Below, piece by piece: positions 1 to 47,177 of a DNA stretch of 47,177 nucleotides. A model generated the notes under the pieces. The model worked only from the letters and a program-made list of their open reading frames with translations. It was not told the origin of the DNA and did not search any database. The translations under genes were made by a program, and so were the position numbers. This DNA comes from Tenacibaculum sp. (GTDB taxonomy: Bacteria > Bacteroidota > Bacteroidia > Flavobacteriales > Flavobacteriaceae), in NCBI GenBank assembly GCA_018456245.1, contig JAGYHQ010000009.1, positions 1 to 47,177 of the forward strand, given 5' to 3'. How positions within the stretch are numbered: the first letter of the stretch is position 1; every line of letters starts with the position of its first letter.

Positions 1-71
1 GTACTCATGAGATTATGTTACGTTATGAATTTTTGAAAGATGGTGCAATGAAATCACCAAGATTCTTTTAA
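1..71 (+). CDS. C-terminal end of a probable outer-membrane beta-barrel protein (partial)
   Basis: Only the last 22 residues are present, read from base 3 to the TAA at 69-71. They begin THEIMLRYEF and end KSPRFF. The alternating hydrophobic HEIMLRYEF looks like the last strand of an outer-membrane barrel. Followed by a short basic tail it resembles the end of PorP/SprF-type proteins of the type IX secretion/gliding system. That assignment rests on pattern memory from a very short fragment and is weak. A rho-independent terminator follows at 129-160. Confidence 0.35.
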   Translation, partial: THEIMLRYEFLKDGAMKSPRFF

Positions 72-128
72 TAATAAGATAAAGATGTAAATTTTTAAAA
101 TGAAAAGTACACTTTTTGTATAAAAGTA

Positions 129-160
129 AAACCCTTTAAATTAATTTAAAGGGTTTTTTT
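129..160 (+). terminator. Rho-independent terminator after the first gene
   Basis: A 12-bp perfect stem, AAACCCTTTAAA (129-140) with TTTAAAGGGTTT (145-156), has a TTAA loop and continues into T residues to 160. It ends the partial plus-strand gene. Confidence 0.85.
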
Positions 161-270
161 TATAGATTTTTAGTTATGTTCAAATCTTAAGATTAATGGT
201 AAAAATGAGGTAACGGGCAAAAAATTATATAATATCTTTTATTCAAGATATGACTATGATAGTAGAAAAA

Positions 271-306
271 AGATAGGAAGTGTTTAAAACACTTCCTATC
301 TTTTTA
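271..306. terminator. Bidirectional terminator at the end of the polyamine operon
   Basis: AGATAGGAAGTGTTT (271-285) pairs with AAACACTTCCTATCT (287-301). T runs follow the stem on both strands. It lies just beyond the 3' end of the minus-strand operon that stops at 360, so its main job is probably to end that transcript. Confidence 0.8.
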
Positions 307-359
307 TTAAATATTATGAGAGATTAAAATTGATATTATAAGAAGAATTTGTTCTTTTT

Positions 360-659
360 TTAAAAATCATATTCTTCATCTTGTTCTATCATTTCAATAT
401 TATCACTCTCCATGTCATCATCAAGTTTAAATGAATCTTCATCTTCAATATAATCTTCCATTGTTTGTTCTAATTTTAAACTTACTTTAACAAGATATAT
501 GGTATCTTCAGTTTTTACTTCAATAGCTTTTATTGTTTCTCCTTTTGCATTTTTAAAAGTAGTAATATCATCATAATCGTACCCGTCAGGGTATTTTTCA
601 ACTAGTAAATCTAAAATATCTGTTGTTAGTTTTTCGTAATTAACAATAACTCTTTTCAT
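360..659 (-). CDS. Small acidic conserved protein of unknown function
   Basis: A 99-residue protein whose first ~60 residues look like a small mixed alpha/beta domain and whose C-terminus is very acidic (runs such as DEDSFKLDDDMESD). Similar short proteins occur next to DHS-like genes in flavobacteria and are sometimes labelled DNA primase. I see no zinc-ribbon, Toprim or other primase motif, so that label looks wrong. It starts 3 bp after the DHS-like gene stops and is the last gene of the polyamine operon, before the terminator at 271-306. Function unknown. Confidence 0.8.
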   Translation of the reverse strand: MKRVIVNYEKLTTDILDLLVEKYPDGYDYDDITTFKNAKGETIKAIEVKTEDTIYLVKVSLKLEQTMEDYIEDEDSFKLDDDMESDNIEMIEQDEEYDF

Positions 660-662
660 ATA

Positions 663-1631
663 CTACATTTTTAATAAATAAGCAAAAATTAACGGAGCAA
701 CAATAGTTGCATCACTTTCAATAATAAATTTTGGCGTATCAATTCCTAATTTACCCCACGTAATTTTTTCATTAGGAACCGCTCCTGAATATGAACCATA
801 ACTTGTAGTAGAATCTGAAATTTGACAGAAATAGCTCCAGAAAGGAGTTTCAGTTCTTTCTAAATCTTGATATAACATTGGAACTACACATATAGGAAAA
901 TCTCCAGAAATTCCTCCTCCAATTTGGAAGAAACCTATACCATTTTCAGAATTGTCAGTATACCAATCGGCTAAAAAGGTCATATATTCAATTCCTGTTT
1001 TCATTGTGCTAGCCTTTAACTCTCCTTTAACTACATACGATGCAAATATATTTCCCATTGTAGAATCTTCCCAACCAGGAACTACCATTGGTAAGTTTTT
1101 TTCGGCAGCAGCGTACATCCAAGAATCTTTAAGGTCTATTTCATAATACTCTTCTAAAACTCCTGATAATAATAGTTTATACATAAATTCGTGAGGAAAA
1201 AAACGTTCACCGTCATCTTCTGCATCTTTCCAAATTTTAAAGATATGTTTTTGTAATCTACGAAATGCTTCTTCTTCAGGGATACAAGTATCAGTAACAC
1301 GGTTTAATCCTTTTAATAATAAATCCCACTCATCAGAAGGAGTTAAATCACGATAGTGAGGTACGCGTTTATAGTGAGAATGTGCTACTAAATTCATAAC
1401 ATCTTCCTCTAAATTTGCACCAGTACAAGAAATAATATGTACTTTATCTTGGCGAATCATTTCAGCAAATATTTTACCTATTTCAGCTGTACTCATTGCT
1501 CCTGCTAATGAAACTAACATTTTTGAGCCTTGTTCTAATTGAGTTTCATATCCTTTTGCAGCATCAACTAAAGAAGCAGCATTAAAGTGTAAAAAATATT
1601 TTTCTATAAAATTTGTAATTGGTTTTTCCAT
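663..1631 (-). CDS. Deoxyhypusine synthase-like protein, probable homospermidine synthase
   Basis: 322 residues of the DHS family (NAD-dependent transfer of an aminobutyl group). The active-site lysine is present: K294 in GAVPNEKITWGKLG, matching the WGK of eukaryotic DHS. The glycine-rich FFQIGGGISGDFPI segment is also conserved. Bacteria lack the eIF5A substrate of true DHS. The gene sits in an operon with arginine decarboxylase and agmatinase, so putrescine is the likely substrate and sym-homospermidine the likely product. Flavobacteriaceae are known chemotaxonomically for homospermidine as major polyamine. The exact reaction is inference; the family assignment is firm. Confidence 0.9.
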   Translation of the reverse strand: MEKPITNFIEKYFLHFNAASLVDAAKGYETQLEQGSKMLVSLAGAMSTAEIGKIFAEMIRQDKVHIISCTGANLEEDVMNLVAHSHYKRVPHYRDLTPSDEWDLLLKGLNRVTDTCIPEEEAFRRLQKHIFKIWKDAEDDGERFFPHEFMYKLLLSGVLEEYYEIDLKDSWMYAAAEKNLPMVVPGWEDSTMGNIFASYVVKGELKASTMKTGIEYMTFLADWYTDNSENGIGFFQIGGGISGDFPICVVPMLYQDLERTETPFWSYFCQISDSTTSYGSYSGAVPNEKITWGKLGIDTPKFIIESDATIVAPLIFAYLLKM

Positions 1632-1665
1632 TGTTTTATATATTTTGTTATATCTAAATAAAAAA

Positions 1666-2442
1666 CTAAATTATTTTTTCAATAATAACTTGAACTATTT
1701 CAAAAAGAATTAAAAGAATAATAATCCACTCTAACATACTACTATATCTATGTTGTAAAATATCATTAAGCAAATCTAAATTTTCTTTAATTACATTTAA
1801 ACTATTTTCAATACTTTGATGACGTTTTATTGTTTCTAATTCATCATTTAACTTATAGTTTAACGTAGATAAATCTTCGTTACTCCAAGCTAATTCACAA
1901 GAATCAAGAACAAATAAATTTTCGGTAATATTGTTTTTTAGGTTTAATGTTTTACCTATAAACTTTCTCATTTTTTTTCTTGAAAGTTTAAAATTACCAG
2001 TTTCTTCTAATTGTTTTGAAAACATTAATGTTTTCTCGTGTAAATCAGATGTTTTATTAACATAATTCATCAACCCAACTGACTGAGCTAAATTAAGCAT
2101 AATTATATGGGCGACATCATCATTTAACTCTTTAATTTTAATTGTATTAAAATCAACATCTATTTTATCACCAAAAACAATTTTATATTCTTCTGAAGGT
2201 AATTTTTTTATTTCGGTTTCTTTACCTAATAAAAGATTAATAGTTTTTTCTATATAATTATAATCACAATTTATAAAAACTACACTTCCATATTCTTTAA
2301 TATAAAGATATGAATGTTCCTCTAATTTATATAATAAGAAAGAATGCTCTCTTTTTATTAGTTTACAAGAGGTAATTTTCTCACGAATTTGACCTAATAT
2401 TATAGGTTTTTCAAGATGATATGCTGTTGCTTGTAGTTCCAT
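1666..2442 (-). CDS. RMD1/DUF155-family membrane-anchored protein
   Basis: 258 residues. A soluble N-terminal two-thirds is followed by a basic/helical region and a C-terminal transmembrane helix (about 238-256, LEWIIILLILFEIVQVIIE). A DUF155 domain closed by a membrane segment is the RMD1/YagE-family layout; the yeast relatives are mitochondrial inner-membrane proteins. Biochemical function in bacteria is unknown. The gene is 2 bp from agmatinase upstream and ~35 bp from the DHS-like gene, inside the polyamine operon, so a role in polyamine handling is possible but unproven. Confidence 0.75.
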   Translation of the reverse strand: MELQATAYHLEKPIILGQIREKITSCKLIKREHSFLLYKLEEHSYLYIKEYGSVVFINCDYNYIEKTINLLLGKETEIKKLPSEEYKIVFGDKIDVDFNTIKIKELNDDVAHIIMLNLAQSVGLMNYVNKTSDLHEKTLMFSKQLEETGNFKLSRKKMRKFIGKTLNLKNNITENLFVLDSCELAWSNEDLSTLNYKLNDELETIKRHQSIENSLNVIKENLDLLNDILQHRYSSMLEWIIILLILFEIVQVIIEKII

Positions 2443-2444
2443 TT

Positions 2445-3389
2445 TTAAAAATCGTTATCGTCGTCATCTTCGTATTTAAACTTTGGTAATTTGCCTGTAG
2501 ATAACTCATCGTCATCATCGTCATCGTTATCATTATCTAACTTAAATTTATAGCTTAACATTTTGTAATATAATTTAGCAGCTAAAAAGTCAGATGATTT
2601 ATCTTTTTCATTAGGGCATAATTCCATAATATCAAACCCAACTACATTTCTTTCTGAAAATACTTTTTTTAAGAAAGCTAATGTTTCATACCATAATAGT
2701 CCACCTGGTTCAGGAGTTCCTGTACTTGGCATTATTGAAGGGTCAAAAGCATCTAAATCAAACGTAATAAATACATTGCTAGATAATTGGTCTAAAACAT
2801 CATCCATCCAATATTCATCAACAGCCATATCGTGTGCAAAGAATATTTTATCAGGATTTATTTCAGTTTTTTCTGATATATCCATACTACGTATTCCTAC
2901 TTGTACTACATTGGTATTTCTGTTAGCTTCGTATAAGGCACAAGCGTGATTGCAAGTAGAACCCTCGTATTCTTTACGTAAATCAGTATGAGCATCAATA
3001 TGTAAAACTGATAGATTGTTAAAACATTCGTCAAAAGCACGGATTGTTCCGATAGAGACAGAGTGTTCACCACCAAAAACAGTTACAAATTTATTTTTGT
3101 TAATGTATTTTTTTGTTTCAGTGTGAACGGCTTCTACCATAGCCTCAGGAGAAGAGTTTTCTGTTACAGGTTCTGTAAGAAAAACACCTTCTTTGTATAC
3201 TTCACTATCGGTTTCAATATCGTATAATTCCATATTTTCAGAAGCATTTAAAAATGCTTCAGGACCTTTATCAGCTCCTTTTTGCCATGTACTTGTTCCG
3301 TCATAAGGAACAGGAATTAAAACCACTTTTGCTGTTTGTAATTTTGCGTATTCTTCAGGAATACCTGAGTAAGTTCTATTCGTTTTCAT
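2445..3389 (-). CDS. speB: Agmatinase with a poly-Asp C-terminal tail
   Basis: A 314-residue ureohydrolase that hydrolyses agmatine to putrescine and urea. The binuclear manganese ligands are visible in order: FGGEHSVS, HIDAHTDLR and FDLDAFDPS. It overlaps the end of speA by 14 bp, so the two are translationally coupled. After the normal family end, the last ~35 residues are an extension rich in Asp (DNDNDDDDDDEL and YEDDDDNDF), encoded by GAT/GAC repeats at about 2447-2540. The tail is outside the catalytic core. Confidence 0.95.
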   Translation of the reverse strand: MKTNRTYSGIPEEYAKLQTAKVVLIPVPYDGTSTWQKGADKGPEAFLNASENMELYDIETDSEVYKEGVFLTEPVTENSSPEAMVEAVHTETKKYINKNKFVTVFGGEHSVSIGTIRAFDECFNNLSVLHIDAHTDLRKEYEGSTCNHACALYEANRNTNVVQVGIRSMDISEKTEINPDKIFFAHDMAVDEYWMDDVLDQLSSNVFITFDLDAFDPSIMPSTGTPEPGGLLWYETLAFLKKVFSERNVVGFDIMELCPNEKDKSSDFLAAKLYYKMLSYKFKLDNDNDDDDDDELSTGKLPKFKYEDDDDNDF

Positions 3390-4776
3390 ATCCTAAAATT
3401 GAAAGTAATTCTTTACTTTTTTGTTGTTCTTTAAACAATTTTGTAGTTATTTTTCCGTTTTCGTCTTTATCTATTAATATATGTTTAGGGTTAGGAATTA
3501 AACAGTGTTGTAATCCTCCAAAACCACCAATACTTTCTTGATAAGCACCTGTGTTAAAGAAACCTACATATAAAGGATTATCTTTTTCATAAACAGGTAA
3601 ATAAATAGCATTTATATGTTGTTCAGAGTTGTAATAATCATCACTATCACAAGTTAATCCGCCTAATAATACACGTTCGTATTTATGATCCCATTTATTT
3701 ATAGGTAGCATTATAAAACGTTTGTTTATTGCCCAAGAATCAGGAAGCGTTGTAATGAATGATGAATTAATCATATTCCATTTTTCACGGTCATTTTGTT
3801 TTTTTTGATACAAAACTTCATAAATAGCACCACCAGATTCTCCCACAGTAAAACTACCGAATTCAGTAAAAATGTTAGGAACATCAACCCCTGCTTCTTT
3901 ACAAGTTATATTTATTTGGTTGATTATTTCTTCAACCATATATTCATAATCATAATTAAAAGCAAGTGAGTTTTTAATAGGAAATCCGCCACCAATATTT
4001 AAACTATCTAATGTAGGGCATATCTTTTTTAAGTTAACATAAACACGTAAACATTTTAAAAGTTCATTCCAATAATAAGCATTATCTCTAATACCAGTAT
4101 TAATGAAGAAATGCAACATTTTTAATTCTACTTGAGTGTTATTAGCAATTTCTCGTTCGTAAAATGATACTATGTTCTTGTACCCAATACCTAATCTACT
4201 TGTGTAAAATTCAAATTTAGGTTCTTCTTCTGACGCAATACGAATTCCTACCTTAAATTTATTAGAAGTTTCCTTTAAAATTAAATCAAGCTCTTCATAA
4301 TTATCAATTATAGGAATACAGTTTGTGTGTCCTCCATCAATTAAACTTGCAATATTCTCAATATACTTATCGCGTTTAAAACCATTACATAAAACAAAGG
4401 TATTGTCTTTTATTTTTCCTTCTTTTTTTAATGATTTAACAATATCAATATCAAAAGCTGATGAAGTTTCAATATGAATATCGTTTTTTAAGGCTTCATC
4501 TAAGATATACTTAAAATGAGAGCTTTTTGTACAATATGAGTAATTATACTTTCCTTTATAATTTAATTTATCTATTGCATTGTTAAACCATTTTTTAGCC
4601 TTATTTATATTTTCAGAAATTTTAGGTAGATATGTGAATTTTAAAGGAGAACCATATTCTTCTACCAGTTTCATCATATCAATATCATGAAAAAATAAGT
4701 TGTTATTTACTGTATGAAATTCCTCTTGAGGAAAGTCAAAAGTTTGGTCTACTAAGTCTTTATATTTATTATTCAT
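3376..4776 (-). CDS. speA: Biosynthetic arginine decarboxylase (short Bacteroidota type)
   Basis: A 466-residue PLP-dependent fold-III (alanine-racemase-type) decarboxylase converting arginine to agmatine. The PLP lysine is K84 in YCTKSSHF. The phosphate-binding LNIGGGFPIK and C-terminal EFGSFTVGESGG segments fit the family. It is much shorter than E. coli SpeA (~650 residues), as usual for this phylum. It is the first gene of the polyamine operon. A likely -7 box lies upstream at 4851-4858. Confidence 0.92.
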   Translation of the reverse strand: MNNKYKDLVDQTFDFPQEEFHTVNNNLFFHDIDMMKLVEEYGSPLKFTYLPKISENINKAKKWFNNAIDKLNYKGKYNYSYCTKSSHFKYILDEALKNDIHIETSSAFDIDIVKSLKKEGKIKDNTFVLCNGFKRDKYIENIASLIDGGHTNCIPIIDNYEELDLILKETSNKFKVGIRIASEEEPKFEFYTSRLGIGYKNIVSFYEREIANNTQVELKMLHFFINTGIRDNAYYWNELLKCLRVYVNLKKICPTLDSLNIGGGFPIKNSLAFNYDYEYMVEEIINQINITCKEAGVDVPNIFTEFGSFTVGESGGAIYEVLYQKKQNDREKWNMINSSFITTLPDSWAINKRFIMLPINKWDHKYERVLLGGLTCDSDDYYNSEQHINAIYLPVYEKDNPLYVGFFNTGAYQESIGGFGGLQHCLIPNPKHILIDKDENGKITTKLFKEQQKSKELLSILGYENE

Positions 4777-4850
4777 TTTAATTTAGTTGTTTCAATATTT
4801 ATTTAATAATTTTTTTAAAATTTTAAATTGATATTATTAAACTAAATCCA

Positions 4851-4858
4851 CAAATTTA
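4851..4858 (-). promoter_or_regulatory. Candidate -7 box of the polyamine operon
   Basis: On the minus strand this reads TAAATTTG, a full match to the Bacteroidota -7 consensus TAnnTTTG, about 75 bp before the speA start. I found no convincing TTTG-type -33 element at the usual distance. Confidence 0.4.
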
Positions 4859-5131
4859 AATACACGCCTCTTAGCCTAATATTTTGTAGGGTATTAAAAA
4901 ATAGAAATGGGGAAGAAACCTTAATTTTTCCGTTATGTTTCTTAAACATTAAACAACTTTTTATCTTCCCATAAAAGTTGTTTACGAAATAAGTGAAACT
5001 AAACATTTAACTTATAGTAAATAAGACGGGGTAAAAGTAAACTTTTTTTTAAAATGACAAGCTTTTTTTTGACTTTAATAAAGATTAGTTTTTGTGCTGT
5101 TATTTTGTTGATAATTAAGTTTTTATATAAT
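4859..5131. other. Non-coding gap between speA and the rplI terminator, with nested hairpins
   Basis: No credible ORF is seen. Two adjacent hairpins lie at 4935-4949 (ATGTTT-CTT-AAACAT) and 4951-4983 (AAACAACTTTTTAT / ATAAAAGTTGTTT, one bulged T, CTTCCC loop). A third weak one is near 5010-5025. None has a T run, so they are not terminators. They could be part of a small RNA or of the speA upstream region. Confidence 0.35.
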
Positions 5132-5132
5132 A

Positions 5133-5168
5133 AAAAAACTCGTTCAAATTAATTGAACGAGTTTTTTT
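5133..5168. terminator. Bidirectional terminator of the rpsF-rpsR-rplI operon
   Basis: The stem ACTCGTTCAA (5138-5147) / TTGAACGAGT (5153-5162) is flanked by an A run on one side and a T run on the other. It follows the rplI stop at 5194. Confidence 0.85.
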
Positions 5169-5193
5169 ATTTAAAAATGTAAGTATTTACTGC

Positions 5194-5643
5194 CTATTTT
5201 TCGGCAATAATTTCAAATACAACATCAGCTAAAACCTCTCTATGTAGGCGAACTGTAGCGTTATATTTACCTAATCTTTTAATATTACCACCTGTAACTT
5301 TAACAAATTTTTTGTCTATTTCAGTACCAGCTTTTGCTAATGCTTCAGCAACATCTGAGTTGTTTACAGAACCAAATAATTTATCTCCACTACCAACTTT
5401 AGAGGTAATTTTAATTTCATAACCTTTAATAGTTTCAGCTACTTTTTTAGCATCATCTATTAATTTAGCTTCTTTAAAAGCACGTTGCTTTAAATTTTCT
5501 GCTAAAACTTTCTTTGCAGAAGAAGTAGCTAGAATAGCGTACCCATTTGGGATTAAGTAGTTACGACCATAACCATTCTTAACAGTTACTATATCGTCTT
5601 TAAAACCTAAGTTTTCTACGTCTTGTCTTAATATCAATTCCAT
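5194..5643 (-). CDS. rplI: 50S ribosomal protein L9
   Basis: A 149-residue protein, normal length for L9. The N-terminal RNA-binding domain carries the signature ELILRQDVENLGFKDDIVTV...GYGRNYLIPNGYA. A long connecting helix (about 40-75) and the C-terminal domain follow. It binds 23S rRNA near the L1 stalk. It is the last gene of rpsF-rpsR-rplI and is followed by the terminator at 5133-5168. Confidence 0.98.
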   Translation of the reverse strand: MELILRQDVENLGFKDDIVTVKNGYGRNYLIPNGYAILATSSAKKVLAENLKQRAFKEAKLIDDAKKVAETIKGYEIKITSKVGSGDKLFGSVNNSDVAEALAKAGTEIDKKFVKVTGGNIKRLGKYNATVRLHREVLADVVFEIIAEK

Positions 5644-5658
5644 AATTCTACTTCTTTA

Positions 5659-5955
5659 TTATTTTAACAAATCTCCAACGTATGGCATTAACGCTAAATG
5701 ACGCGCTCTTTTTATTGCTTGTGCAACCTTTCGTTGATATTTTAATGAAGTTCCTGTTAAACGTCTTGGTAAAATTTTACCTTGCTCGTTTACTAAATAC
5801 ATTAAGAAATCAGCATCTTTGTAATCGATGTATTTAATTTCTTTTTTCTTGAAACGACAGTATTTTGATTCTTTTTTAGTTTCAATGTCCAGTGGAGTTA
5901 AGTAACGCACATCGGCTTTACTTCCCCCTTTTGCTTGTTGTTCTATTGATGCCAT
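5659..5955 (-). CDS. rpsR: 30S ribosomal protein S18
   Basis: 98 residues with the S18 core: [21 protein letters not shown], then [33 protein letters not shown]. It forms a heterodimer with S6 on the platform of the small subunit. It lies 3 bp after rpsF and 15 bp before rplI, the standard order. Confidence 0.98.
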
Positions 5956-5958
5956 TTC

Positions 5959-6300
5959 TTAGTTTTTTGTAGATTTAACACGTTCTCTTCTTTTTTCGGT
6001 CCAAGCTGCAGCGTGTTTATCTAACTTAACAGTTAAATAACGCATAACGCTATCGTCACGTCTAAACTCTAATTCAAACGGAGCAATAACTTCTCCTGCT
6101 ACTTTAAACTCAAATAAGTGGTAAAAACCAGTCTTTTTCTTTTGTATTGGATAAGCTAATTTTTTTAAGCCCCAATCTTCCTTAGAAATCATTTCGGCAC
6201 CTTTAGAAACCAAATAGTCTTCAAACTTTTGTACTGTTTCCTTTATCTGAGTGTCAGATAAAACGGGATTCAAAATGAAAACAGTTTCGTAATGATTCAT
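5959..6300 (-). CDS. rpsF: 30S ribosomal protein S6
   Basis: 113 residues with the S6 fold: NHYETVFILNPVLSD at the start, then WGLKKLAYPIQKKKTGFYHLFEF and RRDDSVMRYLTVKLDKH. First gene of the operon. A -7 box TATATTTG lies 28-35 bp upstream. Confidence 0.98.
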   Translation of the reverse strand: MNHYETVFILNPVLSDTQIKETVQKFEDYLVSKGAEMISKEDWGLKKLAYPIQKKKTGFYHLFEFKVAGEVIAPFELEFRRDDSVMRYLTVKLDKHAAAWTEKRRERVKSTKN

Positions 6301-6327
6301 AATTATTATAATTAAATTTTAAGTCCG

Positions 6328-6335
6328 CAAATATA
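6328..6335 (-). promoter_or_regulatory. -7 box of the rpsF operon
   Basis: Reads TATATTTG on the minus strand, a full match to TAnnTTTG. It is placed to start a short leader before rpsF. No clear -33 box was seen. Confidence 0.55.
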
Positions 6336-6408
6336 CACTTTTTTATTTATAAAAGGTTTCATTTAGTTAAAAAATAATTTATAGTTTATAATTGTAGGTA
6401 TTTTGTAT

Positions 6409-6416
6409 TATTTTTG
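6409..6416 (+). promoter_or_regulatory. -7 box of the S46 peptidase gene
   Basis: TATTTTTG matches TAnnTTTG. It lies 23 bp before the ATG at 6439, implying a very short leader. The nearest TTG (6392-6394) is too close to be a standard -33 box. Confidence 0.45.
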
Positions 6417-6438
6417 GTCAAATTAAAAATTATAACCA

Positions 6439-8610
6439 ATGAAAAGAATACATATTTTAATTGTAGCCATTCTTTCAATAATATTATTTCAAGGATGTGC
6501 TGTAAAGTCTAACGTACAAAAAAGAGAGGTTACGTTAAAAAAATCTATTCCACAAGGTGGAATGTGGATTCCTTCATTATTAAAGGGTATGAACGAAGCG
6601 GAAATGACATTATTAGGAAGTAAATTAACGGCTGATGATATTTATAACGTAAATAAATCTAGCTTAAAAGATGCTATTGGGCATTTTAACGGAGGGTGTA
6701 CGAGTGAAGTTATTTCTAATCAAGGGTTAATTTTAACTAATCATCATTGTGGATTTGGGCAAATTCAATCACATTCATCATTAGAGAATGATTATTTAAA
6801 AAACGGATTTTGGGCAAAATCATTTAAAGATGAATTACCTAATAAAGATTTGTTTGTTGAATTTATTGTGTGTATTGATGATGTAACAAACCAAATTCTT
6901 AACGGAATTTCTGATGATATGAATGAAAAAACTAAAAAACAAATCATCAATAAAAATATTGAGAAGGCTAAGAAGAATGCTAAAAAAGAAGATTGGCAAT
7001 TAACTAAGGTAAAATCTTTTTATAAAGGAAATCAATACTTTTTATTTGTAACCGAAAAATTTGAAGATGTTCGTTTAGTTGGTGCTCCACCAAGCAGTAT
7101 AGGTAAATTTGGTAGTGATACTGATAATTGGGTGTTTCCAAGACATACAGGAGATTTTTCTTTGTTTAGGATTTATGCCGATGAAAATAATCGTCCTGCA
7201 AAATATAGTGAAAATAACAAACCGTATAAACCTAAACATTATTTACCTGTTTCGTTAGACGGGGTTTCAGAAGATGATTTTACTATGGTTTTTGGTTTCC
7301 CAGGGAGAACGAATGAATATTTGCCAGCAGTAGCCATAAAACATATCACAGAGGAATTCAACCCAAGTAATATTGCTATTCGTGAAAAGGCTTTAAAAGT
7401 GATAGATTCTTATATGAAAAAAGATGATGCTATTCGTATTAAATATGCATCAAAACAAGCAAGAATTGCTAACTATTGGAAAAAATGGATTGGAGAGAAT
7501 CAAGGAATTAAAAAAAGTAATGCTATTGCTAAAAAACAGGAATTTGAACAAGAGTTTGTAAAACAAATAGATAAAAAAGGATTAAACCCTGAGTATAAAA
7601 AATTACTTCCAAAATTAGAGAAATTATATAAAGAATATGCCCCAATTAATATAAAACGACGAAATTTCATAGAAACATTTTTAGTGAATAATGAACTTTT
7701 AAAAATGTGTTTTAAAATTTATCAATTTCAATGGGGGCAAATACCAGAAAGTTTTTCAACTGATATTGTAAAACACAAAAATGTTTTATATAATAATTTA
7801 AAAAGTATTCACAAAAATTATGATAAAAATGTTGATTTTGAGGTTTTTAAAGCAATTATGCCTTTATATACAAAAAATGTTGATACTTCAATTTACGATA
7901 CAACAATTTTAACTGATTTTGCAAAAATTGAGAAGCTCTTTAACTATTCTTCAAGTGTTTTGGAATCAGTAGATCTTATTTATAAAACATTGTTAGCAGA
8001 TAAGGCGTTTCAATACGCAAAACCATTTATTGATGAATATTATAAAGAAATAAATCCGAAGTTTGTTGAGAAGAACACCGAAATAGAAAGTGTTTTAAAA
8101 CAATATATGAAAGCACAAATGGAAGCAATACCTAATGCTCGTTACTTCCCAGATGCTAATAGTACTTTACGAGTTACTTACGGAAAAGTAAAAGGTTATT
8201 CACCACGAGATGCTGTTTATTACACGCCTGTAAGTTATTTAGAGGGTATAATTGAAAAATATATTCCTAATGATTACGAATTTGATGTTCCTGAAAAATT
8301 ACGTGATTTATATTACGCAAAAGATTTTGGGCAATATGCTGATAAAAACGGAAAAATGCCTGTTTGTTTCTTAGGAACCAATCATACAACAGGAGGAAAT
8401 TCAGGAAGTCCAGCCATTGATGCTAACGGAAATTTAATAGGGTTAAATTTTGATAGAGTATGGGAAGGTACAATGAGTGATATGAATTACGACCCAGAAA
8501 TTTGTAGAAACATTATGGTAGATATCCGTTATGTTTTATTTATTGTTGATAAATACGCAGGGGCAAAAAGATTAATTGATGAAATGGAGTTGGTACACCC
8601 TAAAAAATAA
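6439..8610 (+). CDS. S46-family dipeptidyl-peptidase, DPP11 type (Asp/Glu-specific), lipoprotein
   Basis: A 723-residue chymotrypsin-fold exopeptidase that releases dipeptides from peptide N-termini. The catalytic His is in ILTNHHCGFG, the Asp region is GSDTDNWVFPRHTGD, and Ser655 is in TGGNSGSP. The residue 18 after the serine is Arg673 (NFDRVWEG). In Porphyromonas S46 enzymes Arg at this place marks DPP11, which prefers acidic P1 residues, while DPP7 has Gly. The N-terminus is a lipoprotein signal ending LFQGC, so the enzyme is probably lipid-anchored rather than free in the periplasm. Single gene with its own -7 box and terminator. Confidence 0.93.
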   Translation: MKRIHILIVAILSIILFQGCAVKSNVQKREVTLKKSIPQGGMWIPSLLKGMNEAEMTLLGSKLTADDIYNVNKSSLKDAIGHFNGGCTSEVISNQGLILTNHHCGFGQIQSHSSLENDYLKNGFWAKSFKDELPNKDLFVEFIVCIDDVTNQILNGISDDMNEKTKKQIINKNIEKAKKNAKKEDWQLTKVKSFYKGNQYFLFVTEKFEDVRLVGAPPSSIGKFGSDTDNWVFPRHTGDFSLFRIYADENNRPAKYSENNKPYKPKHYLPVSLDGVSEDDFTMVFGFPGRTNEYLPAVAIKHITEEFNPSNIAIREKALKVIDSYMKKDDAIRIKYASKQARIANYWKKWIGENQGIKKSNAIAKKQEFEQEFVKQIDKKGLNPEYKKLLPKLEKLYKEYAPINIKRRNFIETFLVNNELLKMCFKIYQFQWGQIPESFSTDIVKHKNVLYNNLKSIHKNYDKNVDFEVFKAIMPLYTKNVDTSIYDTTILTDFAKIEKLFNYSSSVLESVDLIYKTLLADKAFQYAKPFIDEYYKEINPKFVEKNTEIESVLKQYMKAQMEAIPNARYFPDANSTLRVTYGKVKGYSPRDAVYYTPVSYLEGIIEKYIPNDYEFDVPEKLRDLYYAKDFGQYADKNGKMPVCFLGTNHTTGGNSGSPAIDANGNLIGLNFDRVWEGTMSDMNYDPEICRNIMVDIRYVLFIVDKYAGAKRLIDEMELVHPKK

Positions 8611-8633
8611 GGTTTAGAAAGTTTAAGGATAAT

Positions 8634-8668
8634 AAAAAGCTCCGAAAATATATTTTCGGAGCTTTTTT
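8634..8668. terminator. Bidirectional terminator
   Basis: AAAAAGCTCCGAAAATA (8634-8650) pairs with TATTTTCGGAGCTTTTT. T runs on both strands serve the S46 gene on plus and the tiny lipoprotein gene on minus. Confidence 0.88.
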
Positions 8669-8671
8669 ATG

Positions 8672-8755
8672 TTATAAACAAGGTGCATTACTACGGCACG
8701 AGACAAGTGCTAATACACAAATAATTCTGATTACTGTAAATGCAATTCTTTTCAT
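8672..8755 (-). CDS. Tiny predicted lipoprotein, 27 residues
   Basis: ATG at 8755-8753, stop TAA at 8674-8672. The product begins MKRIAFTVIRIICVLALVSC and ends RSNAPCL. It is almost only a lipoprotein signal: basic start, hydrophobic stretch, lipobox LVSC, then seven residues. It begins 19 bp after the phosphorylase gene ends and stops 4 bp before a strong terminator, which fits a real last gene of the transcript. No function is known to me. It could be a chance ORF, but the complete lipobox argues against that. Confidence 0.5.
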   Translation of the reverse strand: MKRIAFTVIRIICVLALVSCRSNAPCL

Positions 8756-8774
8756 TTTTAATGTTTTTAGGTTT

Positions 8775-9644
8775 TTATTCTGATAATTTGTTTAATGTGT
8801 AAATAATTAAATTATCAACAGCTTTGTAAGGGTCTTTACTAAATGTTCCGTTTATTCTATTGGCTATAATTGCATTCATAGAACAAGCATTATGACCTAA
8901 TAATTTTGATAACCCATAAATAGCAGAGGTTTCCATTTCTAAATTAGTAACTCTTACTCCGTTGAAATTAAAATTATCTATCTTACTATTTAGGTTTGGG
9001 TCTTGTAATTTTAATCTTAAAACACGTCCTTGAGGTCCATAAAAACCATTAGCAGTACCTGTCATTCCCTTATATATTTTATCGCTTGATAATTTATCTT
9101 CTAATTCTTTACTGTTTTTTACAACGTAAGGTCTTGCTTTTTTATTGTTCCAATTGGTGTGTTTAATAAAAGCATTTTCTATCTCTTCTTCCAAAATATG
9201 TTCGCAGTCGTAAGAGTGTAAAACTCCGTCAAAACCAATTCCGTATTTACCTAATACGAAGCTATCAACATGAATATCAGCTTGTAATGAACCAGATGTT
9301 CCAATTCTTACAATATTTAAAGCTGTATGTTCTTCTTTAACTGTACGAGTTTCTAAATCAATATTTACTAAGGCATCTAATTCATTTACTACAATATCTA
9401 TATTATCAGGACCAATACCTGTTGATATTACAGAAAAACGTTTACCCTTATAAATTCCTGTTGTTGTTTTAAATTCTCTTTTTTGAGTTGTAAACTCTAT
9501 TTTATCAAAATGTTTTGAGATTCTATCAACTCTATTTTGGTCTCCTACAAAAATAATATTTTCAGAAATATGTTCGGGTTTTAAATTAAGATGGTAAATA
9601 CTTCCATCAGGATTTAAAATAAGTTCAGAGTTTTTAATTTTCAT
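8775..9644 (-). CDS. Nucleoside phosphorylase (uridine phosphorylase-like)
   Basis: A 289-residue PNP/UDP-superfamily protein that cleaves a nucleoside with phosphate to give base and pentose-1-phosphate. Family features are NIIFVGDQNRVDRIS at the start, VISTGIGPDNIDIVV, RIGTSGSLQ and the signature VTNLEMETSAIYGLSKL, where the Glu/Met pair contacts ribose. The exact base specificity cannot be read from sequence; uridine phosphorylase is the closest pattern. Upstream is the SUI1-like gene. Confidence 0.85.
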   Translation of the reverse strand: MKIKNSELILNPDGSIYHLNLKPEHISENIIFVGDQNRVDRISKHFDKIEFTTQKREFKTTTGIYKGKRFSVISTGIGPDNIDIVVNELDALVNIDLETRTVKEEHTALNIVRIGTSGSLQADIHVDSFVLGKYGIGFDGVLHSYDCEHILEEEIENAFIKHTNWNNKKARPYVVKNSKELEDKLSSDKIYKGMTGTANGFYGPQGRVLRLKLQDPNLNSKIDNFNFNGVRVTNLEMETSAIYGLSKLLGHNACSMNAIIANRINGTFSKDPYKAVDNLIIYTLNKLSE

Positions 9645-9679
9645 TTTTAGTATATTTTTTAAATTTTTTAATAAGTTTT

Positions 9680-10003
9680 TTAACCACCAACTCTTTTAAC
9701 GTTAAAGCCTTTGTCTTTTAAGAGTTTCATTATTTTGTCACGGTAATCACCTTGTATTATAATTTTTTCATCTTTAAAACTACCTCCAACTGATAGGGTT
9801 GTTTTTATTTCCTTGGCTAATTTTTTAAAATCTTTGGTGCTACCATTATATCCTTCAATTATGGTAATTGGCTTGCCTTTGCGTTTTTCGTATTTACAAA
9901 TAATAGGTTCGTCTTGTAGCCAAATATCAGATTTTTCTTCCTTTTTTGGCTCTTCAAATTTATGTTCAGGAAATAAGTTTTTTAATTGGTCTTGTAAATC
10001 CAT
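9680..10003 (-). CDS. SUI1/YciH-family translation factor (eIF1-like)
   Basis: 107 residues. A variable lysine-rich N-terminus (1-35) is followed by the SUI1 domain (about 36-107) with KPITIIEGYNGSTKDFKKLAKEIKTTLSVGGS and ending IIIQGDYRDKIMKLLKDKGF. This is the bacterial YciH type, a relative of eIF1 that may influence start-codon selection. It is closely spaced with the DUF6048 gene (4 bp), so likely co-transcribed. Confidence 0.92.
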   Translation of the reverse strand: MDLQDQLKNLFPEHKFEEPKKEEKSDIWLQDEPIICKYEKRKGKPITIIEGYNGSTKDFKKLAKEIKTTLSVGGSFKDEKIIIQGDYRDKIMKLLKDKGFNVKRVGG

Positions 10004-10007
10004 AATT

Positions 10008-10715
10008 TTATTTCTTTCTAAATGGTATTAAATATGATATGGTGTAATTAAACCCAAAGCCTGTTTTACTTTTAAAAACTTTATTAAACCCAGGAGAATA
10101 AAGAGTTTTAAAATTGTTTTGGTCTTGAATGTTAATTCCTACTTTATAAGAACCACTAATCCCTATAAATAAATTCTTAAGAGTTTCTACTTTTATTCCT
10201 ATTTGAAACTCAAGCCAATGAGCTTTTAAACCTATTTCTTTAATAGTATTAGTGTTGGTTTTTGACGGGAAATAAGTAGAACTTGTATTAGGAATATAAC
10301 TGTTTAATGTTTGTTCAAATAAGGCAAAACCGTATCGTCCTCCCACATAAACTTCATTATTCATATCTAACCAATTTTTATAAACGTTATAATTTGCACC
10401 AAGCCTTATATAACTCCCTTTAGATGTAGATGAAGTGTAATATTCATTTGTTTCCTCACTTTCATACCCTAATTCTGTTGCTATATACCAGTTTTTTAAA
10501 ATTCTGTAATCTCCAACAATTTCTAAACCTTTATAGTTTTTATTAAAGGTTGATATTGCAATTTTACTAATATCAATACCTAAACGTAATCCGTAATTGG
10601 TTTTATAGGTTATACTGTCTTTTACTTTTTCGGATTTTGATGTGTTTTTTTGTGAAAATCCGTTAATAAAAGTGAAACATAAACCAAGACTAATGATAAA
10701 TTTTAATATGTGCAT
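10008..10715 (-). CDS. DUF6048-family outer-membrane barrel protein
   Basis: 235 residues with a signal peptide (MHILKFIISLGLCFTFINGFSQ) and then repeated amphipathic strands rich in aromatic residues and glycine, ending in FGFNYTISYLIPFRKK. This is consistent with a small outer-membrane barrel. It overlaps the preceding DUF6452 lipoprotein gene by 26 bp, and the two families are regularly paired in flavobacteria. The function of the pair is unknown. Confidence 0.75.
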   Translation of the reverse strand: MHILKFIISLGLCFTFINGFSQKNTSKSEKVKDSITYKTNYGLRLGIDISKIAISTFNKNYKGLEIVGDYRILKNWYIATELGYESEETNEYYTSSTSKGSYIRLGANYNVYKNWLDMNNEVYVGGRYGFALFEQTLNSYIPNTSSTYFPSKTNTNTIKEIGLKAHWLEFQIGIKVETLKNLFIGISGSYKVGINIQDQNNFKTLYSPGFNKVFKSKTGFGFNYTISYLIPFRKK

Positions 10716-11151
10716 TGTTTTGATTATTAATAGTTTTGGTTGTAGTTAATATTTTATTTATCCAAGGTTTTTGACTTGAACTTTTAGAAACTTTTAAGTT
10801 GTTAAATATAACCTTGTATCCACAAGACCTTGAAACATATTCTTCTTTTGTGGTGTATTCTATGGTAATTTTGTTAATAGAATCATTACCTTTAGAAAAA
10901 TTATAAATTGTTTTTTTAGTTAGTGTGTTTAGTGGTATTGATATAGAATCAAGCGAAACGTTTTTATAAATAGTATCTTTTGCTTCTGCCCAAATATATA
11001 AGGAATTAACTTTTTTTGTTAATTTAGTGTTTGATGCATCCATAAACCTTATAATTAAATTAGGAGTAACAGGATTTTCTGTACAAAAATCATCCTTTTC
11101 ACAAGAAAAGAAGATTGTTAGGATAGCTATTAATAAATATTTTTTCATCAT
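10690..11151 (-). CDS. DUF6452-family lipoprotein
   Basis: 153 residues. The signal ends in a lipobox (IFFSC), followed by EKDDFCTENPVTPNLIIRF, the usual DUF6452 opening. The rest is a beta-rich domain containing a second conserved cysteine (SRSCGYKVIF). Probably lipid-anchored and acting with the overlapping DUF6048 barrel. The start may be the first or second of two adjacent ATGs. Function unknown. Confidence 0.75.
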   Translation of the reverse strand: MMKKYLLIAILTIFFSCEKDDFCTENPVTPNLIIRFMDASNTKLTKKVNSLYIWAEAKDTIYKNVSLDSISIPLNTLTKKTIYNFSKGNDSINKITIEYTTKEEYVSRSCGYKVIFNNLKVSKSSSQKPWINKILTTTKTINNQNNAHIKIYH

Positions 11152-11202
11152 AAATATAAAAGACCAAAATTAAGAATTATATTTTATAATACCATATTAT
11201 GA

Positions 11203-12282
11203 TTATAATCGTATAATTTTATCAACTTTATAGTTTAAAAGGTGTCTTTTTATAATGTTTTTAGCCAATACTTTATTGTTAATAGGGGTAAGGATTGATT
11301 TTAAGATATCTAAATTATTTTCCTGATATGCTAAGTCAGTATAAGCATAACCAATTACTTCATTATCTTCAATAAGTATAACCGCGTGTTCTTCTGGTGT
11401 TCGTCCTTTATTTATGATTAAAAAATCTTTATTGTTAAATTCAGAATTTACCTTTTTTAATGGTTTTTTAAAATTATATTTAGGTTTAATACTATGTAAA
11501 TAAGTGTAATATTTAAGTTTTGTAAAAAGTTCATTTCCTGTTTCTTCGTATTCAATCGAATGTACGAGAGAATTTATTTTATTAGCCCTATTAGTATTCT
11601 TTAAAAAGAGTTTGTTAACTTCTTGTTTAATATTTTTTCCTTTACCCATAAAAATTACCGTTCCTTGTTCGTTATGAACGAAGAATACACCTTTTTTTTC
11701 AGGTAAACCATCAAGTATTGTTTGTAGCTTTTTTTTATAATTCCTTTTATCAGAAAACTTTATGTTATTTTTTATTATATTTTTTTCTTTATCTTTTTCA
11801 AGAAGAATTTTAAAAAGTTGAACCGATGCCAAGGCATCTCCACTTGCTCTATGCCTATTAGTGATAGGAATTCCTAAATTTTTGCATAATTTTCCTAAAC
11901 TATAAGAGGGTTGTTCGGGTATTAATTTTTTACTTAATTCTACTGTGCAAAGTGTGTTTTTCACGAAAGAGAAGCCTAATCTTTTGTATTCTGTTCGTAA
12001 AATTCTATAATCAAAATTTGCATTGTGTGCTACTAATGTACAATTAGAGGTAATTTCAATAATTCTTTTTGCTACTTCGTAAAATTTAGGGGCATTTTGT
12101 AACATTTTATTATTAATACCTGTAAGTTTAACAACAAAATCTTGAATTTGTTTTTCAGGATTAACCAAACTGATAAATTGGTCAACAATTGTATGTCCGT
12201 CAAATTTATAGATAGCTATTTCAGTAATACCCTCTTCGTTAAATTTCCCTCCCGTTGTTTCAATATCTAATATGGCGTACAT
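11203..12282 (-). CDS. DnaQ-like 3'-5' exonuclease fused to a degenerate GIY-YIG domain
   Basis: 359 residues. Positions 1-165 are a DEDDh exonuclease domain: DIET (D6, E8), HNANFD (86-91) and HRASGD (H144, D149) are all present. Positions ~190-275 match the UvrC/Cho-type GIY-YIG nuclease, but the key residues are changed: GVF (198-200) for GVY, IFMG (210-213) for IYVG, and QEV (220-222) where the catalytic Arg is expected. The exonuclease is probably active and the second domain probably not. Such fusions are common in Bacteroidota as polymerase III epsilon-like or Cho-like proteins; the partner is unknown. Confidence 0.88.
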   Translation of the reverse strand: MYAILDIETTGGKFNEEGITEIAIYKFDGHTIVDQFISLVNPEKQIQDFVVKLTGINNKMLQNAPKFYEVAKRIIEITSNCTLVAHNANFDYRILRTEYKRLGFSFVKNTLCTVELSKKLIPEQPSYSLGKLCKNLGIPITNRHRASGDALASVQLFKILLEKDKEKNIIKNNIKFSDKRNYKKKLQTILDGLPEKKGVFFVHNEQGTVIFMGKGKNIKQEVNKLFLKNTNRANKINSLVHSIEYEETGNELFTKLKYYTYLHSIKPKYNFKKPLKKVNSEFNNKDFLIINKGRTPEEHAVILIEDNEVIGYAYTDLAYQENNLDILKSILTPINNKVLAKNIIKRHLLNYKVDKIIRL

Positions 12283-12359
12283 AAAAACTATTATCTATTT
12301 ACAAAAATATAAAAAGTTGCATTAAAATAACTTTTTATTTAACATTGTGTTTTATCTAT

Positions 12360-12500
12360 CTAATATTTTTTTGTAATCTTGTATAAGATAAACACCATTA
12401 GTATTGTACATAAAACAGGTATGGTATAATCTAATATAGCATCTGTTATATTATTTAATATTTCATTAAGTTTTTGAGTAGGGCTCTTGTATTTTTCCAT
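12360..12500 (-). CDS. 46-residue single-pass membrane peptide
   Basis: ATG at 12500-12498, TAG at 12362-12360. The protein starts MEKYKSPTQKLNEILNNITD, has one hydrophobic helix (about 22-40, ILDYTIPVLCTILMVFILY) and ends with a basic tail. It lies 20 bp downstream of yggS on the same strand, so it could be the last gene of that operon. No family recognised. Support is limited to the frame, the spacing and the membrane-helix pattern. Confidence 0.4.
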   Translation of the reverse strand: MEKYKSPTQKLNEILNNITDAILDYTIPVLCTILMVFILYKITKKY

Positions 12501-12520
12501 AAAAATTTATTTTAAGTTGT

Positions 12521-13180
12521 TTAAACAATGTAGTTTCTACTACCAAATATAGAACTCCCAATTCGTACCATCGTACTTCCGCAATTAATACCTAAAAGAT
12601 AATCACCACTCATTCCCATAGATAAAGTTTTTATATTAGGATTTTTATTTTGTAGCTTATCAAAAAGTGTTTTTAATGATGAAAATTCTTTTTTTATTTG
12701 TTCTTTATCATCAGTAAAAGTTGCCATTCCCATTAATCCTGTAATGTTTACATTTTTTAATTCGGTAAGTTCTTTGGATGCTAAAATTTCTTCAATTTCA
12801 TTAAAAGAAAGTCCAAATTTTGTATCTTCTTCGGCTATATGGGCTTGTAGTAGGCAGTTAATAATTCTGTTGTGTTTTTTTGCTTGTTTATCTATTTCTT
12901 TTAGTGTTTTAAAATCATCTACTCCGTGAATTAAATCTACAAAATGAGCCATATATTTTACCTTATTTCTTTGTAAATGCCCAATCATATGCCATTTAAT
13001 ATCCTTTGGTAACTTTTCGTATTTATCAACCATTTCTTGTATTCGGTTTTCGCCAAATATACGTTGCCCTGCATTGTAGACCTCTTGAATATCAATTATA
13101 GGTTTTGTTTTAGAAACAGCTACTAATGTTACATTTTTAGGTAAATTAAGTTTTATTTCTTGTAAATTTTCTGCAATCAT
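12521..13180 (-). CDS. YggS-family PLP homeostasis protein
   Basis: 219 residues, single-domain PLP-binding TIM barrel (PLPBP/YggS family). The PLP lysine is K24 in LVAVSKTKP. FGENRIQEMVDKYE, WHMIGHLQRNK and the end MGMSGDYLLGINCGSTMVRIGSSIFG are family signatures. It carries and balances pyridoxal phosphate rather than catalysing a known reaction. It lies 3 bp after the DUF1015 gene in the serine-biosynthesis cluster, where SerC is itself PLP-dependent. Confidence 0.93.
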   Translation of the reverse strand: MIAENLQEIKLNLPKNVTLVAVSKTKPIIDIQEVYNAGQRIFGENRIQEMVDKYEKLPKDIKWHMIGHLQRNKVKYMAHFVDLIHGVDDFKTLKEIDKQAKKHNRIINCLLQAHIAEEDTKFGLSFNEIEEILASKELTELKNVNITGLMGMATFTDDKEQIKKEFSSLKTLFDKLQNKNPNIKTLSMGMSGDYLLGINCGSTMVRIGSSIFGSRNYIV

Positions 13181-13183
13181 TTT

Positions 13184-14398
13184 TTAAAATTCATAAATGG
13201 TTAAAGCACTTCGTAATTTAGGTTCAATATAAGTTGATTTTGGTGGCATTTTTAACCCCTCATCAGCAATTTTTTTCATTTCATTAATATCTACAGGCAT
13301 CATTCCAAAGGAAATTTTAAATTTACCGTTATCAACCTTATTTTTTAAAGATAAATTATTTTTTTTATTTGAAAAATAGGCAATTCTACTATCGTTACGG
13401 ATGTTTTTAATACCCAAAATAGGGCTTAAAATAGTTCTGTTTAAAATTTCAGTATCTAATTTACTTAATGAATCGCTAAAAGTATATTTTTCTTCTTTTA
13501 AAGAAAGTGAGTAGAATTCTCCATTTAAATACATAGAAAATTGATGTTTCTTTAAAGGTTTAAAATATTCTTGTCCGTAGTTTTTTACGGTAAAAACTTC
13601 ATTTAATTTTGTTAGGAATTCATTTTTTGATAATCCGTTTAAATCTCTTACAAAACGATTAAATTCTGAAAATTTTAAATTACTTTCAGGAATTAAACAG
13701 CTTAAAATAAAATCATAAGAATTATTATCTTTTCCCTTCATTTTTTTTGCTAATGAAGTTATTGAGGCACAACGGTGATGTCCGTCAGCAATATATAACG
13801 ATTTTATGTTTTTAAAGGCAAGTTGTATTGATTTTATTTCATCAATATCCTTAATTATCCATACTAAATGGGTGCTTTTATCTGCCGATGTAAACTCATA
13901 TTCTGGTTGTTCTTTTTGGTGTTTTTGTATAACTGAATTTATTAATTTATCATCAGGATATGTTATTAAAACAGGGTCGGAATTAAATCCTGTATTTCGT
14001 AAATAATCTTCAAATAAAACCTCTTGTTTTTTTATGGTGTCTTCGTGTTTTTTTATGATGTTATTTTCGTAATCTTTAACCGAAGTTCCTGCTATTATTC
14101 CGCAATATTCACTTGTAGGAGTTATTTTTTTATAGATATAAAAATAAGGCTCGTTATCTTGAATTAAAATCTTATTTTCTTTAAATTCTAAATAACGATT
14201 ACGTATTAATTCAAATTGTTTTTCAAGTGAAACATTTTTGTTATTAATGGTGTTTAATACGTGTAGAAATGTAAAAGGATTGTATTTTAGTTTTTCTTGT
14301 ATAATTGTTTTAGAGTAAAGGCGAGACTCTTTATAAGAAACTAAAGCTACTTTATCTTTGGTAGTTCGTACAGCTTTAAAAGGTTTTACTATCGCCAT
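13184..14398 (-). CDS. DUF1015-family protein
   Basis: 404 residues matching DUF1015 along its length: start MAIVKPFKAVRTTKDKVALVSY, central HLVWIIKD and LYIADGHHRCASI (the conserved DGHHR motif), and the end FGMMPVDINEMKKIADEGLKMPPKSTYIEPKLRSAL. The DUF1015 gene is often next to serA/serC in many bacteria, as here. The DGHHR motif suggests a hydrolase- or kinase-like active site, but I assign no reaction to this protein. Confidence 0.88.
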   Translation of the reverse strand: MAIVKPFKAVRTTKDKVALVSYKESRLYSKTIIQEKLKYNPFTFLHVLNTINNKNVSLEKQFELIRNRYLEFKENKILIQDNEPYFYIYKKITPTSEYCGIIAGTSVKDYENNIIKKHEDTIKKQEVLFEDYLRNTGFNSDPVLITYPDDKLINSVIQKHQKEQPEYEFTSADKSTHLVWIIKDIDEIKSIQLAFKNIKSLYIADGHHRCASITSLAKKMKGKDNNSYDFILSCLIPESNLKFSEFNRFVRDLNGLSKNEFLTKLNEVFTVKNYGQEYFKPLKKHQFSMYLNGEFYSLSLKEEKYTFSDSLSKLDTEILNRTILSPILGIKNIRNDSRIAYFSNKKNNLSLKNKVDNGKFKISFGMMPVDINEMKKIADEGLKMPPKSTYIEPKLRSALTIYEF

Positions 14399-14446
14399 TT
14401 TTTATTATCTAAATTTAAAAAAAACATAGAAAGATTAAAGGAATTT

Positions 14447-15394
14447 TTATTCGTTTAATAATTCTATAATTTTGTTAGCCAGCTCCATATCAATTTGTTC
14501 TTTTGCCTCAAAGGTACTACTTGCAATATTAGGGCTTAAAGATAAATTTGGGTTCATTAATAATTGTATGTTTGGTGTAGGTTCATTTTCAAAAACATCT
14601 AAACCAGCATATTTAACTTTTCCGTCTTCTATTGCGTTTATTAAAGCAATTTCATCAATTAATTTTCCGTTACTGCAATTAATAATTCCTATACCATTTT
14701 TCATTCTTTCAAATTCGTTTACTCCAATGATATAATCGTCTTGCTGTTTAATGTGTAAAGATATAAAATTGGATTTAGATAATAACTCATTTAAAGAAAT
14801 GGTATTGAATGAAAATTCTACTCCTTGTCCGTCAAAAAACTCAATAGAAATTGTTATTGATTTTAGCTCATCATTACTAAAAATAACATTCATTCCTAAA
14901 CCTAAAGCAATTTTTGCAGTTGCAATGGCTTCGGTGTTTATTCCTATAATTCCTATTGTTTTTCCTCTTAATTCATTACCTGTAAAACTTTCTTTTAATC
15001 CTTTAAAATTAAAATCCCCTTCCAAAGGCATTTCTCTGTTTGATTGATGTAAATTACGAGCCAATCCTAATAAATGGGCAAAAACTAATTCGGCAACACT
15101 ATTAGCAGAGGCATCAGAGGTATTTATTACGTGTAACCCTTGGTCTTTAGCATATTGAACATCAATATTATCAGTATTATTCTTGTAACCGATTAATTTT
15201 AGGTTATAACAAGCATCAATTAATTCTTGTTGAATTTGAGTGTTATTTCCTACTAAAATAGCATCAATACTATTATTAATTATATAGTTTTCTAACTGAT
15301 TTTGTTCTATTTCTGCTGATATTACTTCAAAACCTGCTTTTTGTAAAGCTATTTCTGCATTTTTTGAAATTCCTTCCGTTGCTAATATTTTCAT
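14447..15394 (-). CDS. SerA-like 2-hydroxyacid dehydrogenase homologue, probably catalytically inactive
   Basis: 315 residues with the full fold and position of 3-phosphoglycerate dehydrogenase next to serC, but with key residues lost. The usual substrate-loop RSATKV is GNNTQI (49-54). The NAD glycine motif GFGRIG is GINTEA (151-156). The catalytic Arg motif NASRGG is NCSNGK (239-244). The TPHIGA carrying the catalytic His is SPNIAS (287-292). The Glu in DVFENEP (E271) remains. The reading frame is intact, so this is not a broken gene. Either it has a non-enzymatic role or real PGDH activity is encoded elsewhere. Calling it serA would be misleading. Confidence 0.75.
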   Translation of the reverse strand: MKILATEGISKNAEIALQKAGFEVISAEIEQNQLENYIINNSIDAILVGNNTQIQQELIDACYNLKLIGYKNNTDNIDVQYAKDQGLHVINTSDASANSVAELVFAHLLGLARNLHQSNREMPLEGDFNFKGLKESFTGNELRGKTIGIIGINTEAIATAKIALGLGMNVIFSNDELKSITISIEFFDGQGVEFSFNTISLNELLSKSNFISLHIKQQDDYIIGVNEFERMKNGIGIINCSNGKLIDEIALINAIEDGKVKYAGLDVFENEPTPNIQLLMNPNLSLSPNIASSTFEAKEQIDMELANKIIELLNE

Positions 15395-15409
15395 TTATAA
15401 CTAATTTTA

Positions 15410-16474
15410 TTATGCTTTTCTTTCTAATTCTATCATTACATCTACCAATGTTTGCACGCTGTACAAAGGTAGTGCATTGTACATACTTGCCCTATATCCA
15501 CCTACTGAACGATGCCCGTTTAATCCGTTTATTTCGGCTTCTTTCCACATTTCATCAAAAATAGGTTTTAATTTTTCATTTGTCAAAATAAAAGTAGCAT
15601 TCATTGTGCTACGGTCTTCTTTCTTGGCTGTTCCTTTAAATAAAGGATTTCTGTCTATTTCAGAATATAGTAGTTTGGCTTTTTTATCATTTACTTTTTC
15701 AATAAACTCAACTCCACCTATTTTTTTTAGCCATTGCAAATTTAACATTGCTGTATAAATTGCAAAAACAGGAGGGGTGTTAAACATACTTTTATGCTGA
15801 ATGTGTGTTTTATAACTCATCATTGACGGAATTTCACGTGTAATTTTCGCTAAAAAGTCTTTTTTAATAACTACTAATGCAGTTCCTGCTGTTCCGATAT
15901 TTTTTTGAGCTCCTGCGTAAATTAAACTAAATTTACTATAATCTATTTTACGTGATAAAATATCTGAACTCATATCACAAATTAACGGAATATCTGTCTT
16001 TGGGAATTCTTTAAATTGTGTTCCGTAAATAGTATTATTACTTGTAATATGTAGATAATCAATATTTAACGGAATTTCAAAATTCTTTGGAATATAATTA
16101 AAATCTTGATTTTTTGATGATGCTATTTCTGTAAGTTCTCCAAAGAATTTAGCCTCTTTAATGGCTTTTTCACTCCAACAGCCTGTGTTTATATAACCTG
16201 CTTTTTTATTTAAAAAATTGTAAGCAACCATTAAAAATTGAGTGCTTGCTCCTCCGTGTAAAAATAGGGTAGAATAATCATTCGGATTTAGTTCTAACAA
16301 TTCTAAAGCTAATGACCTTGCTGTTTCTATCACTTCAATAAACGCATCACTTCGGTGTGAAATTTCTAAAATTGATAAACCAGAGTTGTTAAAATCAATA
16401 AGGCTTTCTGATGCTTTTTTAAAAACTTCATTGGGTAAAATACAAGGTCCTGCACAGAAATTATGTTTTTTCAT
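15410..16474 (-). CDS. serC: Phosphoserine aminotransferase
   Basis: 354 residues, normal length. It converts 3-phosphohydroxypyruvate and glutamate to phosphoserine and 2-oxoglutarate. The start HNFCAGPCILPNEVF is typical, HGGASTQF binds the PLP phosphate, and the PLP lysine is K191 in YAGAQKNIGTAG. C-terminal GHRSVGGYRASMYNALP contains substrate-binding Arg/His. It lies 15 bp upstream of the SerA-like gene and 6 bp downstream of the LuxC-like gene, in one operon. Confidence 0.96.
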   Translation of the reverse strand: MKKHNFCAGPCILPNEVFKKASESLIDFNNSGLSILEISHRSDAFIEVIETARSLALELLELNPNDYSTLFLHGGASTQFLMVAYNFLNKKAGYINTGCWSEKAIKEAKFFGELTEIASSKNQDFNYIPKNFEIPLNIDYLHITSNNTIYGTQFKEFPKTDIPLICDMSSDILSRKIDYSKFSLIYAGAQKNIGTAGTALVVIKKDFLAKITREIPSMMSYKTHIQHKSMFNTPPVFAIYTAMLNLQWLKKIGGVEFIEKVNDKKAKLLYSEIDRNPLFKGTAKKEDRSTMNATFILTNEKLKPIFDEMWKEAEINGLNGHRSVGGYRASMYNALPLYSVQTLVDVMIELERKA

Positions 16475-16480
16475 TTAAGG

Positions 16481-17542
16481 TTATATTTTTTGTAAAAATT
16501 CCAAAGTATTTACTCCATCAGCATAATCCCATAATTTAGGATGTTGAGTTTGCCCAAATGCTATTTCATTATTAGTAAAGTTTTTTGAAACTATACATTG
16601 TATTTTTTCTTCGTCTTTTTGTAATTTTTGTTTTAAATCTTCTAAATCATTATAATATTCGTAAAAAACGGTTGCGATAGGGGAAGCGTAGCTTTCGTCT
16701 TCTTTAATCATTAAAAAACCATTTTCTAAAATATTAAATTCACTCATTAAATACACAGCTTTGTTATAATCGTAATTATTAGCGTATTTTTTATTGTTTA
16801 TAATATCTTTTTTAGTGTACATTCCTTTAAAGAAAAGGTCAAAATTATAATCTTTAGGAACAAATAATTTAGAAACTGAACGACATCCTAACCCAAAATA
16901 ATGAAAAACATCATCACTTAATTTTATATAATCTTCCTCTGTTTCATTTCCTGTAATAACAGCAACTGAATTTCTGTTTTTTCTTATAATATTAGGTTTG
17001 TTTTTAAAATAATACTCAAAATAACGAGCTGTATTATTGCTTCCTGTTGCAATTACGGCATCAAAATTTGTTAATTTTTCATCAGTAAATGTTATCTTTT
17101 CTTTAAGTTCATTATTAACAAATTCTAAATATTTTGCTAAAAAAGGTAATAAATGTTTATCGTTTGAAGATTGTTTTACCAAAACCGAATGCCCCGAAAT
17201 TAAAACACATAAAAAATCATGAAAACCAACTAATGGTATATTTCCTGCCATTATTATGGCAACTGTTTTACTGGAATTGGGGTTGATTTTTTCTTTTGCA
17301 ATCCATTTATTAACATTCTCTTCAGATAAAGCATCAGCCCAATTTTCACAACTTAATAACAAGTTATCATTAGTAAACCAAGTATTATTTTCTTCGGCTA
17401 ATTTTAATTGATGTTTAAATCCGTCAAAAAATAAATCATTGTGTTCAATATTTTCTTTCTTCTCAATTTTTTGTTGGGAAAACTGACTTAAAAATTCCCC
17501 TAACTTTATAAACGCCTGTATTCTATTTTGGATTTTGCTCAT
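16481..17542 (-). CDS. LuxC-like acyl-CoA reductase family protein
   Basis: 353 residues of the acyl-CoA reductase/aldehyde dehydrogenase-like LuxC family. MAGNIPLVGFHDFL, a Rossmann-type segment ending VIATGSNNTARYFEYYF, and the nucleophile C220 in YFGLGCRSVSKLF are visible. Family members reduce acyl groups to aldehydes; the flavobacterial substrate is unknown. It is the first gene of the serC/SerA-like/DUF1015/yggS operon and is divergent from the ferredoxin gene with only ~70 bp between start codons, an arrangement seen across Flavobacteriaceae. Confidence 0.85.
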   Translation of the reverse strand: MSKIQNRIQAFIKLGEFLSQFSQQKIEKKENIEHNDLFFDGFKHQLKLAEENNTWFTNDNLLLSCENWADALSEENVNKWIAKEKINPNSSKTVAIIMAGNIPLVGFHDFLCVLISGHSVLVKQSSNDKHLLPFLAKYLEFVNNELKEKITFTDEKLTNFDAVIATGSNNTARYFEYYFKNKPNIIRKNRNSVAVITGNETEEDYIKLSDDVFHYFGLGCRSVSKLFVPKDYNFDLFFKGMYTKKDIINNKKYANNYDYNKAVYLMSEFNILENGFLMIKEDESYASPIATVFYEYYNDLEDLKQKLQKDEEKIQCIVSKNFTNNEIAFGQTQHPKLWDYADGVNTLEFLQKI

Positions 17543-17547
17543 TAATA

Positions 17548-17578
17548 TTGTTTCTAAATTATTTTGGCTATATTTTTG
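17548..17578 (+). promoter_or_regulatory. Promoter of the ferredoxin gene
   Basis: TTG at 17548-17550, 20-bp spacer, TATTTTTG at 17571-17578: a good match to the Bacteroidota -33/-7 consensus. It lies inside the in-frame stretch upstream of the ferredoxin ATG, which supports 17615 as the start. Confidence 0.65.
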
Positions 17579-17583
17579 CCGAG

Positions 17584-17591
17584 CAAAGTTA
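17584..17591 (-). promoter_or_regulatory. -7 box of the LuxC-like/serC operon
   Basis: Reads TAACTTTG on the minus strand (TAnnTTTG), 42 bp before the LuxC-like start and only a few bases from the opposing ferredoxin -7 box. The two promoters overlap and may interfere. Confidence 0.5.
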
Positions 17592-17614
17592 CGAAACTGA
17601 AACGAAAAAAAGTT

Positions 17615-17962
17615 ATGGCTATAATAATAACGGATGAATGTATAAATTGTGGTGCTTGTGAGCCTGAATGCCCCAACACAGCAATATACGAACCGTCAGA
17701 TGAATGGAGGTATTCAGACGGAACTGCTTTAAGTGAAAATGTAACTTTGCCTAACGGAAAGGAAGTTAATGCAGATGAATATCAAAATCCTATTTCTGAT
17801 GACTTTTATTTTATAGTTACTGATAAATGTACTGAATGTAAAGGTTTTTCAGGAGAACCACAATGTGCAGCAGTTTGCCCTGTTGACTGCTGTATTTTAG
17901 ATGATGATAATGAAGAAACAGAAGAAGAATTATTAGAAAAACAGCGTTTTATGCATGGTTAA
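17615..17962 (+). CDS. 4Fe-4S dicluster ferredoxin
   Basis: 115 residues from the ATG at 17615 ([20 protein letters not shown]). The frame is open further upstream to a TTG at 17564, but that stretch contains the promoter. Two cluster-binding sets are present: [12 protein letters not shown] near the N-terminus and [18 protein letters not shown] at ~80-97, with the longer spacing typical of two-cluster bacterial ferredoxins. The C-terminus is acidic. It carries electrons at low potential; the partner enzyme is not evident. Confidence 0.93.
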
Positions 17963-18001
17963 TTTGTAATTTATAAGGTGTTTTAATTACTTTAAAACAA
18001 C

Positions 18002-18009
18002 TATATTTG
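18002..18009 (+). promoter_or_regulatory. -7 box of ychF
   Basis: TATATTTG, a full match to TAnnTTTG, 23 bp before the ATG at 18033. Confidence 0.55.
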
Positions 18010-18032
18010 CATTCGCAAAAAAATATAAGAAC

Positions 18033-19124
18033 ATGAAAGCAGGAATTGTAGGATTACCAAATGTAGGTAAATCAACATTATTTAATTGTTTATCAAATGC
18101 AAAAGCACAAAGTGCAAACTTTCCGTTTTGTACTATTGAGCCAAATTTAGGAGTAGTAAATGTTCCTGATAAACGATTAGAAAAATTAGAGGAATTAGTT
18201 GTTCCTGAAAGAGTATTGCCAGCAACAGTTGAAATTGTTGATATTGCAGGTTTAGTAAAAGGAGCAAGTAAAGGAGAGGGGTTAGGAAATCAATTTTTAG
18301 CAAATATCCGTGAAACAGATGCTATTTTACACGTTTTACGTTGTTTTGATAATGATAATATTGTTCACGTAGACGGTTCAGTTGATCCTATTAGAGATAA
18401 AGAAACAATAGATATTGAACTTCAATTAAAAGATTTAGAAACAGTTCAAAAACGTTTAGAACGTGTAAAAAGAACTGCAAAAACAGGAAATAAAGAAGCT
18501 CAGATAGAATTAGAAATCCTTTTAAAAGTTGAAAGTACTTTGTTAGAAGGAAAATCAGTTCGTTCATTAGAGTTTACTGAAAAAGAAAATGAATTTATTT
18601 TACCATTACAATTCATTACCAATAAGCCTGTTTTATATATTTGTAATGTAGATGAAGGCTCGGCAGTTTCGGGAAATGCTTATGTGGAGCAAGTAAAAGA
18701 AAAGGTAAAAGAAGAAGATGCAGAAGTTATCGTTTTAGCTGTTGGAACAGAAGCTGATATTGCAGAATTAGAAGATTATGAAGAACGCCAAATGTTTTTA
18801 CAAGATGTTGGTTTAGAAGAAGCTGGTGTTTCAAGATTAATCCGTTCAGCATATAAATTATTAAAATTACAAACTTATTTTACTGCTGGTGTTAAGGAAG
18901 TTAGAGCTTGGACTATTCCTGTAGGCTCTACTGCACCGCAAGCAGCAGGAGTAATTCATACTGATTTTGAAAAAGGATTTATCCGTGCCGAAGTAATTAG
19001 TTATGAGGATTTTGTAAAGTACGGAACTGAAGCAAAAGTAAAAGAAGCAGGTAAAATGCGTATTGAAGGTAAAGAATATATAGTACAAGACGGAGATGTT
19101 ATGCATTTTAGATTTAATGTATAA
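18033..19124 (+). CDS. ychF: Redox-regulated ATPase YchF (Obg family)
   Basis: 363 residues, normal length. The P-loop GLPNVGKST (7-15) opens the G domain. FPFCTIEPN and [24 protein letters not shown] are switch regions, followed by a coiled-coil insertion and a C-terminal TGS domain (about 280-363). YchF hydrolyses ATP rather than GTP, associates with ribosomes and is linked to oxidative-stress responses in E. coli. Transcribed alone, with its own -7 box and terminator (19152-19190). Confidence 0.97.
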
Positions 19125-19151
19125 GTTTATTATTTTTTATAAAAAATCAAC

Positions 19152-19190
19152 AAAAACATTTATGATATTTACATAAATGTTTTTGTGTTT
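19152..19190 (+). terminator. Terminator of ychF
   Basis: AAAAACATTTATG (19152-19164) pairs with CATAAATGTTTTT (19172-19184), followed by GTGTTTTT. Confidence 0.8.
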
Positions 19191-19233
19191 TTATAAGTTT
19201 TAATTAAATGTACTATTTCCGCATAATTAAAAG

Positions 19234-19241
19234 TATCTTTG
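19234..19241 (+). promoter_or_regulatory. -7 box of the DEAD-box helicase gene
   Basis: TATCTTTG matches TAnnTTTG, 19 bp before the ATG at 19261. No clear -33 box. Confidence 0.5.
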
Positions 19242-19260
19242 CACCATATTTATATAAATA

Positions 19261-20379
19261 ATGACAACATTTTCAGACTTAGGAGTTCATAAAAACTACA
19301 TAAAAGGATTAAAAGAGTTAGGTATTAAAGTACCAACTGAAATTCAAGAAAAAACAATTCCGTTTTTATTGGAAAACAAGAGTGATTTTATAGGTTTGGC
19401 ACAAACAGGTACAGGTAAAACCGTAGCTTTTGGTTTGCCAGTTTTAAACTTAATTAATGTAGATGATGATAACGTTCAAGCATTAATATTATCGCCTACA
19501 AGAGAATTAGTACAGCAAATAAAAAAGCAATTATTTAAATTTACTAAATACATTGACGAAAAAATATTTGTTGAAGCCGTTTATGGTGGTGAAAAAATTG
19601 AACGACAAATTAATAATTTACAAAGAATTACACACGTAATTGTATCTACCCCCGGTAGATTGGTAGACCTTATTGAAAGAGGAGATGTAAATTTAAAAAA
19701 TATTAAAACCGTAGTTTTAGATGAAGCCGACGAAATGTTAAGTATGGGTTTTAAAGAAGACATAAATCGTATTTTAAAATATACATCAGGAGATAGAAAT
19801 ACGTGGCTTTTTTCTGCAACAATGCCTGAAGAAATTAGGCAGATTGTAAAAAGATATATGAATATTAACGCAAAACGTGTTGAAATAAATACTCATAATA
19901 TTGTAAATTCTAATATCACTCACTTTTTTGTTAAAACAACGTTAAAAGATAAAACAAATGATATTGCTGATTTTTTAGATAAAAGGACTTCAGAAAGAGG
20001 TATTATTTTTTGTAGAACAAAAGCAGGAGCAAGAAAATTATGCAAGGAATTGAAAGATGAAGGATTTTCTATTGATGTTTTAGAAGGAGATATGAAGCAA
20101 ATAGATAGAGATAAAGTAATGAGAGCTTTTAAAAATGAAAGTTTACAATACTTAATTTCTACCGATGTTTCTGCCAGAGGTATTGATGTTAAGGATATAA
20201 ATTTTGTGGTACATCATCAATTACCAGAACAATTATCTTATTACACGCATAGGAGTGGAAGAACGGCAAGAGCGGGTAAAACAGGTATTTCTATTGCATT
20301 TATATTACCAAATGAATTGGAAAAAATTCATCAAATTCAAAAGGATTTACAAATTAAATTTACAGAAACAAAACTTTAA
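19261..20379 (+). CDS. DEAD-box ATP-dependent RNA helicase
   Basis: 372 residues containing just the two RecA domains. Seen in order: Q motif (PTEIQEKTIP), motif I AQTGTGKT (47-54), PTRELV, TPGRLVD, DEAD, SAT (FSATMPEE), then ARGIDVKDI and HRSGRTARAGKTG in domain 2. There is no C-terminal extension such as the DbpA RNA-binding domain or a basic tail, so the RNA target cannot be guessed. It unwinds short RNA duplexes in ribosome assembly or RNA turnover. It ends 9 bp before the TRIC-type channel gene. Confidence 0.95.
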   Translation: MTTFSDLGVHKNYIKGLKELGIKVPTEIQEKTIPFLLENKSDFIGLAQTGTGKTVAFGLPVLNLINVDDDNVQALILSPTRELVQQIKKQLFKFTKYIDEKIFVEAVYGGEKIERQINNLQRITHVIVSTPGRLVDLIERGDVNLKNIKTVVLDEADEMLSMGFKEDINRILKYTSGDRNTWLFSATMPEEIRQIVKRYMNINAKRVEINTHNIVNSNITHFFVKTTLKDKTNDIADFLDKRTSERGIIFCRTKAGARKLCKELKDEGFSIDVLEGDMKQIDRDKVMRAFKNESLQYLISTDVSARGIDVKDINFVVHHQLPEQLSYYTHRSGRTARAGKTGISIAFILPNELEKIHQIQKDLQIKFTETKL

Positions 20380-20388
20380 TTATTTTAT

Positions 20389-21012
20389 ATGGATATCATA
20401 TATTTTCTTGATATGGTGGGTACATTCGCCTTTGCAGTTTCAGGGTCTTTAGTGGCTATGAAAAGTAAATTTGATATATTTGGTGTAGTAATTATTGCTT
20501 TTGTTACAGCTGTTGGAGGAGGAATGTTAAGAGATGTTTTAATAGATGCACACCCAATAAATTGGATTGGAGACCTAAATTATATTTGGGTAATTCTTAT
20601 AGCTGTTACCGTAACGTATTTATTCAAAAGTAAAATAGCGCCTTTACGTAAAACCTTTGTTTTATTTGATACTTTAGGGATTAGTGTTTTTACTTTATTA
20701 GGAATACAAAAAAGTCTTGCTTTTGGGTTACCTCCATTTGTAGCTTTAATTATGGGGATGATTTCAGCAGTTTTTGGTGGTGTTGTTCGTGATGTATTAA
20801 CAAGAAAAGTACCTTTAATTTTTAAAAAGGAAATTTATGCCTCTGCTTGTTTATCAGGAGGAGTAGTTTATTTATTATTAAGGTATGTGTCTGTAAAACC
20901 AGATATTCAATTTGTTCTTTCTGCGGTAACTATTATTGTTATTAGGATAATAGCTGTTCGTAAAAGTTTGGAACTCCCAAAAATAAATAAAGATGTTTTT
21001 GGAAAAAGTTAA
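20389..21012 (+). CDS. TRIC-type (UPF0126) cation channel family protein
   Basis: 207 residues, about seven hydrophobic helices in two repeats. Each repeat carries a glycine-rich motif: GGGMLRDVLIDAHP in the first and GGVVRDVLTRKVP in the second. This is the YadS/UPF0126 family, bacterial relatives of trimeric intracellular cation channels. It sits in the inner membrane. The end overlaps non-coding upstream sequence of the LysM gene; the two are probably co-transcribed. Confidence 0.92.
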   Translation: MDIIYFLDMVGTFAFAVSGSLVAMKSKFDIFGVVIIAFVTAVGGGMLRDVLIDAHPINWIGDLNYIWVILIAVTVTYLFKSKIAPLRKTFVLFDTLGISVFTLLGIQKSLAFGLPPFVALIMGMISAVFGGVVRDVLTRKVPLIFKKEIYASACLSGGVVYLLLRYVSVKPDIQFVLSAVTIIVIRIIAVRKSLELPKINKDVFGKS

Positions 21013-21055
21013 AAAAATGATTAAATTGTCCGTAAAAATAAAATATATGAGTATA

Positions 21056-21607
21056 ATGAAAAAAATAATAGTAGCTTGTTTTGTGATGATTTCTGTTAAT
21101 TTATTATCGCAGCAAAAACAATTACCTGAAGGGTGGGATGTAATTATTTTAGAGGGTAGAAAAGCTTATATGAATTTAATTACAGGAGAAACTACTTATA
21201 AATATCCAACAAAACCAGCAAAAAAACCTATGCGTAAGATAGAGGTTGATCCTTCAATAATACATAAGGTAAAGAAGGGAGAAACTTTGTATTCTATTGC
21301 ACGTAAATACAATATTACTGTAAATGAAATTTACAAATTAAATGCTGAGTTTAATTATGATAAATTAAGAGAGGGACAGGAAATTATAGTTGGGTATGAC
21401 AAAACAAAAGAAGGTAAAGTTATATATGAAGTTGATGAAGATGCTTACACAAATAAGGATAAAAACTCGCATTATGTAAAAAAGGGAGAAACATTATTTA
21501 GTATTTCTAGAAAATATTACATTACTGTAGATAAATTAAAAAGGTATAATAATCTAAAATCAAATACTATAAAAATAGGTCAGAAATTAAGAATTGTTCC
21601 TTTTTAA
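21056..21607 (+). CDS. Secreted protein with a WW-like segment and two LysM domains
   Basis: 183 residues from the ATG at 21056. This start gives a clean signal peptide (MKKIIVACFVMISVNLLSQ), while upstream in-frame ATGs do not. Residues 23-51 fit the WW pattern: LPEGW (W27), GR-x-Y (Y38), N40, T43, TT (46-47), Y48 in place of the second Trp, P51. Two LysM domains follow (about 70-114 and 137-181, each with the KKGETLYSIARKY / KKGETLFSISRKY opening), binding peptidoglycan. Likely periplasmic or outer-membrane-associated. The LysM call is firm; WW is a pattern match. Confidence 0.85.
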   Translation: MKKIIVACFVMISVNLLSQQKQLPEGWDVIILEGRKAYMNLITGETTYKYPTKPAKKPMRKIEVDPSIIHKVKKGETLYSIARKYNITVNEIYKLNAEFNYDKLREGQEIIVGYDKTKEGKVIYEVDEDAYTNKDKNSHYVKKGETLFSISRKYYITVDKLKRYNNLKSNTIKIGQKLRIVPF

Positions 21608-21620
21608 AAAAATAATACTA

Positions 21621-21660
21621 AATAGCCGAATTAATATTAATTCGGCTATTTAATTTTTTA
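21621..21660. terminator. Bidirectional terminator between convergent genes
   Basis: AATAGCCGAATTAA (21621-21634) pairs with TTAATTCGGCTATT (21637-21650), followed by TAATTTTTTA. It serves the LysM gene and the convergent S41 peptidase gene. Confidence 0.8.
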
Positions 21661-21674
21661 TATTTTATACAATT

Positions 21675-23090
21675 TTATTTTTTAAAAGGTAATTTAATAT
21701 ACATGTTATTACAATTAGGGTATAACATATTAGAATTCCATAATGAATGAGTGGTTTTTGAGCTAAATGTTTTGGTTCTTGCTCTAGTTTTACCTGTAAT
21801 AACTTCAATAGTTTTTGATAATAGAGGTTCATTGTCTTCACCTAAAATTCCTAAATTTTTAGGGTTTTCAGATAACTTTTCATCAGGAGAAAAACCTTCA
21901 GGTTTATTTTCGTTGTTTTTATTTTTTATTTCAAAAGTAATAAGTTGCATAGCCCAATGATGTGATGTGTTAAAATTTTCGCCTTTTTTAGTATAATCAT
22001 CAGAATCATATAAAGTAATTGAGCCTACGTGTTTTCCATAGGTTTGTTCCCCTATTAGTTTTACTGTAATATATGGTTTTAAGGCATTTATAACTAATTC
22101 AGAAGCAGAAGCTGTATTTTTTGAAACAATAAAATAAACAGTTTTAAGATTTAAACTATTAATGGTTTCATTACCAATTTTATTAGTAAATTTATTAATA
22201 AATAAATCATTGTTTATTGATGACATAACTTTTTCATTCCAAATTTGTTTAGAAAATAATTGATTGTTGAATTGCCCCGTTATCATACTTCCTAAATAAA
22301 CGGCTGATTTAACAGAGCCTCCACCATTGTACCTAAGGTCAATAATTAAATCAGTAATTCCTGCTGTTTTAAATTTACCAAATTCAGTATTTAATTGTTT
22401 ATCATAAGAAGATGCAAATTGGTTGTAAAGTAAATAACCAATTTTTTTATTTCCTTTATTTATAATTTTAGAAATTTTTATAGGATTTTCTTGTACGTTT
22501 GTTTTTGTTAACTCAAATTTTTGTCCGTTACTAACAGGGTTTCCATTATTATAATCGGCTAAATGGATTGTAAATGAATTATTTGAGAAAAGTTTACCTA
22601 TATTTTCTTTTGTTAGTTTAGTATTATCTACTTCGGTAATAATCATTCCTCTTTTTAAGCCTTTTTTATCGGCTTCAGAATTTTTAACAACATCATAAAC
22701 GTAAGCGTAATAATTTGAATTTTCATTTATTAAATCAACTTTTAATCCACTTGTTAAACGTTTTCCTTCAAAAGAATTTTCTAAGGCAATATAATCATCA
22801 ACAATCCATGAAAATTTATCTATTTCATCTTTTTTATAAAGTAAACTATTAAATAAATTTTTAGGTTTTTCATAAATTCCTAAATAATCATTTAATTGAT
22901 GTCTTGAAGAGAAACGCTTGTCAGACAAATCAGGAACTTTTCCTTGCCATTTGTAATAAGCATTCATTCCTCCCCAAATAAAATCATTAACTTGTATATC
23001 TTTACTAATTTCATCTTCTTTAGAACAGCTAAATAATAATGTTATTGAAATAAATGTTATAAATAGCTTTTTTAAGTGTATCTTTATCAT
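21675..23090 (-). CDS. S41-family (C-terminal-processing type) peptidase, lipoprotein
   Basis: 471 residues. A lipoprotein signal ends LLFSC. An N-terminal helical domain is followed by a PDZ-like domain (about 115-200, with SEADKKGLKRGMIITEVDNTKL). The catalytic domain has IIDLRYNGGGSVKSAVYLG, the nucleophile in SKNTASASELVINAL and the general-base Lys in GEQTYGKHVGS. Anchored lipoproteins of this family degrade or process periplasmic proteins; the substrate is unknown. It is divergent from the sigma-factor operon. Confidence 0.92.
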   Translation of the reverse strand: MIKIHLKKLFITFISITLLFSCSKEDEISKDIQVNDFIWGGMNAYYKWQGKVPDLSDKRFSSRHQLNDYLGIYEKPKNLFNSLLYKKDEIDKFSWIVDDYIALENSFEGKRLTSGLKVDLINENSNYYAYVYDVVKNSEADKKGLKRGMIITEVDNTKLTKENIGKLFSNNSFTIHLADYNNGNPVSNGQKFELTKTNVQENPIKISKIINKGNKKIGYLLYNQFASSYDKQLNTEFGKFKTAGITDLIIDLRYNGGGSVKSAVYLGSMITGQFNNQLFSKQIWNEKVMSSINNDLFINKFTNKIGNETINSLNLKTVYFIVSKNTASASELVINALKPYITVKLIGEQTYGKHVGSITLYDSDDYTKKGENFNTSHHWAMQLITFEIKNKNNENKPEGFSPDEKLSENPKNLGILGEDNEPLLSKTIEVITGKTRARTKTFSSKTTHSLWNSNMLYPNCNNMYIKLPFKK

Positions 23091-23209
23091 TGTAAAATAT
23101 TTTTGTATTCAAATATAACGAAATTTAACTTTTTTTAGTTTATTGGTGTAACAAAATTGTATTTGTATCGTCATAAAGGTGTTAATAGATAAAAAAACAA
23201 ACGATAATA

Positions 23210-23719
23210 ATGAAACAATCAGACTTTTTAAAAGTTGTATTACCATTTAAAGATAAGGTATTTCGTTTAGCAAAACGTTTGTTGGTATCTGTTGAAGAAG
23301 CTGAAGACGCAACCCAAGAGTTGTATTTTAAGTTATGGAAGAATAAGGAAAAAATATCTGATTATAAAAATGTGGAAGCATTTGCAATGACGATGACAAA
23401 AAATTATTGTTTTGACAGATTAAAATCAGGGCAAGCAAGTAATTTAACCTTAGTACATAGTAATTATAAAGAGATTGGCACAAATCTTGACAAAGAAATA
23501 GAAAACAAAGACAGTATAAGCCAAGTACATCAATTAATTGAAAAATTGCCTGAACAACAAAAAGCAATAATTCAGTTAAGAGATATAGAGGAATATGATT
23601 ATGATGAAATATGTAAAATAATGGAGATGACACCCTCAGCAGTAAGGGTAGCTCTTTCAAGGGCAAGAAAAACAATAAGAGAGGCATTAATTAAAAAGCA
23701 TAACTATGGAGTTAGCTAG
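23210..23719 (+). CDS. ECF-type RNA polymerase sigma factor
   Basis: 169 residues with sigma region 2 (about 1-75, EEAEDATQELYFKLWKNKEKI) and region 4 (about 115-165, LPEQQKAIIQLRDIEEYDYDEICKIMEMTPSAVRVALSRARKTIRE). No region 3, so group 4 (ECF). It overlaps the next gene by 14 bp. The following membrane protein is in the position of an anti-sigma factor, and two DUF4252 genes follow, a recurrent flavobacterial operon probably reporting on envelope state. Confidence 0.93.
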   Translation: MKQSDFLKVVLPFKDKVFRLAKRLLVSVEEAEDATQELYFKLWKNKEKISDYKNVEAFAMTMTKNYCFDRLKSGQASNLTLVHSNYKEIGTNLDKEIENKDSISQVHQLIEKLPEQQKAIIQLRDIEEYDYDEICKIMEMTPSAVRVALSRARKTIREALIKKHNYGVS

Positions 23720-24173
23720 TATAGAAAAATTATTAGATAAATATATAAACTCAGAAACAACATTAAAGGAGGAAGAAATACTTAAAAAATATTTTACTTC
23801 TGATGATGTTGCCCCACATTTACAAGAAATGAAAGGCTTGTTTGTTTATTTTAAAGAAAGTAAAGGTGAAACTTGTACAAAATCCGTTAGGTTAAAATCT
23901 AAAAAAATGAACTTTAAATGGATGTCTTTAGTAGCATCGGTACTTTTATTAGTAGGTGTTTTTGTAGGTAAAAAACGATATGATAACTACCAACAAGAAC
24001 AACAATTCGCTCAAATTAAGCAGGCTTTAGAAATGGTTTCTTTCAATTTGAACAGAGGTAATGACGTATTATATGCCGTATCTAATAATTTAACAAAAGG
24101 AAATAATGCAATTAATGAACTAAATATGTTCCCAAAAACAATTAGTAAAGCAAATAGAATTTTAAAAAAATAA
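23706..24173 (+). CDS. Probable membrane anti-sigma-like regulator
   Basis: 155 residues: a cytoplasmic N-terminal part (1-75, with EKLLDKYINSETTLKEEEILKKYF as in short zinc-less anti-sigma domains), one transmembrane helix (about 77-95, WMSLVASVLLLVGVFVG), then a periplasmic helical tail. The 14-bp overlap with the sigma-factor gene implies coupled translation. There is no HxxxCxxC zinc anti-sigma motif. The anti-sigma role is inferred from topology and position. Confidence 0.65.
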   Translation: MELASIEKLLDKYINSETTLKEEEILKKYFTSDDVAPHLQEMKGLFVYFKESKGETCTKSVRLKSKKMNFKWMSLVASVLLLVGVFVGKKRYDNYQQEQQFAQIKQALEMVSFNLNRGNDVLYAVSNNLTKGNNAINELNMFPKTISKANRILKK

Positions 24174-24183
24174 AGAAATAATT

Positions 24184-24678
24184 ATGAAAAGAAAAGTTTT
24201 AATAGCCGTAATGGCACTTGTGATGAATATGGGTTTTGCACAATCAGTATTTGATAAATTAGAAAATTTAGATGATGTATCTACGGTAGTAATTACAAAA
24301 GATGCGTTTGATTTATTAAGAAAATTTCCTGATATGCAATCAAAAGATATGAAAGCGTTTAACGCTGCAAAAGGATTAAAGGAATTAAGAGTGTTTTCTA
24401 CTGAAAAAGCATCTATGACATCTAAAATGGAAAATATGGTTAGCTCTGTTATAAAAAGTGGAAAAATGACACAGTTAATGAGGGTTAAAGATAAAAATTC
24501 TCGTGTGAAGATTTATGTAAAATCAACTAAAAATAAAGATTTAGTTAGTGAGGTATTAATGTTTGTGAAAAATTTTGATAAAGATGATGAATCTCAATCA
24601 GTAATAATATCTTTAACGGGAGATATTAATGTTAATGAATTGTCGGAAATAGCAAGTGATTACGAAAAGAAAAAGTAA
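24184..24678 (+). CDS. DUF4252 domain protein, exported
   Basis: 164 residues with a signal peptide (MKRKVLIAVMALVMNMGFAQ). The DUF4252 pattern follows: FDKLENLDDVSTVVITKDAFDLL, a middle segment LKELRVFSTEK, and the end SVIISLTGDINVNELSEIASD. First of two DUF4252 paralogues downstream of the sigma factor; this one lacks a lipobox. Function unknown. Confidence 0.8.
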   Translation: MKRKVLIAVMALVMNMGFAQSVFDKLENLDDVSTVVITKDAFDLLRKFPDMQSKDMKAFNAAKGLKELRVFSTEKASMTSKMENMVSSVIKSGKMTQLMRVKDKNSRVKIYVKSTKNKDLVSEVLMFVKNFDKDDESQSVIISLTGDINVNELSEIASDYEKKK

Positions 24679-24683
24679 ATAAA

Positions 24684-25208
24684 ATGAAAAAGTTATATAT
24701 AATATTAGCAGTTTTAGGTTCGGTTATTTTTACATCTTGTAAAAAAGAAACATTACAAACATATTTAGTTGATTGTAAGGAGAAAGATAATTTTGTAACA
24801 TTAGATTTTTCAGCAAACACACTTTTAAGTATAAGTGATACATCATCTTTTGAAGATAAAGAAGCATTTAAAAGTATTCGTAAAGTGAACATTGCTTTTT
24901 TACAAAAAGATAAGGCAAGTGAAGAGGAGATTAAAACCGAAAGAGAGAAATTAAAATCAATTTTAAATAATTCTGAGTATAAAGAATTAATGAAATTTAA
25001 ACATAAAGAGCACACAGGAACTATTTATTATTTAGGAGAATCAACTGATTTAATTAATGAGGTTATTATTTTTGGTTATTCTGATGATTTTGGTGTGGGG
25101 GTTGTAAGATTGTTAGGGAAAAATATGGATCCGACAGCAATTGCCAATGCTATGAAAAATGTAAAACCTAACAAAGATGAGTTAAAAAAACTTAAAGGTA
25201 TTTTTTAA
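24684..25208 (+). CDS. DUF4252-like lipoprotein
   Basis: 174 residues, lipobox VIFTSCKKE near the start (signal MKKLYIILAVLGSVIFTSC). The domain parallels the preceding protein (CKEKDNFVTLDFSANTLL, RKVNIAFLQKDK, end GVVRLLGKNMDPTAIANAMK). Probably lipid-anchored and acting with its paralogue 5 bp upstream. Last gene of the sigma operon, followed by a terminator at 25235-25270. Confidence 0.75.
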   Translation: MKKLYIILAVLGSVIFTSCKKETLQTYLVDCKEKDNFVTLDFSANTLLSISDTSSFEDKEAFKSIRKVNIAFLQKDKASEEEIKTEREKLKSILNNSEYKELMKFKHKEHTGTIYYLGESTDLINEVIIFGYSDDFGVGVVRLLGKNMDPTAIANAMKNVKPNKDELKKLKGIF

Positions 25209-25234
25209 TTATATGTAAAATTGTTTGATTAAGC

Positions 25235-25270
25235 AAAGCGTTTCGTAATATTTATGAAGCGCTTTTTTTT
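25235..25270 (+). terminator. Terminator of the sigma/DUF4252 operon
   Basis: AAAGCG (25235-25240) pairs with CGCTTT (25260-25265), extended by an inner stem with two wobble pairs, then a run of T. Confidence 0.75.
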
Positions 25271-25332
25271 GTAAAAAATTAAGATAAATAACTAAAAATC
25301 AAAACTTTTTAGTTTTATTTGAATAAATTTTA

Positions 25333-25340
25333 TAAATTTG
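25333..25340 (+). promoter_or_regulatory. -7 box of rpsA
   Basis: TAAATTTG, a full match to TAnnTTTG. It is ~120 bp before the ATG at 25463, leaving an unusually long leader. Confidence 0.5.
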
Positions 25341-25344
25341 CACT

Positions 25345-25462
25345 CCTTTTTTCGATAATAGACTTTAAAAAGGTATGTATAAAAGAAAATTAATTTTAAT
25401 TTCTCTTGGCGTTAGGTTCGTTTAAAAGTCTGGCTAACAAAAAGATACAAATAAGTATTCAG
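25345..25462 (+). promoter_or_regulatory. Long rpsA leader with possible secondary structure
   Basis: About 115 nt between the likely transcription start and the rpsA ATG. GACTTTAAA (25361-25369) can pair with TTTAAAAGTC (25421-25430), and GTTAG near 25411 with CTAAC near 25434. E. coli S1 represses its own translation through its leader; whether this unrelated leader does the same is inference. Confidence 0.3.
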
Positions 25463-27253
25463 ATGTCTGAAGAAACAAACAAAGTAGTTGAAGAAACTAC
25501 ATCTCCACAACAAGTTAACCCAGAACAATTTTTAGCTGATTTTAATTGGCACAAATACGAACAAGGTATTGAAGAGGTTGACGAAGCAAAATTAAAAGAA
25601 TTTGAACAAGCGTTAGAAGGAACTGTAGGTTTCGTAAACGAACGTGATGTAATTGAAGGTTCAGTAGTAAGAATTACCGATAGAGATGCGATTATTGATA
25701 TCAATTCAAAATCAGAAGGTGTAATTTCTTTAAATGAATTCCGTTACAACCCAAATTTAGCAGTTGGAGACAAAGTAGAAGTATTAGTTGATAAAAGAGA
25801 AGACTCTTCTGGTCAATTAGTATTATCTCACAAAAAAGCAAGAGTAATTAAGGCTTGGGGTAGAGTTAATAAAGCACATGAAACAGGAGAAATTGTTAAT
25901 GGTTTTGTTAAATGCCGTACAAGAGGTGGTATGATTGTGGATGTATTTGGTATTGAAGCATTCTTACCAGGTTCTCAAATTGATGTTAAGCCAATCCGTG
26001 ATTACGATCAATATGTAGAGAAAAACATGGAATTCAAAGTTGTGAAAATCAACCATGAATTTAAAAACGTAGTAGTTTCTCATAAAGCATTAATTGAGGC
26101 TGATTTAGAAGACCAAAAACGTGAAATTATTGGTCAATTAGAAAAAGGACAAGTATTAGAAGGTGTTGTTAAAAACATTACTTCATACGGTGTATTTGTT
26201 GATTTAGGAGGTGTTGACGGATTAGTACACATTACAGATTTATCTTGGTCTCGTATAAACCACCCTAACGAGGTTGTTGAATTAGACCAAAAATTAAATG
26301 TTGTAATTTTAGACTTTGATGATAACAAGTCAAGAATTCAATTAGGATTAAAACAATTATCTAAACACCCATGGGAAGCGTTAAGCGAAACATTAAAAGT
26401 GGGAGATAAAGTAAAAGGTAAAGTAGTTGTACTTGCTGATTACGGTGCGTTTGTAGAGGTTGAAGAAGGTGTTGAAGGATTAATTCACGTATCTGAAATG
26501 TCTTGGTCTACACACTTACGTTCTGCTCAAGATTTCGTAAAAGTAGGTGATGAGGTAGAGGCTCAAGTATTAACGTTAGATCGTGAGGAGCGTAAAATGT
26601 CTTTAGGTATGAAACAATTACACCCAGACCCTTGGACAGATATTACTGCTAAATACCCAGTAGGTTCTACACATACAGGTACTGTACGTAATTACACTAA
26701 CTTTGGTGTATTTGTTGAATTAGAAGAAGGTATTGATGGTTTAGTATATATTTCTGATTTATCTTGGACTAAAAAAGTAAAACACCCATCAGATTTTGTA
26801 ACTGTTGGAGATAAACTTGAAGTTAAAGTATTAGAATTAGATGTTGAAAACCGTAAATTAAACTTAGGTCATAAACAAACTCAAGACAATCCTTGGGATG
26901 CTCATGAGGCTAAATACTCAATAGGTTCTAATCATCAAGGTACAATTACATCTAAAAATGATAAAGGAGCTACTGTAACTTTTGAAGATGGAGTAGAGGC
27001 ATTTGCACCAACTCGTTTATTAGAAAAAGAAGATGGTACTAAATTAGAGAAAGGAGATTCTGCTGAATTCCAAGTAAATGAATTTAGTAAAGAATATAGA
27101 AGAATTGTTGTTTCTCACACAGCTACATTTAAAGAAGAGGAAGCTCGTAATGTTAAGGCTGCTGCAGCCAAAGCACAAGATGCTGAAAAAACCACTTTAG
27201 GAGACATAGGTGGATTAGCTGAATTAAAGAAGCAAATGGAAAAAGGAGAATAA
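25463..27253 (+). CDS. rpsA: 30S ribosomal protein S1
   Basis: 596 residues from the ATG at 25463 (MSEETNKVVEE). Open frame further upstream belongs to the leader. Six S1 repeats are visible: EGSVVRITDRDAIIDI; NGFVKCRTRGGMIVDV; EGVVKNITSYGVFVDLGGVDGLVHITDLSW; KGKVVVLADYGAFVEVEEGVEGLIHVSEMSW; TGTVRNYTNFGVFVELEEGIDGLVYISDLSW; QGTITSKNDKGATVTF. It binds mRNA and helps recruit it to the 30S subunit, important in a phylum with weak Shine-Dalgarno use. Single gene with terminator at 27278-27307. Confidence 0.97.
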   Translation: MSEETNKVVEETTSPQQVNPEQFLADFNWHKYEQGIEEVDEAKLKEFEQALEGTVGFVNERDVIEGSVVRITDRDAIIDINSKSEGVISLNEFRYNPNLAVGDKVEVLVDKREDSSGQLVLSHKKARVIKAWGRVNKAHETGEIVNGFVKCRTRGGMIVDVFGIEAFLPGSQIDVKPIRDYDQYVEKNMEFKVVKINHEFKNVVVSHKALIEADLEDQKREIIGQLEKGQVLEGVVKNITSYGVFVDLGGVDGLVHITDLSWSRINHPNEVVELDQKLNVVILDFDDNKSRIQLGLKQLSKHPWEALSETLKVGDKVKGKVVVLADYGAFVEVEEGVEGLIHVSEMSWSTHLRSAQDFVKVGDEVEAQVLTLDREERKMSLGMKQLHPDPWTDITAKYPVGSTHTGTVRNYTNFGVFVELEEGIDGLVYISDLSWTKKVKHPSDFVTVGDKLEVKVLELDVENRKLNLGHKQTQDNPWDAHEAKYSIGSNHQGTITSKNDKGATVTFEDGVEAFAPTRLLEKEDGTKLEKGDSAEFQVNEFSKEYRRIVVSHTATFKEEEARNVKAAAAKAQDAEKTTLGDIGGLAELKKQMEKGE

Positions 27254-27277
27254 TTTTTTCTCTATTATAAATTATTT

Positions 27278-27307
27278 AAAACCACCAATTTATTTGGTGG
27301 TTTTTAT
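27278..27307 (+). terminator. Terminator of rpsA
   Basis: AAACCACCAA (27279-27288) pairs with TTGGTGGTTT (27294-27303), followed by T-rich sequence. Confidence 0.82.
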
Positions 27308-27367
27308 TTTTTTAAACTTATACGGTTTTATACTAAAAAACTAATATCAAAAAATTACTTTTGTATT

Positions 27368-28516
27368 ATGGATTTACAACAATTTTTTAACGCATTTAAG
27401 AGTAGTTTACAAAATAATGATTTTGTAAAAATTACATTAAGTAAGCCAATAAGTAAAAGTGATGAATTGGTTAATGTTTACATACGCCAAATTGAATTAA
27501 AAGAAGAGGTTTTATTTCAAATTTTATATAGGTACAATACTAATGATAAAGTAAAAAATTACTCATTAAATGATGCTGTTATTGAACTGGAAAACTTACT
27601 TAAAGAAAAATTTAGAGCAGGAATTTTATTTACTTTAGAAAATGATTTGTTAGTTTTTATATCTAAAAAGAAAAAGATAAGTTACAAAACTACAAAGCCA
27701 AGTTTTAAAAATAAATTACCTGTAACCCACGATAAAATAAAAGAAAAAAGGATAGAATTAAGTAAATATTTATATTATTTAGGTATTACTGATAATAAGA
27801 ATAATTTAATACCTAAAATGTCTGATAAGTACAGGCAAATTAACAAATATTTGGAAATTATTGATAGTTTGTTAGAAGCAGTAGATGTTTCTAAAGAAAT
27901 TAATATTGTTGATATGGGGTCGGGTAAAGGTTACTTAACTTTCGCTTTGTATGATTATTTAATTAATATAAAAAAGTATAAAGTAAAGGTAACAGGTATA
28001 GAACTTAGGCAAAATCTTGTTAATTATTGTAATGATATTGCTAAAAAAAGCGGATTTATTAACCTAAATTTTGTAGCTGAAAGAATAGAAAATTATAACG
28101 ATGATAAGATAAATATTTTAATAGCCCTACATGCTTGTGATACTGCAACTGATGATGCTATTTATAAAGGATTAGTTGCAAAATCAGATTTAATTATTTG
28201 TGCCCCTTGTTGTCATAAGCAAATTCGTCAGCAAGTAAAAGGAAAAGAACAAGAAATTCCGTTATTAAAATACGGAATTTTTAAAGAACGACAATTTGAA
28301 ATGGTTACCGATACCATTAGAGCTTTAATATTAGAAAAGAAAGGTTACAACACTAAAATTTTTGAATTTATAAGTAATGAACATACACGAAAAAACATAA
28401 TGTTAGTTGGTTCAAAATCAAATAAAATTAAAGATGTAGAACTAATTAACAAAAAAATTACCGGATTAAAAGAGATATATAAAATAGAAAATCATTATTT
28501 AGAAACATTGGTTTAA
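27368..28516 (+). CDS. Class I SAM-dependent methyltransferase (METTL25/Trm13-like domain)
   Basis: 382 residues. The SAM-binding motif I is IVDMGSGKGYLTFALYDYL (about 178-196), with acidic GIELRQNLV at strand 2. HACDTATDDAI and CAPCCHKQI follow; the PCCHK motif is typical of the Methyltransf_32 group that includes METTL25 and Trm13-type enzymes. The N-terminal ~150 residues are not recognised. The substrate is unknown, RNA being the likeliest from family relations. The 3' end overlaps the convergent gene by 4 bp. Confidence 0.82.
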   Translation: MDLQQFFNAFKSSLQNNDFVKITLSKPISKSDELVNVYIRQIELKEEVLFQILYRYNTNDKVKNYSLNDAVIELENLLKEKFRAGILFTLENDLLVFISKKKKISYKTTKPSFKNKLPVTHDKIKEKRIELSKYLYYLGITDNKNNLIPKMSDKYRQINKYLEIIDSLLEAVDVSKEINIVDMGSGKGYLTFALYDYLINIKKYKVKVTGIELRQNLVNYCNDIAKKSGFINLNFVAERIENYNDDKINILIALHACDTATDDAIYKGLVAKSDLIICAPCCHKQIRQQVKGKEQEIPLLKYGIFKERQFEMVTDTIRALILEKKGYNTKIFEFISNEHTRKNIMLVGSKSNKIKDVELINKKITGLKEIYKIENHYLETLV

Positions 28517-28953
28517 TCAAATTTGCCATGTTCTAATGCTAATTCACAAAAATCATTAAAAGGTAAGATTTTAATATCTTCTAATTTTATATTATTACAT
28601 TTTGTTTTGCCTGCAACATAAATATTGTAGTTAGTTTTTGGTTTTGCTTTAGATAATTCTTCAAACAAACCGTCTCTAAAAAATATTTTATTGTATAATT
28701 CTGGTAAGTGAGGTTCTACAAAAAAGTCTCCTTGTTTTATAAAGTTGTTATATTCATTTTTATTATCTCCTATTTTGTGTAATGAAAATAGAAAGGTGTT
28801 TTTATCATTATCTCCTATATAAATTTGTAGAGTATAATAGGTTTCATCTTCTTCTTTAAAAAATATATCGCCAAAAGGAGTATGTGCTAAAATAGTTCTG
28901 TCTTTATCGTCTTTAAAAAACTTTTTAAATATTTTTTGTTGTAAATTCATCAT
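28513..28953 (-). CDS. Conserved hypothetical, DUF1851/SUKH-like
   Basis: 146 residues without signal or membrane segment. TILAHTPFGDIFFKEEDETYYTLQIYIGD resembles the strand pattern of DUF1851 (Tdi1-type immunity proteins), and FRDGLFEELSKAKPKTNYNIY fits the second half. If right, it may be an immunity protein with no toxin beside it. The similarity is by eye and weak. Convergent with and overlapping the methyltransferase gene. Two ATGs in tandem make the start uncertain by one codon. Confidence 0.5.
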   Translation of the reverse strand: MMNLQQKIFKKFFKDDKDRTILAHTPFGDIFFKEEDETYYTLQIYIGDNDKNTFLFSLHKIGDNKNEYNNFIKQGDFFVEPHLPELYNKIFFRDGLFEELSKAKPKTNYNIYVAGKTKCNNIKLEDIKILPFNDFCELALEHGKFD

Positions 28954-29036
28954 TAATTTAATTTTAAAAGGAGGACTAATTTAATAAAATAAAGTTAGTA
29001 AATAGAGAGTTATATTAAATCGTTTATTTGTTAGTA

Positions 29037-29147
29037 ATGTTACCTTTGGGGTTTAGAGGAGTTAAAGATAATTATTCTGATACAAAATATTATAAAGAAG
29101 TATTAAAAGATTGTGCTTATTTTAGAAAGTATATTGATAAAAACTAA
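29037..29147 (+). other. Short open frame (36 codons) overlapping a long hairpin
   Basis: ATG at 29037 to TAA at 29147 gives a 36-residue basic peptide beginning MLPLGFRGVKDNYSDTKYYK. Its last codons form the left arm of a perfect 12-bp hairpin, AAGTATATTGAT (29127-29138) / ATCAATATACTT (29157-29168). No family, signal or good ribosome site is seen. It may be a gene remnant or chance. The hairpin may weakly terminate apt on the minus strand. Confidence 0.2.
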
Positions 29148-29187
29148 AGGTATTTCATCAATATACTTCCTTTAATATTTGTAAGAT

Positions 29188-29712
29188 TTAATATTTTACA
29201 AGTGAGTAAATTTCTTCTAAACCTGATAATTTAGAAGTTCCGTTTAATTCCGTTAATTCAATTAAAAAACTTAAATAAACGGGGTTATTTCCAAATTTTC
29301 GTAATAATTGTAATGAGGCGTTTGCACTTCCTCCTGTTGCTAATAGGTCATCGTGTAATAATAAAACGTCATTTTCTGAAATAGCATCTTTATGAATTTC
29401 TAAAGAGTCTGTTCCGTATTCTAATTCGTATTCAATTTTAAATTTATCAGCAGGAAGTTTCCCCGGTTTACGTAACATTACAAAACCAGCGCCAAGTTTA
29501 TATGCTAAAATTGAGCCTATAATAAAGCCTCTACTTTCAATTCCTACAACTTTTGTAATACCTTTGTCTTTGTAATGTTCATACAATAAATTAACCATTT
29601 CTTGTAAAACCTCAGGCTCTTTAAGTGCGGTTGTAATATCTTTAAATTGAATTCCTTTTTTAGGGAAATCAGGTACGTTTCTTATGCTTTTTTTTATTTT
29701 TTCTATGTTCAT
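29188..29712 (-). CDS. apt: Adenine phosphoribosyltransferase
   Basis: 174 residues, standard length. It converts adenine and PRPP to AMP. FPKKGIQFKDITTAL at the N-terminus and VVGIESRGFIIGSILAYKLGAGFVMLRKPGKLP form the base-binding region; DVLLLHDDLLATGGSANAS is the PRPP-binding loop, with HDD where VDD is usual. It is the host gene directly beyond the left end of the mobile element, so before insertion apt would have been the next gene downstream of mnmE. Confidence 0.95.
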   Translation of the reverse strand: MNIEKIKKSIRNVPDFPKKGIQFKDITTALKEPEVLQEMVNLLYEHYKDKGITKVVGIESRGFIIGSILAYKLGAGFVMLRKPGKLPADKFKIEYELEYGTDSLEIHKDAISENDVLLLHDDLLATGGSANASLQLLRKFGNNPVYLSFLIELTELNGTSKLSGLEEIYSLVKY

Positions 29713-29763
29713 TTCTATTTTTTATTAACTTTTAAATAGTGAGTTGTTTTTATCTTTTAAATA

Positions 29764-29781
29764 TTACTTTCCGATACAGAA
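29764..29781 (-). repeat. Left attachment site, mnmE-like core
   Basis: On the minus strand this reads TTCTGTATCGGAAAGTAA, i.e. codons F-C-I-G-K-stop. It differs from the mnmE 3' end at two positions, both synonymous. It lies in otherwise non-coding sequence between apt and the element cargo. Confidence 0.85.
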
Positions 29782-29787
29782 AGTGAA

Positions 29788-29840
29788 ACACCTTTTATTT
29801 ATAAGACTTATAGCCTTATGAGTTGTAATTTAGGTGTAAT
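29788..29840. repeat. Left-end AGGTGT repeats, candidate integrase arm sites
   Basis: AGGTGT appears inverted at 29788-29793 (ACACCT), and AGGTGTAAT appears direct at 29832-29840. They are within 60 bp of the left core and match motifs at the right end (45040-45100). Confidence 0.45.
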
Positions 29841-29859
29841 ACTTTGTTTTCGGTTGTTT

Positions 29860-31020
29860 TTAAAATTTTATATTTCTAAAATTAATCATTCCATTTTCTT
29901 CTGAAAAAATAGTATGCTCGCCATCGTAAATAACTTGGGTTGATACGACATCATTACCGATAATTTTTCGTAAATAATCTAAACCTTTGGTAAATGATTT
30001 CGTAAATGCTTTTGCTGATTTTATTTCATAGGCATTTAACTTCATTCCATTTTCTTCTATTAAATCCACCTCATTTTGAGATTTATCTTTATAAAAATAC
30101 AAATTAGAGTTTTTACCTTGATTAAATCGGTTTTTCAAAAACTCTAAAACAACCATATTCTCAAATAAATTTCCACGAAGTGGGTGCGTTTCTAATTGTG
30201 TTTCGTTTTCAATGCCGAGTAAAAAACACGCCAAACCTGTATCACAAAAATAAATTTTTGGCGATTTTACTAATCGTTTTCCGATGTTTCTGAAAAATGG
30301 TGGCAAACGAAATAAAATATACGACGCTTCCAAAACACTTATCCATTCTTTAATAGTCGGAGCAGAAACACCTACTTCATTTGATAAATTAGAAATGTTT
30401 AATTCCGTTCCTATTCGCCCAGCACAAAGTTTTATAAAAGTTTGAAAATGATTAATTTCTTTGATTTTCAAAAGTTGTCTTACATCTCGTTCTACATAAG
30501 TGTTGTAATAGTTTCGGCTGACATCTTGCACAGGAAAACCTTTTCCCCAAACGGCAGGATAACCACCTTTTAAAATCAGTTCGTTGGTATCCGTTTTTTG
30601 AATTTGTTCGCCCAACTCTTGATGTGACAAAGGCAACAATGAAAATACTGCCGAACGACCTGCTAACGATTGTGTAACACTTTCCATTAAAGCGAAATTA
30701 CTACTTCCAGTTAAAATAAATTTAGCCGTTTCATCTTCATCTACAACCACTTGAATGTATGACAATAATTCAGGAACATTTTGTACTTCATCTAAAATTA
30801 AACCTTTTTTATATTGTTTCAAAAAGGCTTTTGGCGAAGTTAAAATTAAATTTCGCAAACTTATTTCTTCCAAATTGACATAGTGATAATCCTTAAAAAC
30901 TTCTTTACAAAGTGTTGTTTTTCCTGATTGACGAGGGCCTGTAACCACAATTACAGAATACATTTTATGAACTCGCTCTAATTCTTTTTGTTGCTGTCGT
31001 TGGATTATTTTTTTACTCAT
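29860..31020 (-). CDS. AAA-family ATPase with DUF4143 C-terminal domain
   Basis: 386 residues from the ATG at 31020 (MSKKIIQRQQ). The frame is open upstream to 31125, but that part overlaps the promoter. Walker A is GPRQSGKT (28-35), Walker B is KGLILDEVQN, followed by TGSSNFALM and LAGRSAVFSLLPLS. The C-terminal DUF4143 part includes GNLFENMVVLEFLKNRF and a nuclease-like NEVDLIEENGMKLNAYEIKSAK (D, E, K spaced as in PD-(D/E)XK folds). This family is common in mobile DNA; its role is unproven. Divergent from the Fic gene. Confidence 0.9.
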   Translation of the reverse strand: MSKKIIQRQQQKELERVHKMYSVIVVTGPRQSGKTTLCKEVFKDYHYVNLEEISLRNLILTSPKAFLKQYKKGLILDEVQNVPELLSYIQVVVDEDETAKFILTGSSNFALMESVTQSLAGRSAVFSLLPLSHQELGEQIQKTDTNELILKGGYPAVWGKGFPVQDVSRNYYNTYVERDVRQLLKIKEINHFQTFIKLCAGRIGTELNISNLSNEVGVSAPTIKEWISVLEASYILFRLPPFFRNIGKRLVKSPKIYFCDTGLACFLLGIENETQLETHPLRGNLFENMVVLEFLKNRFNQGKNSNLYFYKDKSQNEVDLIEENGMKLNAYEIKSAKAFTKSFTKGLDYLRKIIGNDVVSTQVIYDGEHTIFSEENGMINFRNIKF

Positions 31021-31024
31021 TTTT

Positions 31025-31133
31025 CGGACAAATTGAAAGTTGTACTTTATTTTTGTCCAAAAATAGTCTTTATTTTTGATGTGAGCAAATAAAAAAATCG
31101 GACAAATTGAAACTACAACTTTCAATTTGTCCG
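31025..31133. repeat. Three copies of CGGACAAATTGAAA around the ATPase promoter
   Basis: Direct copies lie at 31025-31038 and 31099-31112, and an inverted copy at 31120-31133. The last two form a hairpin with a 21-bp perfect stem (31092-31112 / 31120-31140) and a 7-nt loop. The first copy extends to 20 bp complementary to 31114-31133. The copies sit on both sides of the ATPase promoter at 31058-31089. Confidence 0.8.
31058..31089 (-). promoter_or_regulatory. Promoter of the DUF4143 ATPase gene
   Basis: On the minus strand TTTG (31089-31086), 20-bp spacer, TATTTTTG (31065-31058): a full -33/-7 match, 38 bp before the ATG at 31020. Confidence 0.65.
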
Positions 31134-31169
31134 ATTTTTTAAGTTTAAAAACTAAAATGATGGATAAAA

Positions 31170-31201
31170 TTTGCTTTTATAAATCAAAAAATATACTTTT
31201 G
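31170..31201 (+). promoter_or_regulatory. Promoter of the Fic gene
   Basis: TTTG (31170-31173), 20-bp spacer, TACTTTTG (31194-31201): a full -33/-7 match, 34 bp before the ATG at 31236. Confidence 0.7.
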
Positions 31202-31235
31202 TGATTGATAAATAAAGTTTTTATACATCATTATA

Positions 31236-32354
31236 ATGAAAAATTGGAATTGGAAACATAAGGATTGGGCAAATTTTACTTACAATAAAGAACAAATTAA
31301 CGAGTTAGAATTAGAACTTGCAAATTTAACTGGTGTTATTGTAGGTATATTAAAAAGTTTTGACCAGTACGGGAATGAACGCTTTTTGGTAGATTTAATG
31401 AGCAATGAGGCTCTTAAAACTTCCGAAATAGAGGGCGAATTATTAAATCGTGATAGTGTGCAGTCTTCTATACAGCGAAATTTGGGCTTTAAAATTACGG
31501 AAAGTTCTGTTCGTAAAGTAACTCCTGCTGAATATGGTATTGCTGAAATGATGGTGGATTTATATAAAAATTTTGATACCAAACTTACTGATGAAAGTTT
31601 GTTTGAGTGGCATAAAATGCTGACTAACGGTAGGCGAGATTTATTGGATATAGGGCGTTACCGAACACATAAAGAGCCGATGCAAATTGTTTCAGGTAGC
31701 ATCAACAGACCTATTGTGCATTATGAAGCACCTCCTTCTTCTGAAATGCAGAAAGAAATGTCTAATTTTATAAAATGGTTTAATGATAATCATTTTGATA
31801 CTCCTACCGAATTAACACCGATAGTTAAGGCAGGAATAACACATTTTTATTTTGTAACAATACACCCTTTTGAAGATGGAAATGGTCGTATTGCAAGAGC
31901 ATTGACTGAAAAATCATTAGGATTAAGTTTAGGAAAACCGTCTTATACTTCATTGTCAAAAACGATTAATGAAAACAAAAAAATGTATTATACGGCTCTT
32001 GAAAAGCATAACACAACGCTAAATCTTACCGATTGGCTCGTATATTTTGGTGAGTTATTAATTCAATCGCAGAAAAATACCATAGAATTATTAGAATTTA
32101 CCATTGCTAAAACGCATTTTTTTGATAAGCATAAAAGCATCTTAAATGAACGACAAATTAAGGTTATTCAACGAATATTTAAAGAGGGAGTAAAAGGCTT
32201 TGACGGTGGATTAAGTGCCAAAAATTACAAAACAATTTCAGGTACATCAGATGCTACAACTACTCGTGACCTTAAAGATTTGGTTGATAAAGGAATATTT
32301 ATGAAAACAGGGCAATTGAAAGGGACTAGGTATTTTATAGTGCTTGATAGTTAA
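31236..32354 (+). CDS. Fic-domain protein (DUF4172 N-terminus), class II self-inhibited
   Basis: 372 residues. A DUF4172-type N-terminus is followed by the Fic domain and a winged-helix-like C-terminus (about 305-370, SGTSDATTTRDLKDLVDKGIF). The active-site motif HPFEDGNGRIAR (210-221) is complete, predicting transfer of AMP or another nucleotide to protein hydroxyls. The inhibitory motif [ST]xxxE[GN] is present on the N-terminal helix as TSEIEG (62-67), so it is a class II enzyme that carries its own antitoxin helix. Divergent from the DUF4143 ATPase gene. Confidence 0.93.
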   Translation: MKNWNWKHKDWANFTYNKEQINELELELANLTGVIVGILKSFDQYGNERFLVDLMSNEALKTSEIEGELLNRDSVQSSIQRNLGFKITESSVRKVTPAEYGIAEMMVDLYKNFDTKLTDESLFEWHKMLTNGRRDLLDIGRYRTHKEPMQIVSGSINRPIVHYEAPPSSEMQKEMSNFIKWFNDNHFDTPTELTPIVKAGITHFYFVTIHPFEDGNGRIARALTEKSLGLSLGKPSYTSLSKTINENKKMYYTALEKHNTTLNLTDWLVYFGELLIQSQKNTIELLEFTIAKTHFFDKHKSILNERQIKVIQRIFKEGVKGFDGGLSAKNYKTISGTSDATTTRDLKDLVDKGIFMKTGQLKGTRYFIVLDS

Positions 32355-32529
32355 TTTTTCTTCTAAATCATTTATTTGCTAATAATCAATTTTAAAACTT
32401 AAGTTTATTATTATGATACTGATTTTTTATATTTTTGTGTTTGAGTTTGTTAATAGGCTATTTCGTAGGGGTAGTTCAATTTGCCTTATAGATATAATAG
32501 TGAGTTGTAGGTGTTTTTGATTTACCACC
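32355..32529. other. AT-rich spacer after the Fic gene, no gene seen
   Basis: No open frame with coding character. The Fic stop is followed by T-rich sequence without a clear terminator stem. The conserved palindromic spacer element begins at 32530. Confidence 0.5.
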
Positions 32530-32622
32530 CAACTTTATTTAAATTGCTTATTTTTGATTAATTTAGCAACCAAAATAAGGTTTAGTTGAGGGAGAGGAGA
32601 CTATAATTTTTTAATTGCTACT
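32530..32622 (+). repeat. Spacer element copy A (degenerate palindrome plus conserved block)
   Basis: An imperfect inverted repeat (32530-32588) begins CAACTTTATTT and ends AATAAGGTTTAGTTG, centred on the -7-like box TATTTTTG (32549-32556). TTTTTTAATTGCTACT follows at 32607-32622. Copy A precedes the unknown-protein/unfoldase cassette. It could be its promoter and leader, since the gene starts ~50 bp later. Confidence 0.6.
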
Positions 32623-32675
32623 ATATACCCTTTCTCTGAGCCGTTGTGGTAATTTATTAAAAGAAAAAGAAAAAA

Positions 32676-33542
32676 ATGATATTCAATATATATTACATAA
32701 ATCTTCCAAAAGTGTACGAAATTAAAATGATGTTAGATAATGTCATTTTGTTGAACAAAAAATTGGAAAAAAATAAAAATATAGAAGGGCAAACAGAACT
32801 TGGAGCGAAATTTGATATTGGTAATAAATTTTTCAAATTATTAAATGTAGAAGGAGATGGAAAAGGCAGAATTTCTGGAAGTTCCGCTCAAAAAGTACTT
32901 GAAACTTTTGAGGTTAAAAACACAAAATCTGTCATTCTAAAAGAGGTTTTAGAAAATTCAAAACTAATTAAATCATTTGAAAATGTTGTAGAAGGAGAAC
33001 TTATCAGAGTAAATAATGTCTCATTAACTTTAGAAAATGAGCCTGAATTAAGAGTTGTAAAACTATTTACTAGTGATGCTTTTAAAGGGATGACTGTTCC
33101 TGGAGCAAAAGGTTTTGATTTGAACAATCTTTTCAATTCAATGTTTAAAGATTACGCATATAAGTTGAAAGGAACAATTTTAGGTTTGGAAGAAAATATC
33201 CTCATTAAAATACCAATGACATTTGAGAACGAATTTGAAAGTTCCTATAGTGTAGATGATTTATTTATTGGAAAAGTTTCTTTAGTTGGTCTTTATAAGG
33301 GGAAAATAAAGCTTAGAGAATTAAAAAACTCATTAGAGTTTTTTCAAGAAATGGGAAATATTCAAAATATGGTAAATCCTCAAAGTGAAGATGATGAAAT
33401 TCAGAATAGTCAATATGAGGATGTTAAATATAATGATAACTATAATCCATTTTTGAGTAGTCTACAAGATGATAAGGAATATCATTATATAGACATATTA
33501 TCAATCATTCAAACTATAAATACACCTAAAAAGAATGATTAG
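32676..33542 (+). CDS. Unknown protein paired with a Clp-type unfoldase (weak DUF6414 resemblance)
   Basis: 288 residues, no signal or membrane helix. It opens MIFNIYYINLPKVYEIKMML, then a charged helical stretch, then FEVKNTKSVILKEVLENSKLIKSFENVVEGELIRVNNVSLTL, which recalls DUF6414-type proteins. The similarity is by memory and unsure. A glycine-rich segment lies at about 65-85 (EGDGKGRISGSSAQ). The last 60 residues are acidic. It overlaps the ATPase gene by 8 bp, so the two are made together. As cargo of a mobile element between Fic and a restriction system, a defence role is plausible but inferred. Confidence 0.6.
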   Translation: MIFNIYYINLPKVYEIKMMLDNVILLNKKLEKNKNIEGQTELGAKFDIGNKFFKLLNVEGDGKGRISGSSAQKVLETFEVKNTKSVILKEVLENSKLIKSFENVVEGELIRVNNVSLTLENEPELRVVKLFTSDAFKGMTVPGAKGFDLNNLFNSMFKDYAYKLKGTILGLEENILIKIPMTFENEFESSYSVDDLFIGKVSLVGLYKGKIKLRELKNSLEFFQEMGNIQNMVNPQSEDDEIQNSQYEDVKYNDNYNPFLSSLQDDKEYHYIDILSIIQTINTPKKND

Positions 33543-34698
33543 TAAAGAGAAACTATATTTATATAATCTTTCAAAGTTCAAGGAACTTAAGTCATATTAT
33601 TCAGAGCAAGAAAAAGAGATTTTGAGCATAACAGAATTTATCTTAAATGAATCTTTAATTGAAGAATTAATAGGTTACGAATATATCATTGATATAACTG
33701 CACTGACAGACATTAATCAGTATAATGTTGAAAGGCTAATTAACCTATTTGATAATTCTTTCACTTTTATTGCAAATATAAAACACAAACGATTTTTTGA
33801 AGAAGAATTAAGATTCTGCTTTGATGAATTTGTGATATTTAATGATTATGTTGAGAATAAAGATAACTTAAATGATAGAAAGAAAACCTCTATTAAAAAA
33901 CACAAAAAAATAATTGATATTGAGCAGGATCAATTACATCTGTTTTTTGAAAAAATAGACCAATCTCTTTACGGACATCAAAAATTTAAGGATGATTTAA
34001 AAAAACAAATAGAAAATTTTAGAGTATTTAATAAACTTGGTGAACATCTAATATTATCACTTTTCTTAATGGGAGATTCTGGTGTTGGTAAAACTGAAGT
34101 AGCAAGAACAATTCATAAAGCACTTGGAGGTGAAAATAAAATGGCTAAAATTAATTTCGGAAATTACAGTAGCGATAATTCACTAAACTCACTAATAGGA
34201 AGTCCAAGAGGTTATATAGGTAGTGATGATGGAGAAATTTTTATAAGAGTTGCAGAATCTGATACAGGAATAATATTAATTGATGAATTTGAAAAGTCAA
34301 ATTCTACGCTTTTTAACTACTTTCTCGATGTTTTAGAGAGTGGCAGAATGATAAGTTCTTTGGCTCACGAAATTGACTTAAATGGTTTTATAATCATTTT
34401 CACTTCCAACATATCAAGAGATAATTTTAAAAAAGTTATTTCGCCTGAATTACGCTCAAGATTTGATTACAAAGGGTATTTCACAATTCTTAAATCAGAG
34501 GATAAAAGTAAATATGTCGAATTTAGATTAAATAGTATTATTCGAAAATTCAATAAAAATGTTGATAATCTTTTAGATGATAATTTCAAACACGAAGTTT
34601 TTAGAAAAATTAATGTGACAAAATTTAAGAATATGAGAGATTTGAATAAAAGTATTAAGCAAGTTTTTGTAAAAGAATTAAAAACAAAAATAATATAA
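33535..34698 (+). CDS. Clp/HSP100-type AAA+ ATPase with a novel N-terminal region
   Basis: 387 residues. Residues 1-130 match nothing I know. Residues 140-387 are a single AAA+ module of the ClpA/ClpB D2 type: YGHQKFKDDLKKQI, Walker A GDSGVGKT (180-187), pore-loop GYIG (226-229, in SLIGSPRGYIGSDDG, compare GYVG of Clp unfoldases), Walker B IILIDE (246-251), sensor 1 TSN (290-292) and arginine finger ELRSRF (305-310). The GYIG loop implies threading of a protein substrate. There is no peptidase and no ClpP-binding loop is obvious. Overlaps its partner gene by 8 bp. Confidence 0.85.
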   Translation: MISKEKLYLYNLSKFKELKSYYSEQEKEILSITEFILNESLIEELIGYEYIIDITALTDINQYNVERLINLFDNSFTFIANIKHKRFFEEELRFCFDEFVIFNDYVENKDNLNDRKKTSIKKHKKIIDIEQDQLHLFFEKIDQSLYGHQKFKDDLKKQIENFRVFNKLGEHLILSLFLMGDSGVGKTEVARTIHKALGGENKMAKINFGNYSSDNSLNSLIGSPRGYIGSDDGEIFIRVAESDTGIILIDEFEKSNSTLFNYFLDVLESGRMISSLAHEIDLNGFIIIFTSNISRDNFKKVISPELRSRFDYKGYFTILKSEDKSKYVEFRLNSIIRKFNKNVDNLLDDNFKHEVFRKINVTKFKNMRDLNKSIKQVFVKELKTKII

Positions 34699-34756
34699 AA
34701 TACTATACGCAAAAGTATATAAGTTATAGTATTTTAGTTTGTACTTTTTAAATCAT

Positions 34757-34861
34757 CTAAACCTTATTTCTATTTTTTTTCGTAAATCTGAAAAATTAAA
34801 TTAAAGTTTAGCTAAGAGTGGTGTTAGAATTATAGATTAAAGCTTTTTATCCGTTAATACT
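34757..34861 (+). repeat. Spacer element copy B
   Basis: An imperfect palindrome (34757-34811) starts CTAAACCTTATTTCTATTTT and ends AAATTAAAGTTTAG, centred on TAAATCTG (34783-34790). CTTTTTATCCGTTAATACT follows at 34843-34861. It lies between the unfoldase cassette and the restriction-modification pair. Confidence 0.65.
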
Positions 34862-34923
34862 CGTCACTACATTGATTGTATTAAATAATAATAACTAATT
34901 AAAAATAAAACACTTAAAGAATA

Positions 34924-36785
34924 GTGAATAGAATTGAAATAATAAACAAAATTGGTGCTCAATATCAGATTGGAAATACAGAATCTGGAGAATTTAGTTA
35001 TTCATCAGCTCTTAAATCAATAGGGAAAGATATTAAGAATTTTCAGAAAGGTAATACAAGTACAAACCACCAGTATTTAGATATAAGATTTGAAAATGAA
35101 CGACTTTGTATTTTAATAGAAACAAAAAACAGGTTTAGTAAATGGAAAAAAGAAAAAATTCAGAAACAGCTTCAAGATTACGTTCGTTTTGAAAAAGCCT
35201 ATTCCAACAAAAAAATTGTTGCGATTCTTGCTGAAACAGAGGGTGATGATGTTTGGGTTTGGTATGGTCAATCAGTAATTATAGATGATGAACATAAAGT
35301 TCTTGAAGAAACTGAACTAAAAACCTTTGAAGAATATGAGGAAATCTGCTTTGGTAAAGTCAATGATAAAATCAAAGTAATAGATTCTATAAAAACCCTT
35401 AATGAAAAATTACATTCAGACGGAGTAAACGAAAAATTAAGAAGTCAATTTGTAGGAACTTGTCTTTTAGCCTTAAAAAATGGTTTAGTATATGAAAATA
35501 TAAAGACCACTATTAACCCTAAAACTGGTAAACCTCTAAATGCAGAAACTGTAGTAGTCGATAATATCAAAAATATTTTAGAAGGTTTACTAACGAAAAG
35601 TGGGAGTATAAATAAGGCTAGCAAGTTAGCAATTCTTAATAATAAAGTTTTAGATGACCAAGATGTACAAAGCCTAACTTACATAGAATTAACCGATATT
35701 TTAAAATTTATAGATACTAATATAGTGCCTTACATAAACGATAAAAATACGGCTGGACAAGATTTACTGAATTTATTCTTTACAACCTTTAATAAATATG
35801 TAGGGAAATCTGATAAAAACCAAGCTTTTACGCCAGACCATATTTGTAGTTTTATGAGTAAAGTTGTGGGGGTTAATAAACATTCAAGGGTTTTAGACCC
35901 TTGTTGTGGTAGTGGTGCTTTTCTTGTAAGAGCTATGACAGACGCAATGGATGATTGTGAAAATGAAGATGAACGAGAAAAAGTAAAACAAGAGCAAATT
36001 TTTGGAATTGAATATGAAGCAGGTGCATTTGGTTTGTCATCTACAAATATGTTAATTCACGGAGATGGAAACTCAAATGTTATCCAAGACTCATTATTTA
36101 ATAAAGGTAAGTGGATTGAAAATAATGATATTAATGTGGTGTTGATGAATCCACCATATACGCAACTAAGAAATTTTGTAATCCAGAGTATACAAAAAAA
36201 TGGGATAGTAAGAAAAAAGAAGACCCTTCAAAAGGATTTCATTTTGTAGAATGGGTGGCTAGACATGTATCTCCGTTAGCTAAAATGGCAGTGTTACTTC
36301 CAATGCAAGCAGCTATAGGTAATAGTAAAGATGTCAAAGAATTTAAGAAAAAAATGTTAGATAAATATACTTTAGAAGCTGTATTTTCTTTACCTGTTGA
36401 AGTATTTTATCCAGGTGCAGCAGCAGTTGCTGTGTGCATGGTTTTTGACCTTTCCCAAAAACATATTAAAGCAAATAAAGAGACATTTTTTGGCTATTAC
36501 CGAGATGATAAGTTTACAAAAAGAAAAGGACTTGGTAGAGTTGAAATGACCGATGAAAAAGGAAATAGTTTATGGGCAAAAACAGAAGAATTGTGGCTTG
36601 ATTTGTATAAAAACAAAAAGCAAGTAGCAGGTTTTTCTGTTATGCAGAAAGTTTGTTGGAAAGATGAATGGTTGGCAGAAGCGTATATGGAAACGGATTA
36701 TAGTAGTCTTGAATCTGATGATTTTGAAAAAACATTAAGAGATTATTATTCATACATAATTAAAAATGGTGGAGAAAATGCTTAA
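34924..36785 (+). pseudogene. BcgI-like nuclease-methylase subunit, broken by a frameshift
   Basis: The GTG at 34924 opens a 441-codon frame that stops at 36249. The rest of the gene continues in another frame to 36785. Restoring one base at about 36157-36161 gives a 620-residue protein. An N-terminal nuclease-like motif (D53...E66-T-K68, ILIETKNR) is followed by an N6-adenine methylase: VLDPCCGSGAFLVRAM (motif I) and VVLMNPPY (motif IV). The shift falls just after NPPY; the other frame reads ATKKFCNPEYTKKWDS and continues into GFHFVEWVARHVSPL. Nuclease and methylase in one chain with a separate specificity protein is the BcgI (type IIB) layout; BcgIA is similar in size. Confidence 0.82.
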
Positions 36786-37887
36786 TACTAATATTTGGGA
36801 AGAATTTTGTCTGGATGATTTATTTGATATTTGTCCTGGTAAATACCATAGTAAGGATGAATATGATGAAGGAATAACACCTTATGTTACAGCTTCAGCA
36901 AATAATAACGGCATAGCACAGAGAATAAGTTTAATGCCTGATTTTAAAGGAAATGCTATAACAACAGGGAAAGTTGGTTGCACAGCATTTTATCAAATAG
37001 AAGATTTTTGCGCTTCAAGTGATGTTAATGTCCTTAGAGCGAGTAAGTTTAAGATGAGTTCTAAAATAGGTGTTTTTATTACATCTATTATAAACTTTTC
37101 TGAAAACTACAAATGGACTTATGGTAGACAATGTCGTGTAGGTGACAGTAAAAAAATTGTAATAAAACTACCTATCTTGTTTGATGAAAATCAGAATCCA
37201 ATAATTGATAATGAAAAGAAATTTAATCCTAAAGGTTATGTTCCTGATTTTGAATTAATGGAAAGGTTTATAGAGGGTAAATTAAATAATAGTCTTATTG
37301 GAAATTCATTAAAAACAGGGAACCAAAACAATAAAGCTTTGTTTGAAACAGAAAATTGGAAAGAATTTTATTTATATAAGCTTTTTAACATTACTATGGG
37401 GAATGGAATTGATGCTAACAAGACTAGTAATTTTGATCCGAAATACAATTATGTGTCAAGAGATAGTAATGGAAACGGTGTTGTTGGTATTGTAGATGAA
37501 ATAGAAGGTGAAAATCCATTTCCAGCAGGAGCAATGTCTGTTGCTTTGGGTGGTAGTTTTTTAGGGTCTTGTTTTATTCAAAGAAAACCTTTTTACACTG
37601 CTCAAAATGTTGCAGTTTTACAAGAAAAAGAACCTCTTTCGGTTTATACAAAACTATTTATTTCTTCTCTAGTTCGTAATGAATGTAAGATTAAGTATTT
37701 AGCATTTGGGCGAGAATTAAACTCTCATATAAGGAAAGATTTTACAATCAAACTACCTATTTTGAAAAAAGGTAATGAAACTGTTATTGATAAAGAAAAA
37801 GATTATTCAGAAAGTGGATATGTACCTGATTGGAAATTAATGGAAGAAATTATTAAAAAACTACCTTACGGAGATAGAATTGAATAA
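36766..37887 (+). CDS. Specificity subunit of a BcgI-like/type I restriction system
   Basis: 373 residues with two target-recognition domains of similar build (about 8-185 and 200-370), each opening W-(K/E)EF-x-L-x-x-LF (WEEFCLDDLFDI, WKEFYLYKLFNI) and closing with KGYVPDFELMERFIEG / SGYVPDWKLMEEIIKK. The repeated closing helix is where two halves of HsdS-type proteins pack. It reads the two half-sites of a split DNA target. It overlaps the methylase gene by 20 bp if the ATG at 36766 is used; the ATG at 36778, after GGTGGAGAAA, is an alternative. With the partner frameshifted it is probably an orphan. Confidence 0.85.
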   Translation: MVEKMLNTNIWEEFCLDDLFDICPGKYHSKDEYDEGITPYVTASANNNGIAQRISLMPDFKGNAITTGKVGCTAFYQIEDFCASSDVNVLRASKFKMSSKIGVFITSIINFSENYKWTYGRQCRVGDSKKIVIKLPILFDENQNPIIDNEKKFNPKGYVPDFELMERFIEGKLNNSLIGNSLKTGNQNNKALFETENWKEFYLYKLFNITMGNGIDANKTSNFDPKYNYVSRDSNGNGVVGIVDEIEGENPFPAGAMSVALGGSFLGSCFIQRKPFYTAQNVAVLQEKEPLSVYTKLFISSLVRNECKIKYLAFGRELNSHIRKDFTIKLPILKKGNETVIDKEKDYSESGYVPDWKLMEEIIKKLPYGDRIE

Positions 37888-37967
37888 AAAACTACTACTA
37901 GCAATATAATGTATTTAAGTAATATATTTTTAATTGTTTAACTTAAATTTTAGATATTTTTAACCCG

Positions 37968-38071
37968 CCAAACCTTATTTCTAATTTTTTTCGTAAATTT
38001 GAAAAAATTAGAAATAAGGTTTGGATAAATGTAATACCAAAATTAAAGTCTTCATTTTTTAATCCGCTACT
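37968..38071 (+). repeat. Spacer element copy C (perfect 23-bp palindrome)
   Basis: The left arm (37968-37990) begins CCAAACCTTATTTCTAAT and pairs perfectly over 23 bp with 38002-38024, ending AAATAAGGTTTGG. The 11-nt loop carries TAAATTTG (37994-38001). TTTTTTAATCCGCTACT follows at 38055-38071. No plus-strand gene follows; the next genes run toward it on the minus strand, so this copy is an orphan. Confidence 0.75.
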
Positions 38072-38121
38072 GTTCATACACTAAACCGTTAACCTTGTTT
38101 TTAGAACTTACACACTGTCTT

Positions 38122-38571
38122 TTATTTCATTTGAATTAACAAACTCAAAATTACAACCACAAATCCCCCAACCAAAGTAGCCACTAAATAATTCGGTAAT
38201 CTACCAAAACCAACTTTGCCTAATTTCTTAACTTCTGCTTGTATCTCGTAAAGTTGAGAATTGAGTTTTCGTGTTTCTTCGTTGAGTTTGTTTTGTTCTT
38301 CTGCCACTCGTTTCATTGTTTCTTGGATAAGGAGTAGATATTCTGCTTGTGGCTCTCGGAATTTAATTAAAAATTCATTGCCAACCTTTTTGAAATTCGT
38401 AGGGTCAACATCTATCTTTTGATTGTGTTGTGCTTGAATATCTAACAACGCATTTTTAATCGTGTGACTTGCTTTGTTTTCAATAAGTTTCAATTCCTCA
38501 ATTTGTTGCATCAATACTTCTGCAATATCTTGAACATTCATCTGTTTTTTGTGTGTTTTTCGTTGTGCCAT
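38122..38571 (-). CDS. Coiled-coil membrane protein downstream of the relaxase
   Basis: 149 residues: a basic N-terminus (MAQRKTHKKQMN), a long charged helical/coiled-coil stretch (about 15-120, QETMKRVAEEQNKLNEETRKLNSQLYEIQAEVKKLG) and one C-terminal transmembrane helix (about 128-147). It lies 12 bp downstream of the relaxase gene, the usual place of a MobB-like accessory protein in Bacteroidota mobilizable elements. It may hold the relaxosome at the membrane or the helper's coupling protein. Role inferred from position and topology. Confidence 0.65.
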   Translation of the reverse strand: MAQRKTHKKQMNVQDIAEVLMQQIEELKLIENKASHTIKNALLDIQAQHNQKIDVDPTNFKKVGNEFLIKFREPQAEYLLLIQETMKRVAEEQNKLNEETRKLNSQLYEIQAEVKKLGKVGFGRLPNYLVATLVGGFVVVILSLLIQMK

Positions 38572-38583
38572 AATTTTCTGTTT

Positions 38584-39399
38584 TTATCTTCGTATTCTAA
38601 ATTTTTGTTGTGGTTGTTCTTCTTGTGTTGTCTGTTTTGTTTGTACTTTTTCTTGTGTTTGGTGTCGTTCATCTTCGCTATAAAACTTCATTCGTGAAAG
38701 TGTCATTTGCCGATGTACTTCCGATGCTTTTAGATTTACACCGTCAAATTCCACTCGGTAGCCTTGTAATTTTCCTTGTTTGTTGATACTTGGTATAATA
38801 TCCACTTTTTGTGATTTCATAAGGTCTTGGTATTCCTTAAAATTCCTCACTTTGTGGTCGTTGAGTGCAATTTTATGTCGCCTGAAAATCTCTTTTCGTA
38901 ATTCCTTAAACTCCTCTAATTTGGCAATTTTCTTAATTCCCTTGACTTCCGTTGCTCGTGTCAATCCTCGTTCTTGTGCAATGTCATCGGCGATGCGTTG
39001 TGCTTTTTTGCCGATAAATTTATCATCGTGAGCCTTGCCTTTTTGGTCTATCCGATTAACGAGAATATGTAAGTGTTTGTGTTTGCCTTTCGGATTGTGT
39101 TTGACCACAATATATTGATGTTTGTCAAGTCCGATTTTCATTAAAAAGTCTTTGGCAATATCCAAAAAATCATCGTTTGAAAGTCGGTTTCCGTCCGAAA
39201 TACTTGGCGAAATCACAAAGGAATAATCGTTATTGATACAGCGTTGATTTCTATTTTGAAAAAACACAAATTCCGACTTTATTTCCTGTCCATTATTGCC
39301 GATGATATTGTGCTTTATTAACACTTCGGCATCATCTTTTCGCAAGGCATAATCAATACCTTCTTTGGCGTGTGTAATCGCTTTTCTTAATCCTATCAT
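38584..39399 (-). CDS. Relaxase / mobilization nuclease
   Basis: 271 residues, relaxase (Pfam 03432-type) fold. The metal-binding histidine triad is in KGKHKHLHILVNRID, preceded by SFVISPSISDGNRLS. A tyrosine for strand cleavage should lie near the N-terminus; Y17 in EGIDYALRKDD is a candidate. The C-terminal ~100 residues are basic and charged. It nicks oriT and stays bound to the transferred strand. Its start overlaps the end of the mobC-like gene by 4 bp. No coupling protein or transfer apparatus is nearby, so mobilization in trans is expected. Confidence 0.92.
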   Translation of the reverse strand: MIGLRKAITHAKEGIDYALRKDDAEVLIKHNIIGNNGQEIKSEFVFFQNRNQRCINNDYSFVISPSISDGNRLSNDDFLDIAKDFLMKIGLDKHQYIVVKHNPKGKHKHLHILVNRIDQKGKAHDDKFIGKKAQRIADDIAQERGLTRATEVKGIKKIAKLEEFKELRKEIFRRHKIALNDHKVRNFKEYQDLMKSQKVDIIPSINKQGKLQGYRVEFDGVNLKASEVHRQMTLSRMKFYSEDERHQTQEKVQTKQTTQEEQPQQKFRIRR

Positions 39400-39692
39400 C
39401 TTCTAAATTTTTTCAGTTCGTTTTTTAAATCGTAAGCCACTTTTCTAACTTCGTTTGACAAAATACTATCCTTGTGTTTGAAATAATTTGCCAAACGCTC
39501 AAAGTCGTTTATAAAGCGAGTGAAATTGTTGTAAATCTCAATTTCTTCATCGGTTAAAGCATAGGTTATCCGTTTGTCAAAAATGGTGTTTCTGCAAAAT
39601 TCCGACAATCTTAAATTGCATTTTTTCGCTCTATTTTTGATGATGTCTTTTTCTAATTTACTTACTCTAAATCGTATCGTTTCTGTTCTCAT
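39396..39692 (-). CDS. MobC-like relaxosome accessory protein
   Basis: 98 residues. The first ~50 (RTETIRFRVSKLEKDIIKNRAKKCNLRLSEFCRN) have the ribbon-helix-helix pattern of MobC-type DNA-binding accessory proteins, followed by helices. It probably binds oriT and helps the relaxase open it. First gene of the mobilization operon; the candidate oriT lies directly upstream (39693-39773). Confidence 0.87.
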   Translation of the reverse strand: MRTETIRFRVSKLEKDIIKNRAKKCNLRLSEFCRNTIFDKRITYALTDEEIEIYNNFTRFINDFERLANYFKHKDSILSNEVRKVAYDLKNELKKFRR

Positions 39693-39773
39693 ATTGTCTT
39701 AATCTTCTTTAAAACTTTTGCGACCGCAGGGAGAAAAACGAGTGGGGATATGGGGTGCAAAAAAATCCGTAGG
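39693..39773. other. Candidate origin of transfer (oriT)
   Basis: An 81-bp gap upstream of the mobC-like gene contains a G/C-rich patch (GCGACCGCAGGGAG, then GAGTGGGGATATGGGGTGCA) unlike the surrounding AT-rich sequence. Position next to mobC/relaxase is where oriT lies in related elements. No nic site could be identified by eye. Confidence 0.4.
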
Positions 39774-40655
39774 TTAATTTTTTTGTGCCACATATCCACA
39801 TCTCGAATGCAACTTTTCGCCATCTGTTTTATGTATTAAATATTCGTTTAAATCGTTGTGTTTTCTGTAATGGTTTCGGCAGTCTGTAAGTTTATTTCTA
39901 TCTACTTTTTGTGTCAAAATCTCAAAGGCTTTATCGCCTGAATTGTCATTGTCAAAAAATACTTTTATAGTCTTAAAATGATTGATTTTGGAACTTATCC
40001 TTTTGACCATTGCTGTTGAATTAAGAATGATAAAACTCTCGTTTGTCATTCCTTTTTTCAAGGTTAAATACGATAGAAAATCAGACCACGATTCAAACAA
40101 GCAAATCGTGTTTAAATTTCTGTAAAAAGTCGTTACATCTTTTTTCCCTAAACAGCCTTTGAAAAACTGATTTCGCACTTCATAACCATCGGAATTATTT
40201 TTAAAGCCGATAGCGTAATAGCGTTTGGAATTATTAAAAGTATAATGAATTTCACAACAAAAATGCGTTGCTATTTGAGGGTTTATTTTTCGGCTTTTGA
40301 GGTAATTTATCAAGTTGCAATTTGTTATCTTTTGAATACTTAAAATTTGATATTTCGGTTGTTCCTCAAAAGTTGTTTGCTGATGAAAAGAAAAAGAATT
40401 TTTAGATAAAATTTCTAATGCTTTTTGCGTATCACAATGATGTAATTTCATCACAAAATCAATGATAGTCCCGCCACAACCTTCCCCAAAGTCATACCAT
40501 ATATTTTTTATCGTATCCACTTTAAAAGAGCGTGTTTTTTCAGTCCTAAAAGGCGATAAAAACCACACCTGATTTCCTTTTGTATTGTGAGGTGTAAATC
40601 CTAATTTTTTCATAAAATCAACTAAATCTATTTGTTTTGCTTGTGTACAGTTCAT
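39774..40655 (-). CDS. DNA primase-like protein (CHC2-type plus Toprim)
   Basis: 293 residues. The N-terminal CHC2-like region (about 10-90) has QVWFLSPFRTEKTRSFKVDTIKNIWYDFGEGCGGTIIDFV; the usual zinc cysteines are mostly absent, as in many Bacteroidota element primases. The Toprim domain (about 175-265) shows ICLFESWSDFLSYL (Glu) and KVFFDNDNSGDKAFEIL (DxD). It would prime replication of the excised element or convert transferred single strands. It is downstream of the primase-helicase with the iteron-like cluster between. Confidence 0.88.
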   Translation of the reverse strand: MNCTQAKQIDLVDFMKKLGFTPHNTKGNQVWFLSPFRTEKTRSFKVDTIKNIWYDFGEGCGGTIIDFVMKLHHCDTQKALEILSKNSFSFHQQTTFEEQPKYQILSIQKITNCNLINYLKSRKINPQIATHFCCEIHYTFNNSKRYYAIGFKNNSDGYEVRNQFFKGCLGKKDVTTFYRNLNTICLFESWSDFLSYLTLKKGMTNESFIILNSTAMVKRISSKINHFKTIKVFFDNDNSGDKAFEILTQKVDRNKLTDCRNHYRKHNDLNEYLIHKTDGEKLHSRCGYVAQKN

Positions 40656-40670
40656 AAGTCTGTGTTTTTT

Positions 40671-40822
40671 GATGAAATGATGACTAAAATGCTTGTGTCC
40701 CTTTATTTATAAGGATTTCAAGCAGTCATCACTTTGTCATCGTTTCATCATTTTTGATTTTTTTTGTTCATCATTTTTATAACTTTTTAAAAGTGATGAC
40801 AAAATGATGACAAAACGATGAG
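40671..40822. repeat. Iteron-like ATGATGAC cluster, candidate replication origin or operator
   Basis: Groups of GATGA/GATGAC units: direct GATGAAATGATGACTAAAA at 40671-40689, inverted TCATCACTTTGTCATCGTTTCATCA around 40726-40750 (given in part), another TTCATCATTTTT near 40768, and direct GTGATGACAAAATGATGAC followed by AAAACGATGAG ending at 40821. An AT-rich core (about 40751-40790) separates inverted from direct groups. Located between the primase-helicase and primase genes. Confidence 0.55.
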
Positions 40823-40860
40823 CGTTTAATTTATTTATTATTAGTAAGTTATAATTATAT

Positions 40861-42075
40861 TTATTCGTTATTCATCAATTCATCAAAATTTTTCATCAAA
40901 AAAACTTTATCTACCGAAAAATAACGACCTTTATTGTCAGAAAGCACTATATCGCCATCACTCAACACCGTAAATTTGCGATACGAAAGTGAGTTTTTTT
41001 GGTTTTTGATGTTCCAGTCCTTTTTGAGAATTGTTCGTATTTGTGTGAGGTCGGTTTTTACTCTTGTTTTGTTCAAAGCATTGAGTAAATCAAACGGAAC
41101 AAAATCAACCTTATCTAAATCAAATTTTTCTAATACACTGATTAGAATTTGAGCAATTTCCTTTTCTACTCGGTTACGATTATTACTGACTAATTTTTTA
41201 AGTGCAGGAGTGTAAATTTGTTTCGGAGTAAACCACATTCTTGTTTTCTTTTCACTCGCAAAACTTCTCTGTTTTATAAAATGCAAAAACGCAGGAATTT
41301 CTTGTGTCAATTTTTGTAAAAAATCAACATCTTCAACTTCTATTTTTGGCACTTTGATTATCCAAAAACGAATTTCATCTGCATCAATTTTGATAAAACT
41401 GTCCTCTTTGTTGGAGCACATTATAAATTTACCAAAGAAATCAACCTCAAATCGTTCTTTTCCTTTTGCCTCTATCTTATTTTTGTTTGAAGTGGATAAA
41501 TATTTGATTTTCTCTGTAATTTCTTCCTTTTGAAAAAATGCCTCGTCCAAACCTAAAATAAGTTTGTTTCCCCAGTCCAAATTGAAATTTGAATTTAGCG
41601 AATGACTATCTAAATAAGACATATTGTGTCCAAAAACTTCTTTTAAGTATTTTAGAAATGAAGATTTTCCTGTCGCTCTTTCTTTACTAACCAAACAAAG
41701 CACTGGTAATGGTTGTTGTGGGATTTCGTATAATAACTTAAAATAGTCCAAACCATACTCAAACTGATTGCCAAAAATATGTTTGAAAAATTTTAAGGTG
41801 TTTTCATATTGTCCTTGTTTTGGTTGGTGTTTCAAAGGCGAATAGGTATTGTAAAATCCAAAGATTTCTTTTGAAAACTCAATATGATTAGGAAAACAAA
41901 TACTTCCGTCATACTTGGGTATTTTGCTTAAAAAATCTCGGTTGTGGTCTTGGATTATTGTGTTTTTATCCCACTTAATTAAGGTTTCGTTAAATTCGTC
42001 ATTTATCGTTGGAACTTGAACTATTTTAAAATAACTCGTTCCTATTCTGATGTAAGGTATGTCTTGATGTTTCAT
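40861..42075 (-). CDS. Primase-helicase-type ATPase of the mobile element
   Basis: 404 residues. Walker A is KERATGKSSFLKYL (about 133-146) and the Walker B-like strand is LILGLDEAFF, followed by IMCSNKEDSFIKID (sensor) and IRFWIIKVPK. This is the SF3-like helicase/ATPase found in primase-helicase proteins of phages and Bacteroidota integrative elements. The C-terminal ~120 residues are a winged-helix-like region. It probably unwinds element DNA together with the separate primase encoded downstream. Confidence 0.82.
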   Translation of the reverse strand: MKHQDIPYIRIGTSYFKIVQVPTINDEFNETLIKWDKNTIIQDHNRDFLSKIPKYDGSICFPNHIEFSKEIFGFYNTYSPLKHQPKQGQYENTLKFFKHIFGNQFEYGLDYFKLLYEIPQQPLPVLCLVSKERATGKSSFLKYLKEVFGHNMSYLDSHSLNSNFNLDWGNKLILGLDEAFFQKEEITEKIKYLSTSNKNKIEAKGKERFEVDFFGKFIMCSNKEDSFIKIDADEIRFWIIKVPKIEVEDVDFLQKLTQEIPAFLHFIKQRSFASEKKTRMWFTPKQIYTPALKKLVSNNRNRVEKEIAQILISVLEKFDLDKVDFVPFDLLNALNKTRVKTDLTQIRTILKKDWNIKNQKNSLSYRKFTVLSDGDIVLSDNKGRYFSVDKVFLMKNFDELMNNE

Positions 42076-42141
42076 TTTGATGATAGATGTTTAAATCATA
42101 CCTTTGTGGTACGATTATATTCGTAAATAATTGAAATAAAT

Positions 42142-42173
42142 AGCATAAAAGTGAGGGCTTTTATGCTTTTTTT
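42142..42173. terminator. Hairpin at the 3' end of the HTH gene
   Basis: AGCATAAAAG (42142-42151) pairs with CTTTTATGCT (42158-42167), loop TGAGGG. It includes the stop codon of the HTH gene. The T run is on the plus-strand side; on the minus strand the following sequence is only moderately T-rich, so it may terminate weakly or stabilise the mRNA end. Confidence 0.5.
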
Positions 42174-42445
42174 ATAAAAGCATAAGACAATGCTTCTTTT
42201 TCAAGTTCAATTGATGATTTTCGGTTATTTTGTAATAACCAATTATCAAGTTTTTTCTTATCAAAAAAGATAACCTTTCCATTAGGTTTGGAATGTGGGA
42301 TATTAGCCGAACTTGTTAATTTATACATATAACTCGGCTTTATACCTGTGTATTCACAGGCTTCTTCAAAGGTTAGTACAGTCTTGTTTGATAGTAATAA
42401 TTTTTCTAATCTATCAAATCGTTGTTTTAATTCTATTGTGTCCAT
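42161..42445 (-). CDS. Excisionase-like helix-turn-helix protein
   Basis: 94 residues. After a short helical N-terminus the HTH_17/MerR-type domain (about 24-72) reads LTFEEACEYTGIKPSYMYKLTSSANIPHSKPNGKVIFFDKKKLDNWL, the standard DNA-binding module of Bacteroidota element excisionases/regulators. It probably controls excision, or expression of the replication/mobilization genes just downstream. A perfect 16-bp palindrome lies 27 bp upstream of its start. Confidence 0.88.
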   Translation of the reverse strand: MDTIELKQRFDRLEKLLLSNKTVLTFEEACEYTGIKPSYMYKLTSSANIPHSKPNGKVIFFDKKKLDNWLLQNNRKSSIELEKEALSYAFIKKA

Positions 42446-42471
42446 TTTTCTTGTTTTTTAAATTAAAAATG

Positions 42472-42487
42472 AACAAACGCGTTTGTT
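42472..42487. promoter_or_regulatory. Perfect 16-bp palindrome, candidate operator
   Basis: AACAAACGCGTTTGTT, upstream of the HTH gene. A symmetric GC-centred site in AT-rich DNA in front of a regulator gene suggests an operator, perhaps autoregulatory. Confidence 0.45.
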
Positions 42488-42561
42488 TTCTTTTAGATAT
42501 CTGAGGACAAAGAAAAGAAGAAATAAAACCTTAAGATGAAATAGTAATTTATTATTATTTA

Positions 42562-43886
42562 TTATTCTTTAACTATCAGTAAATCAGTATTTAAATCTTC
42601 AATAAATAATAATAAAGCTCTTCTGCTTTTTGAATTTTTGATAAAAGAATTATTAGTTAACTCATTTTTTAAATTAGTTCTATGAATTCTAAAAGTTTCT
42701 ATATCAAAATTGTTTTTCTTGTTACTGATAATTAAGTTAGAATTAACAAGACTTTCTATTTTTTGCTTGTCAATATAGTGTCCATTTTCAAGAAAAATGA
42801 GAAGATAACAAAATATTTTTACATCAACATTAATAAAATATTTGTTTGTTTCAACCTGTTTAAATTCTTTAAACTTTGGATTTAGTAGATTATCTAAAAA
42901 ATCGTTTATTTCATTTTCTGAAATTTTTAAAAATGATTTTAAAATTTTTCTTAATGATTTTTTTTGGTCACTAGTTAGTTTGTTTTTAATGTTTTGCTTT
43001 TTTGTATGTTTAATTTCTTTAATATTGGTGTCAATTATCTCAAGTTTTTCATTTTGATTAGTGATTTTTTTATTGGTTTCATTAGAAATATTATTAGAAT
43101 CTCTAAGGTTAGAATCAATTATCTTAAGTTTTTTATCTTGATTAGTAATTTTACTATTAATTTTTTTTGTAGTTTTATTTGAGTCTATAACATTGGTGTT
43201 GATGTTTTCAAGTTTTTCATCAATATCTTTAAAAATAGTTTTTTTATTTCTTTTTCCGATATAAGTTGATGAAGGTCTTTATTGAAATTATCATTTAAAA
43301 TTACTCCTTTTTCACTGAAAACAATATTTGTATATATTAAAGTTGCTAATTCTTTATAATTAAAGACTTGTACATTATCTATTAAAGGTTTGATGTATGA
43401 TAAAGAATCCTTGGTAATATTTATAAAATTAAAATAATCACGAATCCATACATTTGAACTTGCTTGTTTGATTTTATTTGTAAAAAAATCAGTATTTAGA
43501 TTTTCTGTTATTTTATCAGTAAAATATTCAAATTCTTGCAAATTCATAATATCTTTAAATTCTTTAAGGTCTTCGTTTTTAATAACTTGTATAATGGTGT
43601 CATAAAATTTTTTCTTTTCTTCTATTGAATACATTAAATAACTGCCTTTTGAAGAATTTATGTATTTTGTTCTATAAAAATTATTGTAAAAATTTTTCCT
43701 TTTGTAAATCATTATTGCAAATACAGTTAAACAAAAAGCACATAAAACTATTTTTAATGGTATATATAATTTCATATCTAAAAACATAAATAGTGTAGCA
43801 ATTGGTGATATTACAAAACTAAAAAATGCAACTTTTTCATTTTTCCATAATGTATGGTGAAGTAAATAATCAATATGTTTTCTCAT
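42562..43886 (-). pseudogene. Membrane/coiled-coil protein split by a -1 frameshift at an A7 run
   Basis: The first frame (43886-43185) encodes 233 residues with two membrane helices (about 20-60, FFSFVISPIATLFMFLDMKLYIPLKIVLCAFCLTVFAI). A second open frame without any ATG continues to a stop at 42564-42562. Joining them by a -1 shift at seven A residues on the coding strand (43245-43239, in codons ATA AAA AAA) gives a 441-residue protein: membrane anchor, helical domain, heptad-rich repeats (KITNQDKKLKIIDSN, KITNQNEKLEIIDTN) and a 120-residue C-terminal domain. Its start overlaps the integrase stop by 4 bp. Function unknown. It may be a decayed gene, a programmed frameshift or a sequencing slip. 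Confidence 0.72.
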
Positions 43887-45037
43887 AATTCAAATTTTAA
43901 AGTTGGTATTAAATAAGCGGCTTCTTTCATTTTTTTATCAATGATTTTAGCGTAAATTTCGGTAGTTCTAATTTCTTTGTGTCCAAGTCGTTTAGAAACG
44001 GTATAAATGTCAGCACCATTCTCTAATAATAAAACAGCGTTGGTATGTCGTGCAGAATGAAAAGTAATGTGTTTCGTAATTCCTGCTTTCATACACCATT
44101 TAAGTAAGTTGATATTCATTTGAGCAGAATAATGAAGATTTACAAAAACTCTATCCATTGGATTTTTTCTTTCCCCTAAAAGTTTTCGTGCTTGTTCTGA
44201 AATGTATAAATATTCTACGCCTTTTGTCTTTTTCTGAGAAAATACAACTCTGTGAATTTGTTTTCCGTTTTCATCAATCCCTTCATCTCTGACTTCGCTC
44301 CATTTCATTTTATTAATATCCGACCAGCGAATTCCTGTAAGACAAGAAAAAATGAATGCTGTTTTTAAAATAGTGTGTTTTGTATGTGTTTCTGAAAGTT
44401 TTTTAACTTCATCAAGGGTCAAATATTCTCTGTGTGTTTCTCCTGCTGGAATACTTTTGACCTTTGCAACAAGGTTTTCTTTTAAATACCCTTCCTCAAA
44501 TGCAGAACGCAAACAAGCCTTAAATTTATTGTAATATGAATGTCTTGTATTTTGTGAAAGAGGTAATCCTGATTTTGCTTTTGCTTCGTTGTTTAAATAA
44601 TTTTTAAAGCCATTAACGAATTCAATATTAATATCATTAAATGTTGTTTGTGTAGGGCAATAAGCCTTTAAATGTATCTGAGCCGAAAGCCAGTTGTTGT
44701 AATTATTTACAGAAGTTGATACTCTTTCTTCTGTTTTGAGATGATAATACTCTAAAAAATTAAAATTAGATTTATCTGAATTTACAATTCCATATTTACC
44801 TTGATGGTATTCTGCTTGTCGGATTGCTAAAACTTTTTCTGCAAATTTTTGAGTTTCTTTATTCTGTTGTTTTTCTTCTTTGGTAGTAGGGTTGATGATT
44901 AAATACTTTTTTAGATATTCAAAATCTCTTTTATGAACAGTTTTTCCATTATTGTCTATTGTTGTTCCATTATAGTATTCAATAAACAAACTATACTTAC
45001 CTGATTTTAGTTTTTTCTTTTTTAACGCTATTTTCAT
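43883..45037 (-). CDS. Tyrosine-type site-specific integrase
   Basis: 384 residues. An arm-binding N-terminus (1-85) and a SAM-like core-binding domain (about 90-195) precede the catalytic domain with the full set: R237 (TGIRWSD), K272 (KKTKG), H327 and R330 (FHSARHT), H353 (LGHKEI) and nucleophile Y362 (TEIYAKI). It cuts and joins at the mnmE-like core sites. The gene is ~170 bp inside the right end and is transcribed inward. A TACTTTTG -7 box lies at 45108-45101, and the AGGTGT palindrome directly in front of the start may allow the integrase or excisionase to control it. Confidence 0.95.
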   Translation of the reverse strand: MKIALKKKKLKSGKYSLFIEYYNGTTIDNNGKTVHKRDFEYLKKYLIINPTTKEEKQQNKETQKFAEKVLAIRQAEYHQGKYGIVNSDKSNFNFLEYYHLKTEERVSTSVNNYNNWLSAQIHLKAYCPTQTTFNDINIEFVNGFKNYLNNEAKAKSGLPLSQNTRHSYYNKFKACLRSAFEEGYLKENLVAKVKSIPAGETHREYLTLDEVKKLSETHTKHTILKTAFIFSCLTGIRWSDINKMKWSEVRDEGIDENGKQIHRVVFSQKKTKGVEYLYISEQARKLLGERKNPMDRVFVNLHYSAQMNINLLKWCMKAGITKHITFHSARHTNAVLLLENGADIYTVSKRLGHKEIRTTEIYAKIIDKKMKEAAYLIPTLKFEL

Positions 45038-45039
45038 AC

Positions 45040-45100
45040 GAGGTGTAATTTATTACACCTCTAAGCCAAATTTGATAAACGAGGTGTAAAATTGGTGTAG
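45040..45100. repeat. Right-end AGGTGTAA repeats, candidate integrase arm/operator sites
   Basis: GAGGTGTAAT (45040-45049) and ATTACACCTC (45052-45061) form a perfect palindrome with a 2-bp centre. GAGGTGTAAA recurs at 45081-45090 and GGTGTAG at 45094-45100. AGGTGTAAT also occurs near the left end (29832-29840). Confidence 0.55.
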
Positions 45101-45108
45101 CAAAAGTA
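45101..45108 (-). promoter_or_regulatory. -7 box of the integrase gene
   Basis: Reads TACTTTTG on the minus strand (TAnnTTTG), 64 bp before the integrase ATG. The AGGTGT repeats lie between it and the start. Confidence 0.45.
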
Positions 45109-45133
45109 GTGAAAAAGGAATAAATAAGAAAAT

Positions 45134-45169
45134 AAAAATCAGTAATTACTTTTTAAATTACTGATTTTT
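45134..45169. terminator. Terminator-like hairpin between mnmE and the integrase
   Basis: AAAAATCAGTAATT (45134-45147) pairs perfectly with AATTACTGATTTTT (45156-45169), with T-rich flanks on both strands. It would end mnmE transcription just inside the element and insulate the integrase gene. Confidence 0.75.
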
Positions 45170-45208
45170 AATATTTTATTTTCTTTTAGTTTCGTTTGTT
45201 TTACTTTC

Positions 45209-45226
45209 TTACTTCCCGATACAAAA
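45209..45226 (-). repeat. Right attachment site within the mnmE 3' end
   Basis: On the minus strand reads TTTTGTATCGGGAAGTAA, the codons F-C-I-G-K-stop of mnmE. It matches the left core at 16 of 18 positions. Confidence 0.85.
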
Positions 45227-46597
45227 ATTACTAAAAATATTCCCTAAAATATCTTTATCTGCATCATATTCGCCAGTGATGTCGCCGAGGTGTCGTAGGC
45301 ATTCACGAATGTCAATAGCAAATAGGTCCGAAGAAACACCTAAATCAATATCGTTTTGTACTGAATTTATACTAATTAATGCATTATTTAGAGCCTCAAA
45401 ATGACGAGAATTTGTAACAATAGTTTCATTATTACTTAATGCTCCTTTGTTTACAAGTGATGTTAATTCTTGTTTAAGAGTATCAATTCCTGTTTTGTTT
45501 TTAGCAGATAAGAACAAAACACCTTCAACATCTAATTTTAAATTATTGATTTCGTTTTCTGAAAGTTTATCAATTTTATTAGCAATAATTAATAATCGTT
45601 TATTAGCGAAGCGTTCTTTTACAATTCTTAATTGTTCATTTTGGTTGTTTAATTTAGCGCCTTCAATTAAATAAATAACTAATTGAGCATTATCAGCCTT
45701 TTCATAAGCTTTTTTAATCCCGATATTTTCTACAATATCATCAGTTTTTCTGATACCAGCGGTATCAATAAAACGGAAAGCCACACCATCAATAATCAGT
45801 TCATCTTCAATGGTATCACGGGTTGTTCCTGCAATGTTAGATACAATTGCTCGTTCCTCGTTAAGTAAAGCGTTTAAAAGTGTTGATTTTCCAACATTTG
45901 GCTCACCAATAATAGCTACAGGAATACCATTTTTCATGGCATTTCCAAAAGCAAAACTATCAACCAAGCGTTTTAAAACAAACTTAATTTTATTTACAAG
46001 TTCAGTGAATTTAGAACGATCAGCAAACTCCACATCTTCGCCTGAAAAATCAAGTTCTAACTCAATTAAAGAGGCAAAATCTAACAATTGCTGACGCAAA
46101 TTTTTCAGTTCGTTTGAAATTCCACCTCGCATCTGTTGAATTGCCATTTGGTGCGACGCCTCCGAGTTTGAAGCAATCACATCGGCAACAGCTTCGGCTT
46201 GTGACAAATCCATTTTTCCGTTTAAAAACGCACGCATTGTAAATTCGCCATTATCAGCCATTCTACAACCATTTTTTAAGAATAATTGCAAAATTTCCTG
46301 CTGAATAAATACCGACCCGTGACACGAAATTTCCACCACATTTTCGCCTGTGTAAGAATTCGGATTTTTAAAAACGGATACTAAAACCTCATCTAAAATT
46401 TTATTTTTATCAACAATATGACCTAAATGTAGGGTATGAGACTTTTGTGAAATAAGTTTTTTTCCTTTAGTGACTGATTTAAAGAAAATATCAACCAATT
46501 CAATAGATTGTTTCCCTGAAAGGCGAATTACTGAAATAGCACCAACTCCTGAGGGGGTTGCTAATGCTATTATTGTGTCATTAAAATGTGTTTGCAA
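45209..46597 (-). CDS. mnmE: tRNA uridine-5-carboxymethylaminomethyl(34) synthesis GTPase MnmE
   Basis: 462 residues, full length. The N-terminal folate-binding domain begins DTIIALATPSGVGAISVIRLSG. Then come a helical domain and an inserted G domain with GEPNVGKST (G1), DTAG (G3) and NKID (G4). The C-terminus is FCIGK, the conserved C-x-GK motif. With MnmG it modifies wobble uridine 34 of certain tRNAs. The mobile element inserted exactly at its 3' end, and the integration keeps the last five codons intact. A -7 box TATATTTG is at 46626-46619. Confidence 0.97.
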   Translation of the reverse strand: MQTHFNDTIIALATPSGVGAISVIRLSGKQSIELVDIFFKSVTKGKKLISQKSHTLHLGHIVDKNKILDEVLVSVFKNPNSYTGENVVEISCHGSVFIQQEILQLFLKNGCRMADNGEFTMRAFLNGKMDLSQAEAVADVIASNSEASHQMAIQQMRGGISNELKNLRQQLLDFASLIELELDFSGEDVEFADRSKFTELVNKIKFVLKRLVDSFAFGNAMKNGIPVAIIGEPNVGKSTLLNALLNEERAIVSNIAGTTRDTIEDELIIDGVAFRFIDTAGIRKTDDIVENIGIKKAYEKADNAQLVIYLIEGAKLNNQNEQLRIVKERFANKRLLIIANKIDKLSENEINNLKLDVEGVLFLSAKNKTGIDTLKQELTSLVNKGALSNNETIVTNSRHFEALNNALISINSVQNDIDLGVSSDLFAIDIRECLRHLGDITGEYDADKDILGNIFSNFCIGK

Positions 46598-46618
46598 ACT
46601 AAAATTTATTTAATGGTG

Positions 46619-46626
46619 CAAATATA
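46619..46626 (-). promoter_or_regulatory. -7 box of mnmE
   Basis: Reads TATATTTG on the minus strand (TAnnTTTG), 22-29 bp before the ATG. Confidence 0.5.
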
Positions 46627-46712
46627 CATAGTTAAATGCAATGGTTTAATTACTATTTTAGTCAAAAATATTTTTACCTTACAAAATAGGGGATAGGGGG
46701 CTAAATATTTAT

Positions 46713-47177
46713 TTAAAAAACATAAGCTCCCCCTAATGAAAGGTAAATAGGGTACATTTTAAAAGATATTGTTTTAAAATCTTTTTCAAAAATATTATTT
46801 AACCCACAAGCAAATTTACCCATTGCACGTAAAGTTCGTGTAACTTTCCATTGTCCACCTATTTGAGCTCCATAATTAATAGGATGAATATTTTTTGAAA
46901 AATCATAGGTAGCATATTGCTCACCTTCAAAAGTTATTTTTTCGCCAATAGGAGTTCCTTCTCTTAAATATCCGTTTGATACTTTTCCTTGAAATTTACT
47001 ATTAAGTTTTACTGATAAAAATACACCTGAATTTATTACCCATCTTTTGCTTAATTTGTATTGAGCAAGAATAGGAAGAGATAAATATGTAATTTTGGTA
47101 TCAGTAGTAACATCTCCTGTCCAATAACCAGAAACTTTACTATCTCCATTTACAATTTCAGTAGCATAGCTTTTAAC
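46713..47177 (-). CDS. PorT-like outer-membrane beta-barrel protein (partial)
   Basis: The last 154 residues, with the start beyond the window; stop TAA at 46715-46713. Alternating strands such as KITYLSLPILAQYKLSKRWVINSGVFLSVKL and the terminal KMYPIYLSLGGAYVF (aromatic C-terminus) are typical of the outer-membrane barrel family that includes PorT. The LPILAQYKL-type strand is common to that family. The precise role (type IX secretion or another) cannot be told from this fragment. Confidence 0.7.
   Translation of the reverse strand, partial: VKSYATEIVNGDSKVSGYWTGDVTTDTKITYLSLPILAQYKLSKRWVINSGVFLSVKLNSKFQGKVSNGYLREGTPIGEKITFEGEQYATYDFSKNIHPINYGAQIGGQWKVTRTLRAMGKFACGLNNIFEKDFKTISFKMYPIYLSLGGAYVF

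Follow-up and report, generated by a model that had tools for sequence, protein, structure and literature searches.

Genes and site copies at the locus

In the window, i.e. the whole stretch of 47,177 nucleotides of Tenacibaculum sp. contig JAGYHQ010000009.1 that was analysed, plus-strand genes for defence-like proteins are punctuated by three related spacers, here termed copies A, B and C, and are followed by the minus-strand backbone of an apparent mobilisable island:

31236..32354, plus strand: Fic protein gene (DUF4172 + Fic; PADLOC SoFic, 153.9 bits), predicted cassette gene ended by copy A
32484..32645, plus strand: copy A, a degenerate long-form attC-like site 3' of the Fic gene (alignment, stem counts)
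32530..32590, no strand: apical (inner) palindrome of copy A, the inverted repeat seen earlier (hairpin energy weak)
32676..33542, plus strand: PDC-M37A (357.9 bits; very weak DolA match), gene 1 of predicted cassette 2
33535..34698, plus strand: PDC-M37B AAA ATPase (491 bits; DolB, 99 bits), gene 2 of predicted cassette 2
34703..34876, plus strand: copy B, a degenerate long-form site with approximate ends, 3' of the PDC-M37B gene
34757..34815, no strand: apical palindrome of copy B (hairpin energy, 16/300 shuffles as low)
34924..36249, plus strand: first part of an N6 DNA methylase (type IIG/I-like) that runs on in a second reading frame, predicted cassette 3
36255..36785, plus strand: second part of the methylase (split gene), predicted cassette 3
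36766..37887, plus strand: specificity subunit (Methylase_S), predicted cassette 3
37892..38090, plus strand: copy C, a long-form site with a nearly intact right arm and a degenerate left arm (24.2 bits with covariance model R1)
37968..38024, no strand: apical palindrome of copy C with perfect 23-nt arms (arm complementarity, hairpin energy)
38122..45037, minus strand: island backbone 3' of copy C, mobilisable as judged from its genes

The copies appear to end three defence-like cassettes, carrying respectively the Fic gene, PDC-M37A/B and a restriction-modification-like set. The island on which these cassettes apparently sit has a backbone coding for a hypothetical protein, a relaxase, a NikA-like protein, a Toprim primase, a DUF5906 protein, an HTH_17 protein, a further hypothetical protein and a tyrosine integrase (43883-45037) whose gene adjoins mnmE.

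A preliminary description of this DNA had reported three palindromic spacers, and these are present where it placed them. It had also allowed that they might be no more alike than random AT-rich DNA; the copies proved to be homologous, with local alignment scores of 64 (A-B), 66 (A-C) and 126 (B-C) against shuffle maxima of 61, 65 and 76, none of 500 dinucleotide shuffles scoring as high in any pair. The score of copy A with c19a, a copy elsewhere in the same genome, was likewise reached by 0/500 shuffles. The palindromes are real, but they are merely the tip of a site of ~185 bp, as each is flanked by outer inverted arms, GTGTATAAGCAATAGC... and ...CCGCTACTGYTCATACAC, which had been missed and which pair on one strand. 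The block TTTTTTAATCCGCTACT, correctly noted on the 3' side, contains the start of the right outer arm, whose partner is the left arm 5' of the palindrome. Copy A shows the right core CCG|TTGTGG from 32641 onward (bars denote the predicted crossover), and copy C the right arm CCGCTACTGTTCATACACTAAACC|GTT, ending at 38090, together with an R''-like CTACTACTAGC at 37892-37902.

Copy C had been singled out as the most perfect of the three. This holds for its apical hairpin, which pairs in 14/15 positions (13/15 in copy B and 12/15 in copy A), has 23-nt arms that are 100% complementary around an 11-nt loop, and has an energy that 0/300 shuffles equalled, a strong signal compared to the weak ones of copy A (20/300) and copy B. 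It does not hold for the outer stem, in which copies C, A and B pair in 11/16, 10/16 and 7/16 positions versus 14-16/16 in the other 23 aligned long-form sites; when 5000 shuffled partners were tried, 75 did as well for C (above chance), 393 for A (marginal) and 2218 for B (chance). Model R1 picks up copy C alone among the window copies, and complementarity between the cassette start and R'' reaches 7/11 in cassette 3 (two places tie) and at most 6/11 anywhere in cassette 2. All three outer stems are damaged, and judged by their sequence the window copies are worn-out sites.

Three further full-length relatives with 85-88% identity occur in the genome from which the window comes, and the covariance model recovers nine sites there at E<1e-4, with copy C tenth at E 0.1. 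Such site counts are lower bounds because default search filters lose sites: one own-genome site of 76.7 bits was lost in this way and recovered in another search. A search of this genome (96.5% complete; integrase profile, 4 of 9 candidates scored) revealed no integrase of the family, the best profile match, at E 2e-50, being of the level of Xer proteins; TIGR02249, with all 9 candidates scored, gave a best E of 3.5e-21. With outer stems of 7-11/16 and no family integrase found, the window copies are not intact sites of an integrase-bearing genome, and the outer stem of copy C speaks against its being the most perfect recombination copy. By analogy the window cassettes are CALIN-like, i.e. 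similar to clusters of attC sites without an integrase.

The site family and its predicted fold

The family comprises a short form of ~125 bp, which has no inner palindrome, and a long form of ~185 bp. The arm pattern gave 49 matches in 59 related genomes against 15 with the pattern reversed, and 24 of the 49 constitute 12 inverted pairs that are 96-169 bp long. Scanning contigs with this pattern yielded at least 118 loci; a partner arm accompanies 115 of 119 arm matches among those listed, with 118 bp as the commonest end-to-end distance. The short form was detected in 150 of 395 sampled Bacteroidota genomes. Viral contigs searched for the site gave one match, and a BLAST query with the copy C element matched nothing in records of phages and plasmids.

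For structural analysis 155 pattern-defined sites were reduced by script to 75 diverse ones, of which 56, from which model R1 was built, were aligned by hand as set A3; six same-element-reversed sites and 13 others were left out without a stated rule for the latter. Because 19 of the 75 had thus been left out, the structure count was redone on all 69 forward sites, with the same outcome as for the 56. As predicted from these alignments, the bottom strand can fold into an outer stem of 16-18 bp, in which two G·T pairs are conserved, and an internal loop that is asymmetric. Across the 69 sites 98.1% of the stem cells are paired and 11 of 18 pairs show double changes (0/500 shuffles), the values for A3 being 98.4% and 11 pairs. 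The G·T count in the 69 sites is partly a matter of construction, because most of them came from a pattern that fixes both G's. In a set of 20 long-form sites taken from other genomes, one G·T pair is kept in 19 and the other in all 20, with 11 of the 14 other pairs varying, and in a less biased set of 154 sites, of which 20 pair in at most 13/18 positions, the G·T pairs occur in ~75 and ~78 of the 80 well-paired sites. The stem carrying these pairs aligns free of bulges, and in the inner region only the long-form apical hairpin displays a consensus structure. The site family thus exhibits several features of attC, namely an imperfect palindrome, predicted bottom-strand folding, an internal spacer and a variable terminal structure, with a strand stability gap that is small (the bottom strand is stabler in 33/56 sites, by a mean of 0.8 kcal/mol). 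The core is not the canonical one: among 175 site ends with GTT, GTTR is seen in 172 and GTTRRRY in 12.

Cassettes, their ends and their cargo

The gene next to the site on its E1 side terminates there in 98/107 cases, with its stop codon a median of 7 bp away, and that on the E2 side starts away from the site in 83/98. In 152 of 162 cassettes the largest ORF runs in the array direction, and 21 more have no ORF. The next start codon typically lies ~23-28 bp 3' of the site. This spacing, together with a TAnnTTTG-like box in the apical loops of copies A, B and C, could be explained if each cassette brought along a promoter-operator or riboregulatory element with no role in recombination, especially as the paired strand might equally be RNA. 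We consider such an element extremely unlikely, since the strand able to pair by way of G·U runs antisense to the cassette genes, seven loci matched no Rfam family at gathering score (sub-threshold matches were mostly microRNA-like, to the palindrome), and the cassette ends and the complementarity described below would be unaccounted for. The promoter-operator reading of the preliminary description lacks support because copy C, like c19a, c19b and c48 elsewhere in this genome, precedes a convergent gene; the gene that starts after a site is simply the next cassette. Likewise, the central TAAATTTG box, offered as a common feature, is not family-wide because the ~125-bp form has no inner palindrome.

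The evidence for cassettes with defined ends, as opposed to regulatory elements, comes from complementarity and recurrence. The first ~9 nt of a cassette (GTTRNNNNN) are complementary to the left flank of the site at that cassette's own 3' end, with at least 9/11 matches in 133 of 142 comparisons as against 16/173 in the same-site control and 4.1% of random pairs. In a second locus set 17/30 reached this level, and two of its loci have an identical 11 nt after several sites. An initial test, which used arrays defined by the pattern, gave a weaker signal (own mean of 6.8 for n=30), probably due to missed sites merging cassettes. These units therefore conform to the integron notion of a cassette, i.e. 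a gene plus a site in one orientation, with R'' complementary to its own start. One cassette, of 1646 bp, is present in two arrays of a single genome at 99.9% identity, one of 550 bp occurs five times at 100% identity in another genome, and copies with 93-96% identity are shared between genomes of different species. The recurring units extend from TT to the final G, ending at the predicted crossover, and have mostly unrelated flanks; some repeated stretches stop within cassettes (L220_c1, L220_c4, L226_c1 and, at the right end, L195_c3). From this pattern we infer excision and insertion of cassettes.

Inverted outer arms and dispersed copies are also hallmarks of MITEs, in which case the arms would be terminal inverted repeats moved by a transposase, with the genes between them as bystanders; a left/right TTACC repeat was seen by eye at one locus (L020). 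We give this explanation practically no credence, because the sites are tied to gene 3' ends in strong orientation and with tight spacing, occur on a single strand in arrays of up to 25, show own-cassette complementarity across ~1 kb and are duplicated as units that include the gene, and because covariation and conserved G·T pairs would be unexpected in such elements. Unrelated genes had been noted between the window copies, and the sites are indeed not linked to any one gene family, 148 cassette proteins being distributed over 84 Pfam families. The view of the cargo as defence modules fits the defence-like genes between the window copies, but elsewhere cassettes specify many other functions too.

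The integrase and the attI-like junction

Two types of integrase are associated with the arrays, one of ~365-400 aa that has an extra N-terminal ~90 aa and is co-directional with the cassettes, and one of ~270-330 aa that is divergent. A match to PF00589 scores 130 bits, and R223, K248, H312, R315, H338 and Y347 (first-row numbering), which constitute the R-K-H-R-H-Y set, are invariant in 20 integrases. Among 22 integrase loci with downstream sequence, 19 have 1-25 sites each (>=35 bits) in uniform orientation; these array and cassette counts, like the less biased set of 154 sites, leave out R1 matches below 35 bits, among which are echoes on the opposite strand of sites already counted and, at L191, a separate 28-bit match on that strand. 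Loci L221, L223 and L224 have an integrase match and no sites. In 12 of the 19 loci the first cassette starts 27-138 bp past the integrase stop; eight of these 12 predicted attI-like junctions match in 10/11 positions and nine have ATATAAC preceding GTT. In silico, an attI-like site thus adjoins the integrase gene and is joined to the first cassette, as in integrons. Sites are present in 88/115 integrase-positive genomes versus 62/280 others (Fisher p 6e-24), by a statistic that ignores descent and with a score cut lacking a clean gap, only 4 integrase and 8 site candidates being scored per genome; the remaining 27 of the 115 had no site match.

These integrases share with XerA (NF040815) and XerC/D the catalytic domain and a SAM-like N-domain. 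Three of them score 203-218 bits with the XerA profile, just below its cut-off of 220, and seven Xer proteins of the order group apart from the family in a quick tree with long-branch warnings (SH-aLRT 100). The second-best PDB match (133.6 bits), covering both halves of the catalytic protein, is Vibrio cholerae IntI4/VchIntIA (2a3v), and it is broken between chain residues 182 and 238, which correspond to the IntI-specific segment missing in the family integrase. TIGR02249 was dropped as a sole marker of the enzyme, as it also matches Xer proteins and all 14 control genomes.

The similar overall design, the words 'integron integrase' in the name of the NCBI XerA model and TIGR02249 scores of 199-208 bits in three integrases might suggest canonical integrons, with IntI and canonical attC, that have merely been overlooked in Bacteroidota. 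This is very unlikely in view of the absence of any match above the TIGR02249 cut-off of 265 bits in 59 genomes, the lack of the IntI-specific additional domain in the 25 Bacteroidota integrases that were compared with two IntI proteins by alignment, and the scarcity of GTTRRRY cores reported above; moreover, R1 has no match in two plasmids carrying IntI-type integrases, which is a weak control.

Proposed mechanism and comparison with integrons

Taken together, sequence comparisons make it very probable that the window copies are decayed members of an attC-like site family belonging to an integron-like system widespread in Bacteroidota. Such a system would consist of a tyrosine integrase of either the longer co-directional or the shorter divergent type, an attI-like insertion point beside it (e.g. 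...CCATATAACGA|GTT) and an array of cassettes, in each of which a gene, usually a single one, precedes a site of ~125 bp or ~185 bp. The integrase would cut at G|TT, releasing cassettes as circles, and these would be inserted at attI; like IntI with attC, the enzyme would use the bottom strand in its folded form. The window would then represent three cassettes of defence-like genes with decayed sites, carried by an apparent mobilisable island of a genome that yielded no family integrase. The cassette-exchange idea of the preliminary description thereby survives for the family in a stricter form, in which each copy is the 3' end of a cassette with defined ends, but the sites in the window are poor examples of it. 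We further think it likely that the Bacteroidota have an integron class of their own that occurs in much of the phylum, that its integrase, which lacks the IntI additional domain, takes up cassettes from sites folded as single strands by reading position-conserved G·T wobbles rather than extrahelical bases, and that it spreads complete anti-phage systems among marine Flavobacteriia.

Among bacterial machines for gene capture, integrons are the best known. Bacteroidota are included among the phyla in which integrons were detected (PMC8618304), and the IntegronFinder 2.0 report names a single complete Bacteroidetes integron, that of Salinibacter ruber (PMC9024848). The additional domain of IntI, around patch III, is described as necessary for integron recombination (PMC9668308). 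In the literature searched, which did not extend to subscription papers and preprints, neither the site nor flavobacterial integrons were found described, and none of four arm sequences occurred. Standard integron searches would be expected to miss the Bacteroidota system. If correct, our proposal would overturn the picture of a single complete Bacteroidetes integron by adding a system that is widespread, includes an integrase and has arrays reaching 25 sites or more. It would suggest a route by which flavobacteria shuffle defence and adaptive genes, and would offer a natural experiment on the IntI additional domain, with relatives that lack it situated next to folded sites whose strand signature differs.

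The Bacteroidota family shares with integrons an integrase beside an attI-like site, arrays in which the cassettes, mostly of a single gene, all point one way, mobile units whose ends are defined, and a folded imperfect palindrome with a G|TT core, an internal loop and a variable tip. Defence and hypothetical cargo and integrase-less clusters are further points in common with integrons, including sedentary chromosomal superintegrons and CALINs. The differences are equally specific: whereas the integron core consensus is GTTRRRY / RYYYAAC, that of the Bacteroidota sites is GTTRNNNNNNA with a longer, cassette-specific R box, and, unlike in attC, G·T pairs are conserved in their outer stem and extrahelical bases are not evident there. 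Unlike IntI, the Bacteroidota integrase does without the IntI-specific additional domain, and its ~390-aa type is extended at the N-terminus and encoded in the same direction as the array. Finally, in contrast to integrons, a single recognisable site family extends across much of the phylum.

Palindromic elements at the cassette ends of the window

The preliminary description had recognized three spacers with a common palindrome of 55-59 bp, and these are homologous beyond chance: the A-B, A-C and B-C local alignments each score above all 500 dinucleotide shuffles, copy A by a narrow margin. Each spacer, listed here with the approximate extent of its whole site, ends a set of genes matching models of defence systems:

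Copy A, 32484-32645: ends a Fic gene (match to a defence model)
Copy B, 34703-34876: ends the pair PDC-M37A/PDC-M37B (matches to defence models)
Copy C, 37892-38090: ends a split methylase and a specificity subunit (matches to defence models)

The palindrome of copy C has perfect arms of 23 nt, and the same genome holds three full-length relatives of the copy C element, 85-88% identical to it: contig C19 carries two of them and contig C48 the third. When these are aligned, conservation reaches past the palindrome into a pair of outer arms. The left arm reads GTGTATAAGCAATAGC and the right arm CCGCTACTGCTCATACAC; apart from two differences, each is the inverted repeat of the other. The element corresponds to the long form (~185 bp) of an attC-like cassette end, which is the short form (~125 bp) plus an apical hairpin, AGCCAAA...TTTGGC, kept in other genomes as well; the palindrome first described is this hairpin. 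All three copies can be aligned with long-form sites over their length, and their apical tips are still kept despite damaged outer stems, in which C forms 11, B 7 and A 10 of 16 pairs, as against 14-16 in other long-form sites. Copy C alone has an outer stem clearly above shuffled partners, and it is the one window copy detected (24.2 bits) by R1, a covariance model built from 56 hand-aligned sites. Complementarity between the cassette start and the left flank of the site (R'') amounts to 7/11 in the third cassette of the window and is lost in the second. The genome, which is 96.5% complete, has nine further scattered sites, and profile searches of it found no integrase of the family described below. 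In view of the damaged stems, the lost complementarity and the lack of a detected integrase, we therefore regard the three copies as fossilised ends of cassettes; the island carrying them may have another means of movement.

This island looks like a mobilisable element and encodes both a relaxase and a phage-type integrase of its own. The methylase of the third cassette (34924-36785) is split over two reading frames of 441 and 176 aa, so that the restriction-modification cassette may be inactive. Between the genes for a DUF4143 ATPase and the Fic protein lie 35-nt inverted repeats (31024-31134, 89% complementary) that are unrelated to the cassette sites, and three tandem 84-nt repeats, 61-71% alike, are found at 42983-43234, beside and at the end of the island gene 43185-43886.

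A conserved stem with two G·T pairs

A search of 59 related genomes for the arms, allowing up to two mismatches, gave 49 matches against 15 for a reversed-pattern control, and 24 of the 49 form 12 inverted pairs 96-169 bp long. At two places one arm nearly always carries G in the position where the other carries A, so that full pairing of the arms, with two G·T (G·U) pairs, is possible on one strand only. A one-arm scan of 84,980 species genomes recovered at least 118 stretches; the 80 titles listed comprise 79 Bacteroidota and a single Verrucomicrobia MAG. Among the matches listed the partner arm is present for 115 of 119, with a commonest end-to-end span of 118 bp, and two of the four arms lacking a partner are at a stretch edge.

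Across 69 diverse sites the 18-pair outer stem is 98.1% paired and 11 pairs show changes on both sides; no shuffle attains any of five stem measures, and moving the partner by 1-3 columns reduces pairing to 21-53%. The hand-trimmed set of 56 sites gave the same outcome. G·U occupies one of the two positions in 64 of the 69 sites and the other in all 69; most of these sites came from a pattern fixing both G's. Less biased sets agree: of 20 model-found long-form sites of other genomes, 19 and 20 have the two G·T pairs, with 11 of the 14 other pairs varying, and among 154 integrase-locus sites (93 distinct arm pairs) they occur in about 75 and 78 of 80 distinct well-paired sites, two reading registers combined. 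Twenty of the 154 form 13 or fewer of the 18 pairs. Re-dealing arms between integrase-locus sites lowers pairing from 93% to 57%, the per-site choice of register favouring the observed value. The bottom strand has only a slight advantage in folding (33 of 56 sites, mean 0.8 kcal/mol).

The contig labelled as Verrucomicrobia MAG bears a site of intact look (L135, 1051-1174), reflecting either misbinning or cross-phylum spread. A strong site (98.8 bits) in one IMG/VR viral contig (L179, 1081-1203) represents a cassette on a phage, or else a host contig.

Gene order and integrase-associated arrays

With the strand of each site set by its G form and genes taken from a simple ORF caller, 98 of 107 neighbouring genes on one side have their stop at the site (median distance 7 bp). 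On the opposite side, 83 of 98 neighbours are read away from the site, their starts lying at a median of 23 bp. The usual order is therefore gene, site, gene, site, in one direction. R1 revealed long arrays next to a tyrosine recombinase of ~390 aa in several genomes of the same genus. Of 22 recombinase loci with downstream sequence, 19 have 1-25 downstream sites of at least 35 bits, all in the same orientation; L221, L223 and L224 have a recombinase match, in L224 only an interrupted one, and R1 found no downstream site at this score. L206, L208, L227 and L229, where the sequence ends within about 0.6 kb of the integrase, were left out of this count. The integrases of L213 (16303-16764) and L224 are truncated or interrupted, and the L213 one still has nine arrayed sites next to it, a situation resembling that of decaying integrons.

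A putative attI-like insertion point was recognized near the integrase. In 12 of the 19 loci the first cassette starts 27-138 bp past the integrase stop, its start matching at 10/11 positions in eight loci and 8-9 in four; ATATAAC lies shortly ahead of GTT in nine of the 12, e.g. CCATATAACGA. In the remaining loci the best match is farther away, perhaps due to a missed first site, or poor (L215).

Cassettes as units

If a gene and its site were excised as a circle, the R'' of the site would be expected to match the beginning of that same cassette, ~1 kb away, rather than the sequence adjoining the site on its right. Among 142 cassettes shorter than 3.5 kb this match averages 9.52 of 11 and is at least 9 in 133, as against 16 of 173 within one site and 4.1% of random pairs. 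The commonest mismatch, C versus A at the distal end of the 11-nt stretch (126/142), likewise amounts to G·T when read on the bottom strand. Loci with short and other integrases, taken as a second set, reached 9 or more in 17 of 30 cases (same-site control, 2/50). In two arrays (L262, L277) identical 11 nt, GTTGAAGAAGA and GTTCAGCAAGA, follow several sites, and the site in these lineages may thus be longer than the model.

Comparison of 194 cassettes showed that some units recur at separate places. The two arrays of one genome (G001) share a 1646-bp cassette at 99.9% identity, another genome (G009) has five copies of a 550-bp cassette at 100%, and genomes of different species have cassettes 93-96% alike. 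In most cases the homology runs to the predicted ends or stops a few bases from them, and the flanks are mostly unrelated. Exceptions are matches ending inside cassettes (L220_c1, L220_c4, L226_c1) or 156 bp short (L195_c3), and neighbouring copies in L219 that, as tandem family members, often have a common flank. Together, the cassette ends and complementarity suggest that cassettes are excised as circles at these sites.

In the window's own genome a PDC-S06 cassette lies between near-identical ~180-bp repeats (L200, 5540-5722 and 8571-8750) holding internal inverted repeats (TGTAGTGAAATACTCCGC...AAGCCGTGAGCCG). The GTT that normally marks a site end is missing at both, perhaps through insertion at a secondary site.

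Cargo

Of the cassettes analysed, 162 contain an ORF and another 21 lack one of 60 aa. Among the 162, the largest ORF has the direction of the array in 152, and 111 are single-gene cassettes. A Pfam search of 148 of the 205 cassette proteins, drawn at random, matched 84 families; the 25 families among the matches listed have one to three members each and include glyoxalases and cyclic-nucleotide-binding, heavy-metal and contact-dependent-inhibition immunity domains. With PADLOC (E 1e-10) 51 models were matched by cassette proteins, the 25 among the matches listed having one member each, including PDC-S06 (the own-genome cassette), HEC-06, PDC-S31, PifA, AbiU, a type IV restriction enzyme and QatA. 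A Zobellia array (L261, 3047-5433) opens with the RT (508 bits) and PRTase (285 bits) of a type III-A retron, an example of a defence system carried as cargo.

Distribution and relationship to integrons

In an even sample of 395 Bacteroidota genomes, sites (E 1e-4 or better, strict filters) are present in 150. Integrase-profile scores reach ~207 bits at Xer level and mostly exceed 300 in the family, with a few between; at E 1e-65 the integrase was called in 115 genomes. Of these, 88 also have sites, compared with 62 of the 280 others (odds ratio 11.5, p 6e-24, a statistic that ignores descent).

The ~390-aa recombinase comprises SAM-like and catalytic domains, with six catalytic residues invariant in 20 integrases. 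A second form of 272-330 aa, present for instance in G237, is divergent from the array in all five loci examined (L261, L265, L266, L276, L277). A Flagellimonas marinaquae plasmid (NZ_CP092416.1; L278, 10816-13724) encodes a short-form integrase that shares 81.6% identity with its Zobellia counterpart, and two sites flank a dihydrofolate-reductase-family gene near an erm(F) gene; this locus is a mobile form of the system.

Three family integrases score 199-208 bits with the NCBI integron integrase model, below its cut-off of 265. In an alignment, IntI1 and a second IntI have an IntI-specific segment of ~40 residues, whereas 25 Bacteroidota integrases lack it; the PDB match of a family integrase to VchIntIA breaks at the same place. 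According to PMC9668308, IntegronFinder requires the IntI-specific domain, so that the Bacteroidota integrases are expected to be missed by this program. A quick tree separates family integrases and IntI from seven Xer proteins (support 100), but it came with a long-branch warning, and where IntI belongs in it is uncertain. R1 gave no match on two plasmids with IntI-type integrases, a weak control. Integron attC sites have a GTTRRRY core consensus and defined boxes; the present sites end in GTTR in 172 of 175 cases, in GTTRRRY in only 12, and have A at position 11 in 173. The Bacteroidota genomes with sites but without the family integrase can be likened to those bearing CALINs, the attC clusters without an integrase.
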